Source: an archaeon
GTDB lineage: Archaea; Thermoplasmatota; Thermoplasmata; Methanomassiliicoccales; Methanomethylophilaceae
Direction: 5' to 3'
Assembly (NCBI GenBank): GCA_024399275.1
Contig: JAKSHS010000002.1
Span: 1-64,000 of the forward strand
Length of the DNA stretch: 64,000 nucleotides
Part shown: positions 1 through 64,000 of the stretch, one piece after another
Layout: every line of letters starts with the position of its first letter
How positions within the stretch are numbered: position 1 is the stretch's first letter
The notes under the pieces: generated by a model
Database searches by the model: none
Seen by the model: the letters and a program-made list of their open reading frames with translations, nothing else
What the model was told of the DNA's origin: nothing
Program-made: the position numbers and the translations under genes

Positions 1-32
1 TTATAATCCAGTTTAGATGTGTCGAACATCAT
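1..32 (-). CDS. 5' end of an unidentified gene, cut by the window edge
   Basis: Only about ten codons are visible (MMFDTSKLDY). A perfect AGGAGGT Shine-Dalgarno lies at 48-42, nine bases before the ATG at 32. ATGs at 41 and 29 are in the same frame, but their spacing to that site is zero and twelve bases, so 32 is preferred. The strong ribosome site and the hairpin next to it make a real gene start likely. Too little protein is visible to name a family. Confidence 0.5.
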   Translation of the reverse strand, partial: MMFDTSKLDY

Positions 33-49
33 CTTTCTCATACCTCCTA

Positions 50-66
50 GCGGGTAGCAAACCCGC
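50..66 (-). promoter_or_regulatory. Leader hairpin next to the ribosome binding site
   Basis: A perfect six-base inverted repeat (GCGGGT, five-base loop, ACCCGC) ends one base before the Shine-Dalgarno of the left-edge gene. A TATA-like A+T stretch at about 147-158 on the minus strand would give a leader of roughly 90 bases containing this hairpin. It could tune translation or act as a terminator-like or riboswitch-like element. Only the repeat itself is seen directly. Confidence 0.4.
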
Positions 67-360
67 GCAGGTCGGTGCTTTATTGATTCTAGTCGGTATT
101 AAAGATACAACGCGAAATTGGGCCTATTTTCTTATAATTAATATTTATAGTTTTCATATTTTTAACTGGATACTGGTCAAATAATCACTCTTTAGTTTTT
201 ATGTTGCTGATGGCTATGCTTAGTGCTGTTTGAGCATAACAGTCTTTTGTAAATATCTTTTTCCTGAGAAAACACTTTTAAAAATTTAATTTGAAAGTTG
301 AAATTGAGTTTTCTAACAATGTATAAAATTATTTATTTTTGTATATTGATTAGTTATACA

Positions 361-1785
361 ATGACGTCCTTAGTTTATCTTAAATCTAAGAAAAATGGCG
401 TGATTTATGTTTATGTTAATGAAAAATCGGAAAAAGATGGAAAGTATCATAGGAAGTGTATAGGTCATCTAGACACATTTGGAGGGGAAGTTGTTCCTAA
501 CAGAAAAAGAGAGTTGTCTCCACAACCAAGAGTTAGATCTTACGGAATTAATGCCGTTCTGAGAAAAATTTCAGATGAGATAGGATTAACCGAATCTCTT
601 CGAGTTGTTTTCATAGACACATGGGATTCGCTGTTATCCTTAACGTTTTACTGTTTAACTGAGAGGGCGCCTTTAGCTAAGCTAGGACAATGGATGGAAT
701 ATAATGAAACCCCGCGAGTTATACCTTTAACTAATAGTGATGTTACAAGCATACTCAAGTTAGTATCGTCGAGTTATATCGAGTCATTTTTTAGAGTGTG
801 GAAGAAAAGACTGACTGATGAAAATTTTATTTTGACACTTTTTTCATCGAGCAGGACTACAGAAGTTATAAAATCCGATTTGGATGAGATGTTTCCGGCT
901 AATGTTGAAATATGCTACGGAAAAAATAGTTTACTCCCAATAAGCTATGCGATTCATCGGTCATCGTATGATGCGTTCTCGCTTGGCGAAAAACCAGATT
1001 GGATTAAAAAGAATAATGTTCTGTATTTTATTGATGGGAGTTTGTATAGCTCCATTGGTATAGATTCGCTGTTTCTGGCTGGTGTGAGATATGCTGTATC
1101 TCTTCCGAGCAAGGATCCTCTGTTCAAAGAGATAGTTTCAAAAAATAGAAATGATGAGAATTTTCCGGATAGGGTAATAAAAACAGTGAAGTATCGCATT
1201 CGTGGCAGGGTAGTGTTTATTCATATAATGTATGATCCGAAAGAAGCAGAGGCGAAATTTTATAGATTTTTGGATATTATCAATACGTGCCGTTCAGAAT
1301 TAGACCATAAACGTTACGTTGGGTCTCATGTTCCGGTATACCATAGGTATTTTTCAGTAGATGGCGAAAAGATTACTGAATTGAGCAACGTTGGAGAAGA
1401 AACCAGCTGTTTAGGGTTTAGGATAATATTGTCTAATAGCATGTCCGCTGCTGATAGAGCAATAAAATGGTTTTTGAAGTGTGAGGATGCGAAGAATTTG
1501 TTTAGTGACATTCACAACGATTGTGATACTTTGGAAATGAAATTTTATTTGAAGAGCTATTCCGAATCCAGAATATTCATTCAGTTTCTTGCTCTGATAC
1601 TGTATAATGCGTTAGAGAGAAAGATAGGGGAAAGAGGATTGAAGGAATCTGTCAGTGACGTACTAGCATTGGCTAAGGAATTGGTACGTGTGGACATGCC
1701 TGGTAGAAAAAGACCTATGATGTCAGAAATGAGCGTGCGTCAGAGGAGCGCCATGGAGCTTTTACTCTGCGATGACGTCAAGTAA
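361..1785 (+). CDS. IS4/IS1634-type transposase homologue, probably catalytically degenerate
   Basis: A 475-residue protein with the layout of IS1634-like transposases: an N-terminal 'KNG..YVYV' segment with 'CIGHLD', a central RNase H-like core, and a C-terminal 'FIQFLALIL' helix ending in a charged tail with 'RQRSAMELL'. The ATG at 361 is chosen because upstream in-frame codons have no ribosome site. The usual first catalytic Asp region (FYDxTS-like) reads 'LTLFSSS'. The DRG motif reads 'IDGSLYS'. The Y-x2-R-x3-E-x6-K signature keeps E in 'TLEMKFYLK' but seems to have His and Cys in place of Tyr and Arg. The frame is uninterrupted for the full family length. I found no convincing terminal inverted repeats or target duplication. 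It may be a decayed insertion or a repurposed protein. The family assignment is fairly sure; loss of activity is inferred from motif alignment by eye. Confidence 0.7.
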   Translation: MTSLVYLKSKKNGVIYVYVNEKSEKDGKYHRKCIGHLDTFGGEVVPNRKRELSPQPRVRSYGINAVLRKISDEIGLTESLRVVFIDTWDSLLSLTFYCLTERAPLAKLGQWMEYNETPRVIPLTNSDVTSILKLVSSSYIESFFRVWKKRLTDENFILTLFSSSRTTEVIKSDLDEMFPANVEICYGKNSLLPISYAIHRSSYDAFSLGEKPDWIKKNNVLYFIDGSLYSSIGIDSLFLAGVRYAVSLPSKDPLFKEIVSKNRNDENFPDRVIKTVKYRIRGRVVFIHIMYDPKEAEAKFYRFLDIINTCRSELDHKRYVGSHVPVYHRYFSVDGEKITELSNVGEETSCLGFRIILSNSMSAADRAIKWFLKCEDAKNLFSDIHNDCDTLEMKFYLKSYSESRIFIQFLALILYNALERKIGERGLKESVSDVLALAKELVRVDMPGRKRPMMSEMSVRQRSAMELLLCDDVK

Positions 1786-1882
1786 TTGCTAAGCTACACT
1801 CACACTACGTGGCAACTGCTTGGACGCTTTCCATCTTGTGGGCCGTAGCTGTTGCTTTGGTTGATGGTGCAGAAATATACGG

Positions 1883-1988
1883 TGCCGAGGATGGGGTTCG
1901 AACCCATGACCTTCGGATCTCCCTGGAAGAAGACATCTAGCCATCGACCATATGAGTCCGACGCTCCGCCAAGCTGAGCCACCTCGGC
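1883..1988 (-). tRNA. tRNA-Met (CAT), elongator type, with a 32-base intron
   Basis: Acceptor stem GCCGAGG pairs with CCTCGGC, the D arm is GCTC/GAGC, the anticodon stem TCGGA pairs with TCCGA, and the T arm is ATGGG-TTCGAAC-CCCAT with discriminator A. The loop reads C-T-CAT-A, then an insertion at 1950-1919, then A, which is the canonical archaeal intron site between positions 37 and 38. The spliced tRNA is 74 bases. CAT could also belong to tRNA-Ile2, but the GCCGAGG acceptor resembles archaeal elongator Met. It lies 29 bases downstream of the eS1 gene on the same strand and may be cotranscribed. No CCA is encoded. Confidence 0.93.
1919..1950 (-). other. tRNA-Met intron at position 37/38
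   Basis: The 32 bases between A37 (1951) and A38 (1918) interrupt an otherwise perfect anticodon arm. Removal should need the EndA splicing endonuclease, a homologue of which is encoded at 58763-59812 in this window. The exact cut sites are inferred from the canonical intron position. Confidence 0.85.
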
Positions 1989-2017
1989 ATATGCAATCTA
2001 GGAATGAATTGACCGAC

Positions 2018-2707
2018 TCACTCTTTAGGAGGTGTATTGTCAACTTCTTCCGAAGAGGCATCTATGTTTGGAGGATTTATAAACGCATCCATGATCGATT
2101 CACTACATTCTTCTTTTGCCTCAAGAACTTCGCTCTTGCGTATTTCAATACGCTTGATCGGGATGACTGTGCGGCATGCCTTTGCGACGTTTCTACTCAT
2201 CTCACCCGATATGATTGTTTTCACAATGTTGGACAGTTTGTTGTCTTTTCCGGTCTGGATGAGGTGCTCTGTAATGCAATGTCGCATTGCCTCTTCCTGG
2301 GATGCTTGAATTCTTTTCTCAGCAATAGACATAGTTTTGATACGGATGACATATCCATCCATAGTTGTAATATCGACTACGTGATCAGTTTTTGTCTTTT
2401 TTCTCCTTGTTAATCTTCTGATATAATCGCTTGTGAATTCATGCCCTATGAAGACTGTTTTGGCATCATATCCCTCAACTTGACTTATCTTGAAATTCAT
2501 TTTGATATGTTGTTTTGAGTAATCGCCGGTGAGCTCATTAACGGTAACATCTACCGTCCTTCCACAAAGCATTTCTACACTGGCCGAAGGAGTTTCCCCA
2601 ACTTCAATCTCATTGAACATTCGGGGCGCGTGTACTTTGTACCATTCCTTTGACTTCCATTTGTCTTTGACTTTATGAGCTATGGATTTTGCCCTGTTGC
2701 CTGCCAT
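2018..2707 (-). CDS. rps3ae: Ribosomal protein eS1 (S3Ae)
   Basis: A 229-residue protein with the typical start (basic 'AGNRAKSIAHKVKDKWKSK', then 'VHAPRMFNEIEVGETP') and the core 'GRTVDVTVNELTGD' and 'FIGHEFTSDYIRRLTRRKK' seen in archaeal S3Ae. It is part of the small ribosomal subunit, near the mRNA exit channel. A GGGGGA ribosome site precedes the ATG, and a TATA box (minus strand, 2760-2749) lies about 47 bases upstream of the start. The tail after about residue 205 is acidic and low-complexity, as is common in this family. tRNA-Met follows 29 bases downstream. Confidence 0.95.
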   Translation of the reverse strand: MAGNRAKSIAHKVKDKWKSKEWYKVHAPRMFNEIEVGETPSASVEMLCGRTVDVTVNELTGDYSKQHIKMNFKISQVEGYDAKTVFIGHEFTSDYIRRLTRRKKTKTDHVVDITTMDGYVIRIKTMSIAEKRIQASQEEAMRHCITEHLIQTGKDNKLSNIVKTIISGEMSRNVAKACRTVIPIKRIEIRKSEVLEAKEECSESIMDAFINPPNIDASSEEVDNTPPKE

Positions 2708-2748
2708 TAAAGTCCCCCATAGAACGTAAGCGTGTTGGCCATATAGTA

Positions 2749-2760
2749 GTTATATAAAAT
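2749..2760 (-). promoter_or_regulatory. TATA box of the eS1 gene
   Basis: ATTTTATATAAC on the minus strand, with its centre about 47 bases upstream of the ATG, predicts a start site near 2728 and a leader of about 20 bases carrying the GGGGGA ribosome site. Based on the usual archaeal TATA to start-site distance of about 26 bases. Confidence 0.5.
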
Positions 2761-2933
2761 GATTTGCTAAAAAATAGATGAGATTTAAATAATAGTGGTA
2801 CAAACATTCGAATCATAAGATGTTTTATGTATGGACAATAGAGATGTCGACTTGCAACATTGTTATTGCGGACACTAGAATCTTATCTTCATCTGGGTGA
2901 TGCAAAACTATTCCTAACAAGTTAGTTCACTCG

Positions 2934-2965
2934 ATAAAAAGAAAAATTTAGGGGATTAAACCCCT
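2934..2965 (-). terminator. Hairpin plus T-run terminator after hdrB
   Basis: On the minus strand AGGGG, a six-base loop and CCCCT (2965-2950) are followed at once by a T-rich run with two blocks of five T (2949-2934). It begins two bases after the hdrB stop codon. This has the form of a bacterial intrinsic terminator; archaeal RNA polymerase stops mainly at the T-run. Confidence 0.7.
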
Positions 2966-2967
2966 GC

Positions 2968-3813
2968 TTAAAGTACAACTGGAGATATGTGTGACGAAAG
3001 CCCCAATTCTTCTGCGGTCATACCCATGGCGATGCCAAGAAGCTGGGAGAGATGAAGAACTGGAAATTCATATCCAATTTCTTTCTGTCCGACATCGAAT
3101 TGGAGGTGGCAGAATGGACATACGTCTATTATGTATTTTGCACCTGACTCCTTTATGTTTTCTAAGTTGGCCTGGGTGAGCTTCATCGCGTTTGCAGGGA
3201 ATCCTGCTCTGAGACCTCCTCCAGCACCGCAGCAAAGAATTTTCTGCTTTCGGGGCATGCTCTTTGCGCCAGTTGCTTCAATGAGATCGTCAAGAATATG
3301 TGGATTCTCAGGATCGTCGAGTTGCTTGATTTTGCTTGGTTTTAAGAAGTGACATCCGTAGAAAGCAGCGGTTTTGTATTCAAGAGTTTTTGTAATTTTT
3401 GATTTGATTGATTCGATACCTACGTCTTTGTAGAGAACCTCTGCGAAATGTCTAACCTTGGTCGTACCTTTGTACTCAAGCCCAATTTTTGAAAGAATTT
3501 TATTTGTTTCGGCAAGAAGATCTTTGTTCTCTGAAAGTTCATGAGCTGCATCGAAAAGAGATCCATAGCACCCATTGCATATGGTGAGAATATCAAGACC
3601 CTCTTTTTCTGCAAGAGCAAGATTTCTTGCTGCTGCTGCAATCCAAGTTTTTTTACTGAATGCCCTAATGACCCCAGGTGCAGGACAACAGCTCGCATCT
3701 TTAAGGTCGACAAGCTCTATTCCGAGTTTTTCGGCAACAACTCTTGTGGACTTCTCTATGCCAGGGTATCTAAGGGGCGCTATACATCCAAGGAAAAATG
3801 CATACTTCGTCAT
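2968..3813 (-). CDS. hdrB: CoB-CoM heterodisulfide reductase subunit B
   Basis: A 281-residue protein with two complete CCG cysteine domains. The first has 'FFLGC', 'SCCPAPG' and 'CNGCYG'; the second has 'YGCHF', 'LCCGAGGG' and 'CPFCH'. These ligate the noncubane [4Fe-4S] clusters that reduce the CoM-S-S-CoB heterodisulfide made in the last step of methanogenesis. HdrB works with HdrC and the flavoprotein HdrA in the cytoplasm, usually with MvhADG hydrogenase. It starts seven bases after the end of hdrC and is followed by a terminator, so hdrC-hdrB form a closed two-gene operon. hdrA and mvh are not in the window. All expected cysteines are present, so the enzyme should be functional. Confidence 0.96.
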   Translation of the reverse strand: MTKYAFFLGCIAPLRYPGIEKSTRVVAEKLGIELVDLKDASCCPAPGVIRAFSKKTWIAAAARNLALAEKEGLDILTICNGCYGSLFDAAHELSENKDLLAETNKILSKIGLEYKGTTKVRHFAEVLYKDVGIESIKSKITKTLEYKTAAFYGCHFLKPSKIKQLDDPENPHILDDLIEATGAKSMPRKQKILCCGAGGGLRAGFPANAMKLTQANLENIKESGAKYIIDVCPFCHLQFDVGQKEIGYEFPVLHLSQLLGIAMGMTAEELGLSSHISPVVL

Positions 3814-3820
3814 TTGTAAA

Positions 3821-4315
3821 TCACCCGATTAATTTGTCGAATTCAGTCGCCTGAAGAATCGTATCGAAATCTTCTTTGGCTTTTTTGTTTAAAAGGACTG
3901 TTGGTGGAATTTCTGGAAGACCAAGGCTTACCCTTTGGGCCTTAACTTTATCGTTTATAGATACTGTGTGCCCGAACTTAAGCAGATTGTTACCTGTCTT
4001 TTTATGTGCATCAAACATCTTTCCGTTTGCTACAGCGATATTTCTTAATGCGACGACAATATCGACAATTGGAACGCTACGAGGGCATCTCTCCGCACAT
4101 GTATAGCAAGTTGTGCATTGCCAAAGATCTTCGCTTCCAATAATTTCATCTTTAAGACCTAATTGCGCCATTCGCATTAGTTTTCTGGTTCTATAGGCTG
4201 TATTTCTTCCAGATGGGCATGAAGCTGTACATGTACCACATTGGAAACACTTCATCACATCCTCCCCGCCTACTGAAGCGAGTTCACTCACAAAATCTGG
4301 ATCGGGTAATACCAT
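3821..4315 (-). CDS. hdrC: CoB-CoM heterodisulfide reductase subunit C
   Basis: A 164-residue iron-sulfur protein with two cubane-cluster motifs, 'CFQCGTCTASCP' and 'CTTCYTCAERCP', which carry electrons between HdrA and HdrB. The ATG at 4315 is chosen over an in-frame ATG at 4333 because a GGTGAT ribosome site sits five bases before it and would otherwise lie inside the coding region. The C-terminal half is helical and includes 'KTGNNLLKFGHTVS', as in other HdrC proteins. It is the first gene of the hdrCB operon. A regulator gene lies upstream on the same strand, with 65 bases between its stop and the hdrC start. Confidence 0.96.
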   Translation of the reverse strand: MVLPDPDFVSELASVGGEDVMKCFQCGTCTASCPSGRNTAYRTRKLMRMAQLGLKDEIIGSEDLWQCTTCYTCAERCPRSVPIVDIVVALRNIAVANGKMFDAHKKTGNNLLKFGHTVSINDKVKAQRVSLGLPEIPPTVLLNKKAKEDFDTILQATEFDKLIG

Positions 4316-4380
4316 GATATCACCGCTTCGCATGACGCTGTGTTAACTATTTAATAACAGATCATTAGATATGAGCAGTA

Positions 4381-5187
4381 TTATCTTAAATGGTAATACT
4401 CTGACTGGAGCGCCTTTAGTAGAAGTGGTGTCTCTTTTTTTTCTTCACAGTATACGGCGGTAATAGAATGCCTGAGAAGTTTTTTATTCGTGGAATTATC
4501 GAATTTTAGGCCTTTTTTGGAAAGTAGAATTTCATCAACGAAGAAGCTTTTTTTGGAGTTAATTAAATCTGATATGTCGCAGGTTTCACCATCTATCTTA
4601 TACTTTTTTCCAATCAGATCTAGGTGTGCGTAGGCAATTCTTTGCGCCCCGTACTTGTATCTCATATATGAAGATCCACGATTTACATGGATCATGTCCA
4701 TATAGCCAATTTCAGACCAGTTATAATTGTCTACCATCTCAAGGTTCCGGGGATCGTCCAAAATTATCATATCAGAATACCCACGTTTCAAGGAGTTTAT
4801 ATTTGTATAATCATCAGACACGATAGCATTTGCATTTAGCCTGTGTTTGGAGATAACATGCATGATTAAATTTTCTGTTACAGGGGAACATGATATTGTG
4901 AATACTCTGTCATCTTTACAACGCTCCTTAATCATTTCATAAATTTTCAGTAGTTTCTTGCCTGCACTAGTGAGCTTGGTACCTGTGGCTGTGGATGATA
5001 CTAACTGAGATTCGGTAATTTTTTCCATTAATGATATGTACTTATGCACAACAGGAACGGACAATCTAAGCTTTTTTGCTGCTGTGTTTTTGCTCCCGTA
5101 TTTCTCTATTGCCGATAACACGTCAAGACGTCTAGAAGTGAGATTTTTTCCATTAACGATTATAAAAGCTCCTACTTCTATCTCCAT
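4381..5187 (-). CDS. ModE/LysR-like transcriptional regulator with a binding-protein-like sensor domain
   Basis: A 268-residue protein. Residues about 15-75 form a winged helix-turn-helix of the ModE N-terminal/LysR type ('RRLDVLSAIEKYGSKNTAAKKL', 'VHKYISLMEK', 'LTSAGKKLL', split here as seen). The remaining roughly 180 residues resemble a substrate-binding-protein-like ligand domain. The ligand is unknown; molybdate or an anion is possible because of the ModE-like helix-turn-helix. It is read in the same direction as hdrCB, and its stop is 65 bases before the hdrC start, so it may control that operon or be cotranscribed. Family placement is good at domain level only. Confidence 0.7.
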   Translation of the reverse strand: MEIEVGAFIIVNGKNLTSRRLDVLSAIEKYGSKNTAAKKLRLSVPVVHKYISLMEKITESQLVSSTATGTKLTSAGKKLLKIYEMIKERCKDDRVFTISCSPVTENLIMHVISKHRLNANAIVSDDYTNINSLKRGYSDMIILDDPRNLEMVDNYNWSEIGYMDMIHVNRGSSYMRYKYGAQRIAYAHLDLIGKKYKIDGETCDISDLINSKKSFFVDEILLSKKGLKFDNSTNKKLLRHSITAVYCEEKKETPLLLKALQSEYYHLR

Positions 5188-5626
5188 GTGGGGCGGAGGA
5201 AATTATGAATATTAGAACAATTGCGGAGAGACATCTCTCAGAATGTTGTATTAATGGTTAAATTTTGGAGAGTTTAATGATTTAGTAATTTCTCTATAAT
5301 TCGCGCATTTGCCCATTAACGTATTTTTAACAGTTGTTATCACTTTTGGTTTGTTTCTTTTAGTTTGTGTTTAGAGAGAGTGAATTTCACACATGCATAC
5401 TTTGTGGTTTCGGTGTTGGGAGATTGCAGGAATTTGCATTATTCAAAAGGAAGAAGGGTTACTTGCGAAGCATCCTGATGTTGCATTAAGTGCAGATTAA
5501 TGGATGTGGCTAGGAATCATAGGTCAATTGCTTCGAAGTTCTTTGCTGCTTAAATAGAAATATTTAAAAAGTGTTTTATAAGATTGTTTTGGCTGTTTGT
5601 ACAGTACTGACACAGGAAAATCACTT
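5188..5626. other. Divergent intergenic region, regulator and hydrogenase protease
   Basis: About 440 A+T-rich bases between two divergent genes. A TATA-like stretch at 5574-5583 suits the hydrogenase protease start at 5627. A GGCGGAGGA purine block lies just upstream of the regulator ATG on the plus strand only, so it is not its ribosome site. No gene, tRNA or clear operator palindrome was found. Confidence 0.5.
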
Positions 5627-6133
5627 ATGAGCGGACGGTCTGATACGATTTTGGTTATAGGATTGGGTAGTCCCATCATGTCGGATGATGCGATTGGTTT
5701 GATTGTATCGGAAGAAATTGAAAGTATGCAACTTAAAGGAGTGGAAACTTGCCAGGAAAGCGTTGGAGGCCTAGATATTATTCCGGTGTTGTGTGGACAT
5801 AAGTATGCGATAATTGTTGATGCTGTAAGAACTGGTCGATATGAACCCGGAACAGTCATAATTTTCGATTTCAAAGATTTTGAGTCGACTATTGTGTCAT
5901 CGTCTGCACATGATGTTAATCTTGCTACTGCAATAAAAATAGGGAGATCTCTCGAGCCTGGGGGAATGCCCCTGTCGATAAAATTTGTGGCGATTGAGGT
6001 TGAAGACATTCAGACTGTGTCTGAGAGTCTCACCCCAAAGGTAGCAGCATCTGTAAAGGATGCAACTAATGCCGTTATACGTATCATCAATGAATTCGAT
6101 GAAGAGTTTAAAAATCAAGTTGAGATGTGTTGA
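5627..6133 (+). CDS. Hydrogenase maturation protease (HycI/HybD family)
   Basis: A 168-residue endopeptidase homologue that trims the C-terminus of the nickel-hydrogenase large subunit after Ni-Fe insertion. It shows the diagnostic start 'ILVIGLGSPIMSDDAIG' (family GxGNxLxxDDxxG), then 'GGLDIIPVL', 'IIVDAV', 'GTVIIF' and 'SAHDVNLATAI' with the His that ligates nickel. The Asn of the GxGN motif is Ser here. The ATG at 5627 is preferred over a TTG at 5597 because family proteins begin only a few residues before the first strand. It fits the HypA and HypD genes at 13.0-14.5 kb. Its 3' end overlaps the convergent M16 peptidase gene by 26 bases. Confidence 0.88.
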   Translation: MSGRSDTILVIGLGSPIMSDDAIGLIVSEEIESMQLKGVETCQESVGGLDIIPVLCGHKYAIIVDAVRTGRYEPGTVIIFDFKDFESTIVSSSAHDVNLATAIKIGRSLEPGGMPLSIKFVAIEVEDIQTVSESLTPKVAASVKDATNAVIRIINEFDEEFKNQVEMC

Positions 6134-7373
6134 ATGTTTCCATATCCTTCACATCATTTCCTAACATGACAATATTTAGGCCTTCCGGGATTATTACTTT
6201 TTCGGCTACGTGCATAATGTCCTCATCTACAACCGAGTCTAGTGACTCTAGGCGCTTATCTAGCGATTCGGGTTTTGACGTTAATATTGAGCTTTTGGCA
6301 AGGTAACAGAGTCTGTTACTAGTGGATTCCATATCTCTAGTTAATATACCTTTTACAAAATTTTTAGCTCTTTGAAGTTCGCCTTTTGATAGCCCATTTT
6401 CTTTTAGAGACTTGTAGGTTTCTGCAGTTGTTTTGATAGCTTCAAGAACATTTTTTCTTGTGGATGACATGCACGTAGCTAGTGTTCCTGCGTCAGTGAA
6501 TTGATTGATGGTGCTATATACAGAGTAAACTAGCGTTTTTTCTTCTCTTACACTTTGAAATAAACGTGATGATGAGCCTGATCCGAGAATAGCGCTAAGG
6601 AGTTGAAGGGCAGGCTTATTTTTATTTTTAGCGTCAAAAGTTCTGAATCCCATTGCTATGTAGGAGTGGTCTTCTTCTCTCTTACGATGCATATAAGATG
6701 CTGTAGTAGTAACTGGTTTTTTTCGATTGTTTTCAAGTCCTCCAGACATGCTACCAAAATTTTTCTCTGCCCAATTGACTACATCATTGTTGTTTATAGC
6801 CCCACACGCAACAACTGTGAGGTTTGGAATTTTATACTTGCTCTCATAGTATTCTCTGACGTTCTTATAATCTAGTTTAGCAACAGTGTCTTTAGTCCCA
6901 GCTGTCTCATTTGCAAGTTCATGCCCTTTCCATATGGACGTATCGAATAATTCGTGAATGTATACGTCAGGTTCCTGTTCATACATGCTAATCTCCTGAA
7001 TTACAATTTTTTTCTCTGACTCTACATGGTCCTTTGTGAGGAGAGGATTAGTTATGACATCTGCAATAAGGTCCTGAACGATCTTTGTCGTACTTTCAAG
7101 TGTAACTGCATAAAAAGCGGTAAATTCTTTGGTGGTGAAGGCGTTTATTTCCCCGCCGGCTCCCTCCGCTTCTTTTGATATTTGAAAGGATGTTCTGGTT
7201 TTCGTACCTCTGAATACTGTATGTTCTAATAAATGCGAGATGCCGAAAATGTTTGATGATTCGTCTCTAGATCCTGTGTTTACTACAACCATGTATCCTG
7301 AATTTTGTGCCTCGGGAACATTCTCAGTAATAACAGGTATTCCACCTGAAGTTTGCTTAATTTCGATAGTCAT
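6108..7373 (-). CDS. M16-family zinc metallopeptidase
   Basis: A 421-residue single-chain M16 peptidase (processing-peptidase/PqqL type). The inverted zinc motif HxxEH is 'HLLEH', and the third ligand Glu lies in 'KKIVIQEISMYEQ', about 75 residues later. The C-terminal half carries the non-catalytic M16 repeat with 'SSRLFQSVREEKTLVYSVYS', the conserved R/Y substrate-binding region. The ATG at 7373 is preferred over a GTG at 7385 because a GTGATG ribosome site lies at a suitable distance. The natural substrate is unknown. It has no signal peptide, so it is probably cytoplasmic. Confidence 0.9.
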   Translation of the reverse strand: MTIEIKQTSGGIPVITENVPEAQNSGYMVVVNTGSRDESSNIFGISHLLEHTVFRGTKTRTSFQISKEAEGAGGEINAFTTKEFTAFYAVTLESTTKIVQDLIADVITNPLLTKDHVESEKKIVIQEISMYEQEPDVYIHELFDTSIWKGHELANETAGTKDTVAKLDYKNVREYYESKYKIPNLTVVACGAINNNDVVNWAEKNFGSMSGGLENNRKKPVTTTASYMHRKREEDHSYIAMGFRTFDAKNKNKPALQLLSAILGSGSSSRLFQSVREEKTLVYSVYSTINQFTDAGTLATCMSSTRKNVLEAIKTTAETYKSLKENGLSKGELQRAKNFVKGILTRDMESTSNRLCYLAKSSILTSKPESLDKRLESLDSVVDEDIMHVAEKVIIPEGLNIVMLGNDVKDMETFNTSQLDF

Positions 7374-7699
7374 GCGTTGTTTCACATCACTTCATATCAT
7401 AAGTCTTTGCATGTGTGCAGGCTAGGCGGGCTGGTACATGCACATATGTAAAATGGAATTTTTAGTGACTGTTAAATGAGGATTAAGCCAAAGCTCTTCA
7501 TCAAAAGATTTTGTCGAGTTGGAGTTAATTATCATGTATACTGACTCTTGACTTATTGCAGTCTTGACTTTGAAGAATGGGATTCCAACTTTAAAATTAA
7601 AATTTAATAGACTTATGAGCTAAAATCGGATTGGAGGAAACGTTATTTTTGCAGAAGGGAGTTGGTAATCGCCTTATATTAGAATAATGTCGCAGGGTT
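7374..7699. other. Intergenic region before the arginine decarboxylase gene
   Basis: About 325 bases between divergent genes. It contains TATA-like A+T stretches near 7590-7615 but no open frame of note, tRNA or clear repeat. Confidence 0.4.
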
Positions 7700-8179
7700 A
7701 TGAATTTAGTGCCCACAAGGTTTTTTGTTTCTTCTGGCTCGGCGGTCAGCAATGTCTCTGATCTGAACGCTTTTGACAAAGCACTTATCAACACTGGAAT
7801 TGGTGAGCAAAATCTTGTTTTAGTTTCGTCAATTATTCCAGAAAACGCAAAACAAATTGATCGGGCAAAACTGCCAATGGGTGCAATTACATATTGCGTC
7901 CTTTCACAAATGAGGGGTTTCGAAGGAGAGACAATCTCGGCAGGCATTGCTTATGCGTATAGAGGGGACAACCAAGGAGGATATGTTGCGGAGAGTCACC
8001 TCCATGGATCGGGAAAGTCTTTAAAGATTGAACTTCAACGAAAAATAGAGGAAATTGCCAAAACTAGACGCGTTGAAATTGCAGATATTAATTTTGTTAT
8101 TGAGGAACTTGAGGTTCCTGCAAATCATTATGGATGCTGCATTGCATCGCTTGTGTTTACAGATTATGATGAATCATAA
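7700..8179 (+). CDS. pdaD: Pyruvoyl-dependent arginine decarboxylase
   Basis: A 159-residue proenzyme of the PvlArgDC family, which converts arginine to agmatine for polyamine synthesis and, in archaea, for agmatidine in tRNA-Ile2. The self-cleavage site is the Ser-Ser pair in 'LVLVSSIIP', where the second Ser becomes the pyruvoyl group. Other family segments are 'PTRFFVSSG', 'LPMGAITYCVLSQM' and 'GYVAESHLHG'. Length and motif spacing match the Methanocaldococcus enzyme. The ATG at 7700 follows AGGG. It stands alone. Confidence 0.94.
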   Translation: MNLVPTRFFVSSGSAVSNVSDLNAFDKALINTGIGEQNLVLVSSIIPENAKQIDRAKLPMGAITYCVLSQMRGFEGETISAGIAYAYRGDNQGGYVAESHLHGSGKSLKIELQRKIEEIAKTRRVEIADINFVIEELEVPANHYGCCIASLVFTDYDES

Positions 8180-8482
8180 GTGATGGATTTTCTAAGAACC
8201 GCTAGATAAAAGATTGTATGTTTATGTGAAGAAGGAAGGTCGTCCTCGAATACGAAACATATTATGAGCTGTCTGCCGTCAGCTCTTTCGTCAGCAATGT
8301 ATTGAGGATACGCACTATCTCATTCTGAACAGGGGGGGAGAATATGAAATTATTAAACTTGTTCATGTTTGCTGCTAGAAAATTTCCCCTGTTCGCGTGT
8401 GAGATACAATACTCATCCAATTTAAAGCAATATGAATATTATAGTGATGAACTTCTGACATTTAGGTAAAAGGAGTGATGTT
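8180..8482. other. Intergenic region, no gene seen
   Basis: About 300 bases with a short poly-G run near 8333-8338 and the AGGAG ribosome site of the next gene at 8471-8475. No RNA gene or coherent reading frame was recognised. Confidence 0.4.
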
Positions 8483-9202
8483 GTGTATTTTAATCACACT
8501 GGGGTTGGCATAGGCGTTACTGGCTTGATATCACTGTGTCCAACACTAGTCCTGTTGTATTTCGCATTGCGAAAATATACGTATCCTGCCGTTGAAAAGC
8601 CATTTTTTAGTGATTCGAAATTGTTTATACTTTTTACAGTCGGCTTTATAGAGGGCACATTCCTATCTGTTTTGCTGACGTACATTCTTCCATTGTATGT
8701 AAATGGATGTAGTGGCCTACAAATTGTAGTATCATTTGGTGTTTTGACAGAAGTGATTAAACTTGTGACAATGAACCTTAAAAGATTCAGTGGAAAATCT
8801 GATACTATATTCTATGGCTTAGGATTGGGATTGGGAACTGGGGCTTCTATTGGATTTGGCCTGCTATACTATCTTACAAATATGACCGAGATAGACATGA
8901 TGTCTTGGATTATTCTGATTATCGCAATGGTCCAACATATTTTGATACATGCAAGTACCGGAACTATCGTAGGCGAAGGTGTTGCTAAACGGCGGCCATT
9001 TAAATTTATGATTGAGGCCCTGGCACTTAGTACAATTTTCCAGATAATGATGACCATGACGTTCTCTGTTGCCAAGGACAATTCCTACAGTGCGCTGTGT
9101 GTATCTATGTTGACTTTGTTTATACTTGTTGTTAACTTTTACGTTGTTACATGCGGTAGTCTTTTACGTATTAAAGATGAGGTTATTAGCGAGGTGCATT
9201 AG
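8483..9202 (+). CDS. Multi-pass membrane protein, possibly PrsW/YhfC-like protease
   Basis: A 239-residue hydrophobic protein with about seven predicted membrane segments (near residues 8-30, 47-72, 78-96, 112-132, 139-160, 175-197 and 205-228). Polar residues inside membrane helices, 'LTEVIKL' and 'QHILIHASTG', recall the E..K and H motifs of PrsW and YhfC intramembrane protease families. The second Glu motif of PrsW is not evident. The GTG start is supported by AGGAG seven bases upstream; a nearby ATG at 8478 is in another frame. An M50 protease gene follows, so a role in membrane proteolysis or signalling is possible. The family call is tentative. Confidence 0.5.
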   Translation: MYFNHTGVGIGVTGLISLCPTLVLLYFALRKYTYPAVEKPFFSDSKLFILFTVGFIEGTFLSVLLTYILPLYVNGCSGLQIVVSFGVLTEVIKLVTMNLKRFSGKSDTIFYGLGLGLGTGASIGFGLLYYLTNMTEIDMMSWIILIIAMVQHILIHASTGTIVGEGVAKRRPFKFMIEALALSTIFQIMMTMTFSVAKDNSYSALCVSMLTLFILVVNFYVVTCGSLLRIKDEVISEVH

Positions 9203-9418
9203 CAGCATATTCGGTGAGTTTGTTTTAATTGAACGTTTTGAAACTATTTTGTATTCGTTCTTCCCTTGGCCTCTGATACCTCTGTAGTGGACGGATCCAG
9301 GGTTATAGGTCATTTTGGTATTGTATAGACAATGATATGCACTTATCGACATTATATGTGTACAAGGCATTCTAATTCTGAAAGAAATAATATAGATAAT
9401 CATTGCTCGTAGGAGTGG

Positions 9419-10060
9419 ATGAGTCAGAATTTTGAAGATATAATTAACAGCGTGAAGAGGAACAAAGTATCATTTGGAATGTTGGAGATTCGTGATATTG
9501 TAATTTCAGTTGTCGTTCTCACAATAGCATTTACGGTTATACTTGAGAAGAATCATGTTTTTTCAAATAACGTTATTGTTAACACTACATGCTGGACTCT
9601 TGCTGCTTTTGTTTTCGTCACTACAAGTTTTGTAATGCACGAAATGGGCCATAAATTTACAGCGCAGTATTTCGGAGCGTGGGCAGAATTCAGAATGTAT
9701 CCTGTAGGACTACTTCTTTGCTTTTTAACTTCATTGTTTGGATTTTTATTTGCAGCCCCTGGTGCAGTTTATATAAAAGGCTACGTTGACAACGAAATGA
9801 ATGGGAAAATTAGTGCGGCAGGACCGGCAGTAAATATTGTTCTTGGCCTTATTTTCATATTAATTGCTTTCGTTTTTCGTTATTGTACTGTTGGAGCCGT
9901 GTTTCTCCTTTTGTCGTATATTAATGGTTTTCTAGCTTTGTTCAACATGATTCCGATTATGCCTCTCGACGGTTCGAAGATTTTGAAGTGGGATTTTTCA
10001 GTGTATATTGGAATGGTTGGATCTGCGATACTCATTATAGTATTGTGTTACACACTTTGA
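9419..10060 (+). CDS. Site-2-protease-like membrane metallopeptidase (M50)
   Basis: A 213-residue membrane protein with the zinc motif HExxH as 'MHEMGHKFTA' (about residue 72) and the second conserved block 'NMIPIMPLDG' (about residue 183), where Asp is the third zinc ligand. Hydrophobic helices flank both, and 'SAAGPAVNIVLG' is a further family motif. Such short archaeal M50 proteins lack PDZ or CBS domains. It would cleave transmembrane segments of unknown partners. It follows the PrsW/YhfC-like gene after 216 bases. Confidence 0.9.
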   Translation: MSQNFEDIINSVKRNKVSFGMLEIRDIVISVVVLTIAFTVILEKNHVFSNNVIVNTTCWTLAAFVFVTTSFVMHEMGHKFTAQYFGAWAEFRMYPVGLLLCFLTSLFGFLFAAPGAVYIKGYVDNEMNGKISAAGPAVNIVLGLIFILIAFVFRYCTVGAVFLLLSYINGFLALFNMIPIMPLDGSKILKWDFSVYIGMVGSAILIIVLCYTL

Positions 10061-10209
10061 CTGTTGGAAATGTTTGAAAGTAGAAATTTATTATTCGATA
10101 TGTGCCTTTAATAGTATCTATATGACAATTGTCTAGAATAAATGAGATAGTTGGCTGTATGTGAAACGTTAGACGCTAAATTTTTGCTTGGGAATAGAAT
10201 GTAGGTTTT

Positions 10210-11022
10210 GTGCTGCCTTCTTTTGAAATCACACATGACTTGAATATTTCTTCAAAACTAACTGAAACACTGATAAAAGTAGTAGAAGAAACAGTTACCG
10301 GCAAAGAAATTGCAATTGCATTTTCGGGTGGATTAGATTGTGGGATAATTACAGCTATAGCATCTGAATCAGCGGTGTCTATAAAGCTATATACTGTGGG
10401 GACAGAAAATTCTTATGACGTTAACGAAGCAAAAAAAATGGCAAAATCTCTTGACATCGATTGTGAACATTTATTGATAACAGAAGGCAATCTTATCAAA
10501 AATATACATGAAATGATAGAAATAACGAAAACAACGAATCCGATCGTTCTATCCTTTGAAGTGCCACTTTTTTACGTTTCTAAGTATTCAAAAGAAAACT
10601 ATGTAATGACTGGGCAGGGGGCCGATGAGCTATTTGCTGGATATTCCAAATATGTTGGATTGCCCGAGTACAAGCTCAGGGATTTGATGAAGACAGACAT
10701 GGAAAAATTAGTTAGCACCACTTTGCCTCATGAACAAGCAGTTTCGAGATATTTTGGGAAAACGGTGCTTTACCCGTATCTTGATAGTCGTGTACTGGAT
10801 ATTTCTAAAAAAATGGACGTTAAGGACCTTATATTTGGAGAAGTAAGAAAGAATTGTCTTAGAAGGGTTGCTGTGAATATAGGTTGGTCTGAGATAGCAG
10901 TAAAGAGGAAAAAGGCTGCTCAATATGGGTCAGGTACAATGGACATCCTAAGAAAAATTGCTAAACAAAAAGGTGTAACTATTAGTGAAATAATTAGAGG
11001 GATCAGTATTGGTGAATATTGA
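10210..11022 (+). CDS. Asparagine-synthase C-terminal domain protein (PP-loop ATP pyrophosphatase)
   Basis: A 270-residue stand-alone synthetase domain. The PP-loop 'IAFSGGLDCGI' binds ATP, and 'MTGQGADELFAGYSKY' is the second asparagine-synthase-B motif; 'LYPYLDSRVLDIS' also matches. There is no N-terminal glutaminase domain, so it probably uses free ammonia or another amine donor, or modifies an unknown acid. Archaeal homologues are widely annotated as asparagine synthase-like with unproven function. It begins with GTG. Its last codons overlap the start of folC, so the two are translationally coupled. Confidence 0.8.
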   Translation: MLPSFEITHDLNISSKLTETLIKVVEETVTGKEIAIAFSGGLDCGIITAIASESAVSIKLYTVGTENSYDVNEAKKMAKSLDIDCEHLLITEGNLIKNIHEMIEITKTTNPIVLSFEVPLFYVSKYSKENYVMTGQGADELFAGYSKYVGLPEYKLRDLMKTDMEKLVSTTLPHEQAVSRYFGKTVLYPYLDSRVLDISKKMDVKDLIFGEVRKNCLRRVAVNIGWSEIAVKRKKAAQYGSGTMDILRKIAKQKGVTISEIIRGISIGEY

Positions 11023-12271
11023 GGAGGAGTTAAAATGGCTATATGGGTTGAATATCCATAGGGTGAAGTTGGATCTTCAAAACATTAGTAAGTTACTTAA
11101 TGAGCTGGGAAATCCACAAAATTCGTTTAAAAGCATTCACGTAGCTGGAACGGATGGAAAAGGATCGACTTGTGCCATGATAGCGTCTGTGTTTAATTGT
11201 TCGAAAATTAAAACAGGGCTATACACGTCACCACACATTCTAAGTTTTAATGAAAGAATATCTGTGGACGGGTTGCCTATAGACAATGAGAGTCTTGCCA
11301 GATTGATATCTATTGTTAAGCCTATTGTCGAGGATATGAAGTGTCATAACATGCAATGTACGTTTTTTGAAGTTACGACAGCAATAGCATTTCTATATTT
11401 TTCAGAAAATAAGGTCAGGTATGCAGTTATAGAAGTTGGGATGGGAGGTCAATTTGACGCTACAAATGTTATTATGCCAGACGTATCAGCGATTACTGAC
11501 ATTAGTATAGAACATACTGAGTATCTCGGAAAAACTATTGAAGAAATTGCTTTTGAGAAGGCTAAAATTATCAAGAGAAAGGTGCCTGTGGTTACTTCTA
11601 ATGTCGGTAAATCGCTAGATGTTATTATGTCTGTAGCATCTGAGATGGAGTCAGATGTCACTCTCGTAGATGATATGGAAGTTATTTCTACTCTAGAAGA
11701 CAGAACAATCATGAGATACAAAGGCGACGAGTATGTGATAGGTATTCCTGGGGATTATCAGGCGAAAAATGCTAGTGTGGCTATAGAAGTTGTTTTGCAT
11801 TTATTGTGCCAAAATGAACTTTTACCACATTTGAAAGAGGGGCTAAAAAATGTATTTTGGCCATGTAGAATGCAGAAGATAAAAAATGCCCCGATAATAG
11901 TTGATGTTTCTCATACAAAGGCTGGAAGTAAAGTTTTAGCTGAAAATATTTCAAGAATTTATGGAAAAGTAGTAGTTGTGTTCGGAGTTTTGAATGATAA
12001 GGACATTGACGGGATTTTAGAAAATATATCGACAGTTGCTTTAGAAATAATTGTTACGACGCCAAAATCACCGAGAGCAGCAGATATTGTTCATGTAGAG
12101 GAGGTGGCTCGCAAATATTGTAAAAGTGTTATAGTATGCGCAGAAATTAATAATGCGTTCAGGTTGGCGCTCAATAGAAGAAATAATGCTGAAAATATAT
12201 TGATAACTGGTTCATTTATAATGGCAGAGCATGTATTAGAATGGCTAAAAAAGACATCTGTAAGATTTTAG
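11012..12271 (+). CDS. folC: Folylpolyglutamate/dihydrofolate synthase family (Mur ligase type)
   Basis: A 419-residue Mur-ligase-fold enzyme that adds glutamate to folates or a related pterin. Signatures are 'VAGTDGKGSTCAMIAS' (ATP P-loop), 'TGLYTSPHILSFNERI', 'EVGMGGQFDATNV' and 'DISIEHTEYLG', then the C-terminal domain 'VDVSHTKAG'. The last reads S-H where FolC usually has D-x-A-H-N. The GTG at 11012 is one codon after a TTG; both overlap the end of the upstream gene. Folate use fits methanogens that lack the tetrahydromethanopterin pathway, which is an inference. nth starts inside its 3' end. Confidence 0.87.
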   Translation: MNIEEELKWLYGLNIHRVKLDLQNISKLLNELGNPQNSFKSIHVAGTDGKGSTCAMIASVFNCSKIKTGLYTSPHILSFNERISVDGLPIDNESLARLISIVKPIVEDMKCHNMQCTFFEVTTAIAFLYFSENKVRYAVIEVGMGGQFDATNVIMPDVSAITDISIEHTEYLGKTIEEIAFEKAKIIKRKVPVVTSNVGKSLDVIMSVASEMESDVTLVDDMEVISTLEDRTIMRYKGDEYVIGIPGDYQAKNASVAIEVVLHLLCQNELLPHLKEGLKNVFWPCRMQKIKNAPIIVDVSHTKAGSKVLAENISRIYGKVVVVFGVLNDKDIDGILENISTVALEIIVTTPKSPRAADIVHVEEVARKYCKSVIVCAEINNAFRLALNRRNNAENILITGSFIMAEHVLEWLKKTSVRF

Positions 12272-12894
12272 ATATACTCATGCTAATGCACGGACAGGGG
12301 GCATATCCCGGAAGATCGTCTATGGAAATGAATCCACATTGGCCGGCTGATCCGTTCCATGTGCTTGTTGCTACGATTTTGTCTCAAAGAACAAGAGATA
12401 ACAATACTCGAAAGGCATCAGATAATCTGTTTTGCAAGTATAACTCTATTAAAGATTTGTCTGAAGCCGACGTGTGTGATGTGGCTGAACTCATTAAACC
12501 GGCAGGATTTCCTAATCAGAAAAGTATGGCCATAGTAAAGTGTTGCCAGATAATTAGAAGTGAGTATGGATCAGTTGTGCCTAAGGAAACAGAGAAATTG
12601 ATTAGGCTCCCTATGGTCGGTAGAAAAACGGCTGCTTGTGTTAGATCTTATGCTATGAATATTCCATCAGTTTGTGTTGATACGCATGTTCATAGATTGT
12701 CTAACCTAATCGGCTTAGTCGAAACCAAGAATGTGAAGGATACTGAAAGTGAGCTTATGCGTATAACTCCTAGGGAGAGATGGAGTGATATTAATCGCTA
12801 TTTCGTTCGGCATGGCCAATTAATATGTACTCCGCATAATCATAGATGCGAGAGATGCCCTATAAGCGGTATGTGTGATTCATTTTCTGTATAA
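12241..12894 (+). CDS. nth: Endonuclease III, DNA glycosylase/AP lyase
   Basis: A 217-residue base-excision-repair enzyme for oxidised pyrimidines. The helix-hairpin-helix 'LPMVGRKTAACV' contains the catalytic Lys, and 'VCVDTHVHRLSN' contains the catalytic Asp. The [4Fe-4S] loop C-x6-C-x2-C-x5-C is complete at the C-terminus (CTPHNHRCERC...C). It overlaps folC by 31 bases, which implies one transcript. Confidence 0.95.
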   Translation: MAKKDICKILDILMLMHGQGAYPGRSSMEMNPHWPADPFHVLVATILSQRTRDNNTRKASDNLFCKYNSIKDLSEADVCDVAELIKPAGFPNQKSMAIVKCCQIIRSEYGSVVPKETEKLIRLPMVGRKTAACVRSYAMNIPSVCVDTHVHRLSNLIGLVETKNVKDTESELMRITPRERWSDINRYFVRHGQLICTPHNHRCERCPISGMCDSFSV

Positions 12895-13002
12895 ATTCTT
12901 CTAAGGAGTGAATAGTCTGAAGAAGTGTGGTTAGTGCTAGACATAAAGAGATCGGAGAAGATTTTGTTAAGGGCTATATTGCTGAGTGTGTATTTACAAA
13001 CA

Positions 13003-13380
13003 ATGCACGAGATGTCGGTAATGTCGGATTTGATATCTGCAATAACAAAAAAGTTAGGAGAATATAGCGTCGAGGCGGTTGAGGAAGTAACATTAGTTAT
13101 TGGTGATTTAACAAACCTAGGAGAAGAGCAAATGGAATTCGCCTACGAAATTATGATAAAAGGGACGAAGTTAGAAGGATCCAGATTGGTTATAGAACAT
13201 GAGAAGATTAATGTTAGGTGCGAATTGTGTGGGTATAACGGGAGGGTAAAAGAGATAAGGAATGATTATACATGTCATTCAGTACCGATTCTTTCGTGCC
13301 CAAAATGTGGAGGAGATGTCATAGTGACTGCGGGACAGTCGTGTGCAGTAAAAAGTATTAGTGTAGTGGAGACAGGTTGA
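13003..13380 (+). CDS. hypA: Hydrogenase nickel insertion protein HypA
   Basis: A 125-residue protein starting MHEMSVM, where His2 is the nickel ligand, and carrying two zinc-binding CxxC pairs, 'CELC' and 'CPKC', separated by the longer archaeal-type insert. It delivers Ni to the hydrogenase large subunit with HypB. The frame is open upstream to 12925, but His2 must be near the N-terminus, which fixes the start at 13003. The stop overlaps the hypD start (TGATG), so the pair is translationally coupled. Confidence 0.95.
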   Translation: MHEMSVMSDLISAITKKLGEYSVEAVEEVTLVIGDLTNLGEEQMEFAYEIMIKGTKLEGSRLVIEHEKINVRCELCGYNGRVKEIRNDYTCHSVPILSCPKCGGDVIVTAGQSCAVKSISVVETG

Positions 13381-14462
13381 TGTTTAAGTATAGAGACGAA
13401 GCAACAGCTAGGAAAATATTAGATAGAATTCGAGAACTCGATGTAAAGTATACCTTTATGCACGTGTGTGGAACACATCAGGATTCTATTGTGCGTTTTG
13501 GACTCGAGCAAATGCTTGCTACTGCTGGTATCGAGATACGTCAGGGCCCTGGATGTCCGGTTTGTGTTACTACTAGTAATGAAATTGCTGATGTTATTAC
13601 GCTTGCAAGAAACGGAGTTACTGTATGCGCATTTGGAGATGTGATGAGGGTTCCAACGACGATAGGTACACTGAATGATGCTAAAGATGATGGCGCCGAT
13701 GTTAGAATTGTTTATTCGATAGAAAATGCAGTTAAGATGGCGTCTGAGCAAACTAAGGATTTGGTCTTTGTCTCTGTCGGATTTGAAACGACAGAACCAT
13801 CAACATGTGTTCCTCTTCAGAGAGGAGTTCCTAAGAATTTCAGCATTTATAGTTGTCATAGGATATGTCCGCCGGTGCTAGACACGATATTTGACATGGG
13901 GGAGACAAAGATACAGGGAGTTATCGATCCGGGCCATGTTGCAGTGATAACGGGATTGGAGATTTTTAAACCCCTCGCAAAGAAATATGGAGTACCGCAG
14001 GTGGTGGCAGGATTCGAACCCCTGGATATATTGATGGCTTCGTATATGTTATGTAAACAGATCAAAGAGGGAAGATGTGACGTTGAAAATGAATATACGA
14101 GACTTGTGAGACCTAATGGTAATCCCAAAGCACGTAAATTAATGGATGGGACGTTTACCGCAGTTGATAGGGCATGGAGAGGATTTCCTATTATTAAGGA
14201 GAGTGCGCTGTCACTTAAGGATAAGTATTCAGAGTGTGACGCAACAAAGATTCACGAAGATATTCTTGAAAAAACTCCGTATGTAGATTCAGAGGCAAAG
14301 GGATGTAAGTGTGGGGAGGTTTTGCGGGGGCTTATTCGTTCTGAAGAATGTCCCATGTTTGCTAAAGTATGTAAGCCAACAAATCCAATGGGACCATGTA
14401 TGGTTTCGTCGGAGGGGAACTGCAATATTTCATATCGTTTCCGGCGAATAGAGAAAATTTGA
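13380..14462 (+). CDS. hypD: Hydrogenase Fe(CN)2CO assembly protein HypD
   Basis: A 360-residue scaffold on which the Fe(CN)2CO unit is built with HypC. Conserved motifs are present: 'FMHVCGTHQ', 'GPGCPVCVT', 'FGDVMRVP', 'VGFETTEPST', 'GFEPLDIL' and the C-terminal four-cysteine [4Fe-4S] region with 'CKCGEVLRG', 'CPMF', 'GPCMVSSEGNC'. The ATG at 13380 overlaps the hypA stop; a TTG one codon earlier is less likely. hypB, C, E and F are not nearby, so the maturation genes are dispersed in this genome. Confidence 0.96.
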   Translation: MFKYRDEATARKILDRIRELDVKYTFMHVCGTHQDSIVRFGLEQMLATAGIEIRQGPGCPVCVTTSNEIADVITLARNGVTVCAFGDVMRVPTTIGTLNDAKDDGADVRIVYSIENAVKMASEQTKDLVFVSVGFETTEPSTCVPLQRGVPKNFSIYSCHRICPPVLDTIFDMGETKIQGVIDPGHVAVITGLEIFKPLAKKYGVPQVVAGFEPLDILMASYMLCKQIKEGRCDVENEYTRLVRPNGNPKARKLMDGTFTAVDRAWRGFPIIKESALSLKDKYSECDATKIHEDILEKTPYVDSEAKGCKCGEVLRGLIRSEECPMFAKVCKPTNPMGPCMVSSEGNCNISYRFRRIEKI

Positions 14463-14529
14463 TCTGTAATCACTACACGTTGTTTGGTAAGGTGGAGATT
14501 CAAAGTGTCTTTCTTTCTATGCTTTCGTT

Positions 14530-14988
14530 CTAATTTTTCGTTAGTAAATTTCCTTCTATGGACAGAAGCTTCCTTTTTACATTGATTCCATGTGCATATC
14601 CGCCAATGGATCCGTCAGACATTATAACTCTATGGCATGGGATAAAAATCGGAATTGGATTTTTTCTGTTAGCGTTTCCAATAGCGCGGTAAGAGCCAGG
14701 ATGTCCGGAAAGTTCAGATAATTTTCTATAGGTTATTGTTTTTCCGTAGGGTATTTTTTTAAGGATTGCCCAGACACTTTTTTGATAAATAGTGCCGTCT
14801 GGGTCATAACTGATTGTGAATCTTTTTCTTTTTCCCTCGATGTATTCTTCTAGTTGGCAGAATGCTTCTTCAAGCGTGTCATTACTGGTACGCGAGTTAT
14901 GTTCCCCAAACTGAAGCGATTTTATAGATCCTTCAGACTCTGTGATGGTAATGTTTCCTAGTAATGTTAATTTGCTTTGAGAATACAC
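14530..14988 (-). CDS. ogt: Methylated-DNA--protein-cysteine methyltransferase
   Basis: A 152-residue suicide repair protein for O6-alkylguanine. The active-site motif 'IPCHRV' holds the acceptor Cys. The helix-turn-helix 'IPYGKTITYRKLSELSGHPG' with the Tyr and Arg finger, and 'AIGNANRKNPIPIFIPCHR', are typical; 'GGYAHGINVKRKLLSIEG' ends the domain. The N-terminal RNase H-like half is short, as in small archaeal forms. It is convergent with hypD. Confidence 0.95.
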   Translation of the reverse strand: MYSQSKLTLLGNITITESEGSIKSLQFGEHNSRTSNDTLEEAFCQLEEYIEGKRKRFTISYDPDGTIYQKSVWAILKKIPYGKTITYRKLSELSGHPGSYRAIGNANRKNPIPIFIPCHRVIMSDGSIGGYAHGINVKRKLLSIEGNLLTKN

Positions 14989-15048
14989 AATTCTCGACCA
15001 TCGTTTAGTATGATGTTTTGTGTAAAGCTTAAAGAGGGTTGGAAAGAC

Positions 15049-15405
15049 TTAATGATGCCTACAATGGCTATCCTTGTTGCATGTAGCTTCACGACAAAAG
15101 TCAAACTTTCCGGCTAAAAAGGCTTCAACTTGTGAGTCTGCGGAACCATTAGCTCCCGCGTAAACCATTATTCCAGCTTCTGAGAGCATATTCTTCGCAC
15201 CGCCGCCTATTCCACCGCAAATAAGGATTTTTGTATCATGAGACGTAAGAACGTCTACAAGTTCTCCATGACCTGATCCCCCGGTTTCTACAATCTCTGA
15301 TGACAAAATTTTGTTATTTTCAACTTTATAAATTTTAAATTGCGGGCTATGTCCAAAGTGCTGAAAAACTTCCCCATTCTCATAAGTAACTGCTACTTTC
15401 TCCAT
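15049..15405 (-). CDS. NifX/NafY-type dinitrogenase iron-molybdenum cofactor domain protein
   Basis: A 118-residue protein of the NifX/NifB-C fold: 'KVAVTYENGEVFQHFGHSPQF' at the start, 'DTKILICGGIGGGAKNMLSEAGI' in the middle, and a Cys/His-rich tail (C-R-E-A-T-C, then H-C-R-H-H). In methanogens without nitrogenase such proteins bind iron-sulfur or metal cofactors of unknown targets. The tail may bind metal. There are no nif genes nearby. Confidence 0.85.
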   Translation of the reverse strand: MEKVAVTYENGEVFQHFGHSPQFKIYKVENNKILSSEIVETGGSGHGELVDVLTSHDTKILICGGIGGGAKNMLSEAGIMVYAGANGSADSQVEAFLAGKFDFCREATCNKDSHCRHH

Positions 15406-15534
15406 AGTCGTTGTACTAATTTGTATGTTATAAAAATATGTCCATAGTGCTGGCTACTTATGTGATAAAGTATTATTGCAGAATATTGTATGTTTTGGTA
15501 GATTTCGTTTGACATGTATCTTGAAGTTTGTTTG

Positions 15535-16566
15535 TTAAATTTTGTATCTTAGTATGGCAGCAAATCCTCCTAAAGATTCTAACTCTTTTCCTGCATCGTG
15601 TTGCCCTGAAACTACTATTATGTTCCCTTTTTGAACTTCAATATTCCTGATCATGGTATCATAGTTTCCATTTTTAAGCTTAGAATCTACTATCAGTAAT
15701 GTATCTACAGCACCGACCATAGCAGCATTGTTTACATAATCGAAACCGTACGTAGCGGGGCCGTCTTTTCCAATTTCTTCCATCAATTTTTCAACGGCTT
15801 CCATTTCTACACCTACTCTGGATTCTCTAAGAAAAGAAGCGCCCATTCCTTTTTTCATTAATTCATTGATACCTTGCATACCACATTGTCCAGTGTGATA
15901 GACAAAGCATTTCGAGAAAATCTCAGGAGACTTAGATTTGCCATCTTCAATGAGAAGTTCTTTCTCAAATCCTGGCCCTAGGACAACTAAAGGCATATCT
16001 TTTTCCATTATTGGTTTTAGTTTTTCTATTATTTCCTTATGGTATTCATCATCATTTTTCGTATCATATTGTTTTCCACATTTTAGTGAGTGGATGATAC
16101 ATATTTCCTTTAGGCCAGACTGTCTCATTACCGCAATTGTGGCTTCGTCTCTGTCTAAGGAAACAAAGACTACTCGTGATTTGGTAGTATCACTTACTGC
16201 TCTTTCCAGTCTTTTTATGTGTGAAATTTTCCATTCCTTTTTGGTAACTTTAAGATCGCTTCCAATTTCAATTATCAATGTGTGATGTTGCCCTATATCC
16301 TGAGGGCCAGTTTTGATTGTCCCCAGTATTTTGATCCTGAAATTATCGTTAGAGAGTTCTACTTTTTCAGTGAGAATCCCAAGTGTCATCCTTTTCTTTT
16401 CGGCCCGATCTGACCTTATTTTATCAGAGGCTTGTTCCCCCCTTCTTGTAGTTGATGCAGTTACAAAATCTCCAGCTTCGATAATGTTGTATAGATGCCA
16501 GATATCGTCGTCTGTTTCGACTCTTATCGAGACATCATTATCAGAAGTGCTGTTAAGTACACGCAT
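15535..16566 (-). CDS. pelA: Pelota, mRNA surveillance and ribosome rescue factor
   Basis: A 343-residue archaeal Pelota/Dom34 with Sm-like N-terminal domain ('DDDIWHLYNIIEAGDFV', 'TRRGEQ'), a central domain with 'LGPGFEKE', and a C-terminal eRF1-like domain ('TYGFDYVNNAAMVGAVDTLLI', split here as seen). It enters stalled ribosomes with aEF1A (aRF1-like but without GGQ) and passes them to ABCE1, which is encoded at 29.3-31.0 kb. Length is normal. Confidence 0.95.
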   Translation of the reverse strand: MRVLNSTSDNDVSIRVETDDDIWHLYNIIEAGDFVTASTTRRGEQASDKIRSDRAEKKRMTLGILTEKVELSNDNFRIKILGTIKTGPQDIGQHHTLIIEIGSDLKVTKKEWKISHIKRLERAVSDTTKSRVVFVSLDRDEATIAVMRQSGLKEICIIHSLKCGKQYDTKNDDEYHKEIIEKLKPIMEKDMPLVVLGPGFEKELLIEDGKSKSPEIFSKCFVYHTGQCGMQGINELMKKGMGASFLRESRVGVEMEAVEKLMEEIGKDGPATYGFDYVNNAAMVGAVDTLLIVDSKLKNGNYDTMIRNIEVQKGNIIVVSGQHDAGKELESLGGFAAILRYKI

Positions 16567-16704
16567 AATTCACTCTCATGTTGCATATGGTATAATTATT
16601 CTGATATTTTGGAAATAGCTAGAGATGTATATCATGATGTAAAAGGCTTAATGGTTGATGACATCACTAGATGAGTATTAGAGATGTAGGACTGCTAGGT
16701 AGTC

Positions 16705-16714
16705 ATTATATATT
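16705..16714 (+). promoter_or_regulatory. TATA box of carAB
   Basis: ATTATATATT is centred about 26 bases before the ATG at 16737. This predicts transcription starting at or one base before the start codon, a leaderless mRNA, and it favours 16737 over the GTG at 16725. Confidence 0.5.
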
Positions 16715-16736
16715 AAACTGAATTGTGACGATTGCA

Positions 16737-17816
16737 ATGGTAAGCAATTTCTTGGTTCTTGAAGATGGGACGGTGCTAAAAGGAGAATCATTCGGGTATG
16801 AGGGTGATTCCTATGGAGAAGTTGTTTTTACCACAGACATGACTGGTTATCAAGAAACTTTAACTGATCCTTCACATTGTGGGCATTTACTTGTTTTTGC
16901 ATATCCCCTCATTGGAAATTATGGTGTAAATGAGAGATTTAACCAATCAGATAGCGTACATGTGAGAGGAGTCGTAGTAAAAGAGTACTGTAAAAACCCC
17001 TCTGTTGCGTATGGAGGAATGCCGTTGTCTCAGTTTCTAATTAACCACAAAGTTCCAGCTATTTCCGGTATTGATACAAGGGAACTGGTTATTAAGATTC
17101 GTAATAATGGAACGATGAAAGGGGCTATTGTGTTCAATGAGAACGAAATAGACAATATAATCATCAAGCTTAGAACGATGGCAGATGTAAATAACGAGAA
17201 TCTTGTAGCTGAGGTTTCAACCAAAGAGATATACGAAGTTGACTCAAAAAAGGATGTTACTATTGGGATAATTGATTGTGGTGTAACACGAGCACTCCTT
17301 AATGATGTAAAAAATAGAGCCAACATTGTAGTTTTTCCATATGACACCCCAATAATGGCTATCACGCGTGCGGGGATTGATGGTATTGTTGTGACAAATG
17401 GACCAGGGAATCCTGCCAACCCTAGTGTGACAAATACAGTTGTAAAAACTATCAGGGAACTGTCCGAAAAAATGCCAATTCTGGGAATAAGTTTTGGTGG
17501 ACAGGTTGTAGCAATTGCATTTGGGGCAGTGACTCACAAGTTGAAGTTTGGGCATAGAGGCTCGAATCAACCTATCCGTTTTGGAAATAGAATTTACATA
17601 ACCTCACAAAATCATAGCTATACTATCGATGAATCAGGTGTTGAAGGTACAGAATTGGAAGTTAGTGAAATTAACATTAATGATGGATCTATAGAAGGGA
17701 TTAGACACAAATCACTTCCAATATTTGGAACTGAGTACATCACGGATGAATTTCCTGGCGATAAAAAATATTTGTTTGATGTATTCGTCGAGAGAATTAG
17801 GGGTGCGGTGCAATGA
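16737..17816 (+). CDS. carA: Carbamoyl-phosphate synthase small subunit with a dead glutaminase site
   Basis: A 359-residue CarA: N-terminal domain 'LVLEDGTVLKGESFG', 'TDMTGYQETLTDPS', then a class I amidotransferase domain with 'VVTNGPGNP' and 'ITSQNHSYTID'. The nucleophile motif G-I-C-L-G-H-Q reads G-I-S-F-G-G-Q, so residue 252 is Ser (codon AGT, 17490-17492). The catalytic His-Pro-Glu region reads I-T-D, giving Ile335 and Asp337. All three catalytic residues are therefore lost while the fold is kept. Mammalian CPS I also has Ser at the Cys position and uses ammonia, and the E. coli Cys-to-Ser mutant keeps ammonia-dependent activity. The synthase is thus probably ammonia-only, with this subunit kept for structure. 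The stop overlaps carB by ATGA. Confidence 0.95.
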   Translation: MVSNFLVLEDGTVLKGESFGYEGDSYGEVVFTTDMTGYQETLTDPSHCGHLLVFAYPLIGNYGVNERFNQSDSVHVRGVVVKEYCKNPSVAYGGMPLSQFLINHKVPAISGIDTRELVIKIRNNGTMKGAIVFNENEIDNIIIKLRTMADVNNENLVAEVSTKEIYEVDSKKDVTIGIIDCGVTRALLNDVKNRANIVVFPYDTPIMAITRAGIDGIVVTNGPGNPANPSVTNTVVKTIRELSEKMPILGISFGGQVVAIAFGAVTHKLKFGHRGSNQPIRFGNRIYITSQNHSYTIDESGVEGTELEVSEININDGSIEGIRHKSLPIFGTEYITDEFPGDKKYLFDVFVERIRGAVQ

Positions 17817-20800
17817 GAAAGAACTATGAGAAAATTATGATCATTGGTTCAGGGCCCATTGTTATCGGACAAGCAGCAGAATTTGATTTTTCGGGATCAC
17901 AGGCATGTAAGTCAATTAAGGAAGAAGGGTACAAAACAGTTCTTGTTAACTCTAATCCGGCCACTATTCAAACGGATGCAGATATGGCGGATTCAGTTTA
18001 CATAGAGCCATTGCAAACACGCGTGATAGAGAAGATTATTGAGAAAGAAAAGGTAGACGGAATTCTTGCTGGTATGGGGGGACAAACGGCACTTAATATT
18101 TGTTCGGAATTGGCAGATGCAGGTGTACTAAAAAAGTATGGAGTAACGCTTCTCGGAACAAACCCCGATGCAATTGCAATGTCAGAAGATCGCGAACTTT
18201 TTAAGGAAGCCATGCAAAGAATTGGAGAGCCAGTTCCACTGAGTGAAAGTGCAAATTCCATTGAAGACGCGCTTAAGGCAGTGAAGATCATTGGAAAGTA
18301 TCCTGTTCTTGTTCGTCCAGCTTATACTCTTGGAGGTACTGGGGGTGGTATTGCCCACAATGAGAGTGAACTTAGAAGTATATGCGGAAGAGGCCTTGCT
18401 TATTCTCGCATTCATCAGGTTCTTATTGAAGAGTCAGTACTTGGCTGGAAAGAGTACGAGTACGAAGTTATGAGAGATAGTAACGATAATTGTATAGTTG
18501 TCTGTAATATGGAAAACATTGATGCTATGGGCATCCACACGGGAGAGAGCATTGTTTGTGCCCCGTGTCTTACACTCTCCGCCGAAGATAGTCTTCGTCT
18601 CAAAAAGTCAGCTATAAAAGTTATACGAACTCTTGGGATTGAGGGGGGATGTAATGTTCAGTTTGCATTAAATCCTTCTAATGGTGATTACCGTCTTATT
18701 GAAGTTAATCCACGTGTGTCAAGATCGTCAGCACTAGCGTCTAAGGCTACTGGATTTCCAATAGCTCGTATATCAGCAAAGATTGCCCTTGGATATACTT
18801 TGGATGAGATTCTTAATAAGGTTACGGGGACCACATCTGCAGCATTTGAACCTTCGATAGACTATATCGTCACCAAAATACCTCGATGGCCTTTTGACAA
18901 GTTTCGTACAGTTGACAGACATCTTGGAACACAAATGAAATCTACCGGGGAGACAATGTCTATCGGGCGAACTTTTGAGGAATCTATTCTTAAAGGAATA
19001 AGATCGCTTGAGATAGGTAGCGTATATTTTGACGAACTTAACATATCTGATAATGAAATTAAAGACGAGCTAATACACGCAACTGATAAACGTATTTTTG
19101 TTGTGGCTGAAGCGTTGAGAAGGGGGATGTCTCCGGACGTAATAGCAAAACATGCGTGTTGGGATATCTTTTTTGTATACAAGATTAAGAACATTATTGA
19201 TATGGAAAATAGAATTAGAAAAGAAGAGTTGACACCTTGCCTTATTAAAGAAGCGAAGAAGATGGGATTTGCAGATGCGACAATTGCTTCGTTTATTGGA
19301 AAAGAAGAGAGATACGTTCGTGAAATTAGAAAACTACATGGGATTATTCCGACTTATAAGGCAGTTGATACATGTGCGGCTGAATTTAAGGCAAAGACAC
19401 CTTATTTCTACTCAACATATGAAGATACGTGTGAATTAGTCAGTAACAAGGAAAAAAAGTCAGTTGTTATTATAGGTGGAGGGCCTATTCGTATAGGCCA
19501 GGGCATAGAATTTGATTGCTGTTGTGTCCATAGTGTTATGGCGCTTCAGGCGGCCGACGTAGAAGCAATTGTTATCAATAATAATCCTGAGACAGTGTCT
19601 ACGGATTTTGATATTGCGAATAAATTATACTTTGAGCCTTTAACTTTTGAGGACGTTCTCAATGTCATTGAAAAAGAGAATGCTGATGGGGTGATTGTTC
19701 AATTTGGTGGACAAACAAGTGTGAATCTTGCTGTTGACTTGAAGATTGCATTGAGAGATACTAAGACGAAAATTCTTGGAACAGATCCGGATATGATAGA
19801 CATCGCAGAAGATAGAAGGAAGTTTTCTAAACTTATGAGTAATCTTAGTATCAGACAGCCAGAATCTGGGACTGGATACTCTCTTGAGGAGATTAGTAAA
19901 ATAATAGAGAGAATAGGTTATCCCGTTCTTGTACGACCCTCGTATGTTCTCGGTGGGCGCGGAATGGAGATTCTTTACTCTACTGAAGAACTTAGGTATT
20001 ATGTTGATACGGCAGTTAAGGTCTCAAGAAATCATCCGATTCTCATTGACAAATATCTTGCTAAGGCTGTTGAATTGGATGTAGATGTTATTGCTGATGG
20101 AAAAGACGTTTATGTGGGGGGGATAATGGAGCATGTAGAGTATGCGGGCGTCCATTCAGGTGATGCGACAATGGTCTTGCCGCCATTTACTCTAAGTAAA
20201 GAGACCCTTGAGGATGTTATTTCCATATCAAAAAAGACGGCGTTAGCGCTTAAGATTAAAGGGTTAATGAATCTTCAATTAGCTGTCGTTAATAAAAAAG
20301 ATGTTTATATGATAGAAGCTAACCCCAGAGCATCTCGTACAGTACCTTTTATATCTAAATCTACCGGGGTACCACTTGCTAAGATAGGTACGCAGATTAT
20401 GCTTGGAAAAACCTTTAGAGATTTAGGAATCGAGTGTATGTATCGCACAATTGATCATTATGCCATAAAGGTGCCAGTCTTTCCATTTTTGAAGCTCCCT
20501 GGAGTAGATTCAGTACTCACACCAGAGATGAAATCTACTGGTGAAGTTATGGGTATAGACAAAAATTTTGGTTTGGCATGTCATAAAGCATATGTTGCGG
20601 CGGGAAATAATCTTCCGGTGAAAGGGGGGGTGTATATTACCGTCAGTGATCAAGATAAGGAAAACGTAATTGCTTCAGCAAGAGAACTATATAGAATGGG
20701 TTTTGAAATTTATGCGACAAAGGGAACATCTACATTTCTTAGAAAGCATGGAGTTCCGGCGACTACAGTATTCAGGCTCAGTGAGAATATGATACCCAAT

Positions 20801-21034
20801 GCGGTAGGCCTTATGAGATCTGGAAAAATCAATATGGTTATCAATACGCCTTCATTTAAATCAGGTGCTGTAAGAGATGGATATCAATTGCGCCGTCTAG
20901 CGGTTGAGCTTGAAATACCGTTTTTAACTACCACGAATGGAGCTAATGCAACTGTGGCTGCGATTAAATCCGCAGTCGGCGAGGAGTTTAATGTTCTCCC
21001 GATGAAAGATTATCATACGCCTTGGAACTTATGA
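17813..21034 (+). CDS. carB: Carbamoyl-phosphate synthase large subunit
   Basis: A 1073-residue enzyme with two ATP-grasp halves. The first has 'GSGPIVIGQAAEFDFSGSQA' and 'ARPAYTLGGTGGG'-like 'VRPAYTLGGTGGGI'; the second has 'GGGPIRIGQGIEFDCCCVH' and 'VRPSYVLGGRGMEI'. The C-terminal MGS-like allosteric domain is present (from about residue 930, ending near 'TTNGANATVAAI'). It makes carbamoyl phosphate for pyrimidine and arginine synthesis. The start overlaps the carA stop by four bases. Length is standard. Because CarA lacks the glutaminase triad, ammonia must reach the first ATP-grasp site directly or through an unused tunnel. Confidence 0.97.
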   Translation: MRKNYEKIMIIGSGPIVIGQAAEFDFSGSQACKSIKEEGYKTVLVNSNPATIQTDADMADSVYIEPLQTRVIEKIIEKEKVDGILAGMGGQTALNICSELADAGVLKKYGVTLLGTNPDAIAMSEDRELFKEAMQRIGEPVPLSESANSIEDALKAVKIIGKYPVLVRPAYTLGGTGGGIAHNESELRSICGRGLAYSRIHQVLIEESVLGWKEYEYEVMRDSNDNCIVVCNMENIDAMGIHTGESIVCAPCLTLSAEDSLRLKKSAIKVIRTLGIEGGCNVQFALNPSNGDYRLIEVNPRVSRSSALASKATGFPIARISAKIALGYTLDEILNKVTGTTSAAFEPSIDYIVTKIPRWPFDKFRTVDRHLGTQMKSTGETMSIGRTFEESILKGIRSLEIGSVYFDELNISDNEIKDELIHATDKRIFVVAEALRRGMSPDVIAKHACWDIFFVYKIKNIIDMENRIRKEELTPCLIKEAKKMGFADATIASFIGKEERYVREIRKLHGIIPTYKAVDTCAAEFKAKTPYFYSTYEDTCELVSNKEKKSVVIIGGGPIRIGQGIEFDCCCVHSVMALQAADVEAIVINNNPETVSTDFDIANKLYFEPLTFEDVLNVIEKENADGVIVQFGGQTSVNLAVDLKIALRDTKTKILGTDPDMIDIAEDRRKFSKLMSNLSIRQPESGTGYSLEEISKIIERIGYPVLVRPSYVLGGRGMEILYSTEELRYYVDTAVKVSRNHPILIDKYLAKAVELDVDVIADGKDVYVGGIMEHVEYAGVHSGDATMVLPPFTLSKETLEDVISISKKTALALKIKGLMNLQLAVVNKKDVYMIEANPRASRTVPFISKSTGVPLAKIGTQIMLGKTFRDLGIECMYRTIDHYAIKVPVFPFLKLPGVDSVLTPEMKSTGEVMGIDKNFGLACHKAYVAAGNNLPVKGGVYITVSDQDKENVIASARELYRMGFEIYATKGTSTFLRKHGVPATTVFRLSENMIPNAVGLMRSGKINMVINTPSFKSGAVRDGYQLRRLAVELEIPFLTTTNGANATVAAIKSAVGEEFNVLPMKDYHTPWNL

Positions 21035-22261
21035 GTGGGCCTATGGTTTATACAAAATTTCCTTTTACTGTAACTGTGGACATTTTATGACGTAAGTCAG
21101 CAAGATGATTATGGTGAAATATATCCACATATGAGCATTGGTAGTAGAGATTGCCCTTCCAATTCTGAGACATTAATTGTGAACTGCTTGATGATGTGGC
21201 TCCTTCTCTTTTGTAGCCTTTGTTGTAAATGATACATTGTAATCTCTTTCGGGAAGTGGGTTTTGCTCTCTAGCACGCGTGCTTTCATAGATGATTTCTT
21301 AAAAACTTTCTACTCGTAGTTGAGTTTAGGATGTTGCACGACATGAGTTTGAGAGTAACGAACGAGTTATTTGTATTCAAAGAAAAGTTCTGGTATTTCT
21401 AGTTCCTAATTGACCATAATTATTGAAACTTATTTCGTCACTGGATGTTGTTGTAACACTTACACTATGACCGAAAGATGACAAAATTATTGTAAAGGCG
21501 ACGGCTAGTGTAAGAATTTTAATCTTCATCTTCGACGTGCCTCTAGTGTATAACCAGGATGTGAAGCACATTTATTCGAGTCATGATCAAATGTCTGAAT
21601 TATATCGTGATCTATAGGAGGAAGATGAAGATATTCATAATACAACAATTGGAATTGGTAGTGCGTTTATAGTAGAGAAAAGATCGTGGATTTTGCAGGG
21701 TTATTGTTCGTTATTTTGTTGATTATAGTTGCAATCACATTGAAAAAGAGTCGATATTTTAGAATTGAGGCCGCTATGGATTTTTCAATTGGATAAAATA
21801 TTTCCAGTATAGGCTTCGCAGGGTATATTATGAGATGAGAAATTAAACATTTGTATGAAGTCAAACTCGCGTTATGTGATTATGTGTAGCTGAGTAAAGT
21901 TTGCATGACTCTAATTTTGTAATTAATATGATGTCAGAGCTCTACGATGGTGGCTACAAGTGGCGCTATGCTTATTGTATTTGCTAGAAACCAGTGTTTC
22001 AAGATATTCTATATTAGGGCGCAGATTGTTGGTTAGTTTGAACTTATGGACATTGCAGATTTCTTTGTTATTAAATTTGTTGTAACGGCCCCGCTGATTC
22101 TTCTAAAATTATTTTGAATTTGCCTTTCGCATGAGCTATTTTCATTTATGATTTAAATTTTATTTATGAAGATGCTAAGCAGGCAGGGTCTTCTTTTTGT
22201 TCATCTGATTTGTCTTGTTTCTTGTTAATGTTCTAACAGTGGAAATTGATATTCCTAAGTT
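21035..22261. other. Gene-poor 1.2-kb region
   Basis: Both strands are rich in stops. Apart from one weak small exported-peptide candidate at 21377-21529, no coherent coding frame, tRNA or strong hairpin was seen. It could hold decayed genes or unrecognised RNAs. Confidence 0.5.
21377..21529 (-). CDS. Possible small secreted peptide or remnant of a surface protein
   Basis: A 50-codon frame from an ATG at 21529. It begins with a plausible signal peptide (MKIKILTLAVAFTIILSS, then 'FGHSVSV') followed by a short Ser/Thr/Asn-rich stretch and a stop. The ribosome site is weak (AGAGG about a dozen bases upstream). No homologous continuation was found after the stop. It may be a truncated cell-surface protein gene. 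Confidence 0.25.
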   Translation of the reverse strand: MKIKILTLAVAFTIILSSFGHSVSVTTTSSDEISFNNYGQLGTRNTRTFL

Positions 22262-24979
22262 TCAGCAAGCAAAATAACCAAATGTTCGGAGCATATGTTT
22301 TTTAATCAAATGGGAGCAAGAGAGAAACACACATGCGATAAATGGCATCCAGACGAGTGACCATAAGGGTATTTTTAATCCTTCGATTCCTGCGATGCTT
22401 GTCCATATGGGTTCGATGAATGGAAGTGTTGTTCCAATTATTAATGCAATGATTGTAGCGATAATCAAAATCTTCGACGGCTGACTCTGGGAGAATGGTC
22501 TTTTGTTGGTACGTACGATATGAATAACCCATACTTGTATCCAGTATTGCTCGATACACCAGAAAGATTGAAACATTGTCTCGAATGGAGTGTTTCTTAT
22601 ATTTACATTGTCGAAAATCATTGCGACACCGCTAATAGCCTCATTAGTTTGGATAGAGGTTGCTGTAAATAATATGAAAATTATGAACATCCATGTCATA
22701 ATGTCTGTTAATAAGTATAGCGGCCCGTAGTGAAAAATAATATTTTTAATGTTAACAATATCCCACTTGCATGGTTTTCTGACAAATTCGTCTTCAACAT
22801 TGTCCCATGGTATAGCAATACATGCAAGATCATTTATTAAATTGAAGACAAGAATCATCATTGCACCCATTGGACTGAAATCGAATATGAGAGTTGCAAA
22901 AATTAGAGAAAGCATATAACCAAAGTTGGTGGATCCAATCATTTTTATATATTTGATTGTGTTTGCGTGCACCTTTCTCCCTTCTATGGCTCCATCCTTA
23001 AGGATATTGAGGTCTTTCTCTAGAAGGATCATTTGAGCCGTATCTCTTGCAATGTCCGTGCCTGTGTCAACGGAAATGCTAATATCAGAATTTTTCATGG
23101 CCACTACATCGTTGATTCCGTCACCCATAAGCCCTACTGTGTGTCCATTTGCACGAAGGGCCTGTACGATACGGGATTTGTTATTAGGCGTGAGTCTAAC
23201 AAAAATATCGAATTTTTCTACGGTATCGCTTAGCTCTTCATCAGACATTCTGTCAATACTTGGGCCTAAAATAACATCGCTAGCTGATATGCCTATCTCA
23301 TTCGTAACATAACGGGCAACGTATTCATTGTCTCCAGTAAGAACTTTAGTAGTGATACCATATTTTTTCATGTCTGCAATGGCATTTTTGGCCGTATTTT
23401 TTATAGGATCAGAAAATACGACAAAACCAGCATAGATAAGCTCTGACTCGTCGTCTTTTGTGAATTCCTTTTTTGTACCTGGAAAGTATCTGTAACCGAC
23501 ACCGAGAACACGCATTCCTTTCTCACTATACCACTCAACAAGCCCCATGATACCATTACGTGTTTTATCGTCGAGGACTTTGATTTCTCTATTCTCATCT
23601 AAATAACCCGTTGAAATTGAAAGCATTTCAGGTGGTGCTCCCTTAGTGATCATTATATTGACTCTGTCATCTTGTTTGACAATAACAGTTGCCCTCCTTC
23701 TAAAGAAATCAAACGGAATGTCCGCAACATATGGATACATTTCTAACTCATTTGTGAGCGCGCGTTCTTCGGCATAGTCGTTGATTGCCCAATCAATTTG
23801 GTTAGTTGAAGACGTGAGATTTTTGCTGTTTAGACAAATAAAAAGACCTGCCATGTGACTATTGTTTCCGTGTATATCATTGCAGCTCATAACTGAGATT
23901 CTATTCTGAGTGAGTGTGCCAGTTTTATCAGAGCAAAGGATGTCCATAGCACCTAAATTTTGAATAGACGTCATATCTTTGATAATGACTTTTTTCTTTG
24001 ACATATCTATGGCGCCCTTTGCGAGATTGGTAGACACTATGGTTGCAAGCATTTCAGGCATGAGGCCTATAGCCAGAGTTACAGAAAAAATGAGTGCGCT
24101 TTGTATATTTTGATATGTAAAACAACTTTCGTCGACATATCCTTTAATCAACATTATTATCGTTATTATTGGAATCGTGTACGTCATTAATTTAGTAAGA
24201 ACTTTGACAATAGCTTTGTTTCCCTTATCATACGGTGTTAGGCTTTTACTTTTTGTTAATTTCTCTGTTATTAAACCGAAAACAGTATCATCACCAACGG
24301 TAACAACGATAGCTTCGGCTGAACCGCTAACGACATTAGATCCCATGAACGCCATGTTGCTGCATTCTAAAATGTATTTCTCATTGTCTACCGCCGTGTC
24401 AGTCTTTGTAACTTCACTAGATTCTCCTGTAAGAACAGATTGATCTACCTTCAAGTGATTTGACTTGATAATTCGAACGTCGGCGGGGACTGTATCTCCT
24501 GCATCGAGAATGATGATGTCTCCAACAACTAAATCAGCAGAGTCTACTTCGATTTCAACATTTTCGCGCCGGAGTGTAATAATTGTCGTAACCATATTGA
24601 TAAGTTTTGTAGCGGCATTCTCACTTCTGGTCTCTTGTATGAACACCATTGAGCCATTAATAATTATGAGTGTTACCAAAGCGTAAATATATGCCCAATT
24701 AACTTTTTCACCTTGCAAGATTGAGCATATTAACCAAAGAACACCTATAACGACTAAAGAAACAATAAAAACGTTGACGAATGCACGACGAATCCTTTTT
24801 AGGACTATATACTTGCTACGGCTAGTGATTGTATTATCACCAAACTTAATACGAGACGTTGTGACTTCTTCATTATAATGTCCTTCTGGCCTGCTATCAA
24901 GTTTGTTCATCAAAATTGTGGCGTTTGACACTGCAGCGAATTTTATTCTTTTTTCTGGATCTGACAGATCACTAGTCAC
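22262..24979 (-). CDS. mgtA: P3B-type magnesium-importing P-type ATPase
   Basis: A 905-residue pump of the MgtA/MgtB class. It shows the actuator 'VLTGESSEV', the phosphorylation loop 'CSDKTGTLTQN', nucleotide-domain 'TKGAPPEML', hinge 'LTGDNEYVARYV' and 'GLMGDGINDVVAMKNSDI'. Membrane segment 4 contains 'IGLMPEMLATIVS', as in MgtA, and the C-terminal part has six further helices. It drives Mg2+ into the cell. It is a single gene. No Mg2+-sensing riboswitch was recognised upstream. Confidence 0.93.
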   Translation of the reverse strand: MTSDLSDPEKRIKFAAVSNATILMNKLDSRPEGHYNEEVTTSRIKFGDNTITSRSKYIVLKRIRRAFVNVFIVSLVVIGVLWLICSILQGEKVNWAYIYALVTLIIINGSMVFIQETRSENAATKLINMVTTIITLRRENVEIEVDSADLVVGDIIILDAGDTVPADVRIIKSNHLKVDQSVLTGESSEVTKTDTAVDNEKYILECSNMAFMGSNVVSGSAEAIVVTVGDDTVFGLITEKLTKSKSLTPYDKGNKAIVKVLTKLMTYTIPIITIIMLIKGYVDESCFTYQNIQSALIFSVTLAIGLMPEMLATIVSTNLAKGAIDMSKKKVIIKDMTSIQNLGAMDILCSDKTGTLTQNRISVMSCNDIHGNNSHMAGLFICLNSKNLTSSTNQIDWAINDYAEERALTNELEMYPYVADIPFDFFRRRATVIVKQDDRVNIMITKGAPPEMLSISTGYLDENREIKVLDDKTRNGIMGLVEWYSEKGMRVLGVGYRYFPGTKKEFTKDDESELIYAGFVVFSDPIKNTAKNAIADMKKYGITTKVLTGDNEYVARYVTNEIGISASDVILGPSIDRMSDEELSDTVEKFDIFVRLTPNNKSRIVQALRANGHTVGLMGDGINDVVAMKNSDISISVDTGTDIARDTAQMILLEKDLNILKDGAIEGRKVHANTIKYIKMIGSTNFGYMLSLIFATLIFDFSPMGAMMILVFNLINDLACIAIPWDNVEDEFVRKPCKWDIVNIKNIIFHYGPLYLLTDIMTWMFIIFILFTATSIQTNEAISGVAMIFDNVNIRNTPFETMFQSFWCIEQYWIQVWVIHIVRTNKRPFSQSQPSKILIIATIIALIIGTTLPFIEPIWTSIAGIEGLKIPLWSLVWMPFIACVFLSCSHLIKKHMLRTFGYFAC

Positions 24980-25281
24980 TATATGGGGGACAATTCCCTT
25001 TATATTTCAAATTGGCCCGCTACACCTCTTATAAAAAACGGTTTTTTGGTTTTTGGTATTGAGGCTAGTCATTATTTCTATGTATCACGGTAAAATGTGG
25101 ATGATGTGGACAGTTATCTGCTGGGATTGTTGATGTGAAGTGGAGTTTTTAGTTGACGAGTATGGTTTGAACGCTGACGTGGATTTCTGTATGATTGCTT
25201 AATGAAGAGCTTTGGTAGTATTTGGAACTCATTTTAAGTGGCGAATTGTATTTTGGAAGACGAAAATGATGTAATTAACCA
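24980..25281. other. Intergenic region between mgtA and the DUF5685 gene
   Basis: About 300 bases. It includes 'ctttatatttc' just upstream of mgtA, but no gene, repeat or recognised RNA motif. Confidence 0.4.
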
Positions 25282-26205
25282 TTATGGGTTAGATTGTACA
25301 GTTGCTGAGAAAGCCTCGTTAATTCTTTGTTTTAGACTTAAATTCGGTGATGCGTCTCCGCAGATAATTTTATGAGACGAGAACGGTACCCCTCGGAATA
25401 TTATGTTGTCTAGTATTTCAGTGTTAGATTTTAGGTTTGAACGAAGACTGAGGTATGATTTCTGAATAGCGTTGGTAACATCACCGACTAACTCCCCGAT
25501 GGTGAAGGCATTATCGCTAATAAATTGCCTCTTGCTCTGGAAGTTAGTATTGTTTATAAGGAAGGGGTTGTACGTGTCTCTGGAAGCGTCTTCGTCAAGG
25601 TCTTCTATGGCGTCCATAATGTAAATCCAGATGCCAAGATTTTTAAATAGTTTGTAGAGCCTGTTGCTGAATTTGGCACCTAGCATAAGTGAAAAGACAT
25701 CCAGCATAGACTGCGTTGAATATGTTCCCATTATCAATGGGTCAGATTCTTTCGCAGACTCTGCTTCTATTAATTTTTTGTATCCGTCGAGAATTAGTAT
25801 GTCGTATTCTGGAAATTCAGTTTTGGCTTTGACTATAGCACGATTTAGACATAACAAAGCAAGTTTTGCTTTTAAGAGATGAGTGTTGTCTTCCTTATCG
25901 TCAATTAAGCTATTATTTATTGCCAATACAGTGTAGGCTGCTAATTCATGCATCAATTTTTCATCACAAATGCTGTGTCCAAATATGCAAAATCTAGTTT
26001 TTTTTTGTTTATGGAATAATTCGTTATTGTGAAAAATTGAGTCAAAGAAAAGAGTTGCGAAGGTCATCTCGTAATTGACTGTGAGAGTTGACATGTAACC
26101 ATATTTTTCTTTCAGATGATGACAGGTTTCACAGTAGTAATTTCTGTAAGTCACCTTTTGACTGGGTGAAAGTTCACTTTCGATTGGAATGATATATCCA
26201 AACAT
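25282..26205 (-). CDS. DUF5685 family protein with Cys and Asp-rich motifs
   Basis: A 307-residue, probably all-helical protein. The start 'MFGYIIPIESEL' and 'YYCETCHHLKEKYG' (Cys25, Cys28, His29) match the DUF5685 family, which has no known function. Further cysteines at 73 and 80 could complete a metal site. Two acidic motifs, DDKED (102-106) and 'DAIEDLDED' (198-206), sit at spacing reminiscent of isoprenoid-synthase folds; that resemblance is only suggestive. It is divergent from the cysteine-rich peptide gene and shares an 88-base promoter region with it. The TATA-like element is about 26 bases from its ATG, so the mRNA may be leaderless. Confidence 0.7.
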   Translation of the reverse strand: MFGYIIPIESELSPSQKVTYRNYYCETCHHLKEKYGYMSTLTVNYEMTFATLFFDSIFHNNELFHKQKKTRFCIFGHSICDEKLMHELAAYTVLAINNSLIDDKEDNTHLLKAKLALLCLNRAIVKAKTEFPEYDILILDGYKKLIEAESAKESDPLIMGTYSTQSMLDVFSLMLGAKFSNRLYKLFKNLGIWIYIMDAIEDLDEDASRDTYNPFLINNTNFQSKRQFISDNAFTIGELVGDVTNAIQKSYLSLRSNLKSNTEILDNIIFRGVPFSSHKIICGDASPNLSLKQRINEAFSATVQSNP

Positions 26206-26226
26206 AGATTTGCTGCCTTATGGGAA

Positions 26227-26240
26227 TATTTAATATATGG
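26227..26240. promoter_or_regulatory. Shared divergent promoter of the peptide cassette
   Basis: TATTTAATATATGG is near-symmetric and lies about 28 bases from the DUF5685 start on one side and 60 bases from the peptide start on the other. It could place transcripts in both directions: leaderless for DUF5685 and with a leader of about 34 bases for the peptide gene. Confidence 0.45.
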
Positions 26241-26293
26241 TTTTAACATGTGTGTTCGCTGTTTAGGCCTGTGCGGGCATTGGTGAGAAGCTG

Positions 26294-26554
26294 ATGGGAA
26301 AACCGAAATCCAACAAAGACCTCGCGCTGATTTATGAGGGTCAGTCGAATTCGTTTGCGAGGGTGAATTACAGGGCGCCTACTGGTCGGGAAGACTCGTG
26401 GGAGGCGAAGGCGCACACCGGTGATCCGTCTTGTTACGGGTGTTGTGGGACTAAGTGTTGCATGTCGCTCGTGGCTGTGACTGCCATTGCGGCTGTTTGC
26501 TGCTCGTATACGATGAGCCCGGATGGGTGCGCTGGGTCTTATTGGCCATTTTGA
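26294..26554 (+). CDS. Cysteine-rich 86-residue peptide, candidate RiPP precursor
   Basis: The ATG is preceded by GGTGAG with six-base spacing. Residues 1-45 are hydrophilic and leader-like. Residues 46-86 form a distinct core with eight cysteines (47, 50, 51, 55, 56, 69, 70, 79) in the pattern C-x2-CC-x3-CC-x12-CC-x8-C, a hydrophobic stretch 'MSLVAVTAIAAV' and the end 'GSYWPF'. A radical SAM/SPASM gene starts 31 bases downstream. G+C is about 55% by hand count (149 of 270 bases around the gene), far above its neighbours. The hydrophobic stretch could also be a membrane helix, so a small membrane metal-binding protein is an alternative. I do not recognise a named family; the precursor role is inferred from context. 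Confidence 0.6.
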   Translation: MGKPKSNKDLALIYEGQSNSFARVNYRAPTGREDSWEAKAHTGDPSCYGCCGTKCCMSLVAVTAIAAVCCSYTMSPDGCAGSYWPF

Positions 26555-26585
26555 TTGGCCGTGTGTTTTCTGACTGGGTGCGGAG

Positions 26586-27740
26586 TTGGGGTCTTTCATT
26601 GCAGTTGTGGTTAAGCCTACGCTTAGCTGCAATCTTCGGTGTAAGCATTGCTATCATAGTGGGGAGTCTGTCAATGGGGCAATGGATATAGGGTTGTACG
26701 AGAAGGCTGCAAGTTTGATTTCAGAGTCATATGACTCAGTGGCATTCATATGGCATGGAGGGGAGCCACTCATGATGCAGACGACTTTCTTCAAAAAGGC
26801 TATCGATGTTCAGAGGAGATATTTCGAAGGGCGGACATGCGACAATGTTATCAGGACTAATGGAACTCTTTTGGACTCTCGTTTTATTAGGTTCTGTAAA
26901 AGTAATAGAGTGAGTATTGGTGTCTCTTATGAGGCAGGTTTTGAAAGAGGTTTGCGTCCAAATTTGGATGTAAAGTTTGTCGATTCTATGCTGAATCATG
27001 TGTCTAAGGAAGGTTGTTCGTCTTTTGTAAGTGCTACAATACATAGAGGCAACTTAAATGACATGAAGGAAATATACCAGAGAGTTAGGGCGATGAGGCT
27101 GCCGCTCTCGTTTAATCCTGTTATTAATCTAGGTGGCGCCCTCAACTACCCTGAATTGAGATTAGATGCGGATGAGTATGCTCAGAAGTTAATTGAAATC
27201 TATGATGTTTGGCTCCATGACAGCTCAACGTACACACCTATTGTTCCTTTTATGCATTGTATAAGTGCAATAATGAATAGATCTCAGAGTGTTTTTGATT
27301 GCCCACATGCGTCGTGTCTGATGAAGTGGATTTCCATCTATCCTAACGGAGATGTGTATCCATGTGGAAAAGCGTGTCCAAAAACTTTCTGTATGGGCAA
27401 TATTTCGAGGACTGAAAAGATTGCTGATCTTTTTGAGTCTGATGGATTCAGAAGAATACTCATCGGCTCTATTGAAAGACGTAAGAAATGTCAAAATTGT
27501 GAGGTCTACAAATACTGCAATGGGGAATGTAGCATTGATATTATGGCGGATGGCAATATTGAAGATAATGATGGTTTCCCTTGCAAAGTATATAAGAAAA
27601 CTTTTAAACATATCAAAAAGACGTTAGATGATATTATGGAGACAAAGCCGAGCTTGACTAATTATAACAGGTTTGTAAGGGATTCTGTTGTCGGTAGGCT
27701 TGTTGATCCTCGGGCGAGTGACATAATCTGTTCTAAGTGA
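26586..27740 (+). CDS. Radical SAM enzyme with SPASM domain
   Basis: A 384-residue protein. The SAM-binding cluster motif 'CNLRCKHC' (Cys15, 19, 22) lies close to the N-terminus, followed by 'IWHGGEPLM', the glycine-rich SAM site. The C-terminal SPASM region holds the auxiliary-cluster cysteines: 'CLMKW', 'YPNGDVYPCGKAC', 'CMGNIS', 'CQNCEVYKYCNGEC' and a last Cys in 'FPCKVYKK'. This layout is that of anSMEs and peptide-modifying enzymes that form thioether or C-C crosslinks. The TTG start follows GGGTG; a GTG at 26604 is an alternative. It lies directly behind the cysteine-rich peptide gene, so that peptide is the obvious candidate substrate. No RRE domain is evident at the N-terminus. Confidence 0.88.
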   Translation: MGSFIAVVVKPTLSCNLRCKHCYHSGESVNGAMDIGLYEKAASLISESYDSVAFIWHGGEPLMMQTTFFKKAIDVQRRYFEGRTCDNVIRTNGTLLDSRFIRFCKSNRVSIGVSYEAGFERGLRPNLDVKFVDSMLNHVSKEGCSSFVSATIHRGNLNDMKEIYQRVRAMRLPLSFNPVINLGGALNYPELRLDADEYAQKLIEIYDVWLHDSSTYTPIVPFMHCISAIMNRSQSVFDCPHASCLMKWISIYPNGDVYPCGKACPKTFCMGNISRTEKIADLFESDGFRRILIGSIERRKKCQNCEVYKYCNGECSIDIMADGNIEDNDGFPCKVYKKTFKHIKKTLDDIMETKPSLTNYNRFVRDSVVGRLVDPRASDIICSK

Positions 27741-27991
27741 TTTATGTTTTAACGTATTTACAAGTTGTATTGTGCTGGTATGGCAGACGACTTTGGTGTT
27801 TGTTTGAAGATAGATGAGGCGAATTACGTGCGTGTGTATTGGATTGCAATAGATGCGTTTGTAGAAAGTAGAGGCTGAATTTCGTTAGATTTGATGTAAT
27901 TGAGGAGTGTTGTATTATATTATAGTGGTCATTGTGCTAATGTTCGAGATGCATTACTCACGAGGGCAGCGGGATATGGAGTTGGCATGCA

Positions 27992-28591
27992 ATGTCATTT
28001 GAGAGGAGGAACCTTGTATTAGATGCTGTAAAAAAGGTCCATTTAGAGTCGTGGTATATGAATTTGGAAGACCGCGATAAAATAAGACTTGAAAGATATG
28101 TTTCTAGTTCTAACACTGTATCTACGTATGAATTTCTAATGAGTATTATTCATGAATCACTGAAGGACAAAAATCACGAATTTACTGCGTTTCTGTGTCA
28201 GAATATTGGTAAATTGACTGAGATGAGTGATTACCAGAGGTTTGAGGTCAATGAGATATTTATCGATTCTTGTGCAGAGATAGGAAGGTACGATGATCTT
28301 AAGGCTGCTTGTGAGATGAATTTTAATTTGTTCGAGAAGGTTAAGACAAAAATACTAGAAGACAACAATGGTACGTACCCGTTGAAGCTCAATTTTAGGA
28401 ACAAGTATATTGATGTGATTGTTGGAGTCGACTCTAATTATGATTTGGGGTTTGAGATGCTAAGAAAATATAAAGAAATGGGCCTACTCGACGCAGAGGA
28501 GTTTAGATTTCGCTGTAAAAGCTTAAATGTTCATCGTCTGCAGAGGGTTTTTGACGGTGTGTATACGTATAGGCCAGTTGGTGGCCCTTAG
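27992..28591 (+). CDS. Orphan 199-residue helical protein
   Basis: Not recognised. It appears to be wholly alpha-helical, with helix pairs that could be degenerate TPR-like repeats ('LKAACEMNFNLFEKV', 'GFEMLRKYKEMGLL'). It has no signal peptide, no membrane segment and few cysteines. It follows the radical SAM gene after 251 bases on the same strand, so it may belong to the peptide cassette or be unrelated. Its end overlaps the convergent Nif3-like gene by four bases. Confidence 0.55.
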   Translation: MSFERRNLVLDAVKKVHLESWYMNLEDRDKIRLERYVSSSNTVSTYEFLMSIIHESLKDKNHEFTAFLCQNIGKLTEMSDYQRFEVNEIFIDSCAEIGRYDDLKAACEMNFNLFEKVKTKILEDNNGTYPLKLNFRNKYIDVIVGVDSNYDLGFEMLRKYKEMGLLDAEEFRFRCKSLNVHRLQRVFDGVYTYRPVGGP

Positions 28592-28920
28592 ATTAGAGAT
28601 TTCCAGTCTATGCACGCTATGACGTCAATTGCTGGTTCCTCATAAGGATGCACTTCTGAGATTTTTCGGAGTACTGCTTTTATGTCTTCATCTTTTACGA
28701 CGAATTCAACTTTTTTCTCTTTTGAGTATTCCTTTTCTCCTATTGCTCCAACATATGGAGAAGAACCTTTTTGAGGGATCCATGTTCCGGTGCAGTCTGT
28801 AATATAAAAACATCTCCGGTAATTGTTATGAGATGACTTCAAAATGAGGTCGATTTCGTCCATTAGTTTCTCAACATATTTTTCTGGTATTGAAACAGTT
28901 ACTTTGTATATTTCAGACAT
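28588..28920 (-). CDS. Nif3/YqfO insertion-domain-like small protein
   Basis: A 110-residue protein with 'YKVTVSIPEKYVEKLMDEI' and the signature 'HPYEEPAIDV', typical of the CutA/PII-like domain inserted into bacterial Nif3/YqfO proteins. It stands alone here without the dinuclear-metal Nif3 domain. Homologous stand-alone domains are annotated without function. It may form trimers and bind metal or a nucleotide. Confidence 0.75.
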   Translation of the reverse strand: MSEIYKVTVSIPEKYVEKLMDEIDLILKSSHNNYRRCFYITDCTGTWIPQKGSSPYVGAIGEKEYSKEKKVEFVVKDEDIKAVLRKISEVHPYEEPAIDVIACIDWKSLI

Positions 28921-29254
28921 TGGCTGTTCTAATGTGTGCTAAGATTAGTAACAGATTTATAGCTTTACTTTAGGTCATTCATTCATGAAATGGACACAAT
29001 TAGAACGCGTGTCGTTAATTGAGAGCAGAAAAGATAGAGGAAGATGCGGATGAAACTGGCGAACTAATATTTTGTGTGTGTAAACTGCCAATAATGTGTT
29101 TCCAAAGTGCTACTTTTAGAGCAAAATCTGGGAGGACATCATGACAGTGGCATATTTTGTTTGGATAGTATATGGCAATTCCGATTTGATTATTAGTGGC
29201 TGTATCTCTAAATAGAAAATGTAGGTGGGAGAACCCATACTTTAAATGTTTAAT
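28921..29254. other. Intergenic region, no gene seen
   Basis: About 330 bases between two minus-strand genes. It probably holds the promoter of the Nif3-like gene and the terminator of ABCE1. No specific element stands out. Confidence 0.4.
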
Positions 29255-31030
29255 TTATACAGCTGAGTCTGTGTAATAGTATTCCCCCATTAACTTTTGT
29301 TCTCTATCGAGCCTTGAGTCAGGTTTGTTTATTCTCGGCCTGTTGGATTCTGCATCTCTTCTGAATGTTATGTTGACTGCGCCAAGGAATTTATTCATTC
29401 CTTCCCTCATATTATAAGGGCCACTACCTGTACCATTATGTCCTGGAATCCCTCCAAATACCATCATTGAATCTGATACCATGTCTAGAAAGTACATATC
29501 GTGGTCAATAATCATTCCACTTTTCCCAGACTTTTCTATCATTCTTCTAATGACTTTAGCAGCATTCATTCTTTGATTAGAATCAAGATATGCTGAAGGC
29601 TCGTCGATGAGATAGATATCCGCTTTTTTCGAGAGACAGATAGCAATAGCAACACGTTGAAGCTCTCCTCCAGAAAGATTTTGAACGTTTTTTTCGTAGA
29701 GACTCTTTATATTAAGTGGCCTAGCCACTTCTGTCTGAAAGAACGTTGTTTCAATAACGTCAGAAGCTTTCATGTAAAAAAGATCACTGACTGTACCTTC
29801 AAAATCAATGGTAATGTATTGTGGTTTGTATGATATGCTTAGGTTTGAATTAATTTCACCGGTATCTGTTTTAATTTCTCCAGCAATAATTTTAACAAAG
29901 GTTGTCTTTCCTGTACCATTAGGCCCAACGATACCAACTGATTCCCCAATCTTAATTATTCCAGGATTGACCTTAAGTTTAAATGACCCTAGGTTTTTTC
30001 CGATATCACTGAACTCTATTAAGTTAGCAGTATTCCAGTTTCTTTGTGGCGATGTTGTGAAAAACTCGACTGGTTTGTCTCTGAATTTAATGTTTTCTTC
30101 GGGAAGATAACCGTCTAGATAGACATTAATTGCTGTTCTAGCTTGACGAGCTTGTGTGAAGACTCCGTAAGCTCCTTCTGTTCCATAGACTATATTGATG
30201 TTGTCTGCGAGAAAATCTAGAATAGCTAGATCATGCTCAATTACGACAACTTGTTTTGTTACACTGAGCTTTTTAATTTTCTTTGCTATGCTTACTCTTT
30301 GATAAATATCAAGATATGAGGATGGTTCATCAAAAAAATAAACGTCGACGTCTTTCATCATTGTTGCTGCTATTGCAAGACGTTGAAGTTCCCCTCCAGA
30401 GAGTTTTGTTAATTCTCTGTCGAGGACTCCTTTCAATTCAAACTCTTTTGCCGCCTCATCTACTGTCATTCTTTCTTGCATTTTTGATAGCAAATCTTTA
30501 ACAACGCCTTTGACCTGCGTGGGAATCTTGTCAACATATTGAGGTTTGATTGCTGTTTTAATTTTTCCGCCGTATAGAGCTTGAAAATAATCATGCATTT
30601 CTGTACCTGCATAATACTGGAGGACTCTTTCTTTTGTGGCAGAATTATACTCTCCGAGATTAGGAATTTCTAATCCAGAGAGTATATTAATTGCTGTGGA
30701 TTTGCCGATTCCATTAGGCCCAAGAATACCTGTAACGATGCCTTTTTTCGGAAATGGTAGTCTGTATAGTCTAAATGCGTTTTCGCCGTATTGGTGGATT
30801 ATTTCGGTTTTGAGTTCATCGCTTAGTCCAATAATTCTGATTGCATCGAATTGACATTTATTGACACATATGCCGCATCCTACACAGAGTGTCTCAGAAA
30901 TGACTGGCTTGCCCTTACCTCCATCAGTAATGCATTCTATTCCAGTTCTTACTAAAGGACAAAATTTAAAGCATTCCCTGTTGCATTTTTTGTTTTGACA
31001 CTTGTCACGTATAACGGCAGCAATTCGCAT
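29255..31030 (-). CDS. ABCE1, ribosome recycling ATPase (Rli1)
   Basis: A 591-residue protein with an N-terminal iron-sulfur domain of eight cysteines ('DKCQNKKCNRECFKFCP', 'CVGCGICVNKCQFDAI') and twin ABC domains. Walker A motifs are 'GPNGIGKST' and 'GPNGTGKTT'; the signature motifs are both 'LSGGELQR'; Walker B regions are 'VYFFDEPSSYLD' and 'YLIDEPSAYLD', each followed by a hinge segment. It splits ribosomes after termination or Pelota-mediated rescue; Pelota is encoded at 15.5 kb. It is full length. Confidence 0.97.
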   Translation of the reverse strand: MRIAAVIRDKCQNKKCNRECFKFCPLVRTGIECITDGGKGKPVISETLCVGCGICVNKCQFDAIRIIGLSDELKTEIIHQYGENAFRLYRLPFPKKGIVTGILGPNGIGKSTAINILSGLEIPNLGEYNSATKERVLQYYAGTEMHDYFQALYGGKIKTAIKPQYVDKIPTQVKGVVKDLLSKMQERMTVDEAAKEFELKGVLDRELTKLSGGELQRLAIAATMMKDVDVYFFDEPSSYLDIYQRVSIAKKIKKLSVTKQVVVIEHDLAILDFLADNINIVYGTEGAYGVFTQARQARTAINVYLDGYLPEENIKFRDKPVEFFTTSPQRNWNTANLIEFSDIGKNLGSFKLKVNPGIIKIGESVGIVGPNGTGKTTFVKIIAGEIKTDTGEINSNLSISYKPQYITIDFEGTVSDLFYMKASDVIETTFFQTEVARPLNIKSLYEKNVQNLSGGELQRVAIAICLSKKADIYLIDEPSAYLDSNQRMNAAKVIRRMIEKSGKSGMIIDHDMYFLDMVSDSMMVFGGIPGHNGTGSGPYNMREGMNKFLGAVNITFRRDAESNRPRINKPDSRLDREQKLMGEYYYTDSAV

Positions 31031-31161
31031 GTTTATGGGATTTCTCTCCTTGTTAAAAATGTATGTCGGTGGTTCATAGAATAATCATCTGTTTGTATTA
31101 GAATAAAACTTGATATTTCTGAGCATTAAGTATTATAGACAAGGAGAAATAGCGTTTTGCG

Positions 31162-33426
31162 ATGAGGAAGCTCGTAATTACCGAGAAGGCAAGTGTAGCT
31201 AGAAGGATTTCTGCTATTTTGTCTAATAAAGAATCACAAAAAAAAGTAGTTAATAAAGTATCTGTTATATCTTTTTCAAGCAACGGTGATGATTATGACG
31301 TTGTAAGTCTTAGAGGACACATTATAGAACTAGATTACTCGCCAGAGTTTAGTGATTGGACTAAAATTTCTCTGACTGATCTTGTGTATGCTCCACAAGT
31401 GAAAATAATTAGATCGAAAAATATACTGGATACTATTGTAGTTCTGTTGCAGGATGCGGATGAAATCATTATTGCAACTGATTTTGATAGAGAAGGAGAG
31501 CTTATTGGTTTAGAAACTGTTATTGCTGCTAATGCCGATATGAGTATAGTTAAAAGGGCTAGATTTAGTGCTTTAATTAAAAGAGATGTAGAGAATGCTT
31601 TTAAAAATCTCTCGTCTCCTGATCAGAGATTGGCGGATGCGGCTGAAGCAAGACAAATTATTGATCTTTCTTGGGGAGCAGTTCTTACAAGATCGATATC
31701 AGTTTCATCTGGACAAATAGGAAAAAATTTTTTGTCTGTGGGTAGAGTTCAGAGTCCCACGTTGAAGCTTCTTGTCGACCGACATGAAGAAATCGTCAAT
31801 TTTACACCAGTACCATATTGGAGAATCGTTGGTAAGTTTGGAGATACGTCGTTTAAGGGGGAACATGAAAATAATCAGTTTTGGGAGGAGGAAGAAGCTC
31901 ATGCCATTTTAGAAAAATGTTTATTGTGTAAGGATGGAAGGGTTGAACTATATGAGTGCTTGGTGAAGGAGGAGCCTAGGCCTATTCCCTTCGACACTAC
32001 AAGAATGCAGGTAGAGGCAAATAAGATTGGCATTTCACCTGTTACGGCCATGAAGTTGGCAGAGGAATTGTACATAGGAGGTTACATATCTTATCCCCGT
32101 ACAGAGAATACAGAATATCCGAAAAATTTGAATTTACGGAATATTCTTGAAAAGCTTAAAGAGTCAGATTTCAGAGCAGAGGTTACGGAAATTCTCAAGC
32201 AAGATAGCATTTGTCCTTCCCGGGGGAAAAAGAGGACGACAGATCATCCTCCAATTTATCCAACAAATGGTGCGTCATCGAGTAGGATGAAGGGCGATAA
32301 GTGGAAGTTGTATGAACTTATTGTGAGGAGATTTCTTGCAACAGTTGGAGGTAATGCCGAAGCTGAAATAACAAAGTGCGTTGTCAATGTTGCAAATGAA
32401 AAATTCAATGCTGAAGGTTATGTTTTAAAGAAGAAAGGTTGGAAGAAATATTATAAAAAATATATTACGACCACAAATATCCGCATTCCTAAGCTAGAGA
32501 TTGGGTCATCCGTAGAAATCAAATCAGTGTCAGTAATGGAGGAGGAGACGAAGCCTCCACGCAGATATAATCAAGGATCTCTTATTCAAGAAATGGACAG
32601 GTTGGATCTTGGAACAAAGAGTACAAGGCACGAAATTATTGGAAAGTTGTACTCGAGGAGCTATGTTCAAGGAAATAATATGGTTCCGACGGCTTCTGGA
32701 ATAGCTCTCGTTAGATCGCTCACAAAGCATGGAGGAGGGATTGCGGAGCCAGGAATGACGGCAAAACTCGAAAGTGATATGCTTGAAATTATGAGGGGGG
32801 AAAAGACATTGGATTTTGTTGTTAAAGAATCCCAAGATTTACTGTATAGATCGGTGGTAACAATGGAGTCCGAGATGGAAGCGATTGGTAATGAAATCAG
32901 AGAAGCCCTCAAGGTTCAGCAATTTTTGGGTAAATGTCCAGATTGTGGGGGCAATATGATTATTAAAAGGTCAACAAATGGTAAATTTATTGGTTGTGAT
33001 GGTTTTCCCAACTGTAAACAAACATACCCTTTTCCGAATGGAGCGATGGTACAGACGGTGGAGACTGTATGTAAAGTATGTAAACTTCCTCAATTAAAAG
33101 TTATAAGGTCTGGTATGCCTCCACAGGTGGTGTGTATCAATCCAAAGTGTCAAAGCAATGTAGAAGCGAATACTTTGGGAACTTGTCCCACCTGTAAAGT
33201 TGGAGTTATTAGGATAGTCTATTCAAAGAGAGGAAAACGTTTTGCGGGATGTTCTAGGTGGCCAGATTGTAGTCAATCGTACTTTTTACGGAGGGGAGGG
33301 ATAATTCCCACGAATAAAGCTTGTGGGGTGTGTGGGGCGCCTATTATAATATTGGGAGATCACGAAGAATGTATTAATAGCACGTGTTCCAAGAAAACTA
33401 GTAAGTCGGTCAATAATTTGAAATAG
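31162..33426 (+). CDS. topA: DNA topoisomerase I (type IA)
   Basis: A 754-residue enzyme. The Toprim domain has 'LVITEKASVARRIS' and 'IIIATDFDREGELIG'; the catalytic Tyr lies in 'GGYISYPRTENTEYP'. After about residue 590 there are four zinc-ribbon units with CxxC pairs ('CPDCGG', 'CKVCKL', 'CPTCKV', 'CGVCGA'), two of them of the 'RFAGCSRWPDC' type. It relaxes negative supercoils, and the length is typical for archaeal enzymes. There is no helicase fusion, so it is not reverse gyrase, which fits a mesophile. Confidence 0.95.
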   Translation: MRKLVITEKASVARRISAILSNKESQKKVVNKVSVISFSSNGDDYDVVSLRGHIIELDYSPEFSDWTKISLTDLVYAPQVKIIRSKNILDTIVVLLQDADEIIIATDFDREGELIGLETVIAANADMSIVKRARFSALIKRDVENAFKNLSSPDQRLADAAEARQIIDLSWGAVLTRSISVSSGQIGKNFLSVGRVQSPTLKLLVDRHEEIVNFTPVPYWRIVGKFGDTSFKGEHENNQFWEEEEAHAILEKCLLCKDGRVELYECLVKEEPRPIPFDTTRMQVEANKIGISPVTAMKLAEELYIGGYISYPRTENTEYPKNLNLRNILEKLKESDFRAEVTEILKQDSICPSRGKKRTTDHPPIYPTNGASSSRMKGDKWKLYELIVRRFLATVGGNAEAEITKCVVNVANEKFNAEGYVLKKKGWKKYYKKYITTTNIRIPKLEIGSSVEIKSVSVMEEETKPPRRYNQGSLIQEMDRLDLGTKSTRHEIIGKLYSRSYVQGNNMVPTASGIALVRSLTKHGGGIAEPGMTAKLESDMLEIMRGEKTLDFVVKESQDLLYRSVVTMESEMEAIGNEIREALKVQQFLGKCPDCGGNMIIKRSTNGKFIGCDGFPNCKQTYPFPNGAMVQTVETVCKVCKLPQLKVIRSGMPPQVVCINPKCQSNVEANTLGTCPTCKVGVIRIVYSKRGKRFAGCSRWPDCSQSYFLRRGGIIPTNKACGVCGAPIIILGDHEECINSTCSKKTSKSVNNLK

Positions 33427-33478
33427 GTGTGAAAAGTGTGAGTGTAGTAAGCTTGTATGAAATGGTCTGTAAGTCAGA

Positions 33479-33778
33479 TTAGCATAGCTTTTCGATGCCT
33501 GCGTTTTTGTAGTAGGTGTTTATTTCGTCAATGTATTTTGATACACGGGCATTACGGCAAGAAGGACATTCCAGTTCCTTGCCTAAGTATAACTTTATTA
33601 ACATCTGTGAAGAATCGAAATCGATGATCTCTCCGCATTTGCAAAATACTTTCTTCATTTTACTTAGACCTACGCTATTGAATACCGAGTTTCCGCTACT
33701 TGATATTCGGCGTTCGGAGTAATTTTCGTTCATATATTTTGCACACCAGCTGCAGAGAAACTGTTGATACCCTATCAA
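33479..33778 (-). CDS. Small zinc-ribbon-like protein
   Basis: A 99-residue protein with three cysteine pairs, 'CSWC', 'CKCG' and 'CPSC', the last two framing a likely zinc ribbon. It is not otherwise recognised. The start is uncertain: TTG at 33778 includes the first CxxC, whereas an internal ATG at 33736 would drop it. It lies convergent to topA, 52 bases away. Confidence 0.5.
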   Translation of the reverse strand: MIGYQQFLCSWCAKYMNENYSERRISSSGNSVFNSVGLSKMKKVFCKCGEIIDFDSSQMLIKLYLGKELECPSCRNARVSKYIDEINTYYKNAGIEKLC

Positions 33779-33975
33779 TATTTTCCCGTGTATGAAGTTG
33801 CGAGATATAGCTGGTATAAAATTGTTTGTGAATAAATCAATTTTATTGGCTTTAGTAATTATTAATAATGAGAAAGCCTCGCTTTCATAGTCTGCTTTAT
33901 TCTGGAAACTTAAAGGGGGTATTCCCGAGCTATATCCGATATTTAGAGGGTTCTAAAAGTGGAGGACGTGGAAGT

Positions 33976-35241
33976 TCATAATGTAAATGCTTTTTTGCCG
34001 AGAAAAACTGCTTTAGATCCAAGTTCTTCCTCAATTCTTAAAAGGCGATTGTATTTTGCTGTACGCTCGCCGCGCGCTGGTGCTCCAGTTTTAATTTGAC
34101 CTGTTCCCCAGCCTACGGAAAGATCTGCAATACTAACGTCCTCAGATTCTCCAGAGCGATGTGATACAATAACTGAGTATCCATTTTTGAAACATGTATA
34201 TGCTGTATCTTCAGCTTCTGTGATGGTACCAATTTGATTTACTTTTAAAAGGAGTGCGTTGGCAGCTAGTTTTTCAACTCCGTTTAAAAAACGTTTTGTG
34301 TTGGTGACGAAGAGATCGTCGCCAACAACCTGAATTCGGGATCCGATTCTTTTTGTGAGTGTGGCTGTAGTTTCAAAATCATCTTCAAAAAAAGGGTCCT
34401 CTATACTCACAATCGGGTACGTCTTTACAAGTGTTTCATAGTAGTCAGCAAGTTCTAATGATGATAATTTTTTGTTATCAATGTCGTAGATGCCTTCATC
34501 ATAAAATTCGGATGATGCCGCATCTAGAGCAAGTGAGATGTCTTTTCCAGGTATATACCCTGCGTTTGATATGGCGTCTATTATTATTTCTATTGCCTCT
34601 GATGAGGTTTTAAGTGGTGGTGTAAAGCCTCCTTCATCACCAAGATTAATTGCCCTTATGCCGCATTTGTTCATTAATATAGATTTTAGAGACATGTAAA
34701 CTTCTGTTGACATTCTAAGGCATTCAGAAAATGATTTAGCACCTGTTGGAACAATCATAAATTCTTGAATTTGGAGGTTTCCGCCTGCGTGTTTTCCACC
34801 GTTGATAATGTTTAGCAGTGGCACCGGAAGAGTAACACCATTATCTCCAATATATTCGTACAACGGAAGGCCTTCGGCGAAGGCGCCTGCTTTTGCGACT
34901 GCGAGAGAAGTTGCTGTAGTTGCATTTGCTCCAAGTCTTTGTTTGTTTTCTGTACCATCGATTTGAATCATTGCCTCATCTATTGCTTTTTGATCCGTTG
35001 GATTCATATTCACAATAGCTTTCGCAATTTCTGTCCGAATATTATTTACTGCAGTCTGTACACCTTTTCCATTGAATCGATTGTTCTGATCGCGAAGTTC
35101 GTAAGCTTCCCATAAGCCAGTAGATGCTCCGGAGGGAGCTATAGCGCGAAGTCGATGCCCGGATACTGTAATTTCAGCCTCCACAGTTGGATTTCCTCTA
35201 GAATCTAAAACTTCCCTTGCCCATACTTTTTCAATTTTCAT
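33976..35241 (-). CDS. eno: Enolase
   Basis: A 421-residue phosphopyruvate hydratase. Signatures are 'REVLDSRGNPTVEAE', 'GASTG', 'NGGKHAGGNLQIQEFMIVP', 'GDEGGFTPPL', metal ligands in 'LALDAASSEF', 'SIEDPFFEDD' and 'VVGDDLFVTN', and the catalytic Lys region 'LLKVNQIGTITEA' and 'VSHRSGESED'. Its start overlaps the end of the upstream pseudo-receiver gene by 11 bases, so the two are cotranscribed. Confidence 0.97.
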   Translation of the reverse strand: MKIEKVWAREVLDSRGNPTVEAEITVSGHRLRAIAPSGASTGLWEAYELRDQNNRFNGKGVQTAVNNIRTEIAKAIVNMNPTDQKAIDEAMIQIDGTENKQRLGANATTATSLAVAKAGAFAEGLPLYEYIGDNGVTLPVPLLNIINGGKHAGGNLQIQEFMIVPTGAKSFSECLRMSTEVYMSLKSILMNKCGIRAINLGDEGGFTPPLKTSSEAIEIIIDAISNAGYIPGKDISLALDAASSEFYDEGIYDIDNKKLSSLELADYYETLVKTYPIVSIEDPFFEDDFETTATLTKRIGSRIQVVGDDLFVTNTKRFLNGVEKLAANALLLKVNQIGTITEAEDTAYTCFKNGYSVIVSHRSGESEDVSIADLSVGWGTGQIKTGAPARGERTAKYNRLLRIEEELGSKAVFLGKKAFTL

Positions 35242-36121
35242 TAAAATCTCCCTGAATTCCGTATTGCTTCATATTATGTAGAAATAATTCTCTATCGTTG
35301 TCTGTAAGAACATTGGCATTTGTAGAAAAGATTAATGATATCCGTTTTTTTATGCCACTATTGAGAATTTGGTAGAGCATTGTCATGGTATTGTTAAGTC
35401 CATTGGCTTCTATAACGGTTAGAAGGCTGTCAAACACAATAATAGGTCTCTCTTTTTCTACTATGAATTTTTTGATCTGGTCTGTTATTGTTCCAAGTTT
35501 AGAAACTTCTATGTAATCTGCATGTGGCCTTACTGATAATTTAAGAATTCTGATTTTATCGTCGCTGTCTTTAAATTTTTCGGTCATAAACTTAATTTTT
35601 TCGGTTGCGACAAATACATCGTAGTTTTTTCCTACGAAATATTCAATGACTTTGTATACGAGATTGGGCTCCTTCTCAAAAATAACATAAGATTTTCCAA
35701 ATTCAACATTGGGAAAGTTGTATTCAATATCTTCATTCTTAGATTCTCTTGTAAATAGTCTAACTAGAAATCCTTTATCTTTTTTTCTTATATCGTTTGC
35801 TAGGTCGTTTACCTTGTTTATAATATCTGTATCTCTGAATGGTTTTTCAAGGTAGCCTGCGATTATATCATTTTTAGCGATGTGTTCGCCAGCATCTGTC
35901 AATAGTATAACATGTGAGCCTGCAAGTTTCGAAATAGCTGTTAGTGTGTCCACGTCATTCTCACCTGTTTTTGTGTTTAGTATCACAATGTCGGGCTTGA
36001 GGGTACCTAACCTTGAGATGGCGTCTAGGGTATCACTAGATTTCTCCACTTCATATTTTGCGGTGAGCTCTGCAACAGCTTCTTGAGTAACCGCATTATC
36101 ATCTATGACAAGAATTTTCAT
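35231..36121 (-). CDS. Pseudo-receiver domain fused to a DUF835-like domain
   Basis: A 296-residue protein. Residues 1-115 form a CheY-like receiver with the acidic pocket (Asp7, Asp8 in 'VIDDN'), Thr75 ('LLTDAG') and Lys93 ('LEKPF'). The phosphoacceptor position in 'PDIVILN' is Asn49 (codon AAC) instead of Asp, so normal phosphorylation is not expected. Residues about 140-285 resemble DUF835, a KaiC/RecA-like degenerate domain ('SYVIFEKEP', 'RPIIVFDSLLTVI', 'SLIFSTNANVL') without a P-loop. The gene overlaps enolase. Its function is unknown; phosphorylation-independent signalling or scaffolding is plausible. Confidence 0.8.
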   Translation of the reverse strand: MKILVIDDNAVTQEAVAELTAKYEVEKSSDTLDAISRLGTLKPDIVILNTKTGENDVDTLTAISKLAGSHVILLTDAGEHIAKNDIIAGYLEKPFRDTDIINKVNDLANDIRKKDKGFLVRLFTRESKNEDIEYNFPNVEFGKSYVIFEKEPNLVYKVIEYFVGKNYDVFVATEKIKFMTEKFKDSDDKIRILKLSVRPHADYIEVSKLGTITDQIKKFIVEKERPIIVFDSLLTVIEANGLNNTMTMLYQILNSGIKKRISLIFSTNANVLTDNDRELFLHNMKQYGIQGDFNEN

Positions 36122-36162
36122 CCATTTTCTCCTTCTAAATAATAGGAATAGAGGCAGCGTGT

Positions 36163-36183
36163 AATACCGCCAGAGGCGGTATT
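36163..36183 (-). terminator. Perfect 9-bp hairpin between the eL40 and receiver genes
   Basis: AATACCGCC, loop AGA, GGCGGTATT is a perfect inverted repeat lying between the eL40 stop (36235) and the receiver gene start (36121). There is no long T-run after it, so partial termination, RNA processing or translational control are all possible. Confidence 0.45.
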
Positions 36184-36234
36184 GACGAGCGAGAATCCGA
36201 AAAGAACCATGGAGGTCGCAATGGAGTTGATAGT

Positions 36235-36384
36235 TTACTGCTTTCTAGTTTCTTTTGCCTTTGGTCTGAGATTGCTGTGTCTGCATTTTCGACATTTAGT
36301 TGCATTTTTAGGATTTGTGGCATAGCAACTCATACAGACTGTTTTGTCTAAAAGTCTGTTTTCTGCTTCTTTAAAGCGCGCCAT
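36235..36384 (-). CDS. rpl40e: Ribosomal protein eL40
   Basis: A 49-codon gene: it starts [17 protein letters not shown] and holds a zinc ribbon with four cysteines (C-x2-C in 'VCMSCYA', C-x2-C in 'KCRKCRH'), then the characteristic end '[11 protein letters not shown]'. This matches archaeal eL40 over its whole length. The ATG at 36384 has a GGGGGAG ribosome site, and a TATA box (CTTATAAATG, about 36430-36420) stands about 40 bases upstream. It is easily missed because of its size. Confidence 0.93.
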
Positions 36385-36635
36385 ATGACTCCCCCCAAGC
36401 CGTCTAATATTCAACGTACATTTATAAGATTCGCTCCAATCTCGTTTTGTTGGGAGCTGTTAGAGTGTCTTTAACATAATATCGATGCATTGATAGAATG
36501 GTGTACTTACAATCTATGATGCTTTTCATGCCCTACTTTTATGAGAGGGCTAACGCATGCTAACATGATTTTTGGAAGAGAGGTTTTATCTTTATTCTCA
36601 ATCTTTTAATAGGCTCATGCACTCGCGGGTATTGC

Positions 36636-36719
36636 GCAGAGGTAACCAAGTTTGGTCAAAGGTGCTAGATTCAGGGTCTAGTCGTCAGTCGTTCGAGGGT
36701 TCAAATCCCTTCCTCTGCA
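36636..36719 (+). tRNA. tRNA-Leu (CAG)
   Basis: Acceptor GCAGAGG pairs with CCTCTGC plus discriminator A. The anticodon stem CTAGA pairs with TCTAG and the loop TTCAGGG gives anticodon CAG. A long variable arm (class II tRNA) follows, with T arm GAGGG-TTCAAAT-CCCTT. There is no intron, and CCA is not encoded. Confidence 0.95.
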
Positions 36720-36830
36720 CTGCTATTATTGTGAAGATTGTCATGTTCACGACTGTTTAGATGGGGGTTTTACAAAGAAACAGTTTTAGGTGCTTGATTC
36801 TGATAAAAGTTATATTTAAGGAAATAAGTA

Positions 36831-37697
36831 GTGGCCGGTGTGGCTGTTATTCTTGCACGGTATTGTGAAATTGGACTTAAGAACACTCCTGCAAGAAAGA
36901 GATTTGAGGGCATTCTGAAAAAGAACATTCTTGACATGCTGGCGGCCGATGGTATTGAGGCGTTGGTGACGTCCGTAGATGCACGTTATTATGTTAGGTC
37001 CAGCGATATAGACGGGTGTGTTTCATCTGTTAAAAGAGTTTTTGGAATTACGTCACTTTCAGTGACTGAAGAATGTTCATCAAAAATGGAAGATATATGT
37101 GCTAGTGTTGCAGAATATTCTGTTGGAAGAATATCCTCCAATCAATCGTTTGCAATAAGAGCTAGACGCAACGGCGATCATCCTTATACGAGTATGGATA
37201 TCGGGAGGGAGGCAGGGTCTGCTGTATTTCTTAAAAATAAGGATAAGGGGGCAAGAGTAGACCTCACAAACCCTAATAAAATATTTTACATCGAAATTAG
37301 AAACAATAGGGCATATATTTTTGATGAGTACGTTAATTGCCCCGGAGGTCTCCCATTAGGATGTCAAGGTCATATAATTGCGGAAGTTAATGATAAAAGA
37401 GGTTTTGTCTCAGCGTGGATGATGATGAAACGAGGATGTAAAGTACTAATATCTGGCAATTATAGAACTGATATTTTAAAAAAGTACGACCCCTCGTTAT
37501 GTGTTCTCGAGGGATGGGGGGCTGACACTGGACTTACCGAAAAGATCTTAGGAAGGTCTGTGGGATGTACTATGGACGAGCTGGATTCTGTCGTTAAGTG
37601 CGAAGTCCCTCTGTACTTTCCTACAATTGGAATGTCAGATGCTGAAGTAGACTCCTTATTTGATAATATTACTAGATTCGATTTCAGGAGATACTAG
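36831..37697 (+). CDS. ThiI-like THUMP protein with a lost PP-loop
   Basis: A 288-residue protein. Its N-terminal ferredoxin-like and THUMP domains match ThiI ('ARYCEIGLKNTPARKRFE', 'QSFAIRARRNGDHPYTSMDIGREAG', split as seen, and 'VDLTNPNKIFYIEI'). In ThiI the next segment is the PP-loop S-G-G-I-D-S-P-V-A-A followed by 'MMKRG'. Here it reads V-N-D-K-R-G-F-V-S-A before 'WMMMKRGCKV', so the ATP pyrophosphatase motif is gone. The protein ends about 100 residues short of ThiI. It probably still binds tRNA but should not make 4-thiouridine. It starts with GTG. Confidence 0.8.
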   Translation: MAGVAVILARYCEIGLKNTPARKRFEGILKKNILDMLAADGIEALVTSVDARYYVRSSDIDGCVSSVKRVFGITSLSVTEECSSKMEDICASVAEYSVGRISSNQSFAIRARRNGDHPYTSMDIGREAGSAVFLKNKDKGARVDLTNPNKIFYIEIRNNRAYIFDEYVNCPGGLPLGCQGHIIAEVNDKRGFVSAWMMMKRGCKVLISGNYRTDILKKYDPSLCVLEGWGADTGLTEKILGRSVGCTMDELDSVVKCEVPLYFPTIGMSDAEVDSLFDNITRFDFRRY

Positions 37698-37699
37698 AG

Positions 37700-37713
37700 C
37701 TGCCGTTAGGCAG
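37700..37713. terminator. Short hairpin between convergent genes
   Basis: CTGCC-GTTA-GGCAG sits exactly between the converging ends of the THUMP protein and eL15 genes. The stem is only five pairs with no T-run, so it is a weak terminator candidate. Confidence 0.3.
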
Positions 37714-37730
37714 ATCTAGATCGATAATGG

Positions 37731-38360
37731 TTATTTCGCTCTTCTCCCGTTCGCCCTAACTGATGGTCTGCACTTCTCAGCGCCTTTTCCGGTTGTGCTC
37801 ATACCACGACCTCTTTGACCGGCAGCGGTCTTTCCACGATAGACACGCCCTTTGTGCTTGTTATAACAAATCCAATTTATTTTAGGATCAGCTTGGATAA
37901 CTGGATGACTGGGATCAATGAGAATCACTTCGTACCACTCGTATTGTCCATCCGCGCCGACCCAGTATGAATTTAAAACCTCGAGGTTAGGATATCTTTT
38001 CTGAGACCTTTCTTCTGCAATTCTTTGCATACTTTTTCCAACTGTCATCTGGAGGATACCTTTTCTCTTTGCTCTCCTTCCGGCTTTAATCCTTCTCTTT
38101 CCAAAGGATCCTTTCCTAACTCTGCCCCTGACGAGAACATATCCTTGTTTGGCCTTATAGCCCACACTCCTGGCCTTATCAAGTCTAGTAGGCTTGTCTA
38201 TACGAACGAAGTTTTCTTCCCTTCGCCAGATGATTCTTCTCTGTTTGTTAAGATCTTCACAACTGCTTGAATGTGATTGCCATGTTTCCGCTATGTAAGA
38301 GTATAAACTCTTACCGCTTACAGATTCATCTCTTACTTCTGCTTGTTCCTCATTGGACAT
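37731..38360 (-). CDS. rpl15e: Ribosomal protein eL15
   Basis: A 209-residue basic protein. Family segments are 'SLYSYIAETW', 'RRIIWRREENFVRIDKPTRLDKARSVGYKAKQG' (split across the conserved block), 'RVRKGSFGKRR', 'LEVLNSYWVG', 'YEVILIDPSHPVI' and 'YRGKTAAGQRGRG'. The ATG at 38360 is chosen because a near-perfect AGGTGATCA ribosome site lies just upstream; the frame extends 30 codons further without one. It is a 50S subunit protein. It is longer at the N-terminus than some archaeal eL15 because of about 15 extra acidic residues. Confidence 0.94.
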   Translation of the reverse strand: MSNEEQAEVRDESVSGKSLYSYIAETWQSHSSSCEDLNKQRRIIWRREENFVRIDKPTRLDKARSVGYKAKQGYVLVRGRVRKGSFGKRRIKAGRRAKRKGILQMTVGKSMQRIAEERSQKRYPNLEVLNSYWVGADGQYEWYEVILIDPSHPVIQADPKINWICYNKHKGRVYRGKTAAGQRGRGMSTTGKGAEKCRPSVRANGRRAK

Positions 38361-38480
38361 TGTGATCACCTGCTCGGATTCGCCTAAAGTACATTTCCGG
38401 CGGAGTAAAAGACCCAGCAGTTGTGGGATGGCCATCTTGTATATAAACAAAATTGACTGCTTGACTGTTCAAGACGCAAG

Positions 38481-40871
38481 TCATAAGAAATCTGTTAATT
38501 TTAGACATTTAATTTTTGGAGTTTCTTTGATTGGTTTTTTATCTAGACGCTCACGCTTTGAGAAAGTATCGTCGAGAAGAGTAAACTGTTGGCTACTCAT
38601 CATAATGTCTTTTTCGTTCCACCCGAATACTTCTGTGATTCTGGATGATGTCTGGGCAATTCTTTCGGCGTAGTATTTGTAGTCGGGCTTACCTTTAAAT
38701 GCAACGCCACTGACGTACGGTTCTACTGTTTGTGGAGTGGATTTTGAATTTGTGACAACCCAGGAGACTTTCATACCAGGTATGAATTCGTGCCCCATAT
38801 CCATTAGTTTTTTGGCAGCCTGAACACTCGCCATACTATCTGGGTTCTCGTATGCATTTGGTCCTTTACATCCTTTGGATATGACTAGCTCTGATATAGG
38901 GATATTTCCAGAAAGTACCCTCTGAACGGTTTCTTTCACGAGTAATAAAGCTTCATTAGTTTTTTCTTGAAGGATGAAATTGAATAATTTTGTTAAAAGA
39001 TTACTTTGAAGGTCAAATGAGTCAGAACGCCTAATTTCATAGCCTCTAACAAGCAATTCATCTTTGGCTTCTGGCCAAACAACTTTTCCAACATAACGTT
39101 TCTTTTTTCCATGTGTGAAGAGGGGCTCTAGTATTTTTTCGAACTCTAGTGTTCCTCCATCTGTAGAGAAACGCCTTGCCATTTTATTTCCGAAGTTAAT
39201 GGAACTGTTAAGGTCGTCGGCAGGAGACTGCACGAATATAGAATCTGTGTCCGAATAAACTACAGAAATATTTTCGCTTTGCACTTCGTTTATTATTCCT
39301 GTTATTGTGCTTCTTGCGAAAGAAGTAATGGATGACCCAATATTTCTGTCTGTGAATCTGTAAAAAGATGATGCAAATACACCGTAAAATGTGTTCATTA
39401 GTACTTTCATGGCAGACTGGAGACCATCAAGGTAGTGATACTCACTTTCTATTTTTGTTTCCTTCATTTTGATCTTGATTTCATCTCTTTCCTTCATGAG
39501 ATCTTTGAGAATGGTTGGTAGGAGCCCCACTCTTCTCTCTTTAGACATATATCTGACCCCATTTGGACTGATAATTTCGCCGTCTTCTGCTAAAGTTGTA
39601 AAACATATATTTTTGGCAATGATGAGGGACGGATACATTGACTTGAAATCTAAGACGCATACCCAGTGATATATACCAGGAACCATTGTATGGACGTACC
39701 CCCCCTCAATTTGTTTCATGCCAACAACTTTTCTTGTCATAGGAACGCCTATTTTGTCTTTGTCGGCTTTTCTGATGAGCAAGGAATCAACAAGCGTTGA
39801 TGTACCGGAAGTGAGGACATCTTCTAAAGGGAGCATGGAGACGGTTGAGAGATCTATTCCCTTTCTTACTGAGCCTATTCGAAGAAGAATTTTTAATGAT
39901 AGTTCAGCATCTTTTATGCAATATTTTATGACCTTATTTTTGTCATTTGCCCACTCGTCGTCTATGTGTTTAGGATCAACATCCATTTTAGATTCTCCGA
40001 GTATTTGCATAGAAACGGCATTCAATGTTTCCTGTTTTAGTTTGAGCTCTTTCCTCACAGATTTCCATGCATCTACGATAAGACGTCCCTTGACTCGCCA
40101 AAATATCTCATTGGAAAATTTTGGAATTCCTCCATCTCTTCCCCATTTGACTTCGTCTAAAACTCCTAGGAATTTTGCTCTATCGCATATTTTTTTAATA
40201 TCGTAATTGTCAATGTTATAACCAGTTATGACGTCTGGGTCCTCTTTTATAATAATCTCAGAGAATTTTTTTATTATATCTGTTTCAGAACCTGTGACAG
40301 GCTCACATGTTTTTATCTCGCCATTGTCGTAAGTAACGGAACATATTGTGAAAATAGACTCATGAAGAATGCTATTCTCTATGTCGAACGCAAGAAATTT
40401 GAGGCCTGGATCGAAAGAATCTATATTTTCAAAGGATTCCATCTGTACAACGAAATGTGTGTTGTAATTTTTTTCAATCTCTTCACCAGTGACGCGTATA
40501 CATGCGCCCATATTCATATCATATATGAATCTATGGTGAAACACGATGTCTGCAGCCAGAAGGTCGTATTTTTTGAGTCTATTGCGGTAGTCGGGAACTA
40601 ACCATGGATACCTAACCGTAACTTTGAGAACATTTTTTGTTTCACCCTTATAGAATAGTTTATCCGAGGACACAGAAATAACGTCTTTGTCTGTTAGCAT
40701 CAGTGATGCGAGATTAGGTTCTGGATTTACCACGTAGATGTACGGTTTGAAACCATAGTATAGGATTGTTATAGATTTTCTATCCCTTGTCTTCCCAAAA
40801 AGTTCAATGACAACACCGTCTCCGTCTCGGCAGTACGAAGCGCTTAATATCCTAACGTCCCATGTTCTCAA
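38481..40871 (-). CDS. polB: DNA polymerase family B
   Basis: A 796-residue replicative polymerase. Exonuclease motifs are 'LAFDIE', 'VITGYNIDNYD' and 'YCIKDAEL'; polymerase motifs are 'DFKSMYPSLI', 'KVLMNTFYGVFASS' and 'VYSDTDSIF'. The N-terminal domain is present, and there is no intein at the usual A, B or C sites. The start lies four bases after the end of the YchF-type GTPase gene, so the two form an operon. PolD subunits are not in this window. Confidence 0.97.
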   Translation of the reverse strand: MRTWDVRILSASYCRDGDGVVIELFGKTRDRKSITILYYGFKPYIYVVNPEPNLASLMLTDKDVISVSSDKLFYKGETKNVLKVTVRYPWLVPDYRNRLKKYDLLAADIVFHHRFIYDMNMGACIRVTGEEIEKNYNTHFVVQMESFENIDSFDPGLKFLAFDIENSILHESIFTICSVTYDNGEIKTCEPVTGSETDIIKKFSEIIIKEDPDVITGYNIDNYDIKKICDRAKFLGVLDEVKWGRDGGIPKFSNEIFWRVKGRLIVDAWKSVRKELKLKQETLNAVSMQILGESKMDVDPKHIDDEWANDKNKVIKYCIKDAELSLKILLRIGSVRKGIDLSTVSMLPLEDVLTSGTSTLVDSLLIRKADKDKIGVPMTRKVVGMKQIEGGYVHTMVPGIYHWVCVLDFKSMYPSLIIAKNICFTTLAEDGEIISPNGVRYMSKERRVGLLPTILKDLMKERDEIKIKMKETKIESEYHYLDGLQSAMKVLMNTFYGVFASSFYRFTDRNIGSSITSFARSTITGIINEVQSENISVVYSDTDSIFVQSPADDLNSSINFGNKMARRFSTDGGTLEFEKILEPLFTHGKKKRYVGKVVWPEAKDELLVRGYEIRRSDSFDLQSNLLTKLFNFILQEKTNEALLLVKETVQRVLSGNIPISELVISKGCKGPNAYENPDSMASVQAAKKLMDMGHEFIPGMKVSWVVTNSKSTPQTVEPYVSGVAFKGKPDYKYYAERIAQTSSRITEVFGWNEKDIMMSSQQFTLLDDTFSKRERLDKKPIKETPKIKCLKLTDFL

Positions 40872-40875
40872 TAGA

Positions 40876-42063
40876 TCACCTGTTAGCGATTATTCTTATT
40901 ACATCTCCGTCTTCTAGAATGTAATCTGCTCCAACAGTGCGCTTAGTCTTGGCGTTGATTGCACGTATAAACTTATCACCCAATTCAGTGTGTACCATAT
41001 AGGCAAGATCTCTTGCAGTTGAACCTCTTGGGATTAGATGAGCATCAGGCAATATTCTTCCAAAGTGATCGGTATATTTACTTTCATTTTCGACTGGGTA
41101 CACAGTTATGAGGTTCAATACGTCGAATGCAGCCTTTTCAAGACATGCTTGTATGCCTGTTCCACCATACTTTTCGATGTTTTTTGCTATGTAGTTTAGT
41201 GCCCTTTTTTGGGCATCATTGATTTTGGAACGGTCTTTAATTTTAAAGGATTTATCACCTGGAACGTATTCTACGATTTTGGAGTCTCTGGCTTTTTTAA
41301 GGGTTAACTCTGCTTCTGCCATTGTAACAACAGACATTTTTTCAATGCTACGAACTGATTCAATGTTACATTCAGGTGCTATGTCTGCCTTATTCATTGC
41401 AATAATTATTGGTTTACTGTATTCTCTAATTTTTTTTGCGATTTCCAAAATGATGTCGTCATCCCATTCATTTAAATTTTCTGGGAGATTTATGTCTTTA
41501 AGAGCGGCTTTTATCTCATCTTCTTTTACATTGAGTCCCGCTAATCTTTCGTGGAGAGCTACCTCAGGTTTTATTCCTGTCATCTTAGCAGTACGAATCA
41601 TTCTGTTAAATCCATTGCTAATGATACCTCGAATCCAGAACTCTATTTCTTTTTTGAGAAATTTGATATCCTCTTTCGGATCGTAGGTTCCAGGGCTCCC
41701 TGGTATTCCTTCGATGTTAGTTGAACCACTAATGTCAATAACATTGATTAGTGCATTGGCTTGTCCGAGATCATTGAGAAATTGGTTTCCTAGACCTTTT
41801 CCTTGCCAAGCACCTGGAACGAGTCCCGCAACGTCGAGTAATTCAATGGGAATTATTCTGGTCCCATTTATACACCCTGAATTATGTGGTGTACATTGAA
41901 CTCCAAGTTCTACACAAGGACACTTGGATCTTACATATCCTATGCCCTTGTTGGCTGATATGGTTGTGAATGGATAATTAGCAATTTCCACAGGGACCAT
42001 CGTTGCCGCCTCAAAGAATGTAGACTTGCCAACATTTGGCTTTCCGACAATACCTATCTGCAT
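40876..42063 (-). CDS. Obg-like GTPase of the YchF/Ygr210 type with TGS domain
   Basis: A 395-residue GTPase. G1 is 'GIVGKPNVGKST', G3 is 'LLDVAGLVPGA', G4 is 'AMNKAD' and the C-terminal TGS domain has 'IPRGSTARDLAYMVHTELGD' and 'VGADYILEDGDVIRI'. The insertion 'RSKCPCVELGVQCTPHNSGC' is cysteine-rich, as in archaeal members. It is implicated in ribosome function. It is the first gene of an operon with polB. Confidence 0.93.
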   Translation of the reverse strand: MQIGIVGKPNVGKSTFFEAATMVPVEIANYPFTTISANKGIGYVRSKCPCVELGVQCTPHNSGCINGTRIIPIELLDVAGLVPGAWQGKGLGNQFLNDLGQANALINVIDISGSTNIEGIPGSPGTYDPKEDIKFLKKEIEFWIRGIISNGFNRMIRTAKMTGIKPEVALHERLAGLNVKEDEIKAALKDINLPENLNEWDDDIILEIAKKIREYSKPIIIAMNKADIAPECNIESVRSIEKMSVVTMAEAELTLKKARDSKIVEYVPGDKSFKIKDRSKINDAQKRALNYIAKNIEKYGGTGIQACLEKAAFDVLNLITVYPVENESKYTDHFGRILPDAHLIPRGSTARDLAYMVHTELGDKFIRAINAKTKRTVGADYILEDGDVIRIIANR

Positions 42064-42316
42064 GAGACCGGTTAGATTATTGCTTTGTAGATATTAACTG
42101 TTTGTTAGATTTTCGGAATCTTTGAAGGCTCGGCCATTTGGATCTTTATGTGTGGATTGCTGACTGTTTCTGTCATCTTTGGGTAAGGTCATTGTTTTCG
42201 AAATTATTTTGGATATTGCTATATTACTTTCGACCTTTTAGTCTCTAAATTTGGTGTTATGTAAATATAATGTACTTGTTCTGTTGAACAGTCCTTTTTA
42301 TTTAATGAATGCAGAT

Positions 42317-43111
42317 TTATAATTTGTTTCTTGATGTGAACACTATGTCTGATAATTGCCCTATTTCTTCAGGTGAAAGGTTTTCTATACGCTTGTCTGC
42401 GAATGGAATGTTATCTTCTTCGGAAATAAGTCCTGATTCTCTTAATGATGTACGAATCTTTTTTCTCCTGTGGTTAAATGCGGTTTTAGTTATATTGAAG
42501 AATGTTGTTTCGTTGAGGACTTGGAAGGGAGCAGGACGACGAATAATTTCTACTATTGCCGAATCAACTTTCGGACGAGGTTTAAATTTGGATGCTAATA
42601 CATTTTCAATGATTTGGCATCTTGCTTTGTAAAATATATTCACTGTGAGTCTAGAGTAATTAGGAGTTCCAACATTGGCGATCATACGTTCCGCAAGTTC
42701 TTTCTGTACCATGATTACCGCCTTCTTAAACTGATGCTCAAGAAGCTTGAAAATTATGGGTGTTGATACACTATACGGGATGTTACTTACAAATTTATCA
42801 AATTCTGGAAATTCGATTTTTGTGGCATCTCCTCGTATTAATGTTATACGGTCACGGTGTTTCGTTTCAATGTAATCAGCGAGGGTATCATCTAGCTCGA
42901 TACATGTTACATAATCAGACTTTTCAACGAGAATATCTGTAAGAGTTCCGAAACCTGGACCGATTTCTAGCACCCTGTCCGTTTTCTTAATATCCGCAAG
43001 TGAAATTTGTCTCTGTGCAATGCGTTCGTCTATAAGGAAATTCTGACCTTTTCTTTTCTTAGGTATGATTCCCGTCTTCTCTATTAAATTAGAAATGTTA
43101 TTGGCGTTCAT
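42317..43111 (-). CDS. ksgA: 16S rRNA dimethyladenosine transferase (KsgA/Dim1)
   Basis: A 264-residue SAM-dependent methyltransferase that dimethylates the two adenines of the 3' terminal hairpin of 16S rRNA. Motifs are 'GQNFLIDERIAQRQI', 'VLEIGPGFGTLTDIL', 'IELD' and 'SNIPYSVSTPIIFKLLE' with NIPY at the catalytic site. The C-terminal helical domain is complete. The start overlaps the DUF655 stop region by 14 bases, and it is the last gene of the long translation operon. Confidence 0.96.
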   Translation of the reverse strand: MNANNISNLIEKTGIIPKKRKGQNFLIDERIAQRQISLADIKKTDRVLEIGPGFGTLTDILVEKSDYVTCIELDDTLADYIETKHRDRITLIRGDATKIEFPEFDKFVSNIPYSVSTPIIFKLLEHQFKKAVIMVQKELAERMIANVGTPNYSRLTVNIFYKARCQIIENVLASKFKPRPKVDSAIVEIIRRPAPFQVLNETTFFNITKTAFNHRRKKIRTSLRESGLISEEDNIPFADKRIENLSPEEIGQLSDIVFTSRNKL

Positions 43112-43649
43112 TTCTAACTACGAAGATGTAGCGTCTAAGATTGTCTTCAGATAGCTCTTGCAGTATACGTTTTACAATGAGCTTTATTGGATCTTTCACT
43201 GTTGAGACCCTTAGGCGGAGATCCTCGAAATCCTTAAAGGCACCGGCTGAGCGGGCAGAGAGGATATCTCCCATCATTTTTTTTCCTAGGCCGGGAAGTT
43301 CTTCTAGCATATGCTTCCTCTGACCGACTGGCTGAGATTCGTTATAGAATCTGATAAACTTTTTTTGATCTTGAGTGACTATATTCCGGACTACGTATTC
43401 AAGTGTCACGACTGCGGTGTTAGTTAAGTTGGAGTATCCAATCCTCCTTTTCACTCTATCGATTTCTTTTCGAAGGTTGGGATCCTTTCCGACATATATT
43501 TTGTCTTCAAGATTTACTGCTACATCCTTCTTGAGAGCAATTTCGAAGAGTTTAAACTCCGACTCTCCCACAGCATAGCAGGTAGACTCTTTCTTTGACA
43601 AGTTGGAGCCCTGTGGAAAGTAATCCAGGACGTAGACATAATCCTCCAA
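43098..43649 (-). CDS. DUF655 protein with helix-hairpin-helix
   Basis: A 183-residue archaeal DUF655 protein: an N-terminal OB-like part ('EDYVYVLDYFPQG', 'VYVGKD'-like 'IYVGKDPNLRKEID') and a helix-hairpin-helix 'MLEELPGLGKKMMGDILSARS', split here as seen. It almost always sits between rpoF and ksgA in archaea, as here, and is presumed to bind nucleic acid. The biochemical role is unknown. Confidence 0.9.
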   Translation of the reverse strand: MEDYVYVLDYFPQGSNLSKKESTCYAVGESEFKLFEIALKKDVAVNLEDKIYVGKDPNLRKEIDRVKRRIGYSNLTNTAVVTLEYVVRNIVTQDQKKFIRFYNESQPVGQRKHMLEELPGLGKKMMGDILSARSAGAFKDFEDLRLRVSTVKDPIKLIVKRILQELSEDNLRRYIFVVRNERQ

Positions 43650-43663
43650 ATGCGCCCCTTCCT

Positions 43664-44014
43664 TTAATTATAATTAGAGACAGTGTCAAGAATCTCTTTT
43701 ATGCTGGTTTCTGAAAGAACTATGTGCTCTCTCGAAATGATAGATCTAATCTCTACGTTAGTAGCTGGGAGAATGTCTACAATCTTGCAAATGATGGCAT
43801 CATTTAGTTTGTACTCCTTGCCTTCGTTTGTAGTAAGAGAGAGTGCCTTCAGACAATCAAAGAGACCATTGGCGCTTTCGATGGAGAGCGGTGTGCTCTG
43901 GGCGATTGACAATGTTGAATTATGAAACGGACTAAACGCCGTCTCTGGCCTGACACTCTTTAGCTCTAGAAGGATCTGCCTAACTTCCGCTAGAGATACA
44001 CACCGGTCAGACAT
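43664..44014 (-). CDS. rpoF: RNA polymerase subunit Rpo4 (RpoF)
   Basis: A 116-residue Rpb4 homologue that pairs with Rpo7 to form the stalk of archaeal RNA polymerase. Recognised from the C-terminal HRDC-like helices ('LNDAIICKIVDILPATNVEIRSII', split) and from its fixed place between eL21 and DUF655. Gaps to its neighbours are about a dozen bases on each side. Confidence 0.9.
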   Translation of the reverse strand: MSDRCVSLAEVRQILLELKSVRPETAFSPFHNSTLSIAQSTPLSIESANGLFDCLKALSLTTNEGKEYKLNDAIICKIVDILPATNVEIRSIISREHIVLSETSIKEILDTVSNYN

Positions 44015-44026
44015 GTTGATGCTCCA

Positions 44027-44320
44027 CTACTCTACATTTTTGGCAAGATGTTCAGGGCGTGCGATTACCATTTTGACTTTATTGCCTGATTTAACATTAA
44101 TTTCGTATGCAGAACCCCTTTTGCCTATTATTACGCCAGTGAGACCATGAAATCTTGAAAAAGGCATGCCTTTGTGCACGCTAGGATCGATGGAAATGTT
44201 GACTTTTTCCCCATCACCAAAGGCCTGGAACGCTTTTGTTATCGGCGAAAGGCCACGATCTCTCGGTTTTTTCCGGAGAATCGTACGAGTTTTAGTTCTC
44301 GTCCCCTTGGATGCTTTCAT
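44027..44320 (-). CDS. rpl21e: Ribosomal protein eL21
   Basis: A 97-residue basic protein with 'MKASKGTRTKTRTILRKKPRDRG', split by family-conserved spacing, 'VNISIDPSVHKGMPFSRFHG', 'TGVIIGKRGSAYEI' and 'RPEHL'. It is a large-subunit protein. It overlaps the pus10 stop by four bases. Confidence 0.96.
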   Translation of the reverse strand: MKASKGTRTKTRTILRKKPRDRGLSPITKAFQAFGDGEKVNISIDPSVHKGMPFSRFHGLTGVIIGKRGSAYEINVKSGNKVKMVIARPEHLAKNVE

Positions 44321-45543
44321 TTTATTCCCTCATTAATCGCCACTACGTCCAATGTCTCTACCACACACCGGACCTTCAGTGCATCCGAGAAATTGGGCTG
44401 CGTTCTTCCATCGTCGCCAGAGACGAATTCTTTCACGTAGGTCCCAGATTCCGCCTCGATCGTAAGGCTAAACGTGCAATCGCCAACTTCGTCCACCCTT
44501 ATCCAGTGTATTGTTTTATTTCGAACAAGATCCGCACGTCTGTGTTCGACGCGTCGGGGAGTGCGTTGGCTTAAGCGCACATTTTCGAGCGATAGTGCCG
44601 CTTTAGCAATTGCTTCCTTATTAACTTTACTATCTGTTCTTATGTTTAGTTTGTATACCTTAGTAGGAGCTGCCATTTTGACTTCTCTAACAACATCTCT
44701 TTCTACAAATCGTAAATAATGAAACTTAGCAACTATAGACGTATTTGCTTGCGCTTCGAGTTCACTGAGATCGACCTCACGAATACGTGGGTTGCTAATT
44801 TCAAGGACGAAAGGTCTTCCTTTGCCAAGACATAGGGCATCAATATCTTCTCTCCCCATTCCGTGAAAGAAGTGGTTCTGTCCATCAAACATTCTCAGAG
44901 CTATATTGCCAATTTCCTCTTGAACAGATGTTTGATACATTTTTCCGGTACCATGACATCTAGGGCATCCTTTCCCGCGGCATTTTCTACAGGGCCATAT
45001 AGTTTGCGGGATTTCACGGTTTAGCTTGTTATAATATCCGTAGATGAATACTGGAGAAATATCGAGTGTGACACTTGCGAAGCGTGTGTCTACGCATGCG
45101 ACAATTTGGGGGGATTTAAATTCAACAGATCGATGTATTATGGGAAGAACCAATTTTCCTATTTCTCGATTTAATTCAGTTTTGATGCTTTCATATTGTT
45201 CAAGTTGAAATTCCTCTTGAATTTCTTTTTCTTTTTTTGTTATTTCTGGGTCTACACGGCTTCCTACCAGAAAATTCTTGGATTCGACGTTGCTGATGGT
45301 CTCTACGACTGCAGTAGCGTACCGATTAAGTTCGTTAAAAATGTCTTTGCAGAGAGGACATGGTTCTTCTATTCTAGTGTCAACAGATTCCTTTTTTAGG
45401 GCTTCACGTATCTTTGCGCCCCGAATGTCGTTAGTCATACCGGTACCGACTTTTCCGAACATTCTTCCAAGGCAGCGATCACAAAAATTCATGTTGGCCA
45501 ATTTTTTTGCTTTATTCACTACTTCGAAAAGCCACTCTTCCAT
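44317..45543 (-). CDS. pus10: tRNA pseudouridine synthase Pus10
   Basis: A 408-residue enzyme that makes pseudouridine 54 and 55 in archaeal tRNA. It has an N-terminal THUMP-containing domain with zinc cysteines ('CDRCLGRMFGKVG', 'CPLC'), a second cysteine cluster 'CRKCRGKGCPRCHGTGK', and a catalytic domain with Asp in 'GMGREDIDALCLGKGRPF'. The C-terminal part has 'RTPRRVEHRRADLVRNK' and 'AESGTYVKEFVSGDDGRT', split as seen. It fits the ribosome and tRNA operon around it. Confidence 0.95.
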   Translation of the reverse strand: MEEWLFEVVNKAKKLANMNFCDRCLGRMFGKVGTGMTNDIRGAKIREALKKESVDTRIEEPCPLCKDIFNELNRYATAVVETISNVESKNFLVGSRVDPEITKKEKEIQEEFQLEQYESIKTELNREIGKLVLPIIHRSVEFKSPQIVACVDTRFASVTLDISPVFIYGYYNKLNREIPQTIWPCRKCRGKGCPRCHGTGKMYQTSVQEEIGNIALRMFDGQNHFFHGMGREDIDALCLGKGRPFVLEISNPRIREVDLSELEAQANTSIVAKFHYLRFVERDVVREVKMAAPTKVYKLNIRTDSKVNKEAIAKAALSLENVRLSQRTPRRVEHRRADLVRNKTIHWIRVDEVGDCTFSLTIEAESGTYVKEFVSGDDGRTQPNFSDALKVRCVVETLDVVAINEGIK

Positions 45544-45552
45544 ATTACGACC

Positions 45553-46092
45553 TCAAAGATCAAATCCCATCTCGTTAACCTTGACTCTTGGCCTCTGATT
45601 CTCGAGGTAGCGATATACTGTAGCGTGTTCACTTCCATTAAGAATAAGTTCAACTGCGTGCTTTGCTATTGGAAGATTAAAAATGTTGCCAATGAATCCA
45701 ATTGTGTTGCCATAAACAGTAATGTATACGCCTGTAAGACTTTCTATAATTTGGCGAGTTTTTCCATCTTTACCTATCACTCTACCTCGAACTGTTAATA
45801 GTCTGTCACTTTTTTTACCGGCAAATTCCTTGAGATTTATTATTTCAAGATATTCATCATCATTGAACAATTTCATGGCCCTACTCGGAGCAAACCCTCT
45901 ACCTATGGCTTTGATAACATCTACAATTTTGAGAACTGATAATGGATTCGCTTCATTGTCGTGGATAAGAACTTCTCCTTCGGAGTCGACACTAAATCTG
46001 ACTCCAGATGCTTTCTGGAGTATTTCTTTTGTTTGACCTTTGGTTCCAATTATTACTCCAATTCTATCCTGTGGTATTCTAATAGATTGCAT
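45553..46092 (-). CDS. KH-domain RNA-binding protein (Dim2/Krr1-like)
   Basis: A 179-residue protein with two KH modules, 'RIGVIIGTKGQTKEILQ' (GxxG) and 'RVIGKDGKTRQIIESLTGV'. This is the archaeal Dim2/Pno1 homologue, which helps mature 16S rRNA and in structures contacts aIF2 and KsgA/Dim1. It overlaps rio1 by 14 bases. The nearby rio1 and ksgA genes are consistent with a small-subunit maturation role. Confidence 0.92.
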   Translation of the reverse strand: MQSIRIPQDRIGVIIGTKGQTKEILQKASGVRFSVDSEGEVLIHDNEANPLSVLKIVDVIKAIGRGFAPSRAMKLFNDDEYLEIINLKEFAGKKSDRLLTVRGRVIGKDGKTRQIIESLTGVYITVYGNTIGFIGNIFNLPIAKHAVELILNGSEHATVYRYLENQRPRVKVNEMGFDL

Positions 46093-46870
46093 CTTTCTTT
46101 TCTCCGCAGAGTGTTTTTTCTAAAATTATTTCTTCGCTAATTGTTTCAACATTCCTATTTTCGAAGAATCTATTAATGTTTCTAATATCCCTGACTAAGA
46201 ATTCTTTGGCGTTTAGGTGATCTGTGGTAAGTGCTTGACCACAATCAATCAATATAGGCTCCTCTTTCCAATATAGTATATTATACTCACTCATATCACC
46301 GTGCACGAGATTAGCTTTTTTGTACCCGTCGACGATGAAAGAAAGAACTTTTTTATAAACTATATCTGGTTTGTTTATTGCAGCATGCTTAAGTTGTGGG
46401 GCCGGTTTATTTTCGTCACCAATGTATTCCATTAACAAGCAGTTTTTTTCACATTTGATTGGCTTTGGTACATGTATTCCGTTATTGAAATATCTTTGAA
46501 GGTTGCGGTATTCTTTACTAGCCCATGCGGAAATTATCTTCTTTCTGCTGCCAGTGATACCTCTAAATCTCGGATCGCCCTCGATGTATGTCAAAATCCT
46601 TTTAAATGTGGAAGTCTGCGATCGGAATATCTTTAGAGCGTATATTTTTTTATCCTTGTCTTTAGTATGAAAAATGTTGCCCTCTTTTCCGGTGGAGATT
46701 AAGTAATGAATGGAGTCGATATACCCCTTGCTCATTAAGTCATATATGATAAGCAGTGTTTGTTTATCAAAAACTTCTGCGTCCACTATTCTCTCAATCT
46801 CAGTTTTGTTGGTTTTAAGAGAATCAATACGTCTCTCCAAATAAGAGTACGTATCTTCGTATGACGACAT
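46079..46870 (-). CDS. rio1: Rio1-type serine protein kinase
   Basis: A 263-residue atypical kinase. The ATP loop is 'STGKEGNIFHT', the lysine region 'IYALKIFRSQTSTFK', the catalytic loop 'LVHGDMSEYNIL' and the metal-binding Asp in 'ILIDCGQAL'. RIO1 acts in late 40S/30S maturation as an ATPase. It lies 13 bases after aIF1A and overlaps the KH protein gene. Confidence 0.95.
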   Translation of the reverse strand: MSSYEDTYSYLERRIDSLKTNKTEIERIVDAEVFDKQTLLIIYDLMSKGYIDSIHYLISTGKEGNIFHTKDKDKKIYALKIFRSQTSTFKRILTYIEGDPRFRGITGSRKKIISAWASKEYRNLQRYFNNGIHVPKPIKCEKNCLLMEYIGDENKPAPQLKHAAINKPDIVYKKVLSFIVDGYKKANLVHGDMSEYNILYWKEEPILIDCGQALTTDHLNAKEFLVRDIRNINRFFENRNVETISEEIILEKTLCGEKKDAIY

Positions 46871-46883
46871 GTGGTCTTCCTAT

Positions 46884-47210
46884 TCAGAAAATATCAGTGT
46901 TTTTTGGAATTTTATTCCTTTTACTAAGGTTCAGGGCTTGTGTTTTGGTGTAACGGAACCTTACATCGCATTTGTCGGGCTGAAAATCCCATACTGAAAT
47001 AATGAGAAGGTCACCTTCTCTAATCCACATCCTTTTTTTAATTTTGCCAGGGATTCGGCCCATTCTTGGAGTTCCGTCCTCACACATGATTCTGATTTTA
47101 GATGCCCCGAGCAACTGATCCGCTACGCCGAACATTTCTCCTTCCTTAATGTTTGGAAGACGTATGCGAGTCACATCTTCATCTGGATTCTCCACAGGCT
47201 TGTTGCTCAT
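46884..47210 (-). CDS. eif1a: Translation initiation factor aIF1A
   Basis: A 108-residue OB-fold factor with 'VTRIRLPNIKEGEMFGVADQLLGA', split, then 'IRIMCEDGTPRMGRIPGKIKKR' (split) and 'REGDLLIISVWDFQPDKCDVRFRY' (split). It binds the ribosomal A site during start-codon selection. The ATG at 47210 is preferred to the 18-codon longer frame because it follows AGAGGA at good spacing and the TATA box would otherwise be too close. It is the first gene of the eight-gene minus-strand operon. Confidence 0.95.
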   Translation of the reverse strand: MSNKPVENPDEDVTRIRLPNIKEGEMFGVADQLLGASKIRIMCEDGTPRMGRIPGKIKKRMWIREGDLLIISVWDFQPDKCDVRFRYTKTQALNLSKRNKIPKNTDIF

Positions 47211-47242
47211 ACTAAATGTCCTCTGCACAGAGGCGACTGGTC

Positions 47243-47256
47243 TTATATATATAAAA
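47243..47256 (-). promoter_or_regulatory. TATA box of the aIF1A operon
   Basis: TTTTATATATATAA, the cleanest TATA box in the window, is centred about 39 bases upstream of the aIF1A ATG. It predicts a start near 47223 and a leader of about a dozen bases with the AGAGGA site. It probably drives the whole run down to ksgA. Confidence 0.65.
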
Positions 47257-47380
47257 GGTAGCACATTCGGCCGGGTTTTTCTGAAATTTAATTGCGTATG
47301 GAATTAATGCTTTGGTAGTTAAGTCTTGTATATCGAATTGTTTGTCGTGTGATGAAGGACCGACGTAATTTATTGTTTGA

Positions 47381-48439
47381 ATGTTATTTGCCCTTGTGGA
47401 TAGGCGACTGGCAGCTAAATACCCGTTTGTTGGTATTACAACTCAAATAATATCGGGAATCAATGTGGACGCGACAATGCTGATTTCTTCAGATGTGTTT
47501 GAGAATTCAAGACGCAGAGGCATACAAAGGTTGGAGGATTCTATTAACAATTCAGAAGTTTCGTGTGTGCCTCTAGCTAGTGAATATGAATTGTTGACAG
47601 AGATGTGTTCGTACCTCTATGCAAGGATAGTAATTTCATGTATTGATAATAAATTTCTTACTAGGAGATACGCCTTATCTGAGTCAGTGAGAATGAAAAA
47701 ACTTATTGAGAGAGAGGATGGGGACGTTGTACGGTACATCGCGGAAACCCTTAACGTGAATACGGCATTTGATGGTAGGAGGCTAAGAATGTATTTCACG
47801 GACTATTTGAGGCTTTCTTCCAGAATTAAAAGTAAAGATTGGAAGCTTGTCAATACAGAAGTGCGTGGGGGATACGTATATCTTGGAGAAGATAAGTTTA
47901 GTCGGCTCCTTCAGAATGCGTTGCAAGATAAAATAGAATCTGAGCTCCCGCTCGAAATACCAGAGGAATACATGTATAGCATTAGAGAAGATATCACTTA
48001 TGTAGAAAATCTTTTTAGAAGTGTTACAGGTAAGTTTAATTCACAATTTCCTGCGACGTTGAGAGATTTGTGTTTACCGCCATGCATCAAAGCTTTGCTT
48101 ATAAATGCGCAAAATGGTGTTAATTTGTCACATAGTGGAAGATTTGCGTTAGTATCATTTCTTCATGCGGTAGGCATGGATTCAAATCAGATTCTTAAAT
48201 TGTTCTCAAAATCTCCTGATTTTGATGAGTTAAAATCGTTGTATCAAATTAAACATATAACTGGGGAATTGAACGGCACTGATGGATATAATCCTCCAGA
48301 GTGTAGTACAATGAGAACTAATGGGATTTGCTATAGTCCAGATGACTTTTGCAATAACAAAAAGATTAATCATCCGATTATGTACTATAGGAAGAAGTTA
48401 GCGGTGGAAGATAGGGGGCAGAAGATCCCTGTAGATTGA
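47381..48439 (+). CDS. priL: DNA primase large subunit
   Basis: A 352-residue PriL. The C-terminal iron-sulfur domain carries the four cysteines: 'LPPCIKALL', then 'ECSTMRTNGICYSP' and 'FCNNKK', with 'NHPIMYYRKKL' at the end. The N-terminal helical half is divergent, as is usual. With PriS it makes RNA primers. PriS is not in the window. Confidence 0.92.
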   Translation: MLFALVDRRLAAKYPFVGITTQIISGINVDATMLISSDVFENSRRRGIQRLEDSINNSEVSCVPLASEYELLTEMCSYLYARIVISCIDNKFLTRRYALSESVRMKKLIEREDGDVVRYIAETLNVNTAFDGRRLRMYFTDYLRLSSRIKSKDWKLVNTEVRGGYVYLGEDKFSRLLQNALQDKIESELPLEIPEEYMYSIREDITYVENLFRSVTGKFNSQFPATLRDLCLPPCIKALLINAQNGVNLSHSGRFALVSFLHAVGMDSNQILKLFSKSPDFDELKSLYQIKHITGELNGTDGYNPPECSTMRTNGICYSPDDFCNNKKINHPIMYYRKKLAVEDRGQKIPVD

Positions 48440-48622
48440 TTTTGAAGAGCTTAATCGAGTACCATGCTGGTTAAAGTACTGTGGTGGGTGAAGAGGAGAT
48501 TAGTATTTGGGTGGTGGTAGTCTTGATCGGATCCTCAGTTACGGTAGAGTACGATTAGTTATCGAAAGCCTGTGAAATTTGTGTTGGGATGGAGTTTGAC
48601 GAACATTAAATGTTTCCTGTGA

Positions 48623-49147
48623 TTAAAACCACTTGTCTATTTCGTTGCTCCAGTCTACACTTCCCGGAGGAAACAAACTTGGATTCTTGATGGCTTTTTC
48701 AATTATTCTAGCGGTTTCAGGAGGTGTTAGGTTTGTGCAGTTTATTTCCGATGTTATTGTTCCAGAACTTACTGATTCAGATAGAATTATGTCGAGTATT
48801 TCTGATTGAATGTTATCTTGAATTTTCCTTAAACTGTATCCTCTTTGTTTGAGTCGCTTATATATCGTGTTTGGGTCACATCTTAGAACTATTATAATGT
48901 CGCAATTTACAAAATGAGAAAGATGTCCATCTAGAAAAACAACTTCACGGCTTTTTGTTTTATATTTTAGGGAATCATTCAATTTGTTAGTGTCCACGTT
49001 ATATGATCCTAATTCTACATCGAATTCTTCAAGAAGACCGTTTCTCTTGGCGTAGGAGTTGATATCGATAACTTTGTATTTAGTCGAAAGGAGGTTAGCT
49101 ACTGTACTTTTTCCTACTCCAGGTGTTCCTGTTATTGCTATTAACAT
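48623..49147 (-). CDS. AK6/Fap7-type adenylate kinase
   Basis: A 174-residue P-loop kinase. Walker A is 'ITGTPGVGKST'; 'VFLDGHLSHF' and 'VLRCDPNTIYKRLKQRGYS' match the AK6 family, and the NMP-binding part is short. Archaeal and eukaryotic members act in small-subunit rRNA maturation with uS11 and can phosphorylate AMP. The ribosome biogenesis genes to the left fit this. Confidence 0.9.
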   Translation of the reverse strand: MLIAITGTPGVGKSTVANLLSTKYKVIDINSYAKRNGLLEEFDVELGSYNVDTNKLNDSLKYKTKSREVVFLDGHLSHFVNCDIIIVLRCDPNTIYKRLKQRGYSLRKIQDNIQSEILDIILSESVSSGTITSEINCTNLTPPETARIIEKAIKNPSLFPPGSVDWSNEIDKWF

Positions 49148-49318
49148 TTTCTTAGATTTCTCACTTTGAAACTAATATACTGTATCTTGTTATGCTAGCT
49201 TTTATTTTGGCTACTTGTGTAGTTAGAGTACTCGATATTGTCCTAAGATTTAGAATCTTTCGTTTGTAGCTGAAATAGCCGTGATGGTTTCTATCGATCA
49301 GTTGATGGTTATTAATAA

Positions 49319-50056
49319 CTATTGTGACCTTAAAAATTGGGAAATTTCGGCAAGGATGTCTCTTCTATTCTGATCGCGAGAAAAAGATGTAATTAATAAA
49401 TCGATCTCGTCATTTTTTCCTTTAAGGTTTTTTACAAATTGGATAATGTTTGTTAAAGCACGATCGATCTCATCTGATATTGGGATAGTAGCTGCTCTAG
49501 ATGTTCTAGAGATGGGATTTATGTCGATAGAAATTACTGTTTTTCCCATTTTAACCAATGCTTCCGCCCTATCTCCATCTTCTATTGGCACTAGAATACA
49601 GTCACAATTATGGAGTGTTTCGGAACATAATGCACGATTATGTTCTAGTCCTGGGATTCTAGCAGTTGGAAGATTTCCAATAATATTTTCCCCGCCCTTG
49701 GACTTGAGATATCTTATCAATTTATCGATTCTTGCCTCTGTCCTGTGAAATAGATTTATTTCGATAGGGGCGGGGATTAGTTTAGATAACTGAATTAGTT
49801 TTTCTGCACCTAATACTGCGGCGTTACCGTTTACGCAGATAAGTGGTTTTCTTGCCTTCAAGAGATGTGCAGCGGCTACTTTTTCTGCCTTGAAAGAAGA
49901 CATCAACGTTTTTTCTCCCATTAAATAATCAAATGCTTCCCCTCTGCCATGAGATATGAGACCTGTCTGATCTACCAAGCCTTTATCTACCATTTTCGCA
50001 AGATATTCTCTAACTATTAGCGTTTTGTATCTTGGATGATTTTGAGGAATCGTCAT
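49319..50056 (-). CDS. 4-phosphopantoate--beta-alanine ligase (phosphopantothenate synthetase)
   Basis: A 245-residue member of the archaeal PPS family (former DUF137), which joins phosphopantoate and beta-alanine in archaeal CoA synthesis. Conserved stretches are 'HPRYKTLIVREYL', 'GLISHGRGEAFDYLMGE', 'ICVNGNAAVLG', 'NLFHRTEARI', 'CDCILVPIEDGDRAEALVK' and 'SIDINPISRTSR'. Length is normal. Pantoate kinase is not adjacent. Confidence 0.93.
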   Translation of the reverse strand: MTIPQNHPRYKTLIVREYLAKMVDKGLVDQTGLISHGRGEAFDYLMGEKTLMSSFKAEKVAAAHLLKARKPLICVNGNAAVLGAEKLIQLSKLIPAPIEINLFHRTEARIDKLIRYLKSKGGENIIGNLPTARIPGLEHNRALCSETLHNCDCILVPIEDGDRAEALVKMGKTVISIDINPISRTSRAATIPISDEIDRALTNIIQFVKNLKGKNDEIDLLITSFSRDQNRRDILAEISQFLRSQ

Positions 50057-50156
50057 ATGATGCGTATTAATGGATTATAATTAAACGATTGGTTATGGAA
50101 GTTGGCTTACTTGTATTGTAGGTTTTTATATTGTTGGGCCTGCATGTGACTGCTAA

Positions 50157-50858
50157 ATGCCTGACGTACGTGTAGTACTAGTTGAACCAAAAATTGAAGG
50201 GAACATTGGAGCCGTCGCAAGAATCATGGCTAATTTTGATGTAAATGAGCTTTATTTAATTCATCCTTGTGAAGTGGGAGATATTGCTTATCGTAGGGCA
50301 AAGCATGGGGCCTTTGTCCTTGACAATGCAAAAGTTGTCGAGAGCTTTGACGACGCTCTAAGTGAATGTTTTTTCGTTGCCGGAACAAGTGGGATCATCA
50401 CAAAAGGCGATAGGAATTATGCTAGAGTTCCTATACCCGTACATTCATTTGCAGAGCGATTGAGAGACTATACAGAAAAAGTGGCTGTAGTTTTTGGGAG
50501 AGAAGATGTCGGACTCTTTCAAGACGAACTAGTAAGATGCGATGCGCTAGTGCACATTCCTTCTAGTGAGAAGTATCCTATTCTTAATCTTTCACATGCG
50601 GTTGGTGTGGTGTTGTATGAGATGTTTAAATTTGAGATAAAACCGCCTATGCCTGCTGACAATGAAGAAAAAGAGAGGATGTTCAAGTTTTTTGATGATT
50701 TGTTGGAGGCCATAGCATACCCGAAAGTAAGAAGAAAATGTACGTCAACTATGTTCAGAAAGATGATGGGTCGTGCTATTCCGACAAAATACGAATATAA
50801 TACGATAATGGGTGTAATTGGTGACGCCGTTAAGGAAATTAAAAGGATAAGGCCGTGA
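50157..50858 (+). CDS. SPOUT RNA 2'-O-methyltransferase (TrmJ type)
   Basis: A 233-residue SPOUT enzyme of the TrmH/TrmJ group. It has 'VVLVEPKIEGNIGAVARIMANF', split, 'GTSGIITKGDRNY', 'VVFGREDVGL' (SAM knot) and 'SEKYPILNLSHAVGVVLYE'. The likely target is the ribose of tRNA residue 32 or a similar site. A C-terminal helical extension is present. It stands alone, convergent to the ribosomal protein genes. Confidence 0.9.
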   Translation: MPDVRVVLVEPKIEGNIGAVARIMANFDVNELYLIHPCEVGDIAYRRAKHGAFVLDNAKVVESFDDALSECFFVAGTSGIITKGDRNYARVPIPVHSFAERLRDYTEKVAVVFGREDVGLFQDELVRCDALVHIPSSEKYPILNLSHAVGVVLYEMFKFEIKPPMPADNEEKERMFKFFDDLLEAIAYPKVRRKCTSTMFRKMMGRAIPTKYEYNTIMGVIGDAVKEIKRIRP

Positions 50859-50918
50859 AGTAGAGACGCCTCAGGCTTCGTTGTTAGACTACGCCACGTG
50901 TAATTTAAAGCCGTTTGG

Positions 50919-50953
50919 GCCCATCCTAGCAATAACTGCAGAATCGGATGGGC
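50919..50953. terminator. 8-bp hairpin between convergent units
   Basis: GCCCATCC, a 19-base loop, and GGATGGGC lie between the TrmJ-type gene and the end of rpl12. The stem is perfect and G+C-rich. On the plus strand it is followed by A-rich and T-containing sequence. A bidirectional terminator or an RNA processing/stability element is likely. Confidence 0.5.
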
Positions 50954-50989
50954 ATAAAAGTTTAAAGAAATTGAGGAGGAGCTGATGAT

Positions 50990-51298
50990 TCAGCCGAATA
51001 ACGCGCTGAGACCAGCCGCTGCTTCTTCCTCACTGACCTGCTCTTCTTTTGCTTGCTCCTCTTTCTTAGCCTCCGGAGCCGCTGTAGCAGGTGCGGCCGT
51101 AGTAGTAGGGGCAATTGTCATGGACGTGGCTGACGCTATCGCTTCCTTAATATCAACGCCCTCGAGTGAGGCAATCAATGATTTGACTTTAGCCACATCG
51201 GGCTCTATACCGGCAGATTTAAGAATCGCCTTTACGGCGTCTTCAGTGATGTCCTTACCTGCCGCGTAAAGCACCATTGCACTATAGATATACTCCAT
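50990..51298 (-). CDS. rpl12: Ribosomal protein P1 (L12)
   Basis: A 102-residue acidic stalk protein: helical dimerisation domain 'EYIYSAMVLYAAGKDITEDAV' (split), an Ala-rich hinge and the tail 'SEEEAAAGLSALFG', which binds translation GTPases. Several copies bind L10. It lies 20 bases after rpl10, and the last 19 codons are identical in DNA to those of rpl10. Confidence 0.96.
   Translation of the reverse strand: MEYIYSAMVLYAAGKDITEDAVKAILKSAGIEPDVAKVKSLIASLEGVDIKEAIASATSMTIAPTTTAAPATAAPEAKKEEQAKEEQVSEEEAAAGLSALFG
50992..51048 (-). repeat. 57-bp direct repeat, copy in rpl12
   Basis: Identical base for base to 51321-51377. It covers the last 19 codons, encoding the EF2-binding tail, without the stop codon. 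The two stop codons differ (TGA here, TAA in rpl10). Confidence 0.95.
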
Positions 51299-51318
51299 GT
51301 GTTCAACCTCTTTTTCGT

Positions 51319-52311
51319 TTAGCCGAATAACGCGCTGAGACCAGCCGCTGCTTCTTCCTCACTGACCTGCTCTTCTTCAACACTTACCTCAGTTTTTTTC
51401 TCTTCCGTAGGAGTTGTTTCGATGACTACCGCGGTGTTAGATCTCGTAGCTATACTGTCGCTAGTGTATCCTGCAGCAAACGCTATACGAAGCATTTGGG
51501 CATCTGCCCTTGAAAGAAGCATCTTGATGTTGTCCTTAGTAGGCAACGCAATTGAAACCGAGAGACCGACTGACTCTCGGAATGCCTTTATGATAAGCGG
51601 TGCGATTGTTTCATTTGTCGGGAAGCATATTGCAACGCCTAGTGCACGAGCGCTGGATGCAGCTGTTGCGAACGCATTAACGTAGTAATCGTCTGGAATG
51701 TCTAATACGTCCCGAGAATATACGATTCCATTCTCATAGACGGCCCTAAGATCAAGTCCTATGATCATGGGTAAGATTTCTAATTTAGGAAGCATCGCCG
51801 CGACATTCGCAGGAACAGGGTGTCCAGCTTTCACTAATGTTGTGTCTTTTTTTACTACAATTTTTCCAGATTCTATCGATGTGGGAAGCCCCAATTTTTG
51901 AAGTTCCCCTATAATAGGCCCTGGCCCAAAAGGTGTAGGTCCTTGATGAACGATAATGTCTATTGGGGCAATTTGGCCAGCCTTTGCGGGGGCGGCTGTT
52001 TTTGCCGATTCGAGTTGCCTGAAAAGTTTGAAGGGATTGAGGTCGGTAACAATGATTGCACACTGCCCATATATTGCTGATTTTAATTTGTCAAGGCCTG
52101 GTTTCTCTTTTTCGGCTTCGTTGAGAGCTAAAAATGCGAGGTTGTTCCTTGTCATCCTTAGTACGGCATGTTTCCTGAGCCCGGATCTCATAGATTGTAT
52201 TTGTTGACCAGCAATTCCACCCATACCAACGACTGCAACAATTGGCTTTGCGATTATATCATCAGCCAAACTCTTAACAAGATCTTTTTTCCATGATGCG
52301 ATGTGCGTCAT
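51319..52311 (-). CDS. rpl10: Ribosomal protein uL10 (P0)
   Basis: A 330-residue protein: N-terminal rRNA-binding domain ('VVGMGGIAGQQIQSMRSGLR', 'RMTRNNLAFLAL'), the archaeal insertion domain, helices that carry L12 dimers and the shared acidic tail ending 'AAAGLSALFG'. The ATG follows AGGAGGC. It is part of the rpl1-rpl10-rpl12 operon, with 11 bases to rpl1. Confidence 0.96.
   Translation of the reverse strand: MTHIASWKKDLVKSLADDIIAKPIVAVVGMGGIAGQQIQSMRSGLRKHAVLRMTRNNLAFLALNEAEKEKPGLDKLKSAIYGQCAIIVTDLNPFKLFRQLESAKTAAPAKAGQIAPIDIIVHQGPTPFGPGPIIGELQKLGLPTSIESGKIVVKKDTTLVKAGHPVPANVAAMLPKLEILPMIIGLDLRAVYENGIVYSRDVLDIPDDYYVNAFATAASSARALGVAICFPTNETIAPLIIKAFRESVGLSVSIALPTKDNIKMLLSRADAQMLRIAFAAGYTSDSIATRSNTAVVIETTPTEEKKTEVSVEEEQVSEEEAAAGLSALFG
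51321..51377 (-). repeat. 57-bp direct repeat, copy in rpl10
   Basis: Identical to 50992-51048. Perfect identity at all third codon positions suggests recent gene conversion between the two stalk genes. Confidence 0.95.
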
Positions 52312-52322
52312 TTCAAGCCTCC

Positions 52323-52961
52323 TTAGATTAACCTCTCCGACGGCCCCATCGTGGTCTTAATGTACAGCGAAGCAATGTTCATTTTTCCCTTTTCAAGCTT
52401 AGTCTCTATGCGTTTGAGGACGGTATCGACGTTGTCCGCGATTTCTTCGGGCGACATAGAAATTGTGCCAACGGGAATGTGAAAAGTTTTTTTATCTCTC
52501 GTTCTGACTGAAACTGTTTTCCTGAGATTCTCGATTATTCCCGTAGGGTCTGCACCTGATACAATTGGTTTGGGCATTTTTCCGCGAGGTCCGAGAATAG
52601 TACCAAGTTTTTTACCAATAGTAGCCATAAGTGATGCCTCAGCAATGAAATAGTCCATCTCATTGGCGAGTTTTTTTGCTTGTTTCTTATCATCAGCGAT
52701 CGAGCTGAGTTCGTCGACAGCTATTACTGTGTCAGCGATATCCTTAGCTTTGAGTATAAGCTCGCCACTTCCGATTACACAGATACGGACTAACTTCCCA
52801 CGGCCATTTGGCAGAACGACATCATCCGAAATACGATTTTTTGGAACCGATAAATCTACGTCTTTAAGGTTGACGGCCAACTCAACTGTCTCTACAAAAT
52901 TTCTTTTCTTAGCGCCTTCGAGCGCTTTTCGTACGGCCACTGCAGTCGACTTCTCTGCCAA
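52323..52961 (-). CDS. rpl1: Ribosomal protein uL1
   Basis: A 212-residue protein with 'KALEGAKKRNFVETVELAVN', 'LKDVDLSVPKNRI', 'DYFIAEASLMATIGKKLGTI' (split), 'LGPRGKMPKP' and 'RTRDKKTFHIPVGT'. The TTG at 52961 is chosen because GAGGAGG lies six bases before it; the open frame extends 20 codons further, but that segment contains the ribosome site and leader. L1 forms the E-site stalk and in other archaea represses its own mRNA. Confidence 0.93.
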   Translation of the reverse strand: MAEKSTAVAVRKALEGAKKRNFVETVELAVNLKDVDLSVPKNRISDDVVLPNGRGKLVRICVIGSGELILKAKDIADTVIAVDELSSIADDKKQAKKLANEMDYFIAEASLMATIGKKLGTILGPRGKMPKPIVSGADPTGIIENLRKTVSVRTRDKKTFHIPVGTISMSPEEIADNVDTVLKRIETKLEKGKMNIASLYIKTTMGPSERLI

Positions 52962-52986
52962 TGTAATTCCTCCTCGTAGTACCCGC

Positions 52987-53000
52987 GAATCTTCAGATTC
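52987..53000 (-). promoter_or_regulatory. Leader hairpin before rpl1
   Basis: GAATC-loop-GATTC lies in the predicted 49-base leader between the TATA box (53042-53031) and the ribosome site. In Methanococcus L1 binds its own mRNA near the start, so this could be part of an L1 operator. That link is an inference. Confidence 0.35.
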
Positions 53001-53030
53001 TCCTACAAGTTGGCCCCACAACGGAGGGAT

Positions 53031-53042
53031 ACTATATAAATT
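53031..53042 (-). promoter_or_regulatory. TATA box of the rpl1 operon
   Basis: AATTTATATAGT on the minus strand predicts a start near 53010. It shows that rpl1-rpl10-rpl12 can be transcribed apart from secE-spt5-rpl11. Confidence 0.55.
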
Positions 53043-53172
53043 CGATTTATACAGGGCACTGAATTCATATTGACCTTTTGAGAGAAGGTGTACGTGCTAA
53101 TAGGTATAGAGATGGCGTAATGAGATGTATTTGGGAATAGTAACTTGATAAGTCTGTTCACCAATTATCGAA

Positions 53173-53208
53173 GTTGCGGCGAACGACACTCTATGCCTCA
53201 GCCGCAAC
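53173..53208. ncRNA. Structured hairpin between rpl11 and the rpl1 promoter
   Basis: GTTGCGGC and GCCGCAAC form a perfect eight-base stem around a 20-base interior. On the minus strand the interior can add a four-pair upper stem (GGCA with TGTC, one G-T pair) above a small internal loop. It may be the rpl11 3' end structure, a terminator or a protein-binding RNA. No RNA family is recognised. Confidence 0.4.
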
Positions 53209-53267
53209 GTTTGTATGAAATTGATAAGAAGCCCGAAAATTTGATATCTACTTATCAATTGCTGTAT

Positions 53268-53738
53268 TTAGAGTTGACTTTTATAGACACCGTCCTTTAC
53301 ATCTTTTGTGAAAGTCTTGGCGTCTTTTCCATCGATTGTAACGCCGATTGAGACACAGCTTCCTGCGACTTCACAGAGACGTGCTCCAACTGTTGCACCT
53401 AGAAGTCCATCGATTTTCATATCTGCTATTTTCTTTGCTTGGTCAAGTGTGAGGTTTCCGACCTTCGTTGTTCTTGCATTGCCTGAACCGGCCTCGATAC
53501 CAAGTTCCCCTTTTATAAGAGCGGACATGGGGGGTGTTCCGACCTCGACATCAAAGGATTTATCCTCTTTAATTAAGACCTTAACGGGAACTTTCATGCC
53601 AGAAAAGGCCTTCGTCTTCTCGTTTATCCTTGAGATGACCTGCCCAACATTAACTCCTTTTGGTCCAAGCGCTGGTCCAAGAGGTGGACCTGCGGAGGCT
53701 TTTCCTCCGTCTACCAATGCTTCAATAACGTCTGTCAT
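53268..53738 (-). CDS. rpl11: Ribosomal protein uL11
   Basis: A 156-residue protein with 'VEALVDGGKASAGPPLGPALGPKGVNVG'-type start (seen here as 'GGKASAGPPLGPALGPKG'), 'FDVEVGTPPMSALIK' and 'KIDGLLGATVGARLCEVAG', split as usual. It binds the GTPase centre of 23S rRNA. Three bases separate it from spt5, so secE, spt5 and rpl11 form one operon. Confidence 0.97.
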   Translation of the reverse strand: MTDVIEALVDGGKASAGPPLGPALGPKGVNVGQVISRINEKTKAFSGMKVPVKVLIKEDKSFDVEVGTPPMSALIKGELGIEAGSGNARTTKVGNLTLDQAKKIADMKIDGLLGATVGARLCEVAGSCVSIGVTIDGKDAKTFTKDVKDGVYKSQL

Positions 53739-53741
53739 TTT

Positions 53742-54605
53742 CTATTTCTCCTTTTCAATCAGTTTGACACTTTCGCCGGTGACAGTAACAGGAATAGGAA
53801 CCATTGCTTCGATAAGTTCAACGGTAATTTCCTCCTTTTCCTTGTCAATTTTGAACACTCTAGCTTTTTCACCCTTGAAAGGCCCATTGATTAGCTCGAC
53901 AATATCTCCCTCTGCAATTCCGATAACCGGTGATAGTGGTGTGAGGTAATGCTCTATTTCGTTAACATTTGTCTCTCCATCTACGAAAGATCTAGCTTTT
54001 TTGATACCTTTGGTTTTTTCACGCATTCGGTCTGTGTTCATCCCTTCGACAAAAACATATCCATTGAGGCCTGCCGGACATAGAACAGAATATACGTCGT
54101 GGCGCTTGCATTCGTCCTCTGTGAATGTACTGTTATCGACGGCATAAAAGTCATTTTCATATTTGGATTCTTTCTTAAAAACATTGTATAGACTTTTCGC
54201 AACGTCTTTTTCTTGGCCGATTCTTGTTTTGAGAGCTACTATTGAAGAAGTTGCAACTGCGGAATAGGACATCTCCCGAACGTTTTCGTTTGAAGAAATG
54301 GCGAGGTGTACTGTAACTTTATCATCGTATCGAGCGCCTTTAGGACAGGTTAGTTTGAGCGTAAGCTTGGATTCCCGCGTAACAAGTGGCTGGAATTCTC
54401 CAGTTTGTTTTCCGGTGTAGTTGTCCCAACTATCGCCGTTACTGTTTATCTCGACATCCCAACTTGGTGCATCTATAGGATCCATTACGACGGAAACTTT
54501 AACACTTGAAATAGGTAAATCTTCACCGGCAGAGATATCCCAAGAAAAGGAGCTCCCTGCGGTAAGAGATCTCACGTCAACGTTTTCTGCGGTAACAAGT
54601 GACAT
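53742..54605 (-). CDS. spt5: Transcription elongation factor Spt5 with an extra N-terminal domain
   Basis: A 287-residue protein, about twice the usual archaeal length of some 150. The C-terminal part is standard: an NGN domain from about residue 118 ('SSIVALKTRIGQEKDVAKSL', 'LNGYVFVEG') and a KOW motif ('GDIVELINGPFKGEKARV'). The first 115 residues form an acidic, beta-rich segment ('LTLKLTCPKGARYDDKVTVHL', split) that resembles Ig-like NEW3/CARDB domains. The ATG at 54605 follows GGGAGAT; an earlier ATG at 54620 lacks a site. Spt5 with Spt4 raises RNA polymerase processivity and links to ribosomes. The added domain's role is unknown. Confidence 0.9.
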   Translation of the reverse strand: MSLVTAENVDVRSLTAGSSFSWDISAGEDLPISSVKVSVVMDPIDAPSWDVEINSNGDSWDNYTGKQTGEFQPLVTRESKLTLKLTCPKGARYDDKVTVHLAISSNENVREMSYSAVATSSIVALKTRIGQEKDVAKSLYNVFKKESKYENDFYAVDNSTFTEDECKRHDVYSVLCPAGLNGYVFVEGMNTDRMREKTKGIKKARSFVDGETNVNEIEHYLTPLSPVIGIAEGDIVELINGPFKGEKARVFKIDKEKEEITVELIEAMVPIPVTVTGESVKLIEKEK

Positions 54606-54619
54606 TAGTATATCTCCCA

Positions 54620-54847
54620 CTAGGTACTAGGTACTAAAAGTCCGGTAAGCAACATAATAGTGAAGCCCAACGCGCCTAATGCTATGATGCCGACGCCTGT
54701 AAGCACAATAATTTTATAGTATTCTTCGGACGTAGGAGTGCGGACCATCTTGAGGACTCTTCCATACTTTTCATTCCCAGTGCCACGAAACGTAGACTCG
54801 ATCCCTTGATACTCCAGCGCCCTGGATATTCTCTCGCTTATGACCAT
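54620..54847 (-). CDS. secE: Preprotein translocase subunit SecE/Sec61-gamma
   Basis: A 75-residue protein with a cytoplasmic amphipathic helix ('YGRVLKMVRTPTSEEYYKII') and one membrane helix ('VLTGVGIIALGALGFTIMLL'), the Sec61-gamma layout. It is the first gene of the secE-spt5-rpl11 operon, an order conserved in archaea. It is somewhat longer at the N-terminus than typical forms of about 60 residues. Confidence 0.92.
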   Translation of the reverse strand: MVISERISRALEYQGIESTFRGTGNEKYGRVLKMVRTPTSEEYYKIIVLTGVGIIALGALGFTIMLLTGLLVPST

Positions 54848-54886
54848 TCCTAATACCCCAGCCGTTCATCTGCAAATCAGCCTAAC

Positions 54887-54918
54887 GGTGCCACTTATGC
54901 AGCGACAGTGAAGGCACC
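54887..54918 (-). promoter_or_regulatory. Leader hairpin upstream of secE
   Basis: On the minus strand GGTGCC, a 20-base loop and GGCACC lie in a G+C-rich leader of about 70 bases between an A+T-rich promoter-like stretch (about 54937-54950) and the secE start. A structural role in the leader is possible; nothing more can be said. Confidence 0.3.
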
Positions 54919-55074
54919 CCGTACTCTATGTAGATTTTTTAAATCTTTCTATTGATAAGTCCTATGAAATGCATTTAAGTTACTTTCTTAGATGGCGATT
55001 ATGACGGTTTTTATTCTAAATAGCGTTAAATATGGGTCGTACATTTGAAAGCATTCACGCAATGGGGTGGTCGC

Positions 55075-55239
55075 ATGGAAGATCTGTTGTGTAATGTTGA
55101 AATCGCCAAAGAAAATAACGAGTATGTGGCAATTGTGCACAGTGACCTTAATGGTAAGAGAATATACAGATCTCAGTCTTCTGAAGATGTTCTTGAACAG
55201 CTTATGTTGGATCTTCAGGATGAGTTTGAGTCTATGTGA
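55075..55239 (+). CDS. Small acidic protein of unknown function
   Basis: A 54-codon gene: ATG at 55075 with GGGGTGGT just upstream. The protein alternates beta and helix ('EIAKENNEYVAIVHSDLNGK', 'SEDVLEQLMLDLQDEFES') and may be a small alpha/beta fold. I do not recognise it. It sits 14 bases before UPF0147 and is probably cotranscribed, which supports it being real. Confidence 0.55.
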   Translation: MEDLLCNVEIAKENNEYVAIVHSDLNGKRIYRSQSSEDVLEQLMLDLQDEFESM

Positions 55240-55253
55240 GGAGTGCCGGTAAC

Positions 55254-55532
55254 ATGACGTCGATTGATGCAAAGTTGGCACGGATATCAAGTGAACTGAA
55301 GGCACATATAGCTGACGATAGTGGGGTTCCGAAGAATATCAGAAGGGGGGCGGTAGATGCTATCAATCTTTTAGTTAATAGTAATAAATCCTTAGATCTT
55401 CGCATATCTAGCGCCATTAATATACTAGCGGATCTCTCGGACGATACCAACCTTCCCATGGAGTCCTGGAGCATTATAATGCATATTCTTTCGGATCTCG
55501 AAATTACACTCAAAGAGGTTACGCACTCTTAA
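55254..55532 (+). CDS. UPF0147 family protein
   Basis: A 92-residue helical protein of the archaeal UPF0147 family, with 'VPKNIRRGAVDAINLL', 'DLRISSAINILADLSDDTNLP' (split) and 'WSIIMHILSDLE'. No function is known. The ATG at 55254 follows GAGGAG. It pairs with the small upstream gene. Confidence 0.88.
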   Translation: MTSIDAKLARISSELKAHIADDSGVPKNIRRGAVDAINLLVNSNKSLDLRISSAINILADLSDDTNLPMESWSIIMHILSDLEITLKEVTHS

Positions 55533-55570
55533 GGTTGGGTTTTTTGCCCTGATTTCGTTTAGGGTAGGAG

Positions 55571-56551
55571 CTACTCCCACTCTATTGTAGCGCATGGCTT
55601 GGGGGAGAGATCGTAGAGGACACGATTTACACCCGAGACTTCACTTAAGATGCGTTTGGTTATACGTTTAAGAATAACCCATGGGATTTCCTCAATTTCT
55701 GCGGACATAGCGTCTTTTGTGTTAACTGCACGTATGATGACTGGCCAGTCCCATAGACGTTGGTTGTTGTGAACACCGGTGGATCTATAGTCTGGTATTA
55801 TTGTAAAATATTGCCAAACCTTGTTCTGAAGCCCACTTTTCATAAATTCTTCTCTGAGTATTGCATCTGATTCTCTGACTGCTTCTAGACGGTCACGTGT
55901 GATTGCACCTGTACATCTTATACCAAGCCCTGGTCCAGGAAATGGTTGACGATAGATTACAGCATCTGGAAGTCCGAGTTCCTTACCTACTATACGTACT
56001 TCGTCCTTGAAAAGAAATTTTATAGGTTCAATAAGCTCGAGCCCGAGGTCTTCGGACAATCCTCCGACATTATGATGTGTTTTGATTCCATGACTTTCGA
56101 TAACGTCTGGGTAAATAGTACCTTGCCCAAGAAATTTGGCATCTTTAATTTTACGTGCTTCCTCTTCAAAAATGTGGGAGAATTCTACACCAATAATTTT
56201 TCTTTTTTTCTCAGGATCTGATATACCTTCAAGCTTATCGAGGAAACGATCTGTGGCATTTATATGAATGAGATTGGTCCCCATTACATCATGAAAGGTT
56301 TTGATGACTTGTTCGGATTCATTCTTGCGTAGTAGTCCATGGTCGACATGTATACATGTAAGATTTTTTCCAATTGCTTTTGAGAGCAGTGCTGCAACAA
56401 CAAATGAATCTACTCCTCCGGAAAGCGCAGTGACGACCTTTCCATCGCCTATTTTAGAGCGAAGCAAAGGTATCTGTTCGCTGATGAAAGACCTTGCAAG
56501 GTTAGGTGTTGTTATGTGCTTCATCGATATAGGACGTGTGTCGTTATTCAT
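55571..56551 (-). CDS. guaAb: GMP synthase subunit B (ATP pyrophosphatase)
   Basis: A 326-residue ATP-PPase/dimerisation part of GMP synthase, with 'VVTALSGGVDSFVVAALL' (PP-loop), 'CIHVDHGLLRKNE', 'LGQGTIYPDVIES', 'RQPFPGPGLGIRC' and 'ATIEWE' at the C-terminus. In archaea the glutaminase is a separate GuaAa protein, not present here. It makes GMP from XMP. The start could be the ATG at 56551 or an internal ATG nine codons later. purE lies 37 bases upstream. Confidence 0.96.
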   Translation of the reverse strand: MNNDTRPISMKHITTPNLARSFISEQIPLLRSKIGDGKVVTALSGGVDSFVVAALLSKAIGKNLTCIHVDHGLLRKNESEQVIKTFHDVMGTNLIHINATDRFLDKLEGISDPEKKRKIIGVEFSHIFEEEARKIKDAKFLGQGTIYPDVIESHGIKTHHNVGGLSEDLGLELIEPIKFLFKDEVRIVGKELGLPDAVIYRQPFPGPGLGIRCTGAITRDRLEAVRESDAILREEFMKSGLQNKVWQYFTIIPDYRSTGVHNNQRLWDWPVIIRAVNTKDAMSAEIEEIPWVILKRITKRILSEVSGVNRVLYDLSPKPCATIEWE

Positions 56552-56588
56552 CTTTGTCTCCTTTATTTTGCTTTGTATTTTGAGAATT

Positions 56589-57068
56589 TTAAGGTTTATA
56601 GTCTTTCGAAAATGACTTTGAATCTTTGACTGCTTTTTCTATCATTTTGTCTCTGTACATTTGAAGTTGTTTTTGAAGATTTTTGTTATTGATTCCGAGA
56701 ATTTCCACGGAAAGAAGTGCCGCGTTATCGCCTCTGTCTAGCCCGACACATGCTGTGGGAATACCAGAAGGCATTTGCACAATTGATAGAATGGCGTCTA
56801 ATGTCATCTTTCCGGAAACTGGAACACCTATGACAGGCTTTGTTGTTAGTGATGCAATAACGCCAGGGAGGGCTGCAGCCATGCCAGCGATACCTATGAA
56901 TATGTCGGCGTCCGACTCAGCTATTAATTCCCGTAACATAGTGGGCGTTCTGTGGGCAGACGCTATTCGGACATCGTATGTAACACCAAACTCCTCGAGG
57001 ATGCTAACGGCTTTCTGGGCTATCGGAATATCTGTCCCGCTTCCTACTACAATCAAGACCTTTGACAC
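56589..57068 (-). CDS. purE: N5-carboxyaminoimidazole ribonucleotide mutase / AIR carboxylase
   Basis: A 159-residue PurE with 'VLIVVGSGTDIPIAQKAV', 'RIASAHRTPTML' (active-site His), 'IGIAGMAAALPGVIAS', 'PVIGVPVSG' and 'ACVGLDRGDNAALLS'. It acts in purine synthesis upstream of GuaAb. The GTG at 57068 is chosen because a TATA box (about 57102-57091) is centred about 28 bases before it, implying a leaderless mRNA; a GTG five codons earlier is possible. Confidence 0.93.
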   Translation of the reverse strand: MSKVLIVVGSGTDIPIAQKAVSILEEFGVTYDVRIASAHRTPTMLRELIAESDADIFIGIAGMAAALPGVIASLTTKPVIGVPVSGKMTLDAILSIVQMPSGIPTACVGLDRGDNAALLSVEILGINNKNLQKQLQMYRDKMIEKAVKDSKSFSKDYKP

Positions 57069-57497
57069 CGCCGGCCAGCACACTTATTCTATATAAAACT
57101 ATATCACTAGAAATCGTTATTAGCGTAGAATTTTGCTTAAGGGTGTTTGTTTGATGTTGGTATACAACTCTTGATTCTTACCACATATAGCTGAGAACAT
57201 TTCGCGTTACGTTGACAATATTTGTTTATAAATTCTGGATACGGAGTGATGGAATACTTTGGCTCAATGAAATAGGATCTGTTTTGTTATGTACTCAACA
57301 ATAATCCTAAAAATCACTTAAATGACGTGCTTGGAATGAACTGAGATGCAGTCGTGGTAGATGGGCCTTTGACAGAATACTGATTTCGTTAGTAATATAT
57401 ACTAACAAAGATATTGGATATAAATGTAGCCAAATCTATATATAGCACATGGCCCGCCTAGGCGAGAATTTGTTGCGTAAAAGAAGTGGGGTCCAGG
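57069..57497. other. Divergent intergenic region between purE and gar1-tfb
   Basis: About 430 bases. It holds the purE TATA box at about 57091-57102, the gar1 TATA box (TCTATATATAGC region, 57436-57446) and a CGCCTAGGCG palindrome at 57455-57464. The centre shows no gene. Confidence 0.5.
57455..57464. promoter_or_regulatory. CGCCTAGGCG palindrome in the gar1-tfb promoter
   Basis: A perfect ten-base palindrome between the TATA box (centre about 57441) and the predicted start site (about 57467). A protein bound here would block initiation, so it is a candidate operator for the gene pair encoding Gar1 and TFB. Confidence 0.4.
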
Positions 57498-57758
57498 ATG
57501 AGATATTTAGGTACTGTTGAAGCTGTTTTGGGAGAGAAGAGGTTTGTCGTTCGGTCTGATTCTCTGGTGCCTGAAGTTAATGATTTTGTATATGGCGCTA
57601 GGAACAACAAGATCGGTTTAGTTAGACGAATCTTTGGCCCTGTCGAATGTCCTTATATTGTTGTCGTTAGTGGGGAGTCTGTATTGGCTGATATTGTAGG
57701 TAAAAAGGTTTACTGTGGGGGGAATTTTAGAAATGGTAACAGAAAGAGAAGAAGTTAA
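57498..57758 (+). CDS. gar1: H/ACA RNP protein Gar1
   Basis: An 86-residue beta-barrel protein of the archaeal Gar1 family ('[20 protein letters not shown]', '[26 protein letters not shown]', split) that joins Cbf5 in RNA-guided pseudouridylation. The ATG at 57498 is nearest to the GGGGTCCAGG ribosome region. The last 26 bases overlap tfb, an arrangement common in archaea. Confidence 0.88.
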
Positions 57759-58656
57759 CAGGTGTCCAGAATGCGGAAGTAAACATCTTGTCCGTAATTA
57801 CGAGAGGGGAGAGCTCACGTGTGAGAAATGCGGACTTGTTTTGGACGATCAATTTATTGACCAGGGTCCTGAGTGGAGGGCATTTGATATTGAGCAAGGG
57901 GAGAAACGGGCGCGTACTGGTGCACCTATGACATGGACGATTCACGATAAGGGCCTCTCTACGGAAATTTCATGGAAGAATAAAGATAGTTACGGGAAAA
58001 GTATTCCTACCAGAAACAGGGCACAGCTTTACAGACTTAGGAAGTGGCAGAGAAGAATTAGAGTTTCTAATGCAACTGAGAGAAATCTTGCGTTTGCGCT
58101 ATCTGAGCTTGATAGAATGGCGTCTGCTATGGGCTTACCTAGGAATGTTAGGGAAACTGCAGCTATGATTTATCGAAGAGCCGTTAATAAAAATCTGATA
58201 AGAGGGAGATCAATCGAAGGCGTAGTTGCTGCGTCACTTTATGCTGCATGTAGGCAGTGTGGAGTGCCAAGAACACTTGATGAAGTTGCTGGCTCGAGTC
58301 GTGTTGGAAGAAAAGAGATTGGGAGAACTTATCGCTTTATGACAAGGGAACTTAAGCTTAAATTGATGCCTACTAGGCCACAGGATTATGTGCAGAGGTT
58401 TTGCTCAGAGCTTAAGCTTACGGGAGAGGTCCAGAGCAAGGCGACAGACATATTGAAGGATGCATCTGAGAAAGAGCTTACATCTGGAAGAGGACCGACG
58501 GGTGTTGCTGCTGCAGCAATTTATATTTCATCAATATTGTGTAATGAGAGAAGGACACAGAGAGAAGTTGCCGATGTGACAGGGGTGACGGAGGTTACCA
58601 TTAGAAACAGATACAAAGAGCTTACTGAGAAGCTCGGTATAGAAATTCAGCTTTGA
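57733..58656 (+). CDS. tfb: Transcription initiation factor B (TFB)
   Basis: A 307-residue TFIIB homologue. The zinc ribbon is 'RCPECGSKH...[10 protein letters not shown]', the B-finger/reader region has 'GPEWRAFD', and two cyclin repeats follow, the second from about residue 220 with '[18 protein letters not shown]' and '[20 protein letters not shown]' (helix-turn-helix that reads the BRE). The ATG at 57733 lies inside gar1, so translation is coupled. Confidence 0.96.
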
Positions 58657-58762
58657 GCTGTCGGGGGTTTATAACATCCGTATACTTATGTGCCAGCCGC
58701 CTAGTTGTGTGTTTCCTAGGTGTGCTACCCTCACTTTCGAAAACTGATTTTGGGAGAAGTTG

Positions 58763-59812
58763 TCAGGGCTTTATCCATTTAAATTCCACATATTTGACTG
58801 TGCTTCCAACTTCGCAAAATAAAAATTTTTTCTTTACACCGCCGGAAAGTCTTACTGCTCTAGATATTTCTGGCCACATAGTTTTGCTGGAGGCATTGAC
58901 TGCGTGGATGAGATATTTGGCATGACAATTATCTGGGGATTCATCGTAGGCTCTAAAGTGAGTTCCGTATTTGAAGCCAGTTTTTACTACTAAACCTCTT
59001 TTTTTTGCGTCTGAGTAAGCTTTCATTCTGAGATCGAATTCGTCTTGGGTGTGTTTTCCAAATTCTAAAAGTTTATTCAATTTTATTTCTTCGCCTTTGG
59101 CTGAAGAGAGGACTGAGAATTCTCCTTTTCCTAGTAAGTAGCATGCTTCAATTATCGATAATTGAAGAACGTTTCCAATCATTTTACCATAAAAGCCATT
59201 CTTTCTTAATAATTCAGAACTAAGTAAGTCAAATATGAATATACGATCCTTGATTAGGTAGCCTGTCATTTTTGACATTTTTTCTGGAAAAATTGAGCCT
59301 GTAGGGTTTATGTTTGACATTATGTAGTAAGTTATATCCCCTTCTTCGTCTACGACTCCGTAAAGTAGTGCTTTCCCTTTACTCTCAGTTTCAGAAATTT
59401 CTTCAGTGTAAGTAGAAATGTTGAATGCCATTCTTTCAGAGACGGCTCTGACCATGTAAATGGGGCGAGAGTTACTGAGTGTCATGCCACGCGGAAATAC
59501 AGACATGTCAAATGTTCCACTTTCTATTCTGACTACAAATCCTCTAGACCTTATATCTCTATATACCATATATTTAACATCGAAATCATTTATTGCTGAT
59601 GCAGAATAGTTAAAAAGATTTTCGAAACTCATTTCTTTGCCCATATGCGTTACGATGAGTCTTTGACACTCACATAGATATGCGGCCTCGGCAAGATCTA
59701 GCTCAAGGGCGCCGCCTTTCATAGGATAACCGTAATTGCCCTTATTGTAAAGTTGGCTGCTTTCTTTTTGATCTTTAATGTACACCGAATCTTCAACAAG
59801 TTCGCCTGACAT
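58763..59812 (-). CDS. endA: tRNA-splicing endonuclease EndA, two-repeat form
   Basis: A 349-residue protein with two tandem EndA repeats, so it should work as an alpha2 dimer (Archaeoglobus/Thermoplasma type). The C-terminal repeat keeps the catalytic region 'TGFKYGTHFRAYDES' and 'CHAKYLIHAV' (Tyr, His, Lys). The N-terminal repeat ('RSRGFVVRIESG', 'RPIYMVRAV') has lost it and is structural. It cuts bulge-helix-bulge introns such as the one in tRNA-Met at 1919-1950. Confidence 0.94.
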   Translation of the reverse strand: MSGELVEDSVYIKDQKESSQLYNKGNYGYPMKGGALELDLAEAAYLCECQRLIVTHMGKEMSFENLFNYSASAINDFDVKYMVYRDIRSRGFVVRIESGTFDMSVFPRGMTLSNSRPIYMVRAVSERMAFNISTYTEEISETESKGKALLYGVVDEEGDITYYIMSNINPTGSIFPEKMSKMTGYLIKDRIFIFDLLSSELLRKNGFYGKMIGNVLQLSIIEACYLLGKGEFSVLSSAKGEEIKLNKLLEFGKHTQDEFDLRMKAYSDAKKRGLVVKTGFKYGTHFRAYDESPDNCHAKYLIHAVNASSKTMWPEISRAVRLSGGVKKKFLFCEVGSTVKYVEFKWIKP

Positions 59813-60268
59813 TGAGGGCGGTGATGCTTAGGAATCATATTTATCAATTATGAGTGTTTGCTGCTTTTGCATGTATGGATGTTTATAATTTCATGGGAGG
59901 TATAGATATGTGTAGTAAGGCGGGGTAGGTTTGGGTAAAACTAATAGTAAATATTAAATAGAAGCTTAAACTAATATATCTGCATTAGTCGAGATAGTAT
60001 GACTAGTTACTAAAAGAGATAATTTTAAAGTGAGGTAGATGTGGATTGAGGTTAGGGCACGAAATATGTACAGAAAGATTTGGTAGTGAAATTTTGGGGC
60101 TGTCAGGATTTAATTTGTGTTAGAAGTTGAGGCATATTGGTGAGGCTAGACGTGACTGTTGAACGATGAAAATTTGAAGATTTGACCTTGTTGCCTTGCT
60201 GGTTGGTATCTATAAGAACGTCGTAAAGAAGATTGTATAAAAAGAAGTGGACGAAGAGGTGAAAAGTG
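59813..60268. other. Divergent intergenic region between endA and cdc48
   Basis: About 455 A+T-rich bases. A TATA-like TGTATAAAAAG at about 60234-60244 and the GAGGTGA ribosome site serve cdc48. No RNA gene or repeat was recognised. Confidence 0.45.
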
Positions 60269-62422
60269 ATGAACAGCGATAAACCATTGAAAGTTTTGGA
60301 ACTTAAGCCTGGAGATGCAGGTAAAGGGGTGGCGAGAGTTGATCCAGAGTTGATGGCAATTCTTGGATTGAGAATGGGAGATATTGTGCAAGTAGATGGT
60401 ACAAAGAGAACCGTAGTGAGAGTGCTCCAAGGTGGCCCTGAGGATGCAAATAGAGGGGTTATTAGAATGGATGGCTCCACTAGACGTAATGCGGGAGCTG
60501 GTATCGATGATCGTGTTGGTATTAAAAAAGTTATGGCAAAAAATGCTGACAAGATTACGTTTTCACCGACAGAACAGCTTAGACTTCGTGGAGGAGAAGA
60601 ATATTTAAGACAGATTATGGAGGGACGTGTTTTTTCCAAAGGGGATGTTATCACGCTTTCGGTGATGGGAAACAAAATTGAACTTATCGTTACGTCGTAT
60701 TCTCCATCAGCGGATGCTGTAATAATGTCTAATGGGACACAAGTTAAAATTAACGATAAACCTGCTACAGATACATGCGACGTCCCAAAAGTCTCATATG
60801 ATGATGTTGGGGGACTTAGTGAAGAAGTTAAAAAAATTAGAGAAATGATAGAGTTGCCGTTAAGACATCCAGAGTTGTTTAAAAGATTGGGTGTGGAAGC
60901 CCCCAAAGGGGTACTTCTTCATGGGCCACCAGGTACAGGGAAGACAATGCTTGCTAAGGCGGTAGCAGGTGAGACTAGTAGTAATTTTACATACATTGGC
61001 GGGCCTGAGATAATGAGTAAATTTTATGGAGAATCTGAGGGGAAGCTTAGAGAAATATTTAAAGAAGCAGAAGAAAATTCTCCGAGTATCATTTTTATTG
61101 ATGAAATTGATTCGATTGCGCCGAAAAGAGATGAGGTTTCTGGAGAAGAAGAAAGGCGTGTGGTGGCCCAATTATTAGCACTTATGGATGGATTAAAATC
61201 AAGGGGGAAGGTTGTTGTTATAGGTGCGACTAATAGACCAAATTCCATAGATGAGGCTCTCAGAAGACCTGGAAGGTTTGATAGAGAGATTGAGATTCGT
61301 ATTCCTGATAGAAATGGAAGATACGAAATTTTACAAATTCATACGAGAGGCATGCCACTGTCTGGCGATGTGAATCTTGGAAAGCTTGCAGATAAAACGC
61401 ATGGGTATGCAGGTGCAGATATTTCTGCACTTACCAAAGAAGCCGCAATGGCAGCACTTCGTAGGATATTACCTGAAATTGATCTTGAAGCGGAAGAGAT
61501 TCCGGTTGACGTTCTTAGTAAAATACAGGTTAATGAGGGAGATTTTCGTGATGCACTGAAAGATCTACAGCCTTCAACTATGAGAGAGGTACTTGTTGAA
61601 AAACCAAACGTTAGGTGGAGTGACATAGGTGCTCTTGAAGATGTGAAACAGGAATTGAAAGAAGCTGTGGAATGGCCTCTCAAGTATGCAAAAATTTTTG
61701 AACATATGAAGGCCAGACCTCCAAAAGGCATTCTTCTTTATGGGCCACCAGGTACAGGGAAGACAATGCTTGCTAAGGCGGTAGCTACTGAATCGGAGGC
61801 GAATTTTATATCTGTTAAAGGTCCAGAATTTTTAAGTAAATGGGTGGGAGAGTCTGAAAGAGCAGTAAGGGAAATATTCAGAAAAGCGAGGCAGGCTTCG
61901 CCATGTGTAATATTTATGGACGAAATTGATTCGATTGCTCCTGAAAGGGGAATGGGAGGAGATAATAATGTTACTGAGAGAATTATATCTCAAATGCTTA
62001 CGGAAATGGATGGTTTAGAGGCTTTGAATAATGTCATTATAATTGCCGCAACTAATAGACCTGACATTATGGACCCTGCGCTACTAAGACCTGGAAGATT
62101 TGATAAGAGCATTTATATTGGGCCTCCAGACAAGGAGTCTAGAGAGAAGATTTTTAAGATTCATATATCGGATAAGCCACTGTCTGATGATGTGAATATT
62201 TCGGAGCTCGCGGATAAAACAGAGGGCTGTACAGGTGCGGATATTGCGGCGATATGTAATGAGGCTGTGATGAGTGCGGTTAGGGGCCTTGTAAAATCTG
62301 GTGTTCATAGCGAGATTAATCAGTGCAAAGTCAGAATGGAAGATTTTGTTACATCTATTACGAAAATGAATCCTGATGCGAGAAAGAAAGTAAGGTCGGT
62401 AGTGGATCCTAACATTGCTTAG
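60269..62422 (+). CDS. AAA+ ATPase of the Cdc48/VAT/p97 family
   Basis: A 717-residue protein. The N-terminal double-psi barrel and four-stranded domain (about 1-185) resemble VAT; D1 and D2 AAA domains each have Walker A 'GPPGTGKT', Walker B '[12 protein letters not shown]' and '[12 protein letters not shown]', and arginine fingers in 'RRPGRFD' and 'LRPGRFD'. It unfolds proteins for degradation by the proteasome. The ATG at 60269 has GAGGTGA upstream. D1 and D2 share a perfectly identical 46-base DNA block around Walker A. Confidence 0.96.
60921..60966 (+). repeat. 46-bp repeat, D1 Walker A copy in cdc48
   Basis: Identical base for base to 61740-61785. The flanking sequence of the two AAA domains diverges strongly. 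Confidence 0.95.
61740..61785 (+). repeat. 46-bp repeat, D2 Walker A copy in cdc48
   Basis: Identical to 60921-60966, covering the Walker A motif and the following helix. Shared third positions point to gene conversion within the gene. Confidence 0.95.
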
Positions 62423-62501
62423 ATCTGTCTTGACCTTACTAGATCTTATGATCACCTGATTGAAAAACATAGTTTTATAGAAACACAAACATCTCGGAAC
62501 G

Positions 62502-63449
62502 ATGAGTAGAGAAAGTCTTATTAAAACCACAAGATCCATCCTCTCGAAAGGTGGATTCGACATCTCTTCTCTAATGTTACTTCGTAGTGTATGTTTTGAC
62601 ATTGTTGGAAGAAGAGGAGACACTCTGCTTATAATCAAAATTTTGTACAATATAGATGCTTTTTCTAAAGAAAATGCTGAAGAGATGAAAACACTTGCAG
62701 AAATGTTGGACGCATGCCCTATTCTCATTGGGGAGAGGTCTAGCTCTGGATTTCTTGAGCCTGGAATTGTTTACTCGCGATTTAATATTCAGATCGTGTC
62801 AAACGAAACACTAGCAGACCTTATACTCGAAGATTCACCGCCGTTTATATTTGCAGCACCTGGGGGACTGTATGTTAAGTTAGACAATGTTCATCTAAAG
62901 AATGTTAGAGAGGAGGAGGGGATTAGTCTTGGTACTTTAGCAGACATTGCAGGTGTATCTCGTCGTGCTATTCAGATGTACGAAACAGGAATGAGTGCGA
63001 TGATTGATGCTGCTTTAAGATTGGAGGAATTTCTAGATACATCCATTATCAAGGCGATAAATCCTTTTGAATATAAATATGAAAACAAACCAAAATATTA
63101 TGAATTGAGTGGGAATAAGAGGAGCAGTTCAGAAATTTTTAATCAGCTTTTAAATATGGGTTTTTCTGTCACGCCTGTTCTAAGGAGCCCTTTTGAAGCG
63201 CTTACACGGAGTGAAGAAATTATAATACTTACAGGACTTAGTAATGAGGATGAGAAACTTATTCAAAAAGCAATGATTTCGTCTGATATTTCAAGAATTA
63301 CAAGAAAGCATTCCGTCATTATAGTTGAAAAAGAACATGGTTTGGATAATGTCGAGTCCACTGCAATTGTCACTAGAGATGAGCTCAACAGAATGAGTGA
63401 TAAAGACGAACTTACGGACGTTGTTATTTCAAGATGTAAAAAGCAGTAA
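62502..63449 (+). CDS. Archaeal HTH-type transcriptional regulator (XRE helix-turn-helix)
   Basis: A 315-residue member of the conserved archaeal family with an N-terminal sensor-like domain and a central Cro/CI helix-turn-helix ('REEEGISLGTLADIAGVSRRAIQMYETG', split). A C-terminal domain of about 110 residues follows ('LLNMGFSVTPVLRSPFEAL'). It occurs once in most euryarchaea; targets are unknown. It starts 79 bases after cdc48 and may be cotranscribed. Confidence 0.88.
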   Translation: MSRESLIKTTRSILSKGGFDISSLMLLRSVCFDIVGRRGDTLLIIKILYNIDAFSKENAEEMKTLAEMLDACPILIGERSSSGFLEPGIVYSRFNIQIVSNETLADLILEDSPPFIFAAPGGLYVKLDNVHLKNVREEEGISLGTLADIAGVSRRAIQMYETGMSAMIDAALRLEEFLDTSIIKAINPFEYKYENKPKYYELSGNKRSSSEIFNQLLNMGFSVTPVLRSPFEALTRSEEIIILTGLSNEDEKLIQKAMISSDISRITRKHSVIIVEKEHGLDNVESTAIVTRDELNRMSDKDELTDVVISRCKKQ

Positions 63450-63644
63450 ATTATTTTCGTCAGTAGTGTTACTACACATTGTGAGAGGAGTGCGATGTTT
63501 TGTGGATGAATTGTCTGTCTAGATGACAGTCTAAGTCAGCCGTCTTTTAGTCGGTTCGGTTGCTTTTCTACTATGTCTGACGCCAAAGCGGAGATTCGTG
63601 TGATGCTAAATGTGACTATAGGGGAGTTCAAAATTGGGCTTGCC

Positions 63645-64000
63645 TCACAGAATTGTTTTCAAGTAGTCACGAGACTTAACTCCGCTAAGTATCGACTTGG
63701 ATTCGATTATATAATTCTCTTCGTAGAATTTTAATTTAGAGAGAATCTTCTTAAAATTAATGTTGCCATCTCCAAGAGTGAGATGTTCATCCTTTTCTCC
63801 ATTATTATCGTGAATATGAATGTTAACTAATCTATCTTTAAGATCCGTTATTAATGATTCTGTCTGATTTGTTGTATTTGCATGACCGATATCTAAACAG
63901 AATGCAAGATTTGTACCATCGAGAAGGTCGATTATTTCTTCGGAGGTTTGTCCCAAAAAGAATGGGAAGGAAGACATATTTTCTACTGCAACAGTTGCTC
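63645..64000 (-). CDS. C-terminal part of a sugar phosphate isomerase/AP endonuclease family 2 TIM-barrel protein
   Basis: The reading frame stays open to the right edge, so the N-terminus lies outside the window. The visible roughly 118 residues contain metal-ligand motifs of the xylose-isomerase-like TIM barrel: 'VAVENMSSFPF' (Glu), 'FCLDIGHAN' (Asp and His), 'NIHIHDNNGEKDEHLTLGDGNI', split, and 'YIIESKS' (Glu). It could be a sugar isomerase/epimerase or endonuclease IV-like. The internal ATG at 63977 is not the true start. Confidence 0.85.
   Translation of the reverse strand, partial: ATVAVENMSSFPFFLGQTSEEIIDLLDGTNLAFCLDIGHANTTNQTESLITDLKDRLVNIHIHDNNGEKDEHLTLGDGNINFKKILSKLKFYEENYIIESKSILSGVKSRDYLKTIL

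Follow-up and report, generated by a model that had tools for sequence, protein, structure and literature searches.

A three-gene cassette of DUF5685, a cysteine-rich peptide and a radical SAM/SPASM enzyme in gut methanogens

Organization and recurrence of the cassette

The window (the whole stretch of 64,000 nucleotides of DNA that was analysed) includes a cassette comprised of genes for a DUF5685 protein, a Cys-rich peptide and a radical SAM/SPASM enzyme (Table 1). This three-gene cassette of gut methanogens is undescribed before, and the literature search returned nothing combining Methanomassiliicoccales, RiPP and radical SAM. The initial annotation had pointed to the peptide gene with its ribosome site, cysteine spacing and SYWPF end, to the enzyme gene shortly downstream and to the divergent DUF5685 gene, and all of these were borne out. 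Between the divergent genes, a candidate TATA-like stretch, TTTAATATAT, was read from the sequence alone at about 26229-26238. GGTGA precedes the peptide ATG in the window and likewise across relatives. The radical SAM gene starts 31 bases past the peptide stop; its start codon is TTG in the window, and relatives mostly use ATG or GTG.

Table 1. Features of the studied locus (positions in the window)
Feature	Position	Strand	Evidence or remark
DUF5685 protein, 307 aa, putative class-I isoprenoid-synthase-fold enzyme	25282..26205	-	PF18937 E=4.6e-47; AF2; Foldseek
Divergent intergenic region, 88 bp, with A+T-rich TATA-like stretch and the peptide's GGTGA ribosome site	26206..26293	.	Sequence
Precursor peptide, 86 aa	26294..26554	+	66-member family, dN/dS, hydropathy, low-confidence fold
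Radical SAM/SPASM enzyme, 384 aa	26586..27740	+	Pfam Radical_SAM and SPASM above cut-off
Helical ORF, not part of the cassette	27992-28591		Begins ~250 bp past the radical SAM stop

Among archaeal DUF5685 loci with enough flank, the peptide and radical SAM/SPASM genes are divergent from DUF5685 in 57 out of 58, and the recurrence of the same order indicates that the arrangement is not due to chance. At one locus, DUF5685 is present without the peptide and without the radical SAM gene. Hosts of these loci are all gut Methanomethylophilaceae-type archaea. Of 61 related genomes, 26 gave a peptide gene in a profile search, and across the 61 the three genes are present or missing together; the lower-scoring enzyme of one genome was recovered through the survey of DUF5685 loci. 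Radical SAM orthologues occur once per genome, and each of their loci (26/26) has an adjoining small precursor gene. Peptide homologues without the enzyme, which the initial annotation named as grounds for doubt, were found only at contig ends, and elsewhere the two always adjoin. Each of the three genes shows a dN/dS of 0.07-0.11. With the gene arrangement, co-inheritance and conservation, together with the fold and motif resemblance of DUF5685 described below, the cassette is best read as a RiPP-type system, and the view that the peptide is the substrate of the enzymes, proposed earlier for the radical SAM protein, is fairly well supported.

The earlier suggestion of a four-gene order held for DUF5685, the peptide and the radical SAM gene, but not for the helical ORF, which forms a separate conserved pair with a CutA-like ORF. 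This pair sits about 3-7 kb away from the cassette in other genera and is inverted relative to it in a sister sequence, and a four-gene unit was ruled out. A second paralogous cassette within the genome was ruled out as well. The contig in question is collinear with the window over ~ 19 kb (82-87% DNA identity) except for the inverted pair, and is therefore assigned to a sister organism binned together. In line with the initial annotation, no dedicated protease or exporter is evident in the cassette or its conserved neighbours, and no RRE domain was recognised in Pfam or NCBIfam family scans. Conserved neighbour genes in other genera resemble RidA, MetA and CysK, as read from their sequences.

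The peptide and the radical SAM/SPASM enzyme

The eight cysteines of the window peptide follow the pattern C47-x2-C50C51-x3-C55C56-x12-C69C70-x8-C79. A leader-like half carrying Y14 and Q17 is followed by a core with C47, C50/C51, a hydrophobic helix, C70-x-Y72 and W84-P85-F86. The helix, located at about 53-73 between Cys clusters, is supported by hydropathy and appears as a single helix in the predicted fold; the low-confidence AF2 model (pLDDT 63) was used only for this feature. Invariant in 66 family peptides are Y14, Q17, C47, C50, C51, C70, Y72, W84 and P85. The C-terminus is W-P-[F/N/Y/L] in all 66, with Trp third from the end, and most members end in W/Y-x-Y-W-P-F, the final residue usually being Phe. 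Comparison with the sister sequence indicates purifying selection on the peptide (dN/dS 0.07). Alignment thus confirmed the conserved cysteines expected in the initial annotation, but not the variable core expected with them. The Cys/aromatic core is conserved, and the peptide therefore does not have the look of a diversifying bacteriocin, a reading that is not favoured. Pfam and NCBIfam gave no match of the window peptide to a known precursor-peptide family and nothing convincing among 21 members, and no phage relatives were found in the search.

The enzyme exceeds the Pfam cut-offs for both Radical_SAM (1.3e-9) and SPASM (8.3e-9), and carries the CNLRCKHC cluster motif and C-terminal SPASM cysteines. 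Its best NCBIfam score is to DynA (NF041298; 180 bits, cut-off 450), followed by the anaerobic sulfatase maturase (TIGR03942; 158 bits, cut-off 349), the methanogen peptide-modifying radical SAM family TIGR04083 (114 bits, cut-off 300), the PapB ranthipeptide maturase (67 bits, cut-off 340) and the SCIFF thioether maturase (49 bits, cut-off 425). No equivalog cut-off was reached, and membership in a known radical SAM RiPP family was rejected. The closest solved structures by sequence are those of anSME (4k36 and 4k37, E about 1e-43), from which the enzyme differs in its sub-threshold score and in having a Cys-rich peptide as fixed neighbour.

SPASM enzymes near Cys-rich peptides often form thioether links, and such chemistry was named in the initial annotation. 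In a thioether RiPP of ranthipeptide or sactipeptide type, the enzyme would link Cys to a carbon of the backbone or of a side chain, with DUF5685 as an accessory. The many conserved Cys of the peptide are consistent with this, as are the weak matches to PapB and the SCIFF maturase, although both scores are far under their cut-offs and under those of DynA and the sulfatase maturase. The most constrained terminal residues of the peptide are aromatic, the invariant terminal feature being W-P and not Cys, and Cys-rich tails in Clostridia accompany DUF5685 without such an enzyme nearby (see below). The earlier proposal thus gained no specific support. Because the enzyme scores nearest to DynA and the sulfatase maturases, below all cut-offs, thioether formation is possible but not favoured, and we regard this alternative as unlikely.

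DUF5685 and its partners in archaea and Clostridia

The window protein matches PF18937 with 161 bits (gathering cut-off 26.7), and this was the only convincing Pfam match in 21 DUF5685 members, with none to PF00494 or PF00348. Its AF2 model is all-helical and confident (pLDDT 88). Foldseek comparison with the PDB, as recommended in the initial annotation, disclosed isoprenoid synthases as about 46 of the first 50 matches, MoeN5 and squalene synthase among them, all of them weak (E-values of 0.12 or worse, TM-scores of about 0.3-0.5). A direct sequence relation to solved structures gave no significant match.

Two Asp-rich motifs had been noted, and both are conserved. They are DDxxD (D102, D103, D106) and DxxxDxxxD (D198, D202, D206), of which D102, D106, D198, D202 and D206 are invariant or nearly so from archaea to Clostridia in 82 archaeal and bacterial sequences. 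The same set shows an invariant CxxC (C25, C28) and, in 78 sequences, Y195-x-x-D198, with no Gln just ahead of the second Asp motif. In profile alignment (hhalign), the second Asp motif coincides with the one in squalene/phytoene synthases. The score is 30.0 for the bacterial DUF5685 set, compared to 29.9 between the two known related families and ~ 15 for reversed controls, at a probability of about 10% or less. These comparisons, based in part on the predicted model, support a putative class-I isoprenoid-synthase-like enzyme and, among the partner, processing or lipid-related roles initially offered, a lipid-related partner. Alternatively, the protein might bind a prenyl lipid and not transfer it, or synthesize a small isoprenoid.

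DUF5685 is also found in 84 of 148 sampled genomes of one clostridial class. Here it pairs with a J-domain protein that has 8 Cys within its final 35 residues, against 0.19 elsewhere, in a tail that usually ends in -CC. The J protein is not adjacent in 6 of 32 sampled loci. DUF5685 and the Cys-tail motif are found together in 52 of 54 genomes, including ones in which the two genes are unlinked (a raw count, uncorrected for shared ancestry). As in archaea, the DUF5685 homologue adjoins a protein with a Cys-rich C-terminus; unlike in archaea, the Cys-rich stretch is a tail fused to a J-domain protein, and radical SAM enzymes of the archaeal cassette family are missing from the neighbourhood. Clostridial partners have Cys, but neither a conserved C-terminal Trp nor the terminal WP motif. 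Since they lack both the enzyme and WP, the Cys-rich tail is the common partner feature of DUF5685, and W-P-F is tied to the radical SAM enzyme.

Pairing with Cys-rich peptides or tails points to a novel way of modifying peptides or proteins, which may be lipid attachment. DUF5685, a family without known role, is thereby placed in a functional context for the first time and tied to Cys-rich C-terminal tails across two domains of life. No description of the function of the bacterial pair was found in the literature search, which returned DUF5685 as named in a work that, by its title, surveys uncharacterised proteins of C. difficile.

Proposed mechanism and related systems

The role of the peptide as substrate, the chemistry of each enzyme and the way in which the two share the work are inferred as follows, and we put forward the overall reading tentatively. 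In this RiPP-type system, the peptide would be the shared substrate. Its N-terminal half would be the recognition leader, in which the invariant Y14 and Q17 may form the recognition motif. The radical SAM/SPASM enzyme would alter the C-terminal aromatic end, most likely by an oxidative crosslink, and DUF5685 would act on the Cys-rich segment, where the most likely modification is an isoprenoid on at least one Cys. Polyprenyl synthase genes, a possible source of the donor, are present in 25 out of 25 related genomes searched. The cassette lacks an exporter and a protease, the peptide core is highly conserved and a hydrophobic helix lies between Cys clusters. For these reasons the product is probably not a secreted bacteriocin but a housekeeping peptide that associates with the membrane.

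A broader proposal, which we consider doubtful, is that DUF5685 represents a new prokaryotic peptide/protein prenyltransferase family lipidating Cys-rich C-terminal tails. Its targets would be the -CC J-domain (Hsp40) proteins of Clostridia and the methanogen peptide, which, being also modified by the radical SAM enzyme, would become a lipidated, crosslinked archaeal RiPP. We know of no Cys-acting enzyme with an isoprenoid-synthase fold. If prenyl transfer is true, it would mean Cys-directed prokaryotic prenylation by such an enzyme, for which no precedent was found in the literature search, and would bring radical SAM and prenyl modification together in the RiPP chemistry of methanogens from the guts of livestock and termites. 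Should prenylation not apply, the three genes still define a new conserved cassette for peptide maturation.

Enzymes of isoprenoid-synthase fold, ComQ and PalQ, are known to prenylate RiPP precursors (PMC10853753, PMC5331326, PMC13290415). In ComQ-ComX and PalQ-PalX, as in the cassette, a small precursor with Trp near its C-terminus is linked to an enzyme of this fold with DDxxD. According to a review, every characterised trans-IDS-like peptide prenyltransferase targets Trp (PMC13290415), and in ComX the residue modified by ComQ is a Trp at the third or fourth position from the C-terminus (PMC5331326). DUF5685 might similarly prenylate the Trp at the third position from the end in all family peptides, leaving the Cys-rich part to the radical SAM enzyme, and its fold class and intact first Asp motif are compatible with this role. 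It is set apart by a published criterion: the known Trp prenyltransferases of this type, ComQ, PalQ and ChrPC, are marked by a Gln just ahead of the second Asp motif (PMC13290415), where DUF5685 has the nearly invariant Tyr195. DUF5685 also retains a complete second Asp motif similar to that of squalene/phytoene synthases. The cassette further differs in the addition of a radical SAM/SPASM enzyme, in a Cys-rich precursor with a conserved core, in its archaeal host and in having no sensor kinase. Considering also that clostridial partners share Cys and not Trp, prenylation of Trp appears rather unlikely.

It is improbable that the peptide is a small membrane Cys protein of metal-binding or Fe-S type, with DUF5685 as a metal-site or assembly factor and another substrate for the radical SAM enzyme. 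The invariant CxxC in DUF5685 and the Cys clusters of the peptide and J-protein tails could be explained in this way, but the two Asp motifs, the resemblance to isoprenoid synthases and the invariant terminal W-P of every enzyme-adjoining peptide could not. A secreted antimicrobial of darobactin/dynobactin type, in which the aromatic C-terminus would be crosslinked and have Phe as its last residue, is very improbable: the known systems (DynA, DarE, DarW) also have a radical SAM/SPASM enzyme adjoining a precursor with an aromatic C-terminal core, comparable to the W-T-Y-W-P-F end with Phe usually last, and DynA is the best-scoring family, but its cut-off is far from reached, no transporter, exporter or protease belongs to the cassette, dozens of host-associated species share the conserved core, the aromatic end follows a hydrophobic Cys-rich helix and the DUF5685 partner is always there.

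With regard to the preferred reading, in which DUF5685 would act on Cys, eukaryotic Cys prenyltransferases are alpha/beta heterodimers unrelated to DUF5685. Their substrates offer an analogy to the clostridial DUF5685 partners, whose prenylation is hypothetical, in C-terminal Cys, -CC ends and Hsp40 identity: Rab proteins are prenylated at -CC and -CXC motifs (PMC10853753), and Ydj1 is a prenylated Hsp40 with a CaaX motif (PMC5014548).

Organization and conservation of the cassette

In the initial annotation, a DUF5685 gene was described as divergent from an 86-residue peptide gene with a ribosome site, followed after 31 bases by a radical SAM/SPASM (rSAM) gene. All of these are present in the window, and the eight-Cys pattern and SYWPF end of the peptide also match. 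The evidence base is sequence throughout, largely from metagenome assemblies; the window itself is included in an archaeal genome bin of 750 kb.

Coordinates of genes in the window and of the bacterial-type run in locus L052
Feature	Position	Strand	Remarks
Mg2+-type P-type ATPase gene	22262-24979	minus	TIGR01524, 725 bits
DUF5685 gene	25282-26205	minus	divergent from peptide gene
Peptide gene, 86 residues	26294-26554	plus	GGTGA ribosome site
Radical SAM/SPASM gene	26586-27740	plus	start 31 bases after peptide gene
Regulator-like gene, DUF5685, Cys-tail J protein, Hsp70-like gene (genome G058)	L052 7663-11599		J protein and Hsp70-like gene read from sequence

Close relatives of the rSAM protein were found in 25 of 61 related genomes, every one in the window's family, and in none of 24 sampled genomes from other families of the order. 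In all 26 loci fetched from these genomes, the gene immediately preceding rSAM encodes a Cys-rich peptide with a W-P-x end. The peptide profile has matches in 26 of the 61 genomes and DUF5685 is present in 28, almost invariably at the same position (in G006 it lies ~ 3.6 kb further off than usual). Scanning named genomes with an alignment of DUF5685 yielded 66 loci, two of them clostridial and 64 archaeal. The archaeal sources carry names such as Methanomassiliicoccales, Methanomethylophilaceae and Methanoplasma or related ones, and many are of gut origin. After setting aside six archaeal loci truncated at contig ends, the three genes follow the same divergent order in 57 of 58 assessed. The exception is L120 (6905-8854), where neither peptide nor rSAM gene is present although the flank is complete, and the DUF5685 reading frame is lengthened to 649 aa; gene loss or misassembly would account for this locus. 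Archaeal DUF5685 proteins form a single group in the tree (support 100/100).

The proposed four-gene order thus recurs for three genes, while the fourth, a helical orphan ORF, was rejected as a cassette member. Together with a CutA-like ORF it forms a conserved pair lying ~ 3-7 kb from the cassette in other genera, where convergent conserved neighbours resemble RidA, MetA and CysK (names from reading sequences), and the pair is inverted relative to the cassette in C14, a second contig of the same bin. The opposite orientation (window 27978-28970, L054 9005-9997) reflects a local inversion that follows closely on the 3' side of the rSAM gene. The P-type ATPase gene beyond DUF5685, which adjoins it in C14 too, is outside the cassette. 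Window 19167-37958 and C14 (L054 1-19000) are collinear with 82-87% DNA identity, on which grounds gene duplication was rejected; the two represent related organisms in one bin, for which 5.1% contamination is reported.

The peptide and the radical SAM enzyme

Alignment of 66 different peptides shows invariant Y14, Q17, C47, C50, C51, C70, Y72, W84 and P85 (numbered as in the window peptide), followed by a last residue F, N, Y or L. Most end in W-T-Y-W-P-F, and the window's own group comprises variants with more Cys and Ser. Conservation of the core makes a diversifying bacteriocin less likely. The Cys clusters flank a hydrophobic segment whose 19-residue mean hydropathy is about 1.7-2.6, and residues 53-73 form a helix in a low-confidence model. 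Comparison of the window with its sister sequence gives dN/dS values of 0.07 (peptide), 0.08 (DUF5685) and 0.11 (rSAM enzyme). The peptide falls in no Pfam or NCBIfam family. In L112 (6328-6975) the peptide frame reads through the usual stop after WPF; either a genuine C-terminal extension or an error in sequencing could explain this. Upstream of the rSAM gene in three loci of genus g6 (L003, L004, L026), a ~ 100-residue Lys/Ala/Glu-rich N-terminal extension precedes the usual leader.

The rSAM enzyme reached the cut-off of no NCBIfam equivalog. Its top scores were with DynA (180 of 450) and anaerobic sulfatase maturase (158 of 349), then TIGR04083 (114 of 300), DarW (100) and DarE (89). PapB (67) and SCIFF maturase (49), both thioether enzymes, scored lower. 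The nearest solved structures are sulfatase maturases. Of the thioether or C-C links initially suggested, these matches mildly disfavour the former and point, again mildly, to side-chain oxidation or aromatic crosslinks, although scores under the cut-off cannot settle the chemistry.

DUF5685 and its partners in two domains

The AlphaFold2 model of DUF5685, built on 52 aligned sequences, is all-helical and confident (pLDDT 88, pTM 0.86). In the Foldseek search proposed in the initial annotation, about 46 of the first 50 PDB matches were isoprenoid synthases or prenyltransferases, including fusicoccadiene synthase, MoeN5, octaprenyl diphosphate synthase and squalene synthase, all weak (E-values 0.12 or worse, TM-scores about 0.3-0.5). 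In an alignment of 82 sequences from archaea and Clostridia, D102, D198, D202, D206, E149, N213, N267, C25 and C28 never vary, and D106 is almost invariant. In profile comparison, the second Asp motif aligns with that of squalene/phytoene synthases; the bacterial set scored 30.0 against these, compared to 29.9 between the two known related families and about 15 for reversed-sequence controls. DUF5685 is therefore likely, though not proven, to belong to the class-I isoprenoid synthase superfamily, and fold and Asp motifs support a lipid-related partner, one of the roles initially supposed.

DUF5685 also occurs in 84 of 148 sampled genomes of one clostridial class. Among 33 loci inspected for neighbours (32 clostridial and that of G058), a J-domain protein adjoins it in 27. 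These J proteins average 8 Cys in the last 35 residues, compared to 0.19 elsewhere, and 17 of the 27 end in -CC; we found no description of them in the open-access literature searched. In clostridial loci L121-L152, nearly all Cys of the J proteins are in the C-terminal tail, often as CxxCxxLWCADxCCECMGGDLIxCC. Of the 148 genomes, 54 have this motif, and all but two of these (52) also have DUF5685 (Fisher p = 5e-15, shared ancestry ignored); in G099, G073 and G208 both are present though far apart or on different contigs. In G058, from another family of the archaeal order, DUF5685 is bacterial-type and nested among Clostridia, apparently a separate acquisition from them. The inspected bacterial loci contain neither an archaeal-type rSAM enzyme or peptide nor a J tail with a W-P-x end. 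What DUF5685 has as its partner in both domains is therefore a Cys-rich C-terminal tail, and W-P-F is found together with the rSAM enzyme.

Possible modification of the peptide

Judged from sequence, the peptide is fairly likely to be a substrate of both enzymes, as was initially supposed for the rSAM enzyme. We infer that DUF5685 would act on the Cys segment and the rSAM enzyme on the aromatic end, chiefly because the Cys-rich tail accompanies DUF5685 in both domains and W-P-F accompanies the rSAM enzyme. The modified peptide would be membrane-associated, with a housekeeping role.

Prenylation in the cassette is plausible. RiPP precursors are known to be prenylated by isoprenoid-synthase-fold enzymes, ComQ, PalQ and ChrPC, and the characterised enzymes of this type are all Trp-directed and have in common a Gln that precedes their second Asp motif (PMC10853753, PMC5331326, PMC13290415). 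DUF5685 has Tyr in place of that Gln, so we do not file it in this group, although the terminal Trp of the peptide makes Trp prenylation a rival reading. Polyprenyl synthase genes of their own were detected in all 25 related genomes searched.
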